A stretch of 34,841 bases of DNA from a virus (IMGVR_UViG_3300035410_000054:1-34841), one strand, 5' to 3'. Numbered from the stretch's first letter, positions 1 to 34,841 are shown. Made by a program: numbers and translations. Notes: generated from the letters alone by a model not told the origin.

Positions 1-122
1 AGGGCGATCGTCCTCGGGTGCCGGCGGCGGCCGGTTTGCGACACGCAGCGGCCCTAAAATCAAGTTCGCACCATGACGCGACGCAGCAATGGCTTGCGCG
101 CGGCGCGGGAGGTTCGTTTCAC

Positions 123-500
123 ATGAAACCTTCGTCGCTGGCTAGCTGGTCCTCTGAATCTCGGCGCGACAAATGGGCGCTCGAGCGCGGCCTCAAGCTG
201 TACGCTCGCAGCGCCCCTTGTATCTTCCGTCTCCTTGATCGCGTGCCGCCCGGTCATCGTCACCGCGGTGGATTGTGCTGGCCGCCCGGCTCCGACCACG
301 CCAGCCTTTGGACCCACGCCGGAAAGCCCTCCTGCTTCATCTCGCAGCCCTACTCCCTCGACTCCCGCGTGCTCGACGAGATGTTGGATTTCGCCATGTC
401 GTACCAGCTTCGCTTCGTCGTCTCGACGTGGCCGGCGTTTTACTATCCCGGTCACGTGCTCATGGTCGAATGGTTTAGGTACGAATGGAGGGAATCGTGA
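123..500 (+). CDS. Hypothetical phage protein (125 aa)
   Basis: Soluble protein of 125 residues with no motif I can tie to an activity. The second half carries conserved-looking aromatic and glycine positions (DHASLWTHAGKPSCFISQPY, then STWPAFYYPGHVLMVEW), which recall small uncharacterised phage proteins, but I cannot name the family. The reading frame stays open upstream to a GTG at 18. I chose the ATG at 123 because GGGAGG lies about ten bases before it and because residues encoded upstream look like low-complexity noise. Its stop overlaps the GTG of the next small gene (GTGA), so it is probably the first gene of the operon leading into the packaging module. Function unknown. Confidence 0.65.
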   Translation: MKPSSLASWSSESRRDKWALERGLKLYARSAPCIFRLLDRVPPGHRHRGGLCWPPGSDHASLWTHAGKPSCFISQPYSLDSRVLDEMLDFAMSYQLRFVVSTWPAFYYPGHVLMVEWFRYEWRES

Positions 501-607
501 AGCACGCACTGCTCTCGCGATCGACCTACGTCTGGTTCGGCATCGTCGCGGCGTCCGCCGTCGCGTATGCCGTCCTGGCGTGGGTCCGCGTCATGGAGGT
601 TCGATGA
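497..607 (+). CDS. Small single-pass membrane peptide (36 aa)
   Basis: A 36-residue product starting at GTG 497 inside a GTGA overlap with the preceding gene, and ending in an ATGA overlap with the following gene. It has a short basic N-terminus (VKHALLSR), then a hydrophobic segment of roughly 20 residues (VWFGIVAASAVAYAVLAWV) and a short charged end, as expected for one inner-membrane helix. Perfect stop-start coupling on both sides supports it as a real gene despite its length. It could be an accessory lysis or membrane-anchoring peptide, but nothing in the sequence proves that. Confidence 0.6.
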   Translation: MKHALLSRSTYVWFGIVAASAVAYAVLAWVRVMEVR

Positions 608-1416
608 TCGTTCCGCGCTCTGTCGCTTTCGATGAAGGCCCGTCGCCGCAGCCGATGCCGTGGGCCCAGCTCTACGTCGTCGGGCCCCGCACGACTCCCG
701 AGCAGGCGCAGCTAATCCGCGCCGCTGGCTCGGAGCTCATCGTGAAGATTCAGCCCTGCCGCTGGCTCTTGCCGAGCGGCGAGCCCGAGATGCACTGGCA
801 GTGGGACCGATCCATCTCGCTCATTCCGATTCTGCGCTGTCTCGACGGGACGCCGGCGTGCGTCGACGAGCCCGGCGAAGGCATGGCGGGCACCGTCGTC
901 CTCGACTTCAGCGATCCGAACACGGCGCGGCAGATGGCGAAGCTGGCGAACGAGCTCTGCGCGTCGCTCGGCGCCATCGGCGTTATGCAGGACTACGGCT
1001 GTCTCAACGTCTCGGGGTTCGGCAATTGCCCGAAGGTCGATACGAACGTGTGGCCCTTCTGGTCTAACGGCTACTCCGCGTACCTCGCCGAGCTCATGAA
1101 GCAGAAGCGCCGCGTCTGGCGATGCTGCAACCACCAGTTCTCTCCGGGTGCCGCTCTGTGCGTTGAGTACATCCGGCTCTACGGAAGCCTCACCGGCTAT
1201 CCGCCGAGCCCGATGCAGGCTCATAACCTTTGCGTCGCAAACCCCGGCACCATTCTTCTCGCGCAGTTCGACGACCCGTATCTCCGCGGGCTCATCGTAA
1301 ACGCCGCGGTCTCGGCCGGAGGCTACGTCGACTATCGCCCGTACTTCTTCACCGGCGATCGCGTGAGTCGGCAGCCGGCGCCGGAGCTCGTGGCTCTCGC
1401 AGCGGCCGGCGCGTGA
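604..1416 (+). CDS. Putative TIM-barrel glycoside-hydrolase-like protein
   Basis: A 270-residue protein starting at ATG 604, coupled by ATGA to the gene before and by GTGA to the gene after. Alternating strands and helices (AQLYVVG, SELIVKIQP, GTVVLDFSDP followed by the helix NTARQMAKLANELCASLG and then GVMQDYG) resemble the barrel of uncharacterised glycosyl hydrolases, in which a strand ending in an acidic residue carries the catalytic acid. Asp in MQDYG is a candidate. Several Cys residues (CCNHQFSPGAALC, NLCVANPG) are unusual. No signal peptide is seen, so it may be a virion or lysate-released depolymerase, or not an enzyme at all. The fold call comes from pattern only. Confidence 0.6.
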   Translation: MIVPRSVAFDEGPSPQPMPWAQLYVVGPRTTPEQAQLIRAAGSELIVKIQPCRWLLPSGEPEMHWQWDRSISLIPILRCLDGTPACVDEPGEGMAGTVVLDFSDPNTARQMAKLANELCASLGAIGVMQDYGCLNVSGFGNCPKVDTNVWPFWSNGYSAYLAELMKQKRRVWRCCNHQFSPGAALCVEYIRLYGSLTGYPPSPMQAHNLCVANPGTILLAQFDDPYLRGLIVNAAVSAGGYVDYRPYFFTGDRVSRQPAPELVALAAAGA

Positions 1417-2009
1417 ACGAGCTTTCGCGCCACGCTGAGATCCCGGTCTCGATCATCTCGGGCACCGTCAACATCAGCGCACGGACCGACGAAGGCATCA
1501 ACATCGGGCTCCTCGTGCGTCGCGATCTCGCCGCGGCCGAAGCGCGGCGCGTTGACCGTCTCATCATGGCCGGTTCTCGGCTCCGGCCGCGAAAGGAGCA
1601 AGCAGTGGGCGATTATCGCTTCGTACTCGAGGGCATCGGCTCGCATGGGTGCAACCGCATGGGCGACTCCGGCTCCGTCGTCGCGCGGTGCGGCAACGGA
1701 TTCTGTGTCGACTGCCGCATCGCCGACTTCGTGCGCTCGTTCCAGGCGGTGCCAGGCATGGGCCTGAAGACGGCCGTGCTCGAGCACTGGCCGGTTCCGG
1801 GCGCCGCGGGCACCACGCGGACCGACAATCCGGGCCCGATCGACGATCTCGTGACCGGGACCCGTCTCGGCTCGTTCGTAACGCAGCCGTACATCTCGCC
1901 GTCTCCTGCAGCGGTTCCGGGCGCGAGCCCCACGCCGCCGGCCGGGAAGACGATCGACCAATCCGGCGACGTCGGCGCTCGCAAATGGCCCGACGACGTC
2001 AGCGCCTGA
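1413..2009 (+). CDS. Hypothetical phage protein (198 aa)
   Basis: Starts at GTG 1413 in a GTGA overlap. The first 60 residues (SIISGTVNISARTDEGINIGLLVRRDLAAAEARRVDRLI) look separate from the middle segment (FVLEGIGSHGCNRMGDSGSVVARCGNGFCVDCRIADFVRSF). That middle part contains four cysteines, C-x(n)-C-x(4)-C-x(2)-C, which might bind metal. The last 45 residues are Pro/Ala/Thr-rich and probably disordered. A second possible start, GTG 1605, is preceded by AAGGAG, so a short internal product is conceivable. Function unknown. It ends 16 bp before the methyltransferase gene. Confidence 0.6.
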   Translation: MNELSRHAEIPVSIISGTVNISARTDEGINIGLLVRRDLAAAEARRVDRLIMAGSRLRPRKEQAVGDYRFVLEGIGSHGCNRMGDSGSVVARCGNGFCVDCRIADFVRSFQAVPGMGLKTAVLEHWPVPGAAGTTRTDNPGPIDDLVTGTRLGSFVTQPYISPSPAAVPGASPTPPAGKTIDQSGDVGARKWPDDVSA

Positions 2010-2025
2010 AAAGCACGGAGGCTCA

Positions 2026-3546
2026 ATGGGCACGGGAGGAAGAAGGCGCAAGGCCGCGGCTCGCAAGAAGGCCGAGGGCCGCGCGTCCTCGAGGATTCGC
2101 GCGAATCTGAAGACGGCTAAGACGGCCCGCTCGGCGCGCCGCGGGGGAACCGCTGCCGCGGCTCCCGCCGGCGTCGCGATGCCGCCTTTCATTGCGAACA
2201 AGATCGAGCTCTGGCCGCTCGCAAAGCTCCTGCCGCTCGAGCGTAACCCGCGCATTCACTCTGATGCGGAGGTGGACGAGCTGGTCCGCGTGATCATGAC
2301 GGTGGGCTTCCTCGTGCCGTTGCTCGTGGATCTCAAAAGCCGGCGCATCCTGGCCGGGAACCGGCGGTTCGCGGCCGCGGTGAAGATCGGCATGGCGAAG
2401 GTGCCCGTCATCGTGGCCGACCATCTCTCGCCGGCGCTCCGGCAGGCGTGGATTGTCGCCGACAACGAGATCGCGCTGCACGCGACTTGGGACGAGACGA
2501 TCCTGGCCGAGTACTTCCGCGCTATCGAGCGCGCGGGCCTCGATCCGACCTTGACGTGCTTCTCGACCGACGCCATCAGCGAAATCCTCGCGTCCGTCGG
2601 CCCGCACGCGGCCCTCGAGGAGGAGGAGGAGGTCCCGCCGCTGCCGGCGAAGGCCGTATCGAAGCGCGGCGACTTGTGGGCGCTCGGCAACCATCGCGTG
2701 TTCTGTGGCGATGCGACGGTGCCCGACGACGTCCTCCGGCTTGTCGGCGGCGCCACGATGGATTGCGTCTGGACCGATCCGCCCTACGGCGTGTCCTACA
2801 AGGGCGCTGCCGGCGAGATCCAGAACGACGATCTCCCCGAGCGCGAGCTCGCCGCGATGCTGGCGGCCGCGCTCGGCGCCGCCTACGCCGTCATGCACGA
2901 GGGCGCGCCCATCTACATGGCGCACGCCGACACCGGTGGGCACATCTTCCGGCGCGTCCTCATCGAGTCGGGGTTCAAGCTGGCGAGCTGTCTCATTTGG
3001 CGGAAGAACAGCCTTGTGCTCTCGCGCGGTGATTACCACTGGCAGCACGAGCCGATTCTGTACGGATGGAAGCCCGGAAGCGCGCACCGCTGGTATGGCG
3101 ATCGCGACAAGACGTCGATTCTCGAATTCGACGACCCGCCGTTCGCCCAGGTTGCCGACGACCAGTGGCAGATCTCGCTCGGCGAGCGGACGCTCCTCGT
3201 GCGCGGGAAGGGCCTCACGGTGCAGGCGGTGCGCGGCAGCGTGCTCCTCGAGGAGAAGCCTTCCGTCAATCGCGAGCATCCGACCATGAAACCGACGCCG
3301 CTCGTGGCTCGCATGCTCGCCAACTCGACGCGGCCCGGGCACCGCGTGCTCGATATGTTCGCCGGCTCCGGCTCGACGCTCATCGCGTGCGAGTCGCGCA
3401 TGCTCATCGGCTACATGCTGGAGCTCGAGCCACGCTACGTCGACGTCATCGTGCAGCGCTGGCAGAACCTCACCGGCGGGAAGGCGACGCTCGGCTCGGG
3501 GCGGACCTTCGACCAGATCGCGACCGGCCGTAAGCGGGGCGAGTAG
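2026..3546 (+). CDS. ParB-domain / DNA adenine-or-cytosine-N4 methyltransferase fusion
   Basis: Residues 1-52 are a basic, disordered tail. Residues about 58-190 form a ParB N-terminal (Spo0J-like) domain with the conserved RILAGNRRFAAA stretch at 108-119. Residues about 215-495 form an amino-methyltransferase: DPPYG (catalytic motif IV) at 251-255 comes before the SAM-binding FAGSGST (motif I) at 445-451, which is the beta-class order. HPTMKP (419-424) is also typical. Such enzymes methylate adenine N6 or cytosine N4, and phages use them to evade restriction or mark DNA before packaging. ATG 2026 has GGAGG just upstream. It lies directly before the terminase genes, a common position in phages of GC-rich Proteobacteria. 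Target specificity cannot be read. Confidence 0.93.
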   Translation: MGTGGRRRKAAARKKAEGRASSRIRANLKTAKTARSARRGGTAAAAPAGVAMPPFIANKIELWPLAKLLPLERNPRIHSDAEVDELVRVIMTVGFLVPLLVDLKSRRILAGNRRFAAAVKIGMAKVPVIVADHLSPALRQAWIVADNEIALHATWDETILAEYFRAIERAGLDPTLTCFSTDAISEILASVGPHAALEEEEEVPPLPAKAVSKRGDLWALGNHRVFCGDATVPDDVLRLVGGATMDCVWTDPPYGVSYKGAAGEIQNDDLPERELAAMLAAALGAAYAVMHEGAPIYMAHADTGGHIFRRVLIESGFKLASCLIWRKNSLVLSRGDYHWQHEPILYGWKPGSAHRWYGDRDKTSILEFDDPPFAQVADDQWQISLGERTLLVRGKGLTVQAVRGSVLLEEKPSVNREHPTMKPTPLVARMLANSTRPGHRVLDMFAGSGSTLIACESRMLIGYMLELEPRYVDVIVQRWQNLTGGKATLGSGRTFDQIATGRKRGE

Positions 3547-3549
3547 CGC

Positions 3550-4203
3550 GTGGCAAAGAAGAAGCCGCGCGCTCCTCGAGCTCGGCAGATTCCCATCAAG
3601 GGCATCGGCGAATCGCGCCAGCTCGTGAGCGGCCGGCGGTTCGCCGAGCTCATGGGCGTCAGCGAGGCGGCGGTCCGGCGCGCGATCAAGGACGGGCGCC
3701 TAACGCCCGTGGCTCCTGGCCGCATCGATCCCGTGGCCGGCCGCCGCCAGTGGTTCGCCTCGACCGATCCGTCGAAGCCTCTTAACGCCGTCACCGGCAA
3801 TCCGTCGCACCATCGCGATCCCGGCGCGCCCGAGACGCCGATGGGTCTCGACTTCCCGATGGGAACGAACGGCGTCGACGCCGAAACCCGCGGCGCGCTC
3901 CGGCAGTTCGCCCTCGCGCGCGCGACCCGCGAGGCGATCAAGGCCCGCATCGAGCAAAAGGAATTGCAGCGCCTCGAGGGGAAGCTCATCGACGTCGACA
4001 AGGTGCGCGCCACGGCTTTCGCTCAATTCCGCCGCGCTCGGGATCTCCTGCTCACGCTGCCCGACCGGGTTTCTAAGACGATCGCCGGCGTCAGCGACGA
4101 GGCCGAGGTGTTCAGCATCGTGCAGGAGGAATGCCGTCACATTTGCGCCGAGCTCGCGCGTCCCATCGTGCCCACGCCTGACCGCGAGGACGCCGCCTCG
4201 TGA
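3550..4203 (+). CDS. Terminase small subunit (Nu1-like)
   Basis: 217 residues from GTG 3550, three bases after the methyltransferase stop. Residues about 25-60 (SGRRFAELMGVSEAAVRRAIKDGRL) form a helix-turn-helix like the excisionase/Nu1 DNA-binding fold. A long charged helix follows (ARATREAIKARIEQKELQRLEGKLIDVDKV), and then helices of the type that mediate oligomerisation and large-subunit binding in small terminases. It would recognise the packaging site and recruit the motor. GTGA coupling to the large subunit supports the call. The N-terminus is very basic (MAKKKPRAPRARQ). Confidence 0.88.
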   Translation: MAKKKPRAPRARQIPIKGIGESRQLVSGRRFAELMGVSEAAVRRAIKDGRLTPVAPGRIDPVAGRRQWFASTDPSKPLNAVTGNPSHHRDPGAPETPMGLDFPMGTNGVDAETRGALRQFALARATREAIKARIEQKELQRLEGKLIDVDKVRATAFAQFRRARDLLLTLPDRVSKTIAGVSDEAEVFSIVQEECRHICAELARPIVPTPDREDAAS

Positions 4204-6194
4204 GCGCGGACCCGGTCCTCGACGCGATCGCCCTCGCGTGGGCGCCCGATCCCATCCTCACGGTCAGCGAATGGGCCGACCAGCATCGCATGCTCTCCTC
4301 GAAATCGGCATCCGAGCCGGGCCCCTGGCGCACCTCTCGCGTGCCCTATCTCCGCGAGATCATGGACGCGCTCTCGAGCGGCTCGCCCGTGCGGAAAATC
4401 GTGTTCATGAAGGGCTCGCAGATCGGCGCGACCGAGTGCGGGAACAACTGGATCGGCTACGCGATGCAGCATTCGCCCGGGCCCATGATGTTGATCGAGC
4501 CGACGCTCGACACTTGCAAGAAGATCAGCCAGGAGCGAATCGCGCCCATGATCGCCGAGGCGCCGGCGCTGGCCGCGATCGTTTCCGAGCCGCGCTCCCG
4601 CACCTCGGGGAACACGCTCCTGCGGAAGGACTTTCCCGGCGGCGTGCTCTACATGGCCGGAGCCAATTCCGGCGCGGGCCTTCGTATGGTCCCTGTCGGA
4701 AAACTGTTCGCCGACGAAATCGACGAGTACCCGGGCGACGTGAACAACCAGGGCTCGCCGCTCGAGCTCGCCGTGCGCCGCACCAGTAACTTCCCGCGCC
4801 GGAAAATCTATTTCGCCTCGACGCCGACGGTGCGCGGGCTCTCGAACATCGAGAAGGAGTTTCGGCGCACCGACCAGCGCCGCTACTTCGTGCCCTGCCC
4901 GGAATGCGCGCACATGGACTACCTCACATGGGACGGCCGCGACTGGTTCGAGGCGTCCGCCGGCATCCACTTCCGCGTCGAATGGGAGACCGATCAGCCC
5001 GACACCGCCCGGCTTGTCTGCCCGGCTTGCGCGGCGCGCGTGCCCGAGTCGGCGAAGCGCGGCATGCTGGCGGCCGGCGCGTGGCGCTCGACCGTGGAAT
5101 GCGACGAGCCCGGCTTGCGCGGCTACCATCTGTCCGGGCTCTACTCTCCCTGGCAGTCGTGGGGGGAGTCGGCGCGCCTGTTCATGCACGCGAAGGCGAA
5201 CCCGGGCGACTTGAAGGTGTGGGTCAACACGACGCTCGGCGAAAGCTGGGAGGAGCGCGGAACCAGGGTCGACGCCGACGTGCTCATGGCGCGCCGGGAG
5301 CCGCCGCTCCTCAAGACCTATGGCGACGAGCAGGCCGAGGTGCCGGCCGGCGTGGGCATCCTCGTGGCATCGGTCGACGTCCAGGCCGATCGCCTCGAGG
5401 CGCTCGTGCTCGGCTATGGCGCCGGCGAGGAATGCTGGGTGATCGCGCATTCGCAATTTGCGGGCGACCCGGGCCGCGTCGACGCCTCTCCCGGCGAGCG
5501 CACCGTCTGGATGGATCTCGACCGCTTCCTCGTGGACCAGTTCCTGCACGAGAGCGGGCAGCGCGTCTCGATCGCGTGCGTTGTCATCGACGCCCGCTAT
5601 CACACGAACGAGGTCTACCGGTTCTGCAGCGCTCGCTCTCACCGCCGGCTCACTTGGAAAGAGGGTCCGCCGGCGACGCAGCTTGTGTTCCCTGTCATGG
5701 GAACCAGCGTCGACGGCCGCGAGATCGTGCTCAAGCCATCCGTGAAGAACCGCTACGGCGTGAAGGTGTTTCCGCTCGGCACCGACGCGGCGAAGGACAC
5801 GATCTATTCGCGGCTCCGCATCGCGGGCCCAGGCCCGGGTTTCTACCATCTCCCGCACTGGGTCGATAAGGAATTCGTGGACCAGCTCACCGCCGAAAAG
5901 GCGATTCGGAAATGGATTCCCCGCAAGGGCTGGACGCGCGTCTGGGAGAAGGTGCGCGATCGTAACGAGGTGCTCGACCTTGCGGTGTACGGTCTCGCCT
6001 CTCTCGGCATCATGGGTTCGGGCCTCGTGCGCTCCCTGGCCGAGCGCGCGGCGAAATGGGCGGCGCCGGCGTCCTCGCCGGCGGCCGGCGCGCCGGAGTC
6101 TCCGCAGGCCGCGGCCGCGCTCGAGGGCGAGGGCGTGGCTCCGTCCGGTCCGCCCAGGCGCCCGCGTAAGGGCTGGCTCGACTCGTGGCGCTAG
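4200..6194 (+). CDS. terL: Terminase large subunit, GpA family
   Basis: 664 residues, the usual length for lambda gpA-type packaging motors. The ATPase domain has a Walker A variant KGSQIGAT at 71-78, a Walker B with catalytic acids in KLFADEIDEY (168-177) and motif III STP at 207-209. A zinc-ribbon-like insertion supplies C233/C236 and C274/C277. The nuclease domain begins near 388 (ILVASVDVQADRLEA, with D393 and D397). Further acids are D464 (VVIDARYH) and the C-terminal NEVLDLAVYGLAS helix. It translocates DNA into the prohead at the portal and cuts it. It starts at GTG 4200, overlapping the small subunit stop. The last 50 residues are Ala/Pro-rich and basic, possibly contacting the portal. 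Confidence 0.96.
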   Translation: MSADPVLDAIALAWAPDPILTVSEWADQHRMLSSKSASEPGPWRTSRVPYLREIMDALSSGSPVRKIVFMKGSQIGATECGNNWIGYAMQHSPGPMMLIEPTLDTCKKISQERIAPMIAEAPALAAIVSEPRSRTSGNTLLRKDFPGGVLYMAGANSGAGLRMVPVGKLFADEIDEYPGDVNNQGSPLELAVRRTSNFPRRKIYFASTPTVRGLSNIEKEFRRTDQRRYFVPCPECAHMDYLTWDGRDWFEASAGIHFRVEWETDQPDTARLVCPACAARVPESAKRGMLAAGAWRSTVECDEPGLRGYHLSGLYSPWQSWGESARLFMHAKANPGDLKVWVNTTLGESWEERGTRVDADVLMARREPPLLKTYGDEQAEVPAGVGILVASVDVQADRLEALVLGYGAGEECWVIAHSQFAGDPGRVDASPGERTVWMDLDRFLVDQFLHESGQRVSIACVVIDARYHTNEVYRFCSARSHRRLTWKEGPPATQLVFPVMGTSVDGREIVLKPSVKNRYGVKVFPLGTDAAKDTIYSRLRIAGPGPGFYHLPHWVDKEFVDQLTAEKAIRKWIPRKGWTRVWEKVRDRNEVLDLAVYGLASLGIMGSGLVRSLAERAAKWAAPASSPAAGAPESPQAAAALEGEGVAPSGPPRRPRKGWLDSWR

Positions 6195-6373
6195 CGCCCG
6201 ACGCCGGAGGCTTCCAACCCGCTCTCTACGGTGAAGGCCCCGTCGCCGTGCGCGTGGCGCTGTCCGCCTGTTTCGCCGATCCCGCGTGGGACCCGACCGC
6301 GCCGCCGCTCGAGGCCGCCTTCCCCATCCTCGCGAAGCTGGGGCTCCTCGGGCCGCCGCCTTCCCGCAACTAG
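6185..6373 (+). CDS. Small hypothetical protein after terminase (62 aa)
   Basis: Starts at GTG 6185, ten bases before the end of the terminase gene, with AAGGG upstream, so translation is probably coupled. The sequence is Ala/Pro-rich with a central amphipathic stretch (VAVRVALSACFADPAWDP) and a helix near the end (AAFPILAKLGLLG). In lambda the head-tail joiner gpW sits at this place, but I see no gpW signature. It is the last gene before the first palindromic promoter. Function unknown. Confidence 0.5.
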   Translation: MALAPDAGGFQPALYGEGPVAVRVALSACFADPAWDPTAPPLEAAFPILAKLGLLGPPPSRN

Positions 6374-6418
6374 GCCCCAAACCGGGCCTTACGGGGCCCA
6401 AAAGAAAGTTTGAGAAAC

Positions 6419-6436
6419 CGCTTGACCGGTCAAGCG
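6419..6436. promoter_or_regulatory. Palindromic operator O1
   Basis: Perfect 18-bp palindrome CGCTTGACCGGTCAAGCG that contains the -35 hexamer of the promoter. The same 18 bp recur at 8805 and the 14-bp core recurs at 10153, each time in the same register with a -35 box. A dimeric repressor or activator binding here would directly control polymerase. No candidate repressor gene is identified with certainty in the window. Confidence 0.8.
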
Positions 6437-6450
6437 TTCTATCCGATACT
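6422..6450 (+). promoter_or_regulatory. Promoter P1 of small-gene operon 1
   Basis: The -35 TTGACC (6422-6427) is separated by exactly 17 bp from the -10 GATACT (6445-6450). An A-rich stretch (AAAAGAAAG and GAGAAA) lies upstream like an UP element, and this is strikingly AT-rich for the window. The predicted start of transcription is near 6457, which is the first base of the leader hairpin. It drives 6497-8733. Confidence 0.75.
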
Positions 6451-6456
6451 CTCTTT

Positions 6457-6475
6457 GTCGGGCACGGGGCCCGGC
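6457..6475 (+). promoter_or_regulatory. 5' leader hairpin, copy 1
   Basis: Inverted repeat GTCGGGC / GCCCGGC around the loop ACGGG, giving seven pairs with one G-U, located where the transcript should begin. It is followed by CAAAAC and then the SD CGGAGG. An identical copy lies at 8843. It may stabilise the mRNA 5' end or bind a regulator. Confidence 0.65.
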
Positions 6476-6496
6476 AAAACGACTCGGAGGCTTCAG

Positions 6497-6952
6497 ATGG
6501 TCCTCGCCGGAAACGACGCCCGCATCCTCGCCCGCGCTCGCGCGGAATTCGATGCTGCCCAGCAGGGTCTCTCTCGCGTCATGGGCGACAAGCTCATGGC
6601 CGATCGCTTCGGCGGCGTCGCTGCCGCGAACGAGGCCAGCGAGCTCCTCGAGCTGGTCGACGAAACGCACGCGGTGTTTCAGCTCATGCTCGCCGCTGCC
6701 CAGCGCATCGAGGCGCTCGAAAACAAGTACGAGCTGCCGAACAACAAGCTGACGGTGACCGATCGCGTCACCGGTCTCGCCCAGGGCGACGTCGCCGTCG
6801 ACTGGCAGATCACGGATGGCCGGATCGACTTTCTCCCGGCGCAGTGCGCCGGCTGCTCCAACAAGCTCGCCGCCGCCATCGTGCCCTACTGCTCCTCGTG
6901 TTGCCGCGAGGGCGTTCCCGCCGGCGCCGTCGTCGCCAAGAGGAGCCGCTAA
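6497..6952 (+). CDS. Hypothetical protein with C-terminal zinc-binding cysteines (151 aa)
   Basis: First gene of operon 1; ATG 6497 has CGGAGG (6485-6490) upstream. The N-terminal two thirds are helical (ILARARAEFDAAQQG, ASELLELVDETHAVFQLM, AAAQRIEALENKYEL), so a coiled-coil or helical bundle is likely. The end carries CAGCSNKL followed about ten residues later by CSSCC, two CxxC pairs that would hold one zinc ion. It was probably expressed early because it follows promoter P1. The stop overlaps the next start (TAATG). No family recognised. Confidence 0.75.
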   Translation: MVLAGNDARILARARAEFDAAQQGLSRVMGDKLMADRFGGVAAANEASELLELVDETHAVFQLMLAAAQRIEALENKYELPNNKLTVTDRVTGLAQGDVAVDWQITDGRIDFLPAQCAGCSNKLAAAIVPYCSSCCREGVPAGAVVAKRSR

Positions 6953-7431
6953 TGCCTCTGCGCGGAAACGACTCGCCGGCCCGTCATTCGCAGCCGCACG
7001 ATCCGTCGAACCATTGCGATGCTTCCTGTTCCGCTTTCGTCTCGCGCGGCTGGCTCGTGCTGGACGCTCGCTCGCCGGCGTCGCCGGTTGTCGTTCATGC
7101 CGACTTTGAGGCGGTAGCTCGCCGCTGCGCCGAGTACTACGGCGCCGGCTCCTACGTCACCCACGGCGGCGCGCTCCTCGTGAAGGCGCCTCTCCTGCTC
7201 CAGGCGCTGAAGGTGGTAATCGACCATCTCCCCGCGTGCGACGGCCACGAATTCGGCCCGTGCGCGCGGTGTGTTGCCCAGGCCGCGATCGATTCGGTCT
7301 CGCCGCTCGAGCGCCTCTGCCCAGATTGCGGCGCGACTGCCATCGCCGCCGAGGCGCCGCGTTGTGTCGCCTGCAACGACTCGCTGTTCGCGGCGCGCCT
7401 CGCGCGCGCGCGCGATCTCGGGAGGGCCTAA
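6952..7431 (+). CDS. Hypothetical protein with zinc-ribbon-like C-terminus (159 aa)
   Basis: Starts at ATG 6952, which shares its A with the preceding TAA. The middle is a small alpha/beta region (GWLVLDARSPASPVVVHADFEAVARRCAEYYGAGSYVTHGG). The C-terminal third has cysteine pairs CARC, CPDC and CVAC, the last two (LCPDCGATAIAAEAPRCVACND) forming a typical zinc ribbon. The N-terminus is His/Cys-rich (HCDASCSAF). It ends in GRA encoded by a GGGAGGGCC box that doubles as the SD of the next gene. Likely a small regulatory or host-interaction protein; function unknown. Confidence 0.72.
   Translation: MPLRGNDSPARHSQPHDPSNHCDASCSAFVSRGWLVLDARSPASPVVVHADFEAVARRCAEYYGAGSYVTHGGALLVKAPLLLQALKVVIDHLPACDGHEFGPCARCVAQAAIDSVSPLERLCPDCGATAIAAEAPRCVACNDSLFAARLARARDLGRA
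7417..7431 (+). repeat. 15-bp SD/stop coupling repeat, copy 1
   Basis: CTCGGGAGGGCCTAA occurs here and again at 7575-7589. In both places it encodes the last residues (GRA), supplies the Shine-Dalgarno sequence and contains the stop codon next to the following ATG. Confidence 0.6.
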
Positions 7432-7589
7432 TGGCAAGCGTGATCCTGGCCGTCCGCCTGAATCGTTACGCCGCCGGGCGCTGGACCGTTCGCGTCCTGT
7501 TCGCCAATGGCTCCTCGCGCGAATCGCAGCTCGTTACCTACCAGCAGGCGGCATGGATGCGTCGCCGCCTGCTCCTCGGGAGGGCCTAA
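7431..7589 (+). CDS. Hypothetical small basic protein (52 aa)
   Basis: Starts at ATG 7431 in a TAATG overlap, with GGAGGG six bases upstream. The product is short and basic with a beta-strand-like core (VILAVRLNRYAAGRWTVRVLFANGSS) and an Arg-rich end (AAWMRRRLLLGRA). Its size and tight coupling on both sides are the main evidence. Function unknown. Confidence 0.6.
   Translation: MASVILAVRLNRYAAGRWTVRVLFANGSSRESQLVTYQQAAWMRRRLLLGRA
7575..7589 (+). repeat. 15-bp SD/stop coupling repeat, copy 2
   Basis: Second copy of CTCGGGAGGGCCTAA; see 7417. It lies immediately before the ATG at 7590. Confidence 0.6.
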
Positions 7590-7907
7590 ATGAATCCCGT
7601 CCACATCCTCCGCGCCGTTGCCGAGACCGACTTCCGTCCGTTCACTGATTCGGACTATCAGACCTTCGGCAACGTCTCTCCGGCCTCGCGCCCGCTGATC
7701 GGCGAATGGGGCGAGCACATGATCATCATCTCGGGCGTCGAGGTTCGCATGGTGTTCTGTCCCGACTTGTCGGCGCCCGAGGAAATCGGGCCGTGCATTC
7801 TCGGCTGGGCCCCAGGCGTCGACGTTCAGAATCCCTACCGCCGGCAGGTGGGCGAGCCCGGCTGCGTCCACGGGGCTCCGGGCGGCCTGACCGGCGGTGC
7901 GCGATGA
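7590..7907 (+). CDS. Hypothetical protein (105 aa)
   Basis: Starts at ATG 7590 directly after the previous stop with a GGGAGGG SD. Acidic, with a strand-rich centre (HMIIISGVEVRMVFCPD) and the segment IGPCILGWAPGVDVQNPYRRQ. It ends in a Gly-rich tail and overlaps the next gene by ATGA. No known motif or family; the position inside a cassette of tiny phage genes suggests an accessory role. Confidence 0.65.
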   Translation: MNPVHILRAVAETDFRPFTDSDYQTFGNVSPASRPLIGEWGEHMIIISGVEVRMVFCPDLSAPEEIGPCILGWAPGVDVQNPYRRQVGEPGCVHGAPGGLTGGAR

Positions 7908-8332
7908 CGCGCCAGTTCCGCGGCCTGCGCCGCCCGGCGAAGCCCCACAACGTGAACGCCGGCTACGTTTGCGAGCGCAAGGTGCGCCACGCCGTGGGCG
8001 GGCACGTTGTCGTCTACGATCGGATGCGCGGCTTCGAATGCGACGCCGACCATCGCTGGATTGTCATGCACGAGCCTTCGTCGCTGCACCTCTCGTTCGT
8101 CTCGCGCGCCGCCGCTATCGAATTCATGAAGGAGGCCGCCGCCGAGTACGCCGGCGGCGTCGAAATCTTCCCGCAGCCCGGGACGGAGGCCGCGGCTCGC
8201 GCCGAGCGCACCGCTCGTGGCATCGCGGCTCTCAACCAGAAGCGTATGGACGCGGGGCACTGCCGCCACTGCGATGGTCCGGTTCCCTGCCCGTCCGCCT
8301 TCGGCGATATCGAAATCGGGAGGTCACGATGA
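7904..8332 (+). CDS. Hypothetical protein with C-terminal cysteine cluster (142 aa)
   Basis: Begins at ATG 7904 in an ATGA overlap. A basic start (TRQFRGLRRPAKPHNVNAG) is followed by a compact alpha/beta domain (WIVMHEPSSLHLSFVSRAAAIEFMKEAAAEYAGGVEIFP) that resembles small phage proteins with a two-strand, one-helix layout. Near the end HCRHCDGPVPC could bind zinc. AAIEFMKEAAA is an obvious helix. The stop overlaps the next start. Function unknown. Confidence 0.68.
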   Translation: MTRQFRGLRRPAKPHNVNAGYVCERKVRHAVGGHVVVYDRMRGFECDADHRWIVMHEPSSLHLSFVSRAAAIEFMKEAAAEYAGGVEIFPQPGTEAAARAERTARGIAALNQKRMDAGHCRHCDGPVPCPSAFGDIEIGRSR

Positions 8333-8733
8333 ATTGGTACCGTCCGACCTATGTCGTCGACGTCATGGTGCGCGGCCGCTGGTCTCTGTCCTTCCGCTCG
8401 CCGGCGCGCGCCGAGGCCGCGGCTCGCTTCGCGGTCGAAAAGCAGCGCCTCGAGGTCGCCGGGCTCCTGCTCTGGCTCGACCGGCCCGGGCAGCCCTCGC
8501 AGCTCCTGCTCTCGTGGTATCCCGAGCCCGGCCGGCGCCGCTGGTTCTCCGGCCGGCCCGGGGAGCCGACGCCGGCCCTACGGGGCTTCGAGCGCCGGGT
8601 CCTTCTCCTATCCCGCCCGGAGGCCCGCTCGGGTCTCAGGCGGGCCCTGGCGGGCCTACGATGGCTCGTGGGCGACGTCCGCCGCGCATGGAAAGGAGGG
8701 GTCCGCCTCCGGGGCGGACGTGCGGGCTGGTAA
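8329..8733 (+). CDS. Hypothetical basic protein (134 aa)
   Basis: Last gene of operon 1, ATG 8329 in an ATGA overlap with a GGGAGG SD. The first 60 residues look folded (WYRPTYVVDVMVRGRWSLSF, then helix RAEAAARFAVEKQRLEVAG). The remainder is very Arg/Gly/Pro-rich (RRALAGLRWLVGDVRRAWKGG), either disordered or nucleic-acid binding. A terminator follows about 20 bp after the stop. No family recognised; the C-terminal part may be low-quality coding. Confidence 0.62.
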   Translation: MNWYRPTYVVDVMVRGRWSLSFRSPARAEAAARFAVEKQRLEVAGLLLWLDRPGQPSQLLLSWYPEPGRRRWFSGRPGEPTPALRGFERRVLLLSRPEARSGLRRALAGLRWLVGDVRRAWKGGVRLRGGRAGW

Positions 8734-8753
8734 TCCCCGTTATCCGGCCGGCC

Positions 8754-8791
8754 GGGGCCTCGGGGCTTGCGCTCCGGGGCCCTCTCTCTTT
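8754..8791 (+). terminator. Rho-independent terminator of operon 1
   Basis: The stem GGGGCCTCGGGGC pairs with GCTCCGGGGCCCT around a TTGC tetraloop (12-13 pairs with few G-U wobbles), followed by a TCTCTCTTT pyrimidine run. It sits between the end of operon 1 and the palindrome of promoter P2, so the two units are insulated. Confidence 0.8.
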
Positions 8792-8804
8792 GCCCAAAAG
8801 AAAC

Positions 8805-8822
8805 CGCTTGACCGGTCAAGCG
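8805..8822. promoter_or_regulatory. Palindromic operator O2
   Basis: Perfect 18-bp palindrome identical to that at 6419 (CGCTTGACCGGTCAAGCG), again covering the -35 hexamer. Preceded by the same GCCCAAAAGAAA sequence that flanks O1. Confidence 0.8.
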
Positions 8823-8836
8823 TTCTATCGTACATT
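8808..8836 (+). promoter_or_regulatory. Promoter P2 of small-gene operon 2
   Basis: The -35 TTGACC (8808-8813), a 17-bp spacer and the -10 TACATT (8831-8836). The spacer start is shared with P1, but the -10 region differs, so the identical palindrome and downstream hairpin are not just a recent copy. Drives 8880-10147. Confidence 0.75.
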
Positions 8837-8842
8837 CCTTGT

Positions 8843-8861
8843 GTCGGGCACGGGGCCCGGC
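8843..8861 (+). promoter_or_regulatory. 5' leader hairpin, copy 2
   Basis: Same GTCGGGC-ACGGG-GCCCGGC hairpin as at 6457, identical in stem, loop and flanking T and CAAAA. The SD AGGAGG (8868-8873) follows immediately. Confidence 0.65.
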
Positions 8862-8879
8862 AAAAGCAGGAGGCTCCAA

Positions 8880-9179
8880 ATGGTTCGTCGCTCGAACGCC
8901 TCGCTCATCCGCTTCGCGAACGATCACGACGCCCGCTTCGTGGCGAACGTGATCATCTGTCACCACTCCAATGCGAACCGCAAGCTCCGCGGCCTCTGCA
9001 ATCTTCTCGAGCTCGGCGTCTCCGTCTCGCTGCGCTCCTCCATCGATGATCTCGTGATCGATGGCGACACGGCGGCGTGGCAGACGCTCGAAACGGCCGC
9101 CGCGATGCCGTTCGCTCAAATGCTGGGGCGCATCGCCGCCGCCCGCTCCGCGTCCGCCCAGCCAGGAGGCGTCTCGTGA
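8880..9179 (+). CDS. Hypothetical protein (99 aa), first gene of operon 2
   Basis: ATG 8880 has AGGAGG seven bases upstream, within the leader shared with operon 1. The product is predominantly helical (SLIRFANDHDARFVANVIICHH, LRGLCNLLELGVSVSLRSSIDDLVI, then AWQTLETAAAMPFAQMLGRIAAARS). It is not clearly homologous to the first gene of operon 1 although both begin MV. Last four bases overlap the next GTG start. Function unknown. Confidence 0.68.
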   Translation: MVRRSNASLIRFANDHDARFVANVIICHHSNANRKLRGLCNLLELGVSVSLRSSIDDLVIDGDTAAWQTLETAAAMPFAQMLGRIAAARSASAQPGGVS

Positions 9180-9373
9180 GCGCCGCCCGCATCAAGGCGA
9201 CGGGCGCTTGGATTGTGTTCCCGACCATGCGCGCAGCCCGGGCTTTCGCTGTCGGCTATTGCGTCCCTCGCGTCATCGTCCGTCTCAGGCGCGGCCGGTT
9301 CGCCATCGTCTCGCCGGCGACGGCCGGCCGCCGCGGCCTTCGGGTGCTCGCCTCGTTCGGGGGGAAATCATGA
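9176..9373 (+). CDS. Hypothetical basic protein (65 aa)
   Basis: GTG 9176 in a GTGA overlap, with CAGGAGGC upstream. A short alpha/beta protein: strand WIVFPTM, helix RAARAFAVGYC, strands VIVRLRRGRFAIVSP, basic throughout. It might form a small nucleic-acid-binding fold, but no motif settles it. Ends in an ATGA overlap. Confidence 0.62.
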   Translation: MSAARIKATGAWIVFPTMRAARAFAVGYCVPRVIVRLRRGRFAIVSPATAGRRGLRVLASFGGKS

Positions 9374-9582
9374 CCTACCGTCAAGTCGGCGGAATCCCGT
9401 TCCGCTGGTCCGATGCTCCCGGCGCCTGTTTGTGGTGCGGCGATCCCGTGCTCGTGTACGGGAAGCGCTGGCTCATGGGCCGGTTCTGCACGCTGAAATG
9501 CGCGGCCTCGTTCGGCGTGTTCCATGCGAACGCCGGCTACCGAATCGAACGCGAGAATGAAACCCACAAGGAGGCAATGTGA
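9370..9582 (+). CDS. Small treble-clef-type zinc finger protein (70 aa)
   Basis: ATG 9370 in an ATGA overlap, preceded by GGGGAAA. It contains GACLWCGDPVLVYGKRW followed by GRFCTLKCAASF. The arrangement C-x2-C, a beta hairpin, then C-x3-C at the start of a helix is the layout of small treble-clef or zinc-ribbon proteins of phages. Such proteins bind DNA, RNA or protein partners. Partner unknown. Confidence 0.72.
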   Translation: MTYRQVGGIPFRWSDAPGACLWCGDPVLVYGKRWLMGRFCTLKCAASFGVFHANAGYRIERENETHKEAM

Positions 9583-9917
9583 ACCGCTCGACGATCCACC
9601 ACGGCACCACGAAGGACTGCCCGACGCCCTCTCCGAGCGGCGCCTGCCCTGGACACGACGCGACTCCTCTCTCAGCCCGTCTCGCCGCCCTGACCGAGGC
9701 GGTGGTCGACGCCGCGCGCGCCGTGGCTTGCGCCGGCGCCGGCCGCGTCAGCGCCGCTCAGTGGGTAGCGCTGTCCGCGGCGCTCGCCGCGCTCGATGCC
9801 ACGATGCCGTGCGCGCATCCTCTCGACGCCCGGCAATCGCGCGGGTACGCGCCCGGTCAATTGTGCGGGCTCTGCGGGCTCTATCTTCGGGGCGCGGGCT
9901 CCTCGAGCGCCTCGTGA
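9579..9917 (+). CDS. Hypothetical Ala-rich protein with Cys/His cluster (112 aa)
   Basis: GTG 9579 lies in an ATGTGA junction with GGAGG seven bases upstream. A Cys/His-containing start (KDCPTPSPSGACPGHD) is followed by an Ala-rich helical middle and a CAHPLDARQSRGYAPGQLCGLCG end with C, H and a CxxC pair. The C-H-CxxC end could bind zinc. GTGA overlap with the next gene. No family recognised. Confidence 0.64.
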   Translation: MNRSTIHHGTTKDCPTPSPSGACPGHDATPLSARLAALTEAVVDAARAVACAGAGRVSAAQWVALSAALAALDATMPCAHPLDARQSRGYAPGQLCGLCGLYLRGAGSSSAS

Positions 9918-10147
9918 AGCCGGCCTCCGTCGTGACGCGATCGCTCGTGCTCGCGAAGGACCGCGATCGCTCGGGGAAGCCCTTTCAGTGGGCCTGCAAA
10001 TGCGGGAAGCCGGCGCCGTTCGTCTACCGGTGGACCCAGCGGTGGGCCTCGGGTGCGACCGTCCGCCGCTTCCGCGACGTCTGCCCGGGCTGCGCCGGCG
10101 TGCTCGCCGAGCTGCACGGCCTCGAGGTCCCGGCGGTGCCGTCGTGA
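9914..10147 (+). CDS. Small zinc-ribbon protein (77 aa)
   Basis: GTG 9914 in a GTGA overlap; last gene of operon 2. Contains WACKCGKPAPFVYRW and, 25 residues later, RDVCPGCAGVLAELHG: two CxxC-type pairs (CKC, CPGC) that make a classic four-Cys ribbon. The N-terminus is basic. Promoter P3 starts six bases after the stop, and no terminator separates operons 2 and 3. Confidence 0.68.
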   Translation: MKPASVVTRSLVLAKDRDRSGKPFQWACKCGKPAPFVYRWTQRWASGATVRRFRDVCPGCAGVLAELHGLEVPAVPS

Positions 10148-10152
10148 AGGCC

Positions 10153-10166
10153 CTTGACCGGTCAAG
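10153..10166. promoter_or_regulatory. Palindromic operator O3 (14-bp core)
   Basis: CTTGACCGGTCAAG, the core of O1 and O2, in the same position relative to the -35 box. The outer two pairs of the 18-bp palindrome are lost on the left side, which could mean weaker binding and different timing. Confidence 0.72.
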
Positions 10167-10182
10167 CGGCCTCGGGCATCCT
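10154..10182 (+). promoter_or_regulatory. Promoter P3 of small-gene operon 3
   Basis: The -35 TTGACC (10154-10159), 17-bp spacer, weak -10 CATCCT (10177-10182; three of six consensus bases). It is likely weaker than P1 and P2 or dependent on an activator. Drives 10207-13575. Confidence 0.6.
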
Positions 10183-10184
10183 CT

Positions 10185-10202
10185 CTCCCCGGAAAGGGGG
10201 AG
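10185..10202 (+). promoter_or_regulatory. 5' leader hairpin of operon 3, overlapping the SD
   Basis: CTCCCC pairs with GGGGAG around GGAAAG, at the same distance from the promoter as the other leader hairpins but unrelated in sequence. The 3' arm is part of the SD (GGGGGAGG, 10196-10203) of the next gene, so the hairpin could hide the ribosome binding site. Confidence 0.5.
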
Positions 10203-10206
10203 GACG

Positions 10207-10353
10207 ATGACCGGCCGTTCGGAACGCCACACGGGCCTCGAGCGCGCAATGCTCACCCTGGCTCTGCTCCTCGCTGCGCTCGCCGCGACGCCCTGGCTTC
10301 TCGGCCTCGTGCGCTCGCTCCTGAATCGGCTTTTCGTCTCTCTCGGAGGGTAA
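10207..10353 (+). CDS. Small single-pass membrane protein (48 aa)
   Basis: ATG 10207 with the strong SD GGGGGAGG. A polar start (MTGRSERHTGLERA) is followed by a hydrophobic helix (MLTLALLLAALAATPWLLGLV) and a basic amphipathic tail (RSLLNRLFVSLGG). Likely an inner-membrane protein with the C-terminus on the positive side. In phages such peptides act in superinfection exclusion, lysis control or host membrane takeover; which applies here is not visible. Confidence 0.66.
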   Translation: MTGRSERHTGLERAMLTLALLLAALAATPWLLGLVRSLLNRLFVSLGG

Positions 10354-10354
10354 C

Positions 10355-10762
10355 GTGCCCGACACGACGGTCAGCGATGCCGCTCGGCTCATGGGCCGCC
10401 GCGGTGGTCTCAAGGGCGGGCGCGCGCGCGCGGACAAGCTCTCGCCGCGCCGGCGCTCGGCGATCGCCCGGCTCGGCGCCGAAAAGGTGAACGCGGCCCT
10501 GGCCGAGCTCGAGCCCGAGGCGCGCGCCAGCATCATCATGCGGAAGCGCACCTACAGCTCCTACCTCGACGGCCGCCGCTGGTCCGGGCGCGATATCAAC
10601 CCGTACAAGGCCCGCGGCTTCCAGGCCGCGCTCCGTCTCGCGTGGCTCATCGGTGACCGCGAGGTAGCCGCCGGCGCCTCGCATCCTGTCACGTTCACGC
10701 GCTGGCTCTGGCCGCTCACTCCTCGTGATCGCCGGCGCCGCTTCCTCGAGGAGGACAAGTGA
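10355..10762 (+). CDS. Hypothetical basic protein (135 aa)
   Basis: GTG 10355 with GGAGGG upstream. The N-terminus AARLMGRRGGLKGGRARADKLSPRRRSAIARLGAEK matches a widespread short motif (GRxGGxKGGxARAxxLSPxxR) found in small proteins and in antitoxin-like or DNA-associated proteins. The middle and end (YLDGRRWSGRDINPYKARGFQAALRLAWLIG) are rich in aromatic and basic residues. GTGA overlap with the next gene. Function unknown. Confidence 0.65.
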   Translation: MPDTTVSDAARLMGRRGGLKGGRARADKLSPRRRSAIARLGAEKVNAALAELEPEARASIIMRKRTYSSYLDGRRWSGRDINPYKARGFQAALRLAWLIGDREVAAGASHPVTFTRWLWPLTPRDRRRRFLEEDK

Positions 10763-11211
10763 CCGACGATAACGAGCCCGTCACGCTCGAGCATTCGATC
10801 CTCGTGCGCTGTCTCGGCGTCGCGGCTCGCGCCTCGAAACACCCGGCGCGCCTCGAGCGCATCTTCTCCGTCGTGCTCTCGGAGGTCGACGAGAAGGCCG
10901 AGGGGCTCGTGGGTCAGGCGACGCTGCGCGACGTCCCGCACGAGATCGCGAAGCGCCTGTCCGAGGGGCTGTCCCGCAATCTCAAGTACCGGCTTTCCTT
11001 CTCGCTCGAGGCGCTGCCCGATCCGCAGCAGGATCTGTTCCGCTCCTCGACGCGCACCGATCTCCCGGTCGACTTCGAAGGCAAGAAGGCCAGCTCGATC
11101 GAGACCGTCACGATCTCAAGCCCGGGTCTCGGCTCCGTCACCACGACGCCGGCGGGCCTCGAGCGCGCGGCGCAGGCGGTGCGACGCCGGCGGAAGGAGA
11201 TCGAGCAGTGA
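10759..11211 (+). CDS. Hypothetical helical protein (150 aa)
   Basis: GTG 10759 in a GTGA overlap with GAGGA upstream. The first 90 residues are helical and acidic (LEHSILVRCLGVAARASKHPARLERIFSVVLSEVDEKAEG). Then a strand-containing part with SSIETVTISSPGLGSVTTTP and a basic helix end (AAQAVRRRRKEIEQ). No recognised motif. Tight coupling to both neighbours supports it as a gene. Confidence 0.65.
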   Translation: MTDDNEPVTLEHSILVRCLGVAARASKHPARLERIFSVVLSEVDEKAEGLVGQATLRDVPHEIAKRLSEGLSRNLKYRLSFSLEALPDPQQDLFRSSTRTDLPVDFEGKKASSIETVTISSPGLGSVTTTPAGLERAAQAVRRRRKEIEQ

Positions 11212-11444
11212 CCCCCGGCGACGGCTACCGCGATGCCGGCCGGCTGGCCGAGCGCACGGGCAAGCTACCGGCCGCGAACCCGCACGATCCTCTCAGCGAT
11301 GCCGGCCGGGCATGGGACGAGGGTTTCCTCTCATCGCGTCTGCGCTCCGCAGATCCCACTGTTCTCCGGCGCGCGATGAACGCGCTACGGTACTTCCCGC
11401 TCGACCGAATCCTGGCCGAGCACGCCACAAAGGAGGGCTCATGA
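11208..11444 (+). CDS. Hypothetical protein (78 aa)
   Basis: GTG 11208 in a GTGA overlap, preceded by AAGGAG. Contains PLSDAGRAWDEGFLSSRLRSAD followed by a helical end. The pattern (small residues, W-D/E-x-G-F) is shared with the next gene (ADEWWAWERGFVRQRIAG), suggesting the two are distant paralogues or partners. Function unknown. Confidence 0.62.
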   Translation: MTPGDGYRDAGRLAERTGKLPAANPHDPLSDAGRAWDEGFLSSRLRSADPTVLRRAMNALRYFPLDRILAEHATKEGS

Positions 11445-11641
11445 AGAAGCTGGTTCCCATCCTGCCCTTCGATCCCGCGCTCGCCGCGGCTCAGGAGAAT
11501 GGCGCGGCCGCGGCTCGCGCCGGCGCCGGGCTGGACGCGAATCCCTACCCCGTGCTCGCCGACGAATGGTGGGCCTGGGAGCGCGGCTTCGTCCGCCAGC
11601 GCATCGCCGGGATCTCCAATGACGCCCAGCGTTCAGCGTAG
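11441..11641 (+). CDS. Hypothetical protein (66 aa), possible paralogue of the preceding gene
   Basis: ATG 11441 in an ATGA overlap with the SD AGGAGGG. Short protein with the segment NPYPVLADEWWAWERGFVRQRIAG, matching the pattern of the previous product (NPHDPLSDAGRAWDEGFLSSRLRS): N-P-x-x-x-L-x-D, then W-x-x-G-F. This looks like a short conserved module for binding a common partner. Its end overlaps the lipoprotein gene by 23 bases. Confidence 0.64.
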   Translation: MKKLVPILPFDPALAAAQENGAAAARAGAGLDANPYPVLADEWWAWERGFVRQRIAGISNDAQRSA

Positions 11642-12131
11642 GGGCGCGGGCTGGCGGGCCCTTGCGGCGAGTGTCTTGGCGCTCGCTCTCGGCGCTTGCG
11701 GCGGCCGAAGCACGGTACTGTCGGCTCCGCGCCCTCTGTACCTCCGGCCCTCTCCCGACGTCGCGGTCGATACGATCAGCGGCCGCTACTCCGGCTACGC
11801 CGCGTCGTCGCTCGCCTGGATTGGAAACGACAGCTTGTGGTTCGAGCAGGATCTCCTCGTGTTCTACAAACCGATGCCGCGCGGCCAATGGATCGGCTAT
11901 TCGGCCTACGGCTCGTTCGTGGGCGCGCTAACGGACACGGCGCTTGCGCTTGTGTTCTCGCTCGGGGAGAGCGGCGCGCCCTTTCCCGACTCGCTCGGCG
12001 TCATATCGGGCGGCGCAACATGGAGGCGCGTGGGCGATTCCCTGTACGTCGAGCCGCGGCTTTCGATCGCCGGCGGCTCCTGGCCGGCGCAGACCGCGCT
12101 CTCCTTCGCGGCGCTCGAGCGTGAGCGGTGA
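11619..12131 (+). CDS. Putative lipoprotein (170 aa)
   Basis: Residues 1-27 form a bacterial lipoprotein signal: basic QRRGAGWR, hydrophobic ALAASVLALALGA and lipobox L24-G25-A26-C27. The mature part is 144 residues, strand-rich, with many aromatic residues (WIGNDSLWFEQDLLVFYKPMPRGQW). ATG 11619 lies inside the end of the previous gene. A secreted, lipid-anchored product among phage accessory genes is typical of a moron (surface change or superinfection exclusion) or of a spanin subunit, although it is long for an outer-membrane spanin and no partner with a membrane anchor adjoins it. I favour superinfection exclusion as an inference only. Confidence 0.7.
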   Translation: MTPSVQRRGAGWRALAASVLALALGACGGRSTVLSAPRPLYLRPSPDVAVDTISGRYSGYAASSLAWIGNDSLWFEQDLLVFYKPMPRGQWIGYSAYGSFVGALTDTALALVFSLGESGAPFPDSLGVISGGATWRRVGDSLYVEPRLSIAGGSWPAQTALSFAALERER

Positions 12132-12340
12132 AGCGCGAGAACAACAAGGCCCGAATCCTGGCATGGCTGTCCGACGGGCGCCGGCATCACATGAGCGAGC
12201 TCCTCGAGGTGGGCGGCTACCGCTACAGCGCCCGGATCTACGAATTGCGGAAAGAGGGATTCGACATCGAGACGCTGCAGGTGGGAGACGACGAATTCGC
12301 GTACCGGCTTCGCGCCGGTCAAGGGGAGCTCGCGCTATGA
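12128..12340 (+). CDS. Small winged helix-turn-helix protein (70 aa)
   Basis: GTG 12128 in a GTGA overlap. The whole protein matches a minimal winged helix: KARILAWLSDGRRHHMSELLE (helices 1-2), YRYSARIYELRKEG (recognition helix) and FDIETLQVGDDEFAYRL (wing). Similar 70-residue proteins are common in phages and are thought to regulate transcription or DNA transactions. It is a candidate binder of the palindromic operators, but the pattern alone does not prove DNA specificity. Confidence 0.75.
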   Translation: MKRENNKARILAWLSDGRRHHMSELLEVGGYRYSARIYELRKEGFDIETLQVGDDEFAYRLRAGQGELAL

Positions 12341-12777
12341 AACGGAGGCCGGCTATGGGCAGGCAGAAGCAGCAGGACCGCGCGTATCGGAAGGCGGCCG
12401 CGACGTTCAAGGCAGCCGAGGCGCTGAGGATGAAGCCGGCGACGCTGCAGTCGCGCGTGACCGCTCTCGAGGCCGAGCTCGTGGCGACACGCCGACTGGC
12501 CGGCGACGCATTCGCTCGAATCCAGAAGCTCGAGCTCTCGCCGCTGAAGGAGGTCATGGCCGATCCGCTCGAGGAGGTGCGCCGCGGGCTGCGCGCTCTC
12601 AGAAACAAGAACGTCGCCGTGCTCCTCGGGCCGCATACGATCTCCGTCGTACCTTCCGCCGGGATCTCTCCGGCAGTGGCTCTGCCCACCGAACCGTTCT
12701 CGGCAAACTACGACGATCGCCAAGCCGCGTCCGCGGTGCGCGAGGCGATCTCGATGCTTGCGCGTCTCAGCCAGTAG
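12337..12777 (+). CDS. Hypothetical coiled-coil protein (146 aa)
   Basis: ATG 12337 in an ATGA overlap. A basic N-terminus (MKRRPAMGRQKQQDRAYRKAA) leads into a long helix with heptad spacing (LQSRVTALEAELVATRRLAGDAFARIQKLE), likely a coiled-coil dimer. The C-terminal part (VLLGPHTISVVPSAGISPAV and a final helix SAVREAISMLARL) is less defined. The opening could also be read as a DNA-binding region. Function unknown. Confidence 0.65.
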   Translation: MKRRPAMGRQKQQDRAYRKAAATFKAAEALRMKPATLQSRVTALEAELVATRRLAGDAFARIQKLELSPLKEVMADPLEEVRRGLRALRNKNVAVLLGPHTISVVPSAGISPAVALPTEPFSANYDDRQAASAVREAISMLARLSQ

Positions 12778-13575
12778 GTGAAGCACCGCTGTCCGCGCTG
12801 CGGCGCCGAATGCACCGGGGCCCAGCTCGTGCTCGGGCCTCGACGCTGGGTCCGCCCGCTTGCAGCGCCCGACCGCGGTGCATGGTGCGCGGTGCTCTCA
12901 TGTCTCTCACTCGCCCTCTGGCAAGCTGTCACAGAATGGGCCGGGCATCCTGGCATCGTGAGTCGATACGATCGCTGCACCGACCACGCGCTCGCCTTCG
13001 CTCTGCGCTGGCGTCTCGACGTGTACGGGCTCACGAGTGATCGCCCTTCGGGGCCGGAGGCGCCACGGACGGCGCGAAAGGGAACCGCTCTCATGAACCT
13101 CATCGAGTTCAACGGCGACACCGAAATCATCCACTCCGAGCATCCGAGCGAGCAGGCGCTGAAGCTCGAGGTGACCGGCGTGGCGACCATTCAGAGCCCG
13201 GACGATCCGAACGCGACCATGAAGGTGCCGGCGTCTCTCACGATCGAATACCCAGGCGACGGCACGACCGCGCCGCCGCGCCCGATCGGAACCGCGGGCG
13301 ACGTTGTCACGCAGCCGAACAGCCACTACCGCCTCGAGCGAAAGGACGAGACGGCGCCGGCGCTCCTCGACGACTTCAGCGGGCTGCTCTCGGCGCACTA
13401 CGACGCTGCGAAGAATCAGGACAACTACGAAGGCGGCGGCCGCGACAACGATCGCGCGTATGCGATCTCGAGCACGCGGAACGGCCGGACGGTCTCGCTC
13501 CGTCTGTTCTACGCGACGACGGCCGGCGTGCGCGGCGATAACAACGTGATGGCCGCGCTGCGAAACTCCGGCTAG
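12778..13575 (+). CDS. Hypothetical protein, start uncertain (265 aa or 160 aa)
   Basis: From GTG 12778, directly after the preceding stop, the frame is open to 13575. The N-terminus HRCPRCGAEC looks like a zinc ribbon. The stretch at about 12900-12975 has poor third-position GC compared with neighbours, and its residues look unconstrained. A second start, ATG 13093 with AAAGGGA about ten bases upstream, would give 160 residues: MNLIEFNGDTEI, a strand-rich part (QALKLEVTGVATI, KVPASLTIEY) and SHYRLERKDETAPALLDDFSG. The 160-residue version is probably the main folded protein. Last gene of operon 3; function unknown. Confidence 0.5.
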   Translation: MKHRCPRCGAECTGAQLVLGPRRWVRPLAAPDRGAWCAVLSCLSLALWQAVTEWAGHPGIVSRYDRCTDHALAFALRWRLDVYGLTSDRPSGPEAPRTARKGTALMNLIEFNGDTEIIHSEHPSEQALKLEVTGVATIQSPDDPNATMKVPASLTIEYPGDGTTAPPRPIGTAGDVVTQPNSHYRLERKDETAPALLDDFSGLLSAHYDAAKNQDNYEGGGRDNDRAYAISSTRNGRTVSLRLFYATTAGVRGDNNVMAALRNSG

Positions 13576-13638
13576 CTCGGCGCTGGAATCTGTCGGCCGC
13601 TTCCTGTAGGCTCTGTTCTCGCCCAACGGACGGGGCGA

Positions 13639-13746
13639 TCCTGGCTTCCCGGCTCGGCTTGTGGTCCCGGGCCTGCCGGGCTCTCCCAGGAAAAGAGCGA
13701 AGGAGCGGCAAGGGCCCCGAGGTTCGCCTCGGGGCCCTCTCTTTTT
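13639..13746 (+). ncRNA. Candidate structured non-coding RNA
   Basis: The 235 bp between 13575 and 13810 has no gene. It contains nested pairing: TCCTGG (13639-13644) with CCAGGA (13686-13691), inside it CCCGGC (13648-13653) with GCCGGG (13675-13680), then an A/G-rich single-stranded linker and the terminator. This is the layout of a small regulatory RNA or a processed 3' end of the operon 3 transcript. No convincing promoter is visible directly upstream. Confidence 0.35.
13711..13746 (+). terminator. Strong rho-independent terminator after operon 3
   Basis: Perfect 12-bp stem AGGGCCCCGAGG / CCTCGGGGCCCT with a TTCG tetraloop, followed by CTCTTTTT. It stops plus-strand transcripts before they run antisense into the inverted portal gene. 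On the minus strand the stem is followed by a T-run only some 20 bases later, so it is weaker in that direction. Confidence 0.9.
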
Positions 13747-13809
13747 CGGTTCCCGGGCTTCCACACAGCCCCGTGCTGGGGCGATCGCCGGGTCCCGCGG
13801 CTCTCGGGT

Positions 13810-15480
13810 CTAGGTCAGGAAGCGCCGGGCCGGCGCGTGGGCGAGGCCGTTCTGGCTCGGGTTGTCTCCGGCGGCCGTGCTTCCATCGCCTCCGGGCCCC
13901 GTCGCATCGCCCGGGTCCGGCTGGGTGCTGCGCGGCGGCGACCAGAGAACGACGCCCTTCTCTTTCGCGATCGCCTGCTCCTCGGAAAGCTCCTCGATCA
14001 CTTCGGGGAAGGCCACGCCCTGTTCGGCGAGCGCCCGGGTCCTCGAGGTCATGCCCTGGCCGATCGCCGTGGCCGCGGCCTCGACGTCCTTCAGCGGGTC
14101 GACCCACGGCCAGCCGCGCGGCATGAATCCGACCGCGGTGTACAGGCGAAAGTCGCGGCTCTCGAGCGCCAGGGTTCCGCGCAGCAGCGCCATGCCCAAC
14201 CACTCCCGGTAAACCGGCCGGACGATTTCGCCAATCCAGAATGTCTGCAGCAGCTTCCACCAGTCGCGCTCATTCAGGAGCCCGGCGCGGATGCTCGAGA
14301 AGTTCACGCCCTCGAGGTCGTTCGCGAGCGAGTTATAGCTAACGTCGATGCCGCTGGCGACTTCGCGCAGGGCGGCTTTCACGAACGAGGGAAACGCGGT
14401 GCTCGGATGCTGCGGGTCCCACTGCTCGAAACCCCAGCCCGGGCTCAGGGCTTCCGCGGTGCCGGGGTTCGCGTCCATCATCGCCGGCGCCGAGCCTGCC
14501 GCCATCTCTCCGACGACCGCGCCGTCCTTCGTGGTGAAGAACCCCATCTTGCTCGCCGCGATGCGCGCCGCGACCAGCTCGCTCTCGATGTAGCCGCCGA
14601 GCATCTTGTGCGGAAACATGATCGGCGCCAGCCACGAGACGCCGCGCGTCTGGTTCGGCCGCTCGCTCATGTAGACGTGCAGGATCTGGTCCGCCGGCAC
14701 GCGCTCGCGCCGGACCGGCACGATGTAGGGCAGCCGCTGTTCCTTCCAAACGTGATAGGCCGTCGGCGCTCCGAAATCGTCCACCTCGACGCCCAGGCGC
14801 ACCTCGAGGGACGCGGCGCGCTGCACGTTGTAGTTCTCGTCGACGTAGTCGGCATCGATGATCTGCAGCGCGAGCCCGTGGGCGTTCATGGCGGCGTCGC
14901 GGTAGATGCGGACGAACAGCTCGCCGTCGCGCACCAGCGTTTTCAGCGCGAGGTGTTGGAAGGAGAGCCAAGTGTGGCGCTTGTCGACGGTGACGCGGCC
15001 TTCCGCCCAATCCGTCCAGGCGTCCCGGATGCGCTGGTTCGTGACGGTGTCGAGCGTGGTCCCGGTCCGAACCTTCGGCTGTACTCCGATGCCGTCCGGG
15101 CCGACCACGTTCGCCGCGACCATGTTTCCGAAATGGTGGATGGTTCCGCTGTTCCGCGACAGATCCCGCGCCCGGTTTCGCAGCTTGCGAAGGTCCCAGA
15201 TGATCTCCTGGTCCGCCGGCAGCGTGCTCGTGCCCCAATCCATCGTGAGGCGGCTGCTCTCGGCGCCCTTCCAAACGCCGGCGCCGATTTGCGCGACGAT
15301 ATCGCGATAGCGCCGGAGCTGCTCGGCCCTCGTGGCGATCCGCTGCAGCTCCCTGTCGGAAACCGCCGCCGCGATGGCGGTCCGCTCGACGGCGCGCAGC
15401 CGGCCGGCGATCGCTTCGCCTGGCTCTCGGCCGCGCAGGGTATTCATGGCGATGCGGGCACGCTCGCGTAGAGGCTTCAT
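13810..15480 (-). CDS. Portal protein, lambda family (inverted)
   Basis: 556 residues, close to lambda gpB. Conserved segments include the N-terminal basic region, NSGTIHHFGNMVAANVVGPDGIGVQP, the IDADYV segment, RRERVPADQILHVYMSERPNQTRGVSWLAP, then IESELVAARIAASKMGFFTT and DVSYNSLANDLEGVNFSSIRAGLLNERDWWKLLQ. These are typical of lambda-family portals. It would form the dodecameric ring through which DNA enters and to which the tail connects. It lies on the minus strand with an ATGA overlap to its partner gene, whereas terminase and capsid are on the plus strand. The C-terminus is Pro/Gly/Asp-rich. Confidence 0.94.
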   Translation of the reverse strand: MKPLRERARIAMNTLRGREPGEAIAGRLRAVERTAIAAAVSDRELQRIATRAEQLRRYRDIVAQIGAGVWKGAESSRLTMDWGTSTLPADQEIIWDLRKLRNRARDLSRNSGTIHHFGNMVAANVVGPDGIGVQPKVRTGTTLDTVTNQRIRDAWTDWAEGRVTVDKRHTWLSFQHLALKTLVRDGELFVRIYRDAAMNAHGLALQIIDADYVDENYNVQRAASLEVRLGVEVDDFGAPTAYHVWKEQRLPYIVPVRRERVPADQILHVYMSERPNQTRGVSWLAPIMFPHKMLGGYIESELVAARIAASKMGFFTTKDGAVVGEMAAGSAPAMMDANPGTAEALSPGWGFEQWDPQHPSTAFPSFVKAALREVASGIDVSYNSLANDLEGVNFSSIRAGLLNERDWWKLLQTFWIGEIVRPVYREWLGMALLRGTLALESRDFRLYTAVGFMPRGWPWVDPLKDVEAAATAIGQGMTSRTRALAEQGVAFPEVIEELSEEQAIAKEKGVVLWSPPRSTQPDPGDATGPGGDGSTAAGDNPSQNGLAHAPARRFLT

Positions 15481-16025
15481 AGTTCGTGGGCCGTCCCTGT
15501 GAATCGGAACCGTATCGGCGTGGCGATGAGGCCCGTGCGCTGGGCGCGAATCGTCGCGAGGAGCGAATTGCGTAGCGCCATCAGCTTCTCGAGGTCCTGC
15601 TTCGTCGCGGCCCTCGAGCCGATCTGATAGCTCGTGATCCCGCTCTTGAGAAGCTGGTCGATCGCCTTCTCCACCTCGACCAGTTCCTTCTCCTCCCAGG
15701 TCTGCAGGGACCCGGGCGCGGCCGTGGCGAGGTTCGCCGTCACGACGACGGTTCCGCTGGCGGCGTCGTAGCTATCGCTCGCCTTCGTGACCCGCTCGAT
15801 CCACCGGTATTGACCGGCCGGAAGGAGCGCCGTCTGCACGGCGGTGAGCACGACGTCCCATCCGGTTCCGTTCGGCGTGCCCACGAAACTGGCGGCGCCG
15901 GCGCCGGCGAGGTACAGCGTCAGGGCCCATCCGTCGGCCGCGCTGAAGCCGGGAAGCGTGCGCGTGTACTTGACGGTGGTTCCGGCGCTGAAGCTGTCTG
16001 GGAGCAGCAGGAGGGTGTCTGGCAT
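15477..16025 (-). CDS. Portal-associated protein with gpW-like C-terminus (182 aa)
   Basis: Lies just upstream of the portal on the minus strand, with ATGA coupling. Residues about 10-105 form a strand-rich domain (AGTTVKYTRTLPGFSAADGWALTLYLAG) seen in proteins encoded beside portals in many siphophages. Residues about 112-163 are a helical hairpin (LVEVEKAIDQLLKSGITSYQIG, then TKQDLEKLMALRNSLL) resembling the gpW head-tail joiner pattern. It is likely a head-completion or connector component. No SD is visible before ATG 16025, and the -10-like GATACC sits about six bases upstream, so a leaderless transcript is possible. Confidence 0.75.
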   Translation of the reverse strand: MPDTLLLLPDSFSAGTTVKYTRTLPGFSAADGWALTLYLAGAGAASFVGTPNGTGWDVVLTAVQTALLPAGQYRWIERVTKASDSYDAASGTVVVTANLATAAPGSLQTWEEKELVEVEKAIDQLLKSGITSYQIGSRAATKQDLEKLMALRNSLLATIRAQRTGLIATPIRFRFTGTAHEL

Positions 16026-16044
16026 GGCGCGGGTATCGTCGCGC

Positions 16045-16081
16045 GTGGAGACGCGCTCCCGCCATTCGCTTTTGTCTCCAC
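16045..16081. promoter_or_regulatory. Inverted repeat in the divergent promoter region
   Basis: GTGGAGAC (16045-16052) and GTCTCCAC (16074-16081) are a perfect 8-bp inverted repeat 21 bp apart, in the only divergent intergenic space of the window (16026-16142). It could be an operator controlling both the portal pair and the head-spike genes. The space also contains a TCTCCCCGGAGGC stretch carrying the SD of the next gene; no strong -35/-10 pair is seen. Confidence 0.4.
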
Positions 16082-16142
16082 TCGCTCGGTGCCCTCGAGC
16101 GCGCAATCCTTCGGGCCTGGACTTCTCTCCCCGGAGGCAACG

Positions 16143-16424
16143 ATGCCAGCGGTCGATAACTTCTCGGGTTCCTACGCAGCGGGCCGCGCCACGCTCCACG
16201 GCCCGCTCACGAATATCGTGACGGTAACTCCCCACGACACCAACGAGCTCGCCTTCGTGACGCGCGCGCTCTACATCGGCGGCGCCGGGAATGTCCGGCT
16301 CGTGACGCCCGAGGGCGACGACGTGACCCTGACCGCTCTCGCCGTCGGCGTCTGGCATCCGATCCGCTGCAAGATCGTCAAGGTGAGCACCACGACCGCG
16401 ACGCTCATCCTGGCCGGCCAGTAG
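16143..16424 (+). CDS. Head-spike base protein, GTA-like (93 aa)
   Basis: ATG 16143 with GGAGG six bases upstream. The sequence (TPHDTNELAFVTRALYIGGAGNVRLVTPEGDDVTLTALAVGVWHPIRCKIVKVSTTTATLILAG) matches the pattern of the small spike base family named after Rhodobacter capsulatus Rcc01079. In the Rhodobacter gene transfer agent this protein sits on the capsid and holds the head-spike fibre. Conserved features are D-T-x-x-L, T-R-A-L-Y-x-G-G-x-G and the closing strands. It precedes the probable fibre gene. Confidence 0.75.
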   Translation: MPAVDNFSGSYAAGRATLHGPLTNIVTVTPHDTNELAFVTRALYIGGAGNVRLVTPEGDDVTLTALAVGVWHPIRCKIVKVSTTTATLILAGQ

Positions 16425-16428
16425 GAAC

Positions 16429-17133
16429 ATGACGCCGATGCTCGGTCCGGCCATCAGCCCGGACGTCATTCTCCCGACTGGCGGCGCCGCGGGCCCTCCC
16501 GATCAGACCATCATCGCCTCGGGGTTCGGCAGCGCGCTGAACGCGAACCAGCTCCTCGTGAACGTGACGGTGCCGGCGGGAAGCACGAACGTCGTCGTCG
16601 TCGCGAAATGCCTCATGGAGGACGGCAGCGGTACGGCGAGCATCGATAACGCCACGGCGAACGGCGCCAACATGAGCGTGCAGGCGTCCGCCTTCGGCAC
16701 GAAGACGATGGCCGTGATATTCACGAAGCTCTCGCCGGCCTCGGGCTCCCTGGATATCGAGATGACGTCCGACTTCAACGCGCATCTCTATCTCATCGTC
16801 GAGGTGTGGGCGAACGTCGCCTCATTCGGGACCGGAGCCGCCGCCTCGGGAACGAGCACCACGGCCTCGGCCACGGTGGCCGCGAGCCAGCCAGCGAGCA
16901 CGATGTACATCGAGGCCACGACCGCCGACGGCGGCGCCAGCCCCGTCAGCCTCACGCCGGGCGCCGGCCAGAGCGCGAGCGGACACCGCAACGCGCAGTA
17001 CGGAACCAGCCCGAACATCGCCCAGGCATCCTGCTCCCAGAAGGTCTCTAGCGGCACCAATGTCGCCATGAGCGAGACCGTCCAGGGAACCCGCGAATGG
17101 AGCATCGCCGTATTGCCGATGCGCCATGTTTAG
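16429..17133 (+). CDS. Probable head-spike fibre or beta-sandwich decoration protein (234 aa)
   Basis: ATG 16429 with AGGAA upstream, four bases after the spike-base stop. Composition is Ala/Ser/Thr/Gly-rich and strand-forming (QLLVNVTVPAGSTNVVVVAKCLM, MAVIFTKLSPASGSLDIEMTSDFNAHLYLIVEVWANV, then ATVAASQPASTMYIEATTADG), which suggests two jelly-roll-type sandwich domains. By analogy with the gene order in Rhodobacter GTA, it may be the spike fibre attached to the base protein. No enzymatic motif. Confident as a structural protein, not as a named family. Confidence 0.6.
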   Translation: MTPMLGPAISPDVILPTGGAAGPPDQTIIASGFGSALNANQLLVNVTVPAGSTNVVVVAKCLMEDGSGTASIDNATANGANMSVQASAFGTKTMAVIFTKLSPASGSLDIEMTSDFNAHLYLIVEVWANVASFGTGAAASGTSTTASATVAASQPASTMYIEATTADGGASPVSLTPGAGQSASGHRNAQYGTSPNIAQASCSQKVSSGTNVAMSETVQGTREWSIAVLPMRHV

Positions 17134-17152
17134 GTTTCGCCTCAGTCTCCAA

Positions 17153-17181
17153 TTGTCGCGGCCTCTCCTCGCGCTGATTCT
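17153..17181 (+). promoter_or_regulatory. Weak promoter candidate before the propeller gene
   Basis: TTGTCG (17153-17158), 17-bp spacer, GATTCT (17176-17181), in a 92-bp gap without any gene. It matches the consensus only partly, and the start codon lies 45 bp downstream. Confidence 0.25.
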
Positions 17182-17225
17182 TGGGGTCGCATAACAGGTT
17201 CTCCCTTTCGACGGAGGCGTCCCTC

Positions 17226-18587
17226 ATGTCGGCTCTGCTCCAATACGCGAACACCGGCAAGATCACCGCGAACGACTACGATCTCGATTCCGACGAGGCG
17301 GGCAAGCCTTCCTGGGACGGAGCCAAGGTCGGCGTCCTGTTCTCCGCGGAGCCCACGCAGTACGGCCTGACGAAGGTCCGCCGCATCTACTGGCGCTCGT
17401 GGACCGAGAGCTCGCATGTGTGGGGCTCGGCGGTCGACGTCTCCGGCGCCGATGCCGCCGGCCACGGCTGGGGTTCGCCCGACCACGTCCGCATGGGCGA
17501 TGGAAAGCTCATCGCCGCCTACGACCGTGACGCGCTCGGCGGGTCCGGCTCCGGGTTCTACGGCTTCATGATCAAGGAGTCGGCCGACAGCGGCGTGACG
17601 TGGGCGAATCCCTACAGCGGCGCCGGCTTGTTCGATACCGACAAGCTCATCGGCATCATCACGGACAGCAACGACCAGTCGATCTGCTACGCCTTCACGC
17701 AGGGCCCGGTCAACATCGGCGGGAAGATCACGGTTCACATTCGCACCGGCGTCGCAACGTGGAGCCCGTTCCTCGTCTGGCAAAACAACGGCATCCTGAC
17801 CGAGGGCTGGAATTTCAACTACTTCCCGTTCCAGGCCGCGGTCGCGAAGAACGGCCGCGTCATCCTGTTCGGGAACCGCATCATCGGCAACAAGTCGAGC
17901 CGGCTCGGCTGTCTCTACAACGTCAACGTTCAGAGCTACAACTCGTGGCAGGAAGGGCAGGCGCTCATCGACGCGCCGGGCACCGACGTGTTCCGAATCC
18001 CGATGGCCGTCGTGGGCAGCGACAACCACGTCCGCGTGGTCTACACGCACGACGTCATCAACACCTACGGCGGGAGCCCGACCTATCGCGTCGCGATCTC
18101 CGTCGGCATGTCGCCCACGTGGGATCTCGGCAACTACGATCCCGAGGCGTTCCACGGGACCGACGACGACGGCTACCCGATCAACCTGCCGAATTCCTGG
18201 CACAACTGGTCGAGCCTCGCGATCGATGCCAAGAATCGCATGCTGCTCATCATCCCCGACGAGACGCGCGCCAAGTTCAACCTCTACCGATGCTGGGGAA
18301 CGCGGCCGTCCGACTGGCGGCTGCTCGGCGGCGGCCCGCTCGTGCGCGCGAGCGACGGTCTCGCGTGGACGAACGCCGGCAGCGAGCTCCCCGGTGCTTC
18401 GGTCATGGCCGGAAACAATCTCTACCGCGTCGTGCCGGTGTGGAATCCGAACCTCGCCGGCGATCCGACGGGCAACACGCCCTGGGACGAGCTCTGGCTC
18501 TGTGTCGTCGCGAATGCGGGCACCGATGCCGGCGGCCGCACGGGCGGCGGTGGAGGCGGGCCGCGCAGCTTCCCGGTCGACGGCTAG
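17226..18587 (+). CDS. Sialidase/BNR-type beta-propeller head protein (453 aa)
   Basis: ATG 17226 has GGAGG nine bases upstream. The protein contains a perfect Asp-box, SADSGVTW at about 119-126 (S-x-D-x-G-x-x-W), and repeated propeller-like strands (KLIAAYDRD, GRVILFGNRII, DNHVRVVYTHDV, NRMLLIIPDETRAKFNLYRCWG). This fits a six-bladed propeller of the sialidase superfamily. I do not see the arginine triad clearly, so it may bind rather than cleave glycans. It lies between the spike genes and the capsid gene, which suggests a head-attached or tail-attached receptor-binding protein. The last 15 residues are a Gly-rich tail. Confidence 0.7.
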   Translation: MSALLQYANTGKITANDYDLDSDEAGKPSWDGAKVGVLFSAEPTQYGLTKVRRIYWRSWTESSHVWGSAVDVSGADAAGHGWGSPDHVRMGDGKLIAAYDRDALGGSGSGFYGFMIKESADSGVTWANPYSGAGLFDTDKLIGIITDSNDQSICYAFTQGPVNIGGKITVHIRTGVATWSPFLVWQNNGILTEGWNFNYFPFQAAVAKNGRVILFGNRIIGNKSSRLGCLYNVNVQSYNSWQEGQALIDAPGTDVFRIPMAVVGSDNHVRVVYTHDVINTYGGSPTYRVAISVGMSPTWDLGNYDPEAFHGTDDDGYPINLPNSWHNWSSLAIDAKNRMLLIIPDETRAKFNLYRCWGTRPSDWRLLGGGPLVRASDGLAWTNAGSELPGASVMAGNNLYRVVPVWNPNLAGDPTGNTPWDELWLCVVANAGTDAGGRTGGGGGGPRSFPVDG

Positions 18588-18590
18588 ACC

Positions 18591-20633
18591 GTGAAGCGCA
18601 CGCTCAAGGTCAACGCGCTGTACCGACACGAGGTCCTCGCTCTCGAGCGCAAAGCGCCCGAGGGCGACGGGCCCGCGCGGTATCGCATGTCGTTCAGCAG
18701 CGAGTACCCGGTGCAGCGCTGGTTCGGCACCGAGACGCTCAAGCACACCTCGCACGCGGTCGACTTGTCGCGGGCGAAGCTCGGCATGTCGGTCCGCGAT
18801 ACCCACTACGGCGACGTCGTGGGCATCGCGGACAACCCGGCGGTGGAGGAAGACGGCAAGCTCCGGGGAGACGTCACGTTCTCCTCGAATCCGCGTGCTC
18901 AGGAAATCGAGCGCGACGTCGTCGCCGGCATTCGGCGTTTCGTTTCCATCCGCTACATCCCTATCCGCGCGCGCTTGACCGAGAAGGGTTCGGGCGGCGC
19001 TGCGGACAAGTACGAGGTCACGCGGTGGCAGCCGATCCACGTGGCCTTCGAGCCCGACCCCGCCGACCCAACGGTCGGGCCGGAACGTTCTGCGAACGAC
19101 GAAATGTTCGCGGTCGAAATCGAGGGCGGAGACCCCGCTCAGGAGGTGAGGAGCATGCCTTGCGAAAAGTGCAAGCAGACCCACGAAGGGGCCTGCCCCA
19201 GCGCGCGCTCGGCGGGTGACGGGTCTCCCGCGACGCCGCCGACCGGAGCTCCGGCTCCTGCCGCGGCCGCGGACCGTTCCGCCAACGGAAACGCAACCGC
19301 CACGGCCGTCGTCATCGACGACAAGAGCCGCCGGCGTGAAATCGCCGAGATCGTTCGGCTCTGTCAGGCGCACGGCCAGTCCGAGCGCGCTCCCGACTTC
19401 ATCGAGCGCGGCCTCGACGCCGGCGCCGTCTCGCTCGAGATCCTGAAGGGTCGCCGGACGGAAGGCGGCGGGGCTCCTCCGTCGGAGCGCAACGACAAGC
19501 CGCCGCGGATGCTGGATCTCGGGAAGGACGCCGCGCGGTACTCCTACCGCCGCGCCATCCTCGCGATGGACAGCGGAAGCCTCGACGGACTCGAGAAGGA
19601 AGCGCACGACGAGATCGCGAAGAACCTCCCGCAAAGCTACAAGTCGCGTTCCGGCGTGTTCGTGCCGATGGCGCTGCGCCACGAGCGCGACCCGGAGGAG
19701 ATCCTGCAGCGGGCGATCTCCTCGTACTTCGACCGGCGCGAGCGCGCCCTGGATTCGAAGACGGGCACGGCCGCGGCCGAGCTCGTGTTCGACCAGCCGG
19801 GCGGGCTCATCGAGCTCCTCCGTAACAACACGGTCCTGCTCCGCTCGGGAGCGCGTCTGCTCACGGGCCTCACGGCTCCGATCGCCTTCGTGAAGCAGTC
19901 GGGCGCGGGCACGGCGTACTGGGTCGGTGAGAACCCGGGCGTGGACGTGACCGAGTCGAACCTCACGACCGGCATCGTCACGCTGGCTCCGAAGACGCTG
20001 CAGGCCACGACCGCCTTCTCGCGCCAGCTCCTGCAGCTCTCGAGCGAGGATGCCGAGCGCATGGTCCGCGAGGACATGGCGGCGATCCATGCGATCGCGA
20101 TCGACAAGGCCGGCTATCACGGCCTGGGTTCGGCCGGTCAGCCGATGGGCATCTACTACGCGCCCGACGTCATCGCGAAGGCGATGGGCGGCGGCGCCGA
20201 CTGGACGAAGATCGTCGATATGGTCGCGCAGTGCGCGGACAAGAACGCGCTCGACGGGACGCTCGGCTGGGTGGCGCAGACGCTGCTCGCCGGCCGCTAC
20301 ATGACGATCCCGAAGATCGCTTCCGCGGCCGCCGGCTTCCTCTGGGAGGGCACGGTTCAGGAGGGCACGATGGCCGGCTACGTTGCGCGGTCGACGTCGC
20401 AGCTCTCCAAGGTCATGAGCGGTTCCGATCCGACCGGCGGCTCGAGCTACGGGCTCGTGTTCGGCAACTGGTCGGACATGATCATCGGCATGTGGGGCGC
20501 TCTGGAAATGATCCCGGACCCCTACGCCAAGAAGAAGCAGGGTCTCATCGAGCTCACGACGTTCCAGATGACCGACGTCCTGCTCCGTCACGGCGAGTCG
20601 TTCGTGAAGGCGACGGGAGCGACGCTAGCGTAG
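18591..20633 (+). CDS. Prohead protease-major capsid protein fusion (680 aa)
   Basis: GTG 18591, three bases after the previous stop. Residues about 30-165 are an HK97-type prohead protease: RDTHYGDVVG with the putative catalytic His72, and GIRRFVSIRYI with Ser119, in the usual order. Residues about 165-300 form an Ala/Pro-rich linker that includes a scaffold-like region. Residues about 310-680 are an HK97-fold capsid protein (YWVGENPGVDVTESNLTTGIVTLAPKTLQATTAFSRQLL, NALDGTLGWVAQTLLAGRYMTIPK). The protease would cut the scaffold region during maturation. A strong internal start at 19155 would also make the capsid part alone. Fused protease-capsid proteins are known but uncommon. Confidence 0.93.
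   Translation: MKRTLKVNALYRHEVLALERKAPEGDGPARYRMSFSSEYPVQRWFGTETLKHTSHAVDLSRAKLGMSVRDTHYGDVVGIADNPAVEEDGKLRGDVTFSSNPRAQEIERDVVAGIRRFVSIRYIPIRARLTEKGSGGAADKYEVTRWQPIHVAFEPDPADPTVGPERSANDEMFAVEIEGGDPAQEVRSMPCEKCKQTHEGACPSARSAGDGSPATPPTGAPAPAAAADRSANGNATATAVVIDDKSRRREIAEIVRLCQAHGQSERAPDFIERGLDAGAVSLEILKGRRTEGGGAPPSERNDKPPRMLDLGKDAARYSYRRAILAMDSGSLDGLEKEAHDEIAKNLPQSYKSRSGVFVPMALRHERDPEEILQRAISSYFDRRERALDSKTGTAAAELVFDQPGGLIELLRNNTVLLRSGARLLTGLTAPIAFVKQSGAGTAYWVGENPGVDVTESNLTTGIVTLAPKTLQATTAFSRQLLQLSSEDAERMVREDMAAIHAIAIDKAGYHGLGSAGQPMGIYYAPDVIAKAMGGGADWTKIVDMVAQCADKNALDGTLGWVAQTLLAGRYMTIPKIASAAAGFLWEGTVQEGTMAGYVARSTSQLSKVMSGSDPTGGSSYGLVFGNWSDMIIGMWGALEMIPDPYAKKKQGLIELTTFQMTDVLLRHGESFVKATGATLA
19141..19149 (+). 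promoter_or_regulatory. Internal Shine-Dalgarno within the protease-capsid gene
   Basis: AGGAGGTGA is a near-complete match to the anti-SD of 16S rRNA, eight bases (counted from AGGAGG) before the in-frame ATG 19155. It is stronger than the SD of almost any start in the window. Its position, at the end of the protease domain, implies purposeful internal initiation. Confidence 0.7.
19155..20633 (+). CDS. Nested in-frame start: capsid precursor alone (492 aa)
   Basis: ATG 19155 is codon 189 of the fusion. The product would begin MPCEKCKQTHEGAC, a short zinc-knuckle-like pattern (C-x2-C-x3-H-x3-C), followed by a Pro/Ala-rich region and the HK97-fold capsid protein. It would give many capsid subunits per protease-fused subunit, resembling the nested scaffold gene of lambda C/Nu3. 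The evidence is the strong SD and position; production is inferred, and the fusion protein itself is still expected. Confidence 0.6.
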   Translation: MPCEKCKQTHEGACPSARSAGDGSPATPPTGAPAPAAAADRSANGNATATAVVIDDKSRRREIAEIVRLCQAHGQSERAPDFIERGLDAGAVSLEILKGRRTEGGGAPPSERNDKPPRMLDLGKDAARYSYRRAILAMDSGSLDGLEKEAHDEIAKNLPQSYKSRSGVFVPMALRHERDPEEILQRAISSYFDRRERALDSKTGTAAAELVFDQPGGLIELLRNNTVLLRSGARLLTGLTAPIAFVKQSGAGTAYWVGENPGVDVTESNLTTGIVTLAPKTLQATTAFSRQLLQLSSEDAERMVREDMAAIHAIAIDKAGYHGLGSAGQPMGIYYAPDVIAKAMGGGADWTKIVDMVAQCADKNALDGTLGWVAQTLLAGRYMTIPKIASAAAGFLWEGTVQEGTMAGYVARSTSQLSKVMSGSDPTGGSSYGLVFGNWSDMIIGMWGALEMIPDPYAKKKQGLIELTTFQMTDVLLRHGESFVKATGATLA

Positions 20634-20642
20634 TCCAATCGG

Positions 20643-20697
20643 CCGCGGACAAAGGGCGGCGTGCTCGAGGGGCATCGAGTGCGCTCGCCCTCCGCGG
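20643..20697 (+). promoter_or_regulatory. Large hairpin after the capsid gene
   Basis: CCGCGGA (20643-20649) pairs with TCCGCGG (20691-20697). Inside lies GGGCG / CGCCC and a long bulged stem closing around GGGGCA. Only TTT follows, so it is not a full terminator; an mRNA-stabilising structure or partial attenuator at the capsid 3' end is likely. It fills most of the 82-bp gap. Confidence 0.55.
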
Positions 20698-20715
20698 TTT
20701 CCAAGGAGACCGGAC

Positions 20716-21027
20716 ATGGCAGACCGCAAGTACGTGACGGTGATCATCAGCGGGTTCTCTCTCGGCGGCGGCACCGACGTCTATCTCGGCGAGGTGGTCT
20801 CGCTGCCAGCGAAGGAAGCCGACGCGAAGATCGCCCAGGAGTTCGTGCGCGAATCGACGCCGGAGGAGGTAGCCGCCTACGTCGCCTCGCGTGACCAGAA
20901 GCGCAAGCAGGCCGCTCGCGAGACGTTGAGCGAGGGCGAAGGCGACGACGACCATCCCGAAGCGGGCGAGGGCGATGCTGTCGACCGCGATCCGGCCACG
21001 CGCCAGGGCGGACGGCGCAACAAGTAA
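20716..21027 (+). CDS. Hypothetical protein after capsid (103 aa)
   Basis: ATG 20716 with the SD AAGGAG nine bases upstream. The N-terminal half is a small alpha/beta unit (YVTVIISGFSLGGGTDVYLGEVVSLPAKEADAKIAQEF); the second half is highly charged and probably disordered (SEGEGDDDHPEAGEGDAVDRDPATR). Small acidic-tailed proteins in this slot are often head accessory proteins, but no family is recognised. Confidence 0.65.
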   Translation: MADRKYVTVIISGFSLGGGTDVYLGEVVSLPAKEADAKIAQEFVRESTPEEVAAYVASRDQKRKQAARETLSEGEGDDDHPEAGEGDAVDRDPATRQGGRRNK

Positions 21028-21064
21028 CCCGCGGCCGCGCGCTTTCGCGGCAGGAGGAGTGACC

Positions 21065-21454
21065 GTGTCTGCTCTGCAGAATTGTCTCACGAAGCCCGAG
21101 GTGCTGGAGCTCCTGCCGCCGCTGTCGCGCACGGCAACGGCGGCGACGCCGACGGGCGTCGACTGTCAGAAGTTCGAGGGCGTCGCGATCGTGCTCCTCA
21201 CGACGACCGCCGGCGGTTCGGGCGCGACGCTGGACGCCAAGGTGCAGGAGTCGGACGACAACTCGACCTACACCGACGTCACGGGCGCCGTGTTCACGCA
21301 GGTCGGAAACGCCGCGAGCCTGCAGCTCCTCCGCATCGACATGTCGAAGGCCAAGCGGTATCTCCGCGTGCCGACGACGGTCGGAGGCACGGCCGCCTTC
21401 GTATCGGCCGTGGAGCTCATCGGCATCAACAAGTACATCGGCGCGACCGGGTAG
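21065..21454 (+). CDS. Head decoration-like beta-sandwich protein (129 aa)
   Basis: GTG 21065 has AGGAGG upstream. The segment CQKFEGVAIVLLTTTAGGSGATLDAKVQESDDNSTYTDVTGAVFTQV followed by AKRYLRVPTTVGGTAAFVSAVELIG resembles small structural proteins found between capsid and connector genes in many siphophages (pattern L-x-V-Q-E-S-D-D-x-x-x-x-T-D-V). Possibly it coats the capsid. Function is inferred from neighbours and sequence style. Confidence 0.65.
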   Translation: MSALQNCLTKPEVLELLPPLSRTATAATPTGVDCQKFEGVAIVLLTTTAGGSGATLDAKVQESDDNSTYTDVTGAVFTQVGNAASLQLLRIDMSKAKRYLRVPTTVGGTAAFVSAVELIGINKYIGATG

Positions 21455-21460
21455 CGTCGC

Positions 21461-21757
21461 GTGGCGAATTTCGGAGCGGCGGACGTGCCGGCGCTCCTGG
21501 CGGACTTCGGCGCCCCGATCACGGTGGGCGCCGACACGGTGCTGGGGCTGGTCGACCGTGACGACGTCCCGCAGCTCGGGACCGATGGCATGTCGGCCTT
21601 CACCAGCCGCGAGGTGGTAGTCACGATTCAGACGGGAACCCTGCCGGGGCTCGCCGTCGGAGGAGCGATCACGGTGGACGGCTCTGCCCTGAAGGTGTCG
21701 GCGGTTCATGCGCTCGACGATGGCGAGCTCACCAAGATCGTCTGCGTGAAGCTGTGA
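21461..21757 (+). CDS. Head-tail joining protein, gpFII-like (98 aa)
   Basis: GTG 21461, six bases after the previous stop. ADVPALLADFGAPITVGADTVLGLVDRDDV and the second half (VVVTIQTGTLPGLAVGGAITVDGSALKVSAVHALDDGELTKIVCVKL) match the pattern of small head-tail joining proteins: an N-terminal helix, then a beta barrel with G-x-x-I-T-V-D-G and a final strand. It would sit at the neck and contact the tail terminator. The stop overlaps the next GTG. Confidence 0.8.
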   Translation: MANFGAADVPALLADFGAPITVGADTVLGLVDRDDVPQLGTDGMSAFTSREVVVTIQTGTLPGLAVGGAITVDGSALKVSAVHALDDGELTKIVCVKL

Positions 21758-22197
21758 CCATTCGCGGGCAGATCGCCCTGGCGATCCTCGCCGCGCTGAA
21801 CGCGGGCACGCCTCCGGTGCAGACCGAACGCTCCCGCGGTTACGAGATCCCGCCGACCACGCCGCTCGCCATGTCGCTCCGGTTCTACGACGAGAAGATC
21901 GAAGTACCGCATGCGCGCAGCCCGGTGCGTAAGCGGACGATGATCTACGCGATCGAATGCCGGGCCGCCGCCGGTGTGACGACTTCGCCGGACGAGGAGC
22001 TCGAGCAGCTCCTCGAATGGGTTACTGCAAAGCTGGGCGGTGCGCGTCTCGTGGCGCCGAACGGTGGTGTCTGGCCGGCCGAGGAGGCCGAGATCAAATG
22101 GGGCGAGGTGCAAGGCGAGACGCGCTACGGAAAGGCGACCGTCTATCTGCCCGTCACCTACTCAGCGCTGGTCAACGACGCGACTCGCTCCTCGTGA
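21754..22197 (+). CDS. Tail terminator protein, gpU-like (147 aa)
   Basis: GTG 21754 in a GTGA overlap. A helix-initial start (IRGQIALAILAALNAG) is followed by strands (MSLRFYDEKIEV, RTMIYAIECRAAAG), a helix (DEELEQLLEWVTAKLGG) and closing strands (EIKWGEVQGETRYGKATVYLPVTYSAL). This layout is that of tail-completion proteins that cap the tube and join it to the head, and the position before the tube gene agrees. GpU is a likely relative. Confidence 0.75.
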   Translation: MTIRGQIALAILAALNAGTPPVQTERSRGYEIPPTTPLAMSLRFYDEKIEVPHARSPVRKRTMIYAIECRAAAGVTTSPDEELEQLLEWVTAKLGGARLVAPNGGVWPAEEAEIKWGEVQGETRYGKATVYLPVTYSALVNDATRSS

Positions 22198-22223
22198 GCG
22201 GGCGCTCCGTCTAGGAGGAACAA

Positions 22224-23021
22224 ATGGGACAGAGCACCACCAATGCCGCGAATCTCCTGGTCGGAGCGGGCCGTGCGTTCTTTGCGCGTACCGACGCGAC
22301 CACGGGAATCGAAACCACGGGGCTGCGCTTTCTCGGCGACTGCTCCGAGCTCCGCATCACGCCGGCCGAGGACGAGGTCCGCGAGCACTATTCGTCGGCC
22401 GAGGCGGCGCGCCCGCTCATGAAGCGGGTACCGATTCGGCGCAAGGTCACGTTCAATCTCAAGCTGCACGAGTTCTCGATCGAGAACCTCGCGCTCGCGC
22501 TCATGGGTGATCAGTCCGAATACACCCAGGCGAACACGCCCATCGTCGACGAGATCCTGTCGACGGCGCCCATCGTCGGCGCGCACTACGGGCCGACGGC
22601 CAAGCGCGCGATCGGAACCATCACGGTCAAGCGCGGCGCCACGACCATTCCCTCGGGCGAGTACGATCTCGTGGACGCCGAGGCCGGCATCATCTTCCTG
22701 CACAACGTCGCGGCGACGTTCACCGGCGCGACCGGAAACCTCACCATCTCGTACACGCCGACCGCCATCGTGACCGGCTCCGGCCGCGCTCAGGTCGCCG
22801 GCGGCAAGTCGACGACGGTGGAGGGCCGCCTGTTCTATCTCCCCGATCCGACCACGGGCCCCAAGACGGAGATCTCCGTCTGGCACATCTCCATGTCGCC
22901 GGAAGGCGATATCGGATTGATCGCCGACGACTTCGGCGAGGTCACGGTCAAGGGCGAGGTCCTCACGGACGCGACCAACCATCCGGCCGCGCCCTACTAC
23001 CTCGTGACGCAGCGGCCGTAG
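22224..23021 (+). CDS. Major tail tube protein (265 aa)
   Basis: ATG 22224 with a strong AGGAGG SD, as expected for an abundant protein. Beta-rich: LRFLGDCSELRITPAEDEVREHYSSAEAARPLMKRVPIRRKVTFNLKLHEFSIENLALALMGD, then a Gly/Thr-rich domain (PSGEYDLVDAEAGIIFLHNVAATFTGATGNLTISYTP) and EISVWHISMSPEGDIGLIADDFGEVTVKGEVL. The final two segments are typical of siphophage tube proteins that form hexameric rings around the tape measure. It precedes the chaperones and tape measure. Confidence 0.85.
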   Translation: MGQSTTNAANLLVGAGRAFFARTDATTGIETTGLRFLGDCSELRITPAEDEVREHYSSAEAARPLMKRVPIRRKVTFNLKLHEFSIENLALALMGDQSEYTQANTPIVDEILSTAPIVGAHYGPTAKRAIGTITVKRGATTIPSGEYDLVDAEAGIIFLHNVAATFTGATGNLTISYTPTAIVTGSGRAQVAGGKSTTVEGRLFYLPDPTTGPKTEISVWHISMSPEGDIGLIADDFGEVTVKGEVLTDATNHPAAPYYLVTQRP

Positions 23022-23025
23022 CGCG

Positions 23026-23511
23026 ATGCGTCGCAGCAGTTCTCCGCCCATCGAGCTCGGCGGCCGCCGCTTCCGCGCCGTCGATATCATGACCGTGGCG
23101 CACGACGCATTCTTCATTGCGCGCTGCCGGTTCGCCGGGCTCGACGCGATTCCGATGATCGAAGGGGAGACGGCCGAGCAATACGCGGTGCGTCTCCTCA
23201 CCACTCTCATGGGCAGCCCGACGGTTCTCGAAATCGTGGGCGCGCTCGTGGTTCCCGAAGCGCTCGAGGACTCCGCGTGGACGCCGCAGATGGCATCCGA
23301 TACGGCGGCGTTCGTCGGCAGCCTCACGGGCGACGTGGACAAGGCCCAGGTGCGATTCATTCTGCTCTCGGTCCTCGTCCCTTTCTTGCAGCGCGGTCTC
23401 GGCTACTTGACGGTTTCACGGGCATCCTCCGGCGCACCAGAGTCATCGGCCAGCCGCCTTCCCGACGTGAACCGCGGGCCCGCGATGTCATCGGGGAATG
23501 GGGCGACCTAG
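23026..23511 (+). CDS. Tail assembly chaperone G-like (161 aa)
   Basis: ATG 23026, four bases after the tube stop, with no clear SD. The junction TAGCGCGATG also occurs before 29522 and may mark reinitiation. The first 120 residues are helical (VDIMTVAHDAFFIARCRFAG, AEQYAVRLLTTLMGSPTVLEIVGALVV, AQVRFILLSVLVPFL). The last 40 residues after the slippery site are Ser/Ala-rich and look unconstrained. It binds tape-measure and tube proteins during assembly. A fraction of ribosomes would shift to make the longer G-T form. Confidence 0.8.
   Translation: MRRSSSPPIELGGRRFRAVDIMTVAHDAFFIARCRFAGLDAIPMIEGETAEQYAVRLLTTLMGSPTVLEIVGALVVPEALEDSAWTPQMASDTAAFVGSLTGDVDKAQVRFILLSVLVPFLQRGLGYLTVSRASSGAPESSASRLPDVNRGPAMSSGNGAT
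23379..23385 (+). promoter_or_regulatory. Programmed -1 frameshift slippery heptamer
   Basis: CCCTTTC in phase C_CCT_TTC, the canonical X_XXY_YYZ form. Pro and Phe tRNAs re-pair perfectly after slipping to CCC and TTT. The zero frame leads to the G stop, and the -1 frame joins a well-formed extension ending at 23756. Placement between tail tube and tape measure is where such frameshifts are expected. Confidence 0.75.
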
Positions 23512-23756
23512 TCTGGGCGGTCGCCGATTGCGACTGGCCGCGCGCGCTCGAGATCGCGAGAACGTGGCCGCTGCCGGAGGTGCTCGACGCTTACGCCGAG
23601 CGCGTGAAGCAGCGGGACTTGGAGGAATATCGTTTCCGGCTTCTCACGTGGGAGCTCCGCTGGGGTCCTCATGCGAAGCCGCCGAAGCGGGACCCGCCGC
23701 CGCTCCCTGAGTCGTTGAGGAAGGCGCGGCCGAGGAGAGACGACCGTGCCGAGTGA
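23385..23756 (+). CDS. T extension of the tail chaperone (frameshifted G-T, 243 aa in total)
   Basis: This segment has no credible start of its own and is reached by -1 slippage at CCCTTTC, giving 120 residues of G plus 123 more. The well-formed part is DVIGEWGDLVWAVADCDWPRALEIARTW followed by PLPEVLDAYAERVKQRDLEEYRFRLLTWELRWG, helical and acidic, with a Pro/Arg-rich end. The G-T form recruits tape measure and tube subunits. Its stop overlaps the tape-measure start by 11 bases. Confidence 0.72.
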   Translation, partial: LAARSRLLDGFTGILRRTRVIGQPPSRREPRARDVIGEWGDLVWAVADCDWPRALEIARTWPLPEVLDAYAERVKQRDLEEYRFRLLTWELRWGPHAKPPKRDPPPLPESLRKARPRRDDRAE

Positions 23757-26424
23757 CGTTCGGATTCGACTGTCTGCCGAGGGCGTCGCCGATGTAGTCG
23801 GCGCCCTGAAGAAGCTGCAGACCGAAGCCGCGATCACCGCGCAGAAATCGAAGGCCGGCTTCGCCGGTCTCAATTCCGTTCTAGGACTCAGCCAGGGCCT
23901 GCTCGCGAATCTCGGCGTCGCCGTCGGCGTCGGCGCCTTCGTGGCGCTCGCGAATTCAGCCGCCGAATCCGCCCACCAGCTCGAGAACGCCGCCGAGGCC
24001 ATCGGCACGACGACCGAGCGGCTGGTCGGGCTGCAGACGGCCGCGCAGCTCGGCGGCGTCGACGCTGACCGCCTGACCGAATCTCTCGGCCGCCTCACGA
24101 AGAAGGTCGACGATTTCCGCTCGGGGTCCGCCGCGGCATCCGCGCCCTTCAATCGCTTGCGGCTATCGGTTAAGGATTTCGACGGCCTCGACACCGCCCA
24201 GCAGTTCGATCTCGTGGCAAAGGCGATTGCCAAGGTGCCCGACGCCGGCCAGCGCGCCGCGCTGACCATCGATATCCTCGGGCGCCGCGGTGCGCGCCTC
24301 GTTCCCGTCATGAACCAGCTCGCTCGAGGCGGCGGGCTCGAGGGCACGATCGAGCAGGCGCGGAAGCTCGGCCTCATCCTCAGCGAGCAGATCATCGCGA
24401 ATGCGGCGCGCGCGGCCGCGGAAATCAAGCTCACGAGCAGCTCCGTCCGCTCCCTCGCGACCGAGTTCATTTCGGGTCTGGCGCCGGCGGCCGACCAGAC
24501 CTTCCGCATCCTCACGGCCGGCTTCAAGGACGGCCAGCAGGGCGCCAACGCATTCGGCGAAGCGATGGGCGGCATCCTCCGAATCTTAAACTTGGTCCTG
24601 TCGCTGGCGCTCGAGCTCGTAGACGTCATCGGCACGCTCGTGACCGAGATCGGTTCGGGTCTCGGCACCGCGATCGGTGCGGTTCTGCTCGTGGTGACCG
24701 GCCACGCCGACCGGCTGCCCATCCTCTGGCGGAACATGCTCGACGCCCTGAAGCGGGAGACGGACGACTTCGTGCAGCGCTCGCGCGATCGCATCACGGC
24801 GCTGCAGCGTCCGCTCACGCAGGCGACGGTGCCGCCGCCGGCGGGCGCCGGTCCTCCGGTTCCCCCCGATCCGCAGGCGCTGTTCTCGAAGCGGCTCGCC
24901 GCGGTGCGCTCGGCCCTCGACGCCGAGCTCAAGATGTTGCAGCTCCAGCTCCGGCTGCAGGCCGCGGCCGAGGAGCGGCGGTTCAAGGAGGGGCTCGATA
25001 CCGTCGGCCAGTACTACGCCGCGCGCCGGCGCATCATCGAGGACGGCATCGCTGCCGAGATCCGAACCCTCGAATCGCGGCGCAAGGTGGAGTCTGCCAA
25101 TCCCGACCGCGACGCCCGGCTGACCGCGCTGCGGGAAACCGACGCCGAGATCGCGCGGCTCCGCGCGCAGTCGAAGGGAGACGTCGCCGCGCTCAATGCC
25201 GAGGAGATTCAGGCCGAGCGCGCCGTCGCCGAGGAGCGCATCGGCTTCGAGAAGCAGGTCCTCGACGTGCAGGGCCGCACGCACGAGCAGCGGCTCCTCG
25301 ACATTCAGGAGGAGGTCAACAAGTACGCGCTGCTCCTCGCCAAGGAAAAAGAGAGCGAGGCGTCGACCTTCCGCAAGCTGAATGCGTTTCAGCAGATCCT
25401 CATCGCCGGCGCCGCGTTCCAAGACGACGTGCGCGCCTTCCAGGCCGCGGTCGACTCGCTGCAGGGGGCGAAGCAGGGTATCGCCGACGACGTCGCGGCC
25501 GCGCGCATCTCCGAGGAGGAGGGGCTGCGCCGCACGCTGGCGCTCGAGCACGCGCGCCTGCCGGATCTCGAGCGGCTCGCCGAGCTCGCTAAGGAATCCG
25601 CGGCCGCTACCGGCGACCCCGAGAAAATCGCGCAGGCCAATTCCTTCGCCGAGGCGATCCGCAACATCGGGCATGCCGCCGACGAGGCGACGCGCCTCAT
25701 GGTGAACATGCACAAGGAGGTCGGGGACATTCTCCTGCCGGCGCTCACCGACTTCTTCTCGATCACGAACCAGGGATTCGGGAACCTCAAGGACAAGGCC
25801 CTGGCCGCGATCGGCGCCATCGTGATCGCCCTGCAGCAATTGTTCGCTCGGCTCCTCGCGCTCCAGATCCTGAAGGCGATTGGTTTCAGCTTCCCTGCCG
25901 GCGCGACCGGCGGGCTGGTCTCCGGCGGCCAGATCCAGGCCCGGGCCCGCGGCGGTCTCGTGCGGCGCCTCGAGGAGCTCCCGCTGGCCCGTGCGCGGGG
26001 CGGAGTCGTCCGCTGGGTCGACGCCCAGCCGGCGGCGCGCCGGGCCTCTGGCGGGCTCCTACGGGGCCCTGGAAGCGGAACCAGCGATTCGATCCTAGCC
26101 CGGCTTTCCGATCACGAGTACGTTGTCCGCGCGGCCGTTGTCCGGCAGCCCGGGGCGCTCCAATTCCTCGAGGCGTTCAATGCCGGCGCCATCGATCCTC
26201 GCGACGTCGCTCAGGCCGGCGCCAGGGCCCCAAGGTTCGCCGAGGGCGGGCTCGCCCAGGCGCCCGCGGCTTCCGACGTCAAGCTGGGGGGAAAGGTCAC
26301 CATCGGGCTGGAGGACGGTCTCGTGGCCCGGGCGATAGGAACGCGGGCCGGCACGGCGGCGCTCCTCGAGGTGCTGTCCAAGAACCGGAGCGCGGTCTCG
26401 CACGCGCTGGGGAGGCAGGGCTGA
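23746..26424 (+). CDS. Tape measure protein (892 aa)
   Basis: GTG 23746 with GAGGAG upstream. Residues 1-60 are like the tape-measure N-terminus (RIRLSAEGVADVVGALKKLQ). Helical middle with hydrophobic segments (ILNLVLSLALELVDVIGTLV, AIGAVLLVVTG), then a long coiled coil at about 385-600 rich in Leu, Glu and Arg. C-terminal third with Gly/Ala/Arg-rich stretches (GGLVSGGQIQARARGGLVRR) and the characteristic GPGSGTSDSILARLSDHEYVVRAAVVRQ. It sets tail length and forms the DNA channel. At 892 residues the tail should be moderate in length (around 130 nm by the usual 0.15 nm per residue). Confidence 0.94.
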   Translation: MPSDVRIRLSAEGVADVVGALKKLQTEAAITAQKSKAGFAGLNSVLGLSQGLLANLGVAVGVGAFVALANSAAESAHQLENAAEAIGTTTERLVGLQTAAQLGGVDADRLTESLGRLTKKVDDFRSGSAAASAPFNRLRLSVKDFDGLDTAQQFDLVAKAIAKVPDAGQRAALTIDILGRRGARLVPVMNQLARGGGLEGTIEQARKLGLILSEQIIANAARAAAEIKLTSSSVRSLATEFISGLAPAADQTFRILTAGFKDGQQGANAFGEAMGGILRILNLVLSLALELVDVIGTLVTEIGSGLGTAIGAVLLVVTGHADRLPILWRNMLDALKRETDDFVQRSRDRITALQRPLTQATVPPPAGAGPPVPPDPQALFSKRLAAVRSALDAELKMLQLQLRLQAAAEERRFKEGLDTVGQYYAARRRIIEDGIAAEIRTLESRRKVESANPDRDARLTALRETDAEIARLRAQSKGDVAALNAEEIQAERAVAEERIGFEKQVLDVQGRTHEQRLLDIQEEVNKYALLLAKEKESEASTFRKLNAFQQILIAGAAFQDDVRAFQAAVDSLQGAKQGIADDVAAARISEEEGLRRTLALEHARLPDLERLAELAKESAAATGDPEKIAQANSFAEAIRNIGHAADEATRLMVNMHKEVGDILLPALTDFFSITNQGFGNLKDKALAAIGAIVIALQQLFARLLALQILKAIGFSFPAGATGGLVSGGQIQARARGGLVRRLEELPLARARGGVVRWVDAQPAARRASGGLLRGPGSGTSDSILARLSDHEYVVRAAVVRQPGALQFLEAFNAGAIDPRDVAQAGARAPRFAEGGLAQAPAASDVKLGGKVTIGLEDGLVARAIGTRAGTAALLEVLSKNRSAVSHALGRQG

Positions 26425-28058
26425 TGTTCGAGATCGGGACGGCGACCGATTACCTCGACTTGCTCGCGAAGCTGGACACGTTCCTGACCGCGACCGGGGC
26501 GGCGTGGGCGCTCTCCTACGCGGGCACCGGGAATGGGACGCTCACCGCGTACAAGGGCGGCGCTTCCTCGATCGCTGAAACCTTCGTAATCACGGCGACC
26601 GATGCGACCCACTTCTCCGTCGTGGGCTCGACGTCGGGCTCGCTCGGAACCGCGACCGCCGGCGTGACGTTCTCCCATGCGAAGCTCACTTTCCTCATCA
26701 CCGTCGGCGGCACGGCCTTCGTCGCCGGCGACGCCTTCTCGCTGTCGACCGCTCCTCCCTGGACGCGCAAGCGCGGCGCGCCGAGCGCGAGCTCGACGCA
26801 GTGGCGGGTCAACATCATCGCAACCGCCGGCGGCCTCGTGCCCAGGCTCGCGCGCGTGGAAATGTTCGACACGCTCGGCGGCGCCGATCAGGTCACGGGC
26901 GGAACCGCCACGGCGAGCTCGAGCAATGCGTCGCATCTCCCGGCCGACGCGGCCGACGTCAACAGCGCGACCTACTGGGAGTGCGGAACCCCGAGCGGAT
27001 GGTGGCAGTACACGTTCGGCTCGGCGAAGGCGATCAAGGAGATCGCAATCACCTACCCGACCGGGCAGGCGAACGATAACAACGGTCCGGCCGACTTCCG
27101 CGTCGAGTACTTCGATGGCACGAGCTGGGTCCCGGCGGGAAGCTGGCGCAACGACACGGGCTGGGTCTCGACCGAGCGGCGCGTCTACCGCCTCGCGTCC
27201 TACATTTGGCAGGCGCCGGGCAACGGCGGCACCGAGCAGATCCTCGTGGGCGTCTCGCCCTTCCAGAACGCGGCGACCGGCTTCTATAACTGGCGGCTGA
27301 ACGGCTACACCGCCTACGACGCCGCGGCCGACTGGTTCTCGCAGCCGGGCGCGATCGCCACGGCCAGCCCGTATGGTCCGATCATTCCGCTGTCGAACGG
27401 CTCGCTCGGCTACTGGTTCGTCTCGAATGGGCGGCGCGTCGTCGGCGTCGTCAAATCGAGCTCGACCTACGGCGCCTTCTACCTCGGATTGATTCAGCCC
27501 TACGCGAGCCCGGGGCAATGGCCCCTGCCGCTGTTCGTCGGCGGCGCTCTGTGGTGGGACGTCGAGCCGGCGTTCACCGACGTGCGCTGGACCGTCGGCA
27601 ACGCGCACACGCGACATACTTGTTTCCCTCTGCCGTTCTCGCCGCTCCTCAACACGGCCGCGCTCATCGCCGTCTGCGGCAGCGCTCGGCTCCGCAAGCC
27701 CGACGGGACGTGGCGCGGGTTCATGGCTCGTAGCGACTTCTACGATCCCAAGGAGGACGCGAACGTGCTGGGGCGTGTCTGGCCCTACGGCTACGACTTC
27801 TCGAATCTAAAGCCGGATCTCGACGGGCTCTATCCCGTCTACCCCGTCATCTACCACGAGGTCAACGCGACCGGCGGCGACAACTGGTTCGGTCAGCCCG
27901 ACGGCGTGTTCGCCGTCTCCGGCTCCGGGCTCTCCGCGGAGGCAACCCTGGACGAAAGATTGCAGGCCGCGACCGCGACGCCGAAGCGTACATACGTCGC
28001 CTTCCCTGATACGACGCGCGCGACCGCCGGCGACTTCTTCGCCATGCTCCTCGACTGA
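26424..28058 (+). CDS. Tail protein with discoidin-like insertion (544 aa)
   Basis: ATG 26424 in a TGATG overlap. Residues 1-50 (GTATDYLDLLAKLDTFLTATGAAW) are the N-terminal domain shared with the protein at 28516. Residues about 140-255 insert an F5/8-type (discoidin, galactose-binding) domain: RVEMFDTLGG, ADVNSATYWE, WWQYTFGSAKAIKEIAITYP, ADFRVEYFDGTSWV. Residues about 258-410 return to the shared fold (WQAPGNGGTEQILVGVSPFQNAATGFYNWRLNG, GVVKSSSTYGAFYLGLIQPY). Likely a tail-tip adhesin that recognises sugars. The remainder is strand-rich. Good example of domain insertion. Confidence 0.75.
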   Translation: MFEIGTATDYLDLLAKLDTFLTATGAAWALSYAGTGNGTLTAYKGGASSIAETFVITATDATHFSVVGSTSGSLGTATAGVTFSHAKLTFLITVGGTAFVAGDAFSLSTAPPWTRKRGAPSASSTQWRVNIIATAGGLVPRLARVEMFDTLGGADQVTGGTATASSSNASHLPADAADVNSATYWECGTPSGWWQYTFGSAKAIKEIAITYPTGQANDNNGPADFRVEYFDGTSWVPAGSWRNDTGWVSTERRVYRLASYIWQAPGNGGTEQILVGVSPFQNAATGFYNWRLNGYTAYDAAADWFSQPGAIATASPYGPIIPLSNGSLGYWFVSNGRRVVGVVKSSSTYGAFYLGLIQPYASPGQWPLPLFVGGALWWDVEPAFTDVRWTVGNAHTRHTCFPLPFSPLLNTAALIAVCGSARLRKPDGTWRGFMARSDFYDPKEDANVLGRVWPYGYDFSNLKPDLDGLYPVYPVIYHEVNATGGDNWFGQPDGVFAVSGSGLSAEATLDERLQAATATPKRTYVAFPDTTRATAGDFFAMLLD

Positions 28059-28513
28059 TGGTTCCCATCCGCAAAATCGCGCGCGGCGTGCCCGGCGAGG
28101 AGCTCGGCGGAATCCCGCGCCAGATCCCGCGGCTCTCCGCGAGGCGCGGTCAGTCGAAATGGACGGCCGAGACCGTGGCTCCCATGCACGCCGAGTACGT
28201 CGCCTCCGGCATCGCCGCGGCGTCGGCGAAGACGGGGCTCTCGGATGCCCGGCTCTACCAGCTCTTTGACAAGTTCGATCTCCCACGCGGCTTCAGGAAG
28301 AAGAAGCAAGCGGCGGACGAGTCGCCGAACAGCCGCCCCGTCGGCACCGCTAAGGTTCATGCAGAGCCCAGAGAGGCGGCGACTCGTTCCCGAGCTGTTC
28401 CTGTTCACGCCGGCGGCGCTGTTGCCGATGCGCGGCTCGCGACGGTGACGATGCCGTGCCCGGCGTGCGGCCTCGAGCTCGACCACATGATTCTCTTGCG
28501 GGCCCGGAGGTAA
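28058..28513 (+). CDS. Hypothetical protein with HTH and C-terminal CxxC (151 aa)
   Basis: ATG 28058 in a TGATG overlap, so it is coupled to tail genes. Residues about 33-78 form a helix-turn-helix (WTAETVAPMHAEYVASGIAAASAKTGLSDARLYQLFDKF). A basic segment RGFRKKKQ and a Ser/Pro/Ala-rich linker follow. The end has MPCPACGLELDHM, a possible half zinc site. A DNA-binding protein in a tail cluster is unusual; it could regulate late genes or just share a fold. Confidence 0.6.
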   Translation: MVPIRKIARGVPGEELGGIPRQIPRLSARRGQSKWTAETVAPMHAEYVASGIAAASAKTGLSDARLYQLFDKFDLPRGFRKKKQAADESPNSRPVGTAKVHAEPREAATRSRAVPVHAGGAVADARLATVTMPCPACGLELDHMILLRARR

Positions 28514-28515
28514 CG

Positions 28516-29517
28516 ATGGCGGCGGCGTATCAGTCGGGCACGGCGAGCGATCCTACCGATCTCCAGAACAAGATCGCGACCTTCCTCACCGGCCAGGGCT
28601 GGACGATTGATTCCAACATCGCCGACGGTGCGGGCAAGCGCCTGCACGCCCACAAGGGTTCGGACTACGTCAACATGCGCTCGGCCATCAACGAGGCCGT
28701 CTGGCCGAACCTCGCCGGGTCCGCAGGCTACGGCGTGAATCTCTACATGGGCACCGGCTACAACGGCGCGAATGCTTGGTCGCTGCAGGCCGGCGGCCCG
28801 GTCAAGTCGGGCGGCAGCGATACCGTGGGCTCGTGCATGGAGCTCGGGTCCGGCGCCATCTCCGCGTACCACTTTTTCGACGACGGTTCGGACAACATCG
28901 TGGTCGTGGTCGAGCGCTCCGGCGGGATCTTCACGCACATCGGGTTCGGCCGGACCTTCGGCAAGTCAGGAACGTGGACGGGCGGCGCCTACTTCTTCGG
29001 AGCGAAGGCCGGAAAGTATCTCCCGCAGACCGGCATCATGGGCGATTCGGGGAACAGCGCCGCGGCGCCCTTGTCGATCTCTCAACCCTACGGAACCAAC
29101 TCGAGCTCGCAGCGCGGCTTCGCCGCTTTCGTGCGCGTCGACGTCGACAGCTTCACCGGTAAATGGGTTGGGTTCTCCTCGAGCGACACGACGGCGCCGA
29201 ACGACGGCTACACCGGAAAGCTCGGCCACTCCGGGGCCGATTACAACACGCTGCAGGAGAACGTTCCCGTGGGGCTGCCCACGCTCGCGCGCCTCGTGCT
29301 CCACCTCGTAAGCGCGTTCAACAATCAGGCGGTGCTCCTGCCCATCCGCGGCTATGTGCAGCGCGACGCCGGCGGCTGGTCTCACATCGGCCAGCTCCCG
29401 AACGTCTTTTACTGTGGCGCGGTCGAGCAGGGCGGCTACGCGGCGGCCTCGATCTACACGGTGAACGGGAAAAACTTCCTACTGTTCCCTCACTTCGCCG
29501 TCCGAAAGTTCGCCTAG
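28516..29517 (+). CDS. Tail protein paralogous to 26424 (333 aa)
   Basis: ATG 28516 with GGAGG upstream. The N-terminus (YQSGTASDPTDLQNKIATFLTGQGWTI) matches that of 26424 (GTATDYLDLLAKLDTFLTATGAAW). WPNLAGSAGYGVNLYMGTGYNGANAWSLQAGG and IVVVVERSGGIFTHIGFGRTFGKSGTW correspond to its post-insertion half. It lacks the discoidin domain. It probably forms part of the distal tail or side adhesins. The C-terminal half is specific (RGFAAFVRVDVDSFTGKW, LLPIRGYVQRDAGGWSHIGQLPNVFYCG). Confidence 0.75.
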   Translation: MAAAYQSGTASDPTDLQNKIATFLTGQGWTIDSNIADGAGKRLHAHKGSDYVNMRSAINEAVWPNLAGSAGYGVNLYMGTGYNGANAWSLQAGGPVKSGGSDTVGSCMELGSGAISAYHFFDDGSDNIVVVVERSGGIFTHIGFGRTFGKSGTWTGGAYFFGAKAGKYLPQTGIMGDSGNSAAAPLSISQPYGTNSSSQRGFAAFVRVDVDSFTGKWVGFSSSDTTAPNDGYTGKLGHSGADYNTLQENVPVGLPTLARLVLHLVSAFNNQAVLLPIRGYVQRDAGGWSHIGQLPNVFYCGAVEQGGYAAASIYTVNGKNFLLFPHFAVRKFA

Positions 29518-29521
29518 CGCG

Positions 29522-30574
29522 ATGGCCGACTCGCGCCGGCTATCAATGGTCGAGGAGGTCCTGCACCACGCCTCCGTCCCTGGCATCGATGGCTTCACCA
29601 CCTACGTCGAGCGCGGCGTAACCGATCCCTTCGGGCTGCGCGATCTCCCCGCGGTCTCTGGGCTGCCCGACGTCATCGATCAGGTGGTGGGCGCGCGCCG
29701 GGTCCGCATGTACGACCAGATCATCTTCGGCATCATCCTCGTGATCCCTCGCGTTAAGGATCTCGGCGCCGTCATCTCGGCGACGTCCTACCAAGTCGAA
29801 ATCTGGAACGCCGACGACGTCGCCCACCTCGGGCAGTCGGTCGCGATCGCCGGGTCCTCGGGCGTGACGCTCTCTGGCGGCCCGACGCTCCCGGCATCCT
29901 GGCCGCCGTTCAGCTCCTACTTCGTGACGGTGAACGTCGACGGCCAGGGCGACGCCATCATCGACACGCTCATCACTTGGCTGTTCCCCGGCTTCACCGG
30001 CACCGATCACCACGTTCTCGGCTTCCGGCTCACCATCCTCACGACCGATCCCGACTGGGACGCCGAGCCCTTCACCGAAGCCTACGGATACGCGACAAAC
30101 GTGATGCAGTCGCGCAACATGACCGAGCAGCGCATCGTGCTGGAGTCGAAGGGCCGGCGGGAAATCTCCTACATCGCTTTCGCGCCCGATCCCGCGGCCG
30201 CCGGCGAGCTCATCACTCGCCTATTCAACGGCGGGCGGTTCCTGTTCGGCGTGCCCTACTGGCCGGACGCGACGCCGCTCGGCGCGTCGCTCATCGGCGG
30301 CGAGACGACGATCGTGGTCGACACCACGGGCCGCATCTTCCAGGCCGGCGGTCTCGTGGCGCTGCGCCGGAGCGCGCGCGTCTATCAAACGCTCACGGTG
30401 CTCAGTCTCACCAGCTCGACCATCACGTTCACCGGGCCCGTCGCCGGCGCGTGGCCGGCCGCTGACACGCTCGTGATCCCTGTCCTCTCCGCGCGCCTCA
30501 CCGACGCGGCCGAGCTCGAGCACCAGAAGCCGGGCATCGCCCAGGTCCGGGCGTCCTTCCTGACCCAGCCGTGA
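29522..30574 (+). CDS. Distal tail-like structural protein (350 aa)
   Basis: ATG 29522, four bases after the previous stop in the TAGCGCGATG junction. Notable segments are MTEQRIVLESKGRREISYIAF and the conserved LFNGGRFLFGVPYWPDATPLGASLIGGETTIVVDTTGRIFQAGGLVALRR, followed by VLSLTSSTITFTGPVAGAWPA. These resemble phage proteins encoded between the tape measure and tail tip, which form the distal tail ring. Overlaps the next gene by GTGA. Confident as a tail structural protein; the precise role is inferred from position. Confidence 0.72.
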   Translation: MADSRRLSMVEEVLHHASVPGIDGFTTYVERGVTDPFGLRDLPAVSGLPDVIDQVVGARRVRMYDQIIFGIILVIPRVKDLGAVISATSYQVEIWNADDVAHLGQSVAIAGSSGVTLSGGPTLPASWPPFSSYFVTVNVDGQGDAIIDTLITWLFPGFTGTDHHVLGFRLTILTTDPDWDAEPFTEAYGYATNVMQSRNMTEQRIVLESKGRREISYIAFAPDPAAAGELITRLFNGGRFLFGVPYWPDATPLGASLIGGETTIVVDTTGRIFQAGGLVALRRSARVYQTLTVLSLTSSTITFTGPVAGAWPAADTLVIPVLSARLTDAAELEHQKPGIAQVRASFLTQP

Positions 30575-31188
30575 GCACCTATCTCGGCTTCGACGTGCTC
30601 GACCAGCGGGCCCACAACATGCGGGAGGCGATCGCCCAGGCTTTCGATCGCACGGGCGAGCTGCTCGGCAGCAACGTCGGCCGCTCCTACTGGGACGACT
30701 TCGCCGCGCAGCCCGTGCCCATCCGGTCCTTCGAATGGTTCGCCTCGACGCGCCCGGAGATCGCCACGCTGCGCGCCTTCCTCGACGCGCGCCTCGGGCG
30801 GCAGATCCCGTTCTGGACCCCTACATACGTCCGCGAGCTCATCATGACGCTCGACGCCGATTCGGCTCAGTCGTCGATACGCGTCACGAAGGTCGGCTAC
30901 GGCCAGTCGCTGTTCGCCGTGACCGCTCGGAAATATCTCGCCCTGGTCTCGGCCGACGGGTCCTTCCTCCGGCGAAAGGTGACGCTCGTGACCGACAACG
31001 GCGACGGCACCGAGACGCTCTCCCTCGACGCCGGCCTCGGGATAAACCTCGTGGCCGACCGCACGCTGGTTTCCTTCCTCGTGCTCTGTCGCCTCGAGAA
31101 CGACCGGACGTCCATCCGCTGGTACAAGCCGGGCATGGCGGAAGCCTCGATTCAATTCCGCGAGGTCCCGCTCGAGGTGCCGGCGTGA
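30571..31188 (+). CDS. Tail protein, distal-tail module (205 aa)
   Basis: GTG 30571 in a GTGA overlap. Segment RPEIATLRAFLDARLGRQIPFWTPTYVRELIM resembles the end of DUF2460-like distal tail proteins (helix ending in arginines and glycine, followed by an aromatic strand). The rest is strand-rich (KYLALVSADGSFLRRKVTLVTDNGDGTETLSLD). Lies next to the zinc ribbon and BR0599-like genes, so it belongs to the tail-tip module. GTGA overlap with the following gene. Confidence 0.7.
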   Translation: MSTYLGFDVLDQRAHNMREAIAQAFDRTGELLGSNVGRSYWDDFAAQPVPIRSFEWFASTRPEIATLRAFLDARLGRQIPFWTPTYVRELIMTLDADSAQSSIRVTKVGYGQSLFAVTARKYLALVSADGSFLRRKVTLVTDNGDGTETLSLDAGLGINLVADRTLVSFLVLCRLENDRTSIRWYKPGMAEASIQFREVPLEVPA

Positions 31189-31418
31189 GCATTGTCTACC
31201 AGGGGCGCATGACCGGCCGGCGCTACGTCCTGGCCGCTCCCGCGAAGGTGGGCGACCAGCTCCCCTGCCCTTGCGGCGATTGTGCAAACCCGATGACGTG
31301 CCGATCCTGCGGCATCGCGGTCCGCGTCGTGACCGCGAAGGACGAGCTCATTCAGGTGCGCTGCAGCGGCTGCGGGAACACGGCGACGCTCTATCGCGTG
31401 CCCGAGGTGCCGGCGTGA
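31185..31418 (+). CDS. Zinc-ribbon tail-module protein (77 aa)
   Basis: GTG 31185 in a GTGA overlap; the stop overlaps the next GTG. Contains PCPCGDCANPMTCRSCGIAVRV and then VRCSGCGN, providing six or more cysteines in CxxC pairs, enough for one zinc ribbon plus spare ligands. Within a tail-tip operon it could support assembly of the cysteine-rich protein next door (metal delivery or chaperone), but this is speculation. No known family. Confidence 0.72.
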   Translation: MSIVYQGRMTGRRYVLAAPAKVGDQLPCPCGDCANPMTCRSCGIAVRVVTAKDELIQVRCSGCGNTATLYRVPEVPA

Positions 31419-32212
31419 CGTATAACGCCCAGGAAATCTCTCAGCGCTCCGGCGCGCCGATCGAGCTCTATCGCTTCGCGATGGGCTCCGTCCGCGTGTT
31501 CACGATCACGAGCTCGGATGCCGCCGTCATCTATCTGTCGGAGACCTACGTTCCCGACGCGGTCTCGCGCGGGGCCTTCGCCAACACGGGCGAGGACGAG
31601 CAGGGCTCGCTCGTGGTGAAGCTGCCGCGCACCAGCCCCGTGGCGCAGTTCTTTATCGGCTACTCCCCGGAACCGCCGATGACGCTCACGCTGTACCGGA
31701 AGCACCGCTCGGACCCCGAGGCGGTGCGTCTCTCGTTCACCGTGGGCAGCGCGATCTTCAAAGGCGGCGAGGTGCAGCTCACTTGCCTGCCCGTGTTCGA
31801 GGCGCTTCGTAACTATCTTCCCAGGAACACTTGCCAGCCGCAGTGCAATTGGGCTCTGTACTCTGCCGAGTGCGGCGTCACCACCAGCGCGTTCACCGTG
31901 ACTGGCGCCGTGAACCTCGTCTCTGCCGATACCGTGCAGGTGACCGCGTTCAGCTCGAAGCCCTCGGGCTGGCTCAACAACGGCTGGATCGAGCGCGCCT
32001 CGGGTGAGCGCCGCTTCGTGCTGGCTCATGCCGGTGCAATCGTGACGCTGCTCAGCCCCTTCATTGATCTCGCCGTGGGCGAGGTGGTGACCGGCTTCGC
32101 CGGCTGCGATCGCACCGAGTCGGATTGCCTCAACAAGTTCAACAACGCCGAGCGCTTTCTCGGCTGGCCGCGCGTGCCCACGAAAAACCCATTCGAGACG
32201 GGGCTCGCCTAA
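31415..32212 (+). CDS. BR0599/DUF2163-like tail protein, predicted Fe-S binding (265 aa)
   Basis: GTG 31415 in a GTGA overlap. N-terminus ELYRFAMGSVRVFTITSSDAAVIYLSETYVPDAV and C-terminus GCDRTESDCLNKFNNAERFLGWPRVPTKNPF fit the BR0599 family of tail-tip proteins. Cysteines C144, C153, C231 and C238 have spacing 9 and 7. From memory, lambda gpL uses four cysteines with the same two spacings to hold a [4Fe-4S] cluster. It likely sits in the tail-tip ring between the distal tail and hub. TAATG overlap with the next gene. Confidence 0.8.
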   Translation: MTYNAQEISQRSGAPIELYRFAMGSVRVFTITSSDAAVIYLSETYVPDAVSRGAFANTGEDEQGSLVVKLPRTSPVAQFFIGYSPEPPMTLTLYRKHRSDPEAVRLSFTVGSAIFKGGEVQLTCLPVFEALRNYLPRNTCQPQCNWALYSAECGVTTSAFTVTGAVNLVSADTVQVTAFSSKPSGWLNNGWIERASGERRFVLAHAGAIVTLLSPFIDLAVGEVVTGFAGCDRTESDCLNKFNNAERFLGWPRVPTKNPFETGLA

Positions 32213-34674
32213 TGTTCTGGTTCACGCTGTTCCTGTTTATCGGGTTCACGGTGCTCGGCGAGCTCCTGCGGCCGCGGCCGAAGATCGACACGCCCAAGCC
32301 TTCGGCCCTCGGCGACTTCACCATCCCGACGGCCGACGCCTCGCGCGCCGTCCCTGTCATCTTCGGCACGGTGCTCACGCGCGGCCCGAATTGCGTATGG
32401 TACGGCGATCTCCACGTGGTCCCGATCAAAAAGAAAATCTCGACCGGCCTGTTCACGAGCACGACCATCACGACCGGCTACCGCTACTTCCTGGGAATGG
32501 ATCTCGTGCTCTGCCACGGGACGGTCGACGTGTTCCGAGGCATCCGCTTCGAGGACAAGGTGCCGATCACCACGACGGCGCCCGTGGGCGATCACTTGCA
32601 GATCGATCTCGACGCCGGCGCCGTCATCCACTTCTTCTTCACCAGCTACCCGAATCGTTATTTGTTCGGCGGCGACGACCAGGGCGGCGGCGTCGGCGGG
32701 AAGGTTGATTTCTACTACGGTCTCGGCGCGCAAACGCGGAACGATTACCTCGCCGCGGCGACCGGCTACGCGAACATCTCCGGCTATCCGACCGTCTCGC
32801 ACGCGGTGTTCCGCGGCATCTACTGGGGCACCAGCGCCTACATCAAGTACCCGGCCTTCGAGCTCTCGCGCTATCCGAACACGCTGGGGCTCCTCAGCGG
32901 TCACCACATCATCTCGACCTACGACTGCAATCCGGCCTGCGCGCTCTACGAGATCCTCACCGATCCCGTCTGGGGTCTCGGCATCGCGACCGGCGCGATC
33001 GATCTCGCCAGCTTCCAGGCCGCCGGCGAGACGCTGTTCGGCGAGGATCTCGGGCTCTCGTTCCAGCTCGACTCGCCCGCGGCCGCGCGCGATCAGGTCT
33101 CCGAGCTCCTGCGGCACATCGACGGCGTGATGTTCACCGACCCCTATTCGGGAAAGCTCACGCTCACGCTGGCGCGCAAGGACTACACCGTCGGGCTGCT
33201 CCCCGTGTTCGACAAGACGAACGTGGACGACGTGGAGCTCTCGAGGCCCTCGTGGTCCGAGCTCACGAACGACATTCGAATCGCCTTCCTCTCGCGCCTC
33301 AATAACTACACACAGGTCCCCGCGCAGTGGCAAAACCTCGCCGGCATCCAGATCCGCGGGCGCCGCTACACCGAGACGATCGACTTCCTCATGGTGAGTC
33401 GCGCCTCTGTCGCAAATGCTCTTGTGGCGCGCGTGGGGAAGACCCTCACCTATCCTCTGGCTCGCGTGCGCGTGACGGCGAACCGCTCGGCATGGCAGAT
33501 GAAGCCGGGCAGCGTGTTCGTCCTTAACTGGGCGCCTCTCAACATCGCCGGCATGGTGCTCCGCGTCATCAACCCGGACTACGGGGATCTCGAGGACGGG
33601 ACCATTTCGCTCGAATGCGTGGAGGACATCTTCTCCGTCGCCTCGACCGCCTATTCTCCTCCTGGCACCTCCGGCTGGGTTGACCCCGTGGGCGCGCCGG
33701 CCGCGCCGACCGCCCAGACGCTCCTCGAGGGCCCGTTCCATCTCATCGGCTCTGCCGATCGCCACGTTCTCACGGCCGCGGTCCGCTCCTCGGGCGCCGA
33801 TCTCGGCTACGACATTTTCAGCGACCGCACGGGCGGCACCGCCTACGAGCGCACGAACGTCGCGCAGGGCTTCACGCCCTCGGGGCGGCTGGCTGGCTTC
33901 TACGCGGCCTCGACGTCGGCCCTCGACGCGGCTGGCTTCGTCCTGAATACCACCGTGGATCTCCTATCCCTCGACGCGCTCACGACCGACGAGCTCTACG
34001 CCGGCGTGCAGCTCTGTCTCATCGATTCCGAGATCCTGGCCGTGCAAACGCCCACGGATAACGGCGACGGGACATGGACCTTCACCAATGTTCTGCGCGG
34101 CGTCCTCGACACGGTTCCTGCGGCGCACAGCGCCGGCGCCCGCGTCTGGTTCCTGCTCCCCGGCGGCTGCGCCGTCGTCGAGCCGGCGAACCCGTATCCG
34201 GCCGACGGCAACGTCCGCGTGAAGCTCTGCCCTTTCAATAACCGCGGCGTGCTGGATCTGTCGGCCGCGTCCGCTATCCTGATCGCAACGGCGAGCCGCG
34301 CGCAGAAACCGTATCCGCCGGGCAACGTGAAGCTGAACGGCACGCCCTGGCCGACGACGATCGCCGGCGGCTTCGATCTCGTGGTGACGTGGGCGCACCG
34401 GCATCGCGTGCAGCAGTTTGTCGACTTGAAGGTGGTAGCTCAGGATGCGGGAAACTACGTCGCGACCCCCGAGGGGGACTACACGGTGGAGATCCGCGTC
34501 GGCGGTGTTCTGAAGCGCACGGCGTCCGCGATCGCCGGCACGACCTATACTTGGCTCGCTGCCGATCAAGCGACCGACGGCGCCGTGTTCGGCGCGGCGA
34601 TCTCAATCCGCGTCATTCCCAAGAACGGCGCGCTCGTGGGCACCTACCAGGAGCGCCTGTTCAGCATCTCCTAG
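32212..34674 (+). CDS. Tail-tip hub/attachment protein (820 aa)
   Basis: ATG 32212 in a TAATG overlap. Residues 2-17 are hydrophobic (FWFTLFLFIGFTVLGE), followed by LLRPRPKIDTPKPSALGDFTIPTADASRAVPVIFGTVLTRGPNCVWYGDL, a well-conserved beginning of large phage tail-tip proteins. Later parts contain hub-type segments (ALYEILTDPVWGLGIATGAIDLASFQAAGETLFGEDLGLSFQLDS, DPYSGKLTLTLARKDY) and C-terminal fibronectin-like strands (VKLNGTPWPTTIAGGFDLVVTWAHRHR). It likely forms the trimeric central hub that contacts the host and carries the tape-measure end. Confidence 0.85.
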   Translation: MFWFTLFLFIGFTVLGELLRPRPKIDTPKPSALGDFTIPTADASRAVPVIFGTVLTRGPNCVWYGDLHVVPIKKKISTGLFTSTTITTGYRYFLGMDLVLCHGTVDVFRGIRFEDKVPITTTAPVGDHLQIDLDAGAVIHFFFTSYPNRYLFGGDDQGGGVGGKVDFYYGLGAQTRNDYLAAATGYANISGYPTVSHAVFRGIYWGTSAYIKYPAFELSRYPNTLGLLSGHHIISTYDCNPACALYEILTDPVWGLGIATGAIDLASFQAAGETLFGEDLGLSFQLDSPAAARDQVSELLRHIDGVMFTDPYSGKLTLTLARKDYTVGLLPVFDKTNVDDVELSRPSWSELTNDIRIAFLSRLNNYTQVPAQWQNLAGIQIRGRRYTETIDFLMVSRASVANALVARVGKTLTYPLARVRVTANRSAWQMKPGSVFVLNWAPLNIAGMVLRVINPDYGDLEDGTISLECVEDIFSVASTAYSPPGTSGWVDPVGAPAAPTAQTLLEGPFHLIGSADRHVLTAAVRSSGADLGYDIFSDRTGGTAYERTNVAQGFTPSGRLAGFYAASTSALDAAGFVLNTTVDLLSLDALTTDELYAGVQLCLIDSEILAVQTPTDNGDGTWTFTNVLRGVLDTVPAAHSAGARVWFLLPGGCAVVEPANPYPADGNVRVKLCPFNNRGVLDLSAASAILIATASRAQKPYPPGNVKLNGTPWPTTIAGGFDLVVTWAHRHRVQQFVDLKVVAQDAGNYVATPEGDYTVEIRVGGVLKRTASAIAGTTYTWLAADQATDGAVFGAAISIRVIPKNGALVGTYQERLFSIS

Positions 34675-34686
34675 ACGGAGGCAGCC

Positions 34687-34841
34687 ATGAACGTCGTGCA
34701 TCCTCTCATTCAGTGCGTCATCGTCGCCGTCGTCGGCGGCGTCGCATGGGCGATCACCGAAGCCGTAGCTCCTCCCGGCGCCCAGCGCCCCATCCGCATC
34801 ATGATCATCGGGCTCTGCGGCGTCGCGATCCTGCTCATCCT
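34687..34841 (+). CDS. Holin-like small membrane protein (partial, 5' part)
   Basis: ATG 34687 with GGAGG upstream; the gene runs off the window after 51 codons. The first helix is VHPLIQCVIVAVVGGVAWAI, followed by a short loop (TEAVAPPGAQRPIR) and a second helix IMIIGLCGVAILLIL. Two membrane segments directly after the tail-tip gene fit a holin or antiholin opening a lysis cassette, but the rest is needed. Confidence 0.6.
   Translation, partial: MNVVHPLIQCVIVAVVGGVAWAITEAVAPPGAQRPIRIMIIGLCGVAILLI

Follow-up and report, generated by a model that had tools for sequence, protein, structure and literature searches.

The window, meaning the whole stretch of DNA analysed here, is an entire IMG/VR virus record (34,841 bp, linear, 67.8% GC) and is probably an incomplete fragment. 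It carries lambda-type terminase (GpA_ATPase + GpA_nuclease), portal, capsid and tail genes. The terL gene ends at 6194 and the leftward portal gene occupies 13810-15480; between them lie about 20 small rightward genes, arranged in three blocks together with the following features.

6419-6436, no strand assigned: predicted operator 1, perfect 18-bp palindrome CGCTTGACCGGTCAAGCG, overlapping the -35 box
6422-6450, plus strand: predicted promoter P1, TTGACC - 17 bp - GATACT, with orthologous promoters in the relatives G011 and G012
6457-6475, plus strand: predicted 5' hairpin of P1 (7 bp, loop ACGGG), which begins with the predicted +1
6497-8733, plus strand: block 1, six small genes (6497-6952, 6952-7431, 7431-7589, 7590-7907, 7904-8332, 8329-8733)
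8754-8783, plus strand: terminator-like intrinsic hairpin of 13 pairs, closing block 1
8805-8822, no strand assigned: predicted operator 2, the same perfect 18-bp palindrome as operator 1
8808-8836, plus strand: predicted promoter P2, TTGACC - 17 bp - TACATT
8843-8861, plus strand: predicted 5' hairpin of P2, again from the predicted +1 onwards and identical to the P1 hairpin
8880-10147, plus strand: block 2, five small genes (8880-9179, 9176-9373, 9370-9582, 9579-9917, 9914-10147)
10151-10168, no strand assigned: predicted operator 3, 17/18 copy CCCTTGACCGGTCAAGCG, 3 nt past the stop codon at 10145-10147
10154-10182, plus strand: putative weak promoter P3, TTGACC - 17 bp - CATCCT (3/6)
10184-10203, plus strand: hairpin near site 3, taking in the Shine-Dalgarno sequence GGGGGAGG of gene 10207
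10207-13575, plus strand: block 3, about nine genes (10207-10353, 10355-10762, 10759-11211, 11208-11444, 11441-11641, 11619-12131, 12128-12340, 12355-12777, 12778-13575)
13711-13738, no strand assigned: strong terminator-like hairpin separating block 3 from the leftward portal gene

The count of six, five and nine genes agrees with the figure of about twenty given in the preliminary description. The products tested from the small genes between terL and portal gave no family of known function except a weak HTH_39 match at 12128. Genes 1 and 2 of block 1 encode proteins with Cys-rich, zinc-ribbon-like ends; the products of genes 1, 2 (in part, from 7057), 4 and 5 of this block have no notable PHROG, Pfam or NCBIfam match, and a search of viral contigs gave no relatives for the proteins encoded at 6497 and 10759. 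In block 3, the lipoprotein-like gene 11619-12131 precedes the HTH_39 gene at 12128-12340; its product has a signal-peptide-like start and, by eye, a lipobox-like LGAC, which makes it a candidate lipoprotein and possibly a surface or exclusion protein.

Two further traits of the neighbourhood were recorded. The portal and head-tail connector genes (13810-16025, minus strand) are inverted with respect to the terminase and capsid genes, as they are in G011 and G020 and not in G012, G018 and G007, and the hairpin at 13711-13738 sits where the two transcription directions meet. Beside the terminase genes, 2026-3546 encodes an N6/N4 DNA methyltransferase fused to a ParB N-terminal domain; relatives of this fusion occur in G012, G018 and G007.

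A mismatch search of the whole window confirms the palindrome at 6419 and 8805 and its 14-bp core at the third site, where the perfect core spans 10153-10166. Allowing up to three mismatches to the 18-mer, only these three matches are found, against 0.05 expected from shuffles. All three are intergenic although non-coding sequence makes up 4.2% of the window, and a check for copies scattered in coding sequence found none there. A 14-bp palindrome present three times arises in 2 of 300 Markov-simulated windows. Independence of the three placements is not supported. Sites 1 and 2 belong to a single duplicated promoter/leader block (6413-6479 and 8799-8865, 90% identical), which continues upstream with a 10-nt gap to about 70-84 nt in all. 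They are consequently not independent trials, and the phage effectively has two independent operator placements. The two copies of the block agree fully over 25 nt on the operator side, made up of the operator and the next 7 nt, and over 24 nt on the +1 hairpin side; the intervening 12 nt of the -10/start stretch differ at 7 positions.

The register of the -35 box was examined at each site. TTGACC lies at 6422, 8808 and 10154 and is followed exactly 17 bp later by GATACT, TACATT and CATCCT, respectively, and a consensus scan of positions 1-20000 returns only two sigma-70-like matches, namely sites 1 and 2. Hexamers as good as GATACT or TACATT (at least 4/6 like TATAAT) occupy 0.6% of positions, and the occurrence of both at exactly 17 bp is notable. 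Hexamers as good as CATCCT (3/6) occupy 5.4% of positions; the third -10 box is therefore at chance level and not significant. The earlier assignment of TTGACC as a -35 box at three promoters thus stands for the spacing at all three sites and is convincing at P1 and P2, while the -10 box of P3 does not bear it out. Because site 3 follows the stop codon of block 2 by 3 nt with no terminator after the last gene of that block, it may act as an internal promoter of a single long operon or may not be a promoter.

A different function for the palindrome, as an RNA or terminator element, has to be weighed at this point. The sequence can fold as RNA, and the consensus scan scores the minus strand at 8822-8805 as terminator-like, as would suit a minus-strand terminator made of CGCTTGACCGGTCAAGCG followed by GTTTCTTTTG. 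Such a role is highly improbable, given that no T-run follows the palindrome at site 3, that no leftward genes are called near sites 1-3, that the leftward portal operon is already ended by the hairpin at 13711-13738, and that a -35 box stands in register inside the palindrome at every site.

If transcription starts 7 nt past the -10 box, the RNAs of P1 and P2 open with GUCGGGCACGGGGCCCGGCAAAA, which forms a 7-bp hairpin from the first nucleotide. Among random positions, about 2% have a stem of 7 bp or more that begins no further than 3 nt away. The 5' leaders alone give weak shuffle z-scores (-0.75 and -1.4), and the argument relies instead on the position at +1 and the presence of such leaders in relatives: by itself the hairpin would be a modest observation, and its recurrence makes it credible. 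Near site 3, the hairpin at 10184-10203 could form in read-through RNA and largely not in RNA started at P3, from which most of its 5' arm would be absent; as a consequence, gene 10207 might be translated better from P3 RNA than from read-through RNA.

Relatives were sought with terL, the capsid and the tail-tip protein. The phages found are diverged (about 50% identical terminase or capsid), and no phage nearly identical to positions 1-25000 of the window is present in the phage collection. Three of them, G011, G012 and G020, are partly or largely syntenic with the window. In G012, terL is directly followed by TTGATC-17-GATACT and then a hairpin leader, together with an imperfect palindrome, CAGCTTGATCGTTCTAGCTG, centred exactly as the window operator (8/10 pairs, P about 0.001 for a fixed centre) and identical to the window site at 13 of 18 positions. 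At the same place, in an alignment made by eye, G011 has TTTACT-17-GATACT and a 7-bp leader hairpin, with no palindrome. G020 carries a perfect 21-bp palindrome with 10-bp arms, ATGCTTGCTCCGAGCAAGCAT, over the -35 box of TTGCTC-17-TATTGT before a RadC-like gene; since this gene does not directly follow terL, the arrangement is a parallel case and not an orthologous promoter. No such promoter was seen after terL in more distant terL relatives. The orthologous promoters, observed directly, and the hairpin at the predicted +1 strengthen the promoter reading. A promoter with a hairpin leader is thus common to three phages (the window, G011 and G012), and a palindrome over a predicted -35 box is present in three of four (absent from G011), its sequence differing between them; the 12-bp core of the window palindrome was not found in the relatives, which speaks against the operator reading.

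These comparisons bear on the view that P1 and P2 are ordinary promoters whose -35 box lies by chance in a palindrome copied once, site 3 being a functionless remnant. That sites 1 and 2 derive from one duplication suits this view, as does the same promoter without a palindrome in G011, which would also speak against the operator reading. It is nonetheless improbable: both copies retain perfect 18-bp symmetry, in contrast to the -10 region, which has drifted, and an imperfect palindrome with the same centre occurs in G012 and an independent one in G020.

Other repeated elements were noted in the relatives. In G020 (L212:10160-10180), between the divergent connector and the next gene, the palindrome CATTCTAGTTTTACTAGAATG is found with a TAGAAT -10-like hexamer on both strands. 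Two terminase relatives, L072 (3142, 9022, 10313, 10782) and L070 (7378, 7950, 8055), have a repeated box resembling GGGAGATCGTCGCTCA in gaps between genes, which is different from the window palindrome.

Across 2.9 million viral contigs, the 14-bp core occurs in 65 stretches, and no other record has the arrangement of the window. The best look-alike, on a 68% GC phage contig (L044:2546-2559, CTTGACCGGTCAAG with TTGACC-17-TAAAGT), is a single copy upstream of a 148-aa gene and may be due to chance; it was discarded as one match among about 130 orientations, which is not significant. A palindrome of about 34-36 bp around CTTGACCGGTCAAG occurs on another contig (L034:1425-1460), just after a terminase-like and before a portal-like gene. 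Apart from G012, a pair of degenerate promoter scans across the viral contigs gave only unrelated or AT-rich contigs. On L223 (5635-5692), a promoter-like stretch lies between two identical GCTTGAACGCTCAAGC inverted repeats and precedes a small basic gene, 5457-5657 on the minus strand, which resembles the N-terminus of window gene 10355.

Binding of the palindrome by a host regulator would have precedent, as phages sometimes exploit host repressors such as LexA. In 84,980 bacterial and archaeal species genomes (257 Gb), however, the exact 18-mer has 5 matches, a chance-level number; four lie inside ORFs by ORF calling and the fifth (L099) apparently does so, judged from local sequence inspection only, so that none was seen in a promoter. 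For this reason the 18-mer is unlikely to be a conserved host operator, unless the host group is unsampled, and a host protein is a very doubtful candidate.

Synteny with the relatives indicates where a phage-encoded regulator could lie. Near-identical 154-bp repeats at the two ends of G011 (42,543 bp; repeats 97% identical) make its genome probably complete. From the tail-tip gene to the terminase small subunit, G011 measures about 8.4 kb vs 3.8 kb in the window, from which it follows that the contig probably lacks some 4-5 kb between its ends. The segment of G011 that matches this gap encodes a small HTH_3-like protein (below the cut-off) and, judged by eye, RusA-like and replication-like proteins; that of G020 has genes for an integrase, for a ParB protein and for two small HTH-like proteins. 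The regulator is probably encoded by the phage within these missing 4-5 kb, as far as synteny can indicate. The incomplete window record yielded no cognate repressor gene, in line with the earlier remark that the regulator is not obvious there, and neither an integrase nor a CI-like gene turned up in the window. Early or lysogenic control of the blocks is plausible.

The preliminary description had named the winged-helix protein encoded at 12128 as one candidate. A Pfam HTH_39 match just above the cut-off (E=8e-5) and the location of the gene in block 3, inside the putative regulon, would fit a regulator feeding back on its own operon. The match is weak and short, being best over 23 residues; the single-sequence structure model is poor (mean pLDDT 61.5), sequenced phages contain no relative of the protein, and G012 and G020, both of which have palindromes over promoters, gave no HTH_39 match. 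The protein is a weak candidate and very unlikely to be the regulator.

A ParB/KorB-type regulator is a more specific proposal, and one that is a special case of the operator/repressor reading, so that the confidences expressed here are not exclusive. KorB/ParB regulators have palindromic sites at promoters, ParB-family proteins bind palindromes of 13-16 bp, and KorB is an established repressor. The window likewise has palindromic sites at promoters, and a full ParB_N + HTH_ParB protein is encoded by all three relatives that keep the small-gene block between terL and portal (G011, G012 and G020); in G012 its gene is part of the block that follows the orthologous operator. Such a protein could bind the palindrome in a KorB- or parS-like manner and repress or silence the blocks. 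In contrast to these systems, the available window has only the ParB_N-methyltransferase fusion and no HTH_ParB protein. In addition, G011 has the ParB protein yet no palindrome at the orthologous promoter, and the ParB genes of G011 and G012 lie outside the segment missing from the window, only that of G020 being in the post-tail region. A ParB-type regulator is thus unlikely. In its fullest form, the proposal would have a stand-alone ParB/KorB-like protein, without a ParA partner, silence the blocks through palindromes over conserved hairpin-leader promoters, with diverging operators giving phage-specific immunity; this is rather unlikely.

The best explanation, to which a probability of about two in three is assigned, is that the palindromes are operators of one phage-encoded dimeric repressor, placed over promoters with hairpin leaders, from which the blocks of small genes are transcribed. 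Observed directly are the sites, their placement and the duplication: three copies, intergenic and at block starts of non-structural genes, overlapping promoter elements at P1 and P2 and, at the third, a weak one. The original proposal of a shared dimer-type operator heading the gene blocks holds over the -35 box of at least two convincing promoters and loses ground in the strength of the third. In the operator/repressor reading, a repressor dimer would cover the -35 box of P1 and of P2, blocking host sigma-70 RNA polymerase there; its effect at P3 would be to shut off a weak internal promoter, to form a roadblock, or both. About 20 small non-structural genes would then be shut down together, in lysogeny or as early shut-off. 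Once repression is lifted, P1 and P2 would give mRNAs with a hairpin at the 5' end, which would probably stabilise them. Protein binding, repression, its timing and the identity of the regulator are what we infer.

By analogy, the set of palindromes appears to match in kind the known dispersed-operator phages, such as those with cluster A operators/stoperators (PMC9283540) and phiC31 with its inverted repeats. In phage L5 and cluster A, one repressor acts at near-identical sites in promoters and short intergenic gaps, silencing many genes (PMC9283540, PMC6550527); the L5 sites are 13-bp, asymmetric, monomer-bound and present in more than 20 genome copies (PMC9283540). The window shares the near-identical sites in promoter regions and gaps and, as predicted here, joint silencing. 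Unlike L5, it has three symmetric sites of 14-18 bp, and a perfect palindrome in three copies differs from the 13-bp asymmetric stoperators, with more than 20 copies oriented with transcription. In cluster K mycobacteriophages, the SAS/ESAS elements are repeated upstream elements that precede many small genes and combine inverted repeats with a conserved motif, the ESAS consisting of paired 17-bp inverted repeats, imperfect and with a spacer that varies, close to the 13-bp SAS (PMC3203893, PMC12699233). The resemblance lies in repeated upstream inverted-repeat elements before small genes, whereas the window has one compact palindrome over the -35 box and a hairpin at +1. The conserved inverted repeats of phiC31 lie near early promoters and are bound by the phage repressor, and the c1 operators of phage P1 form a further comparable dispersed-operator system. 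Inverted repeats at promoters are shared with phiC31; the sequence, copy number and host differ, and no phiC31-like repressor was seen in the window.

Collectively, the operator/repressor reading would tie about twenty small genes to one switch and offers a concrete, testable control circuit for an uncultured group of high-GC phages in which the small genes are nearly all uncharacterised. The comparison between phages suggests that the promoter and its hairpin leader are stable while the operator changes, the pattern to be expected if superinfection immunity evolves.
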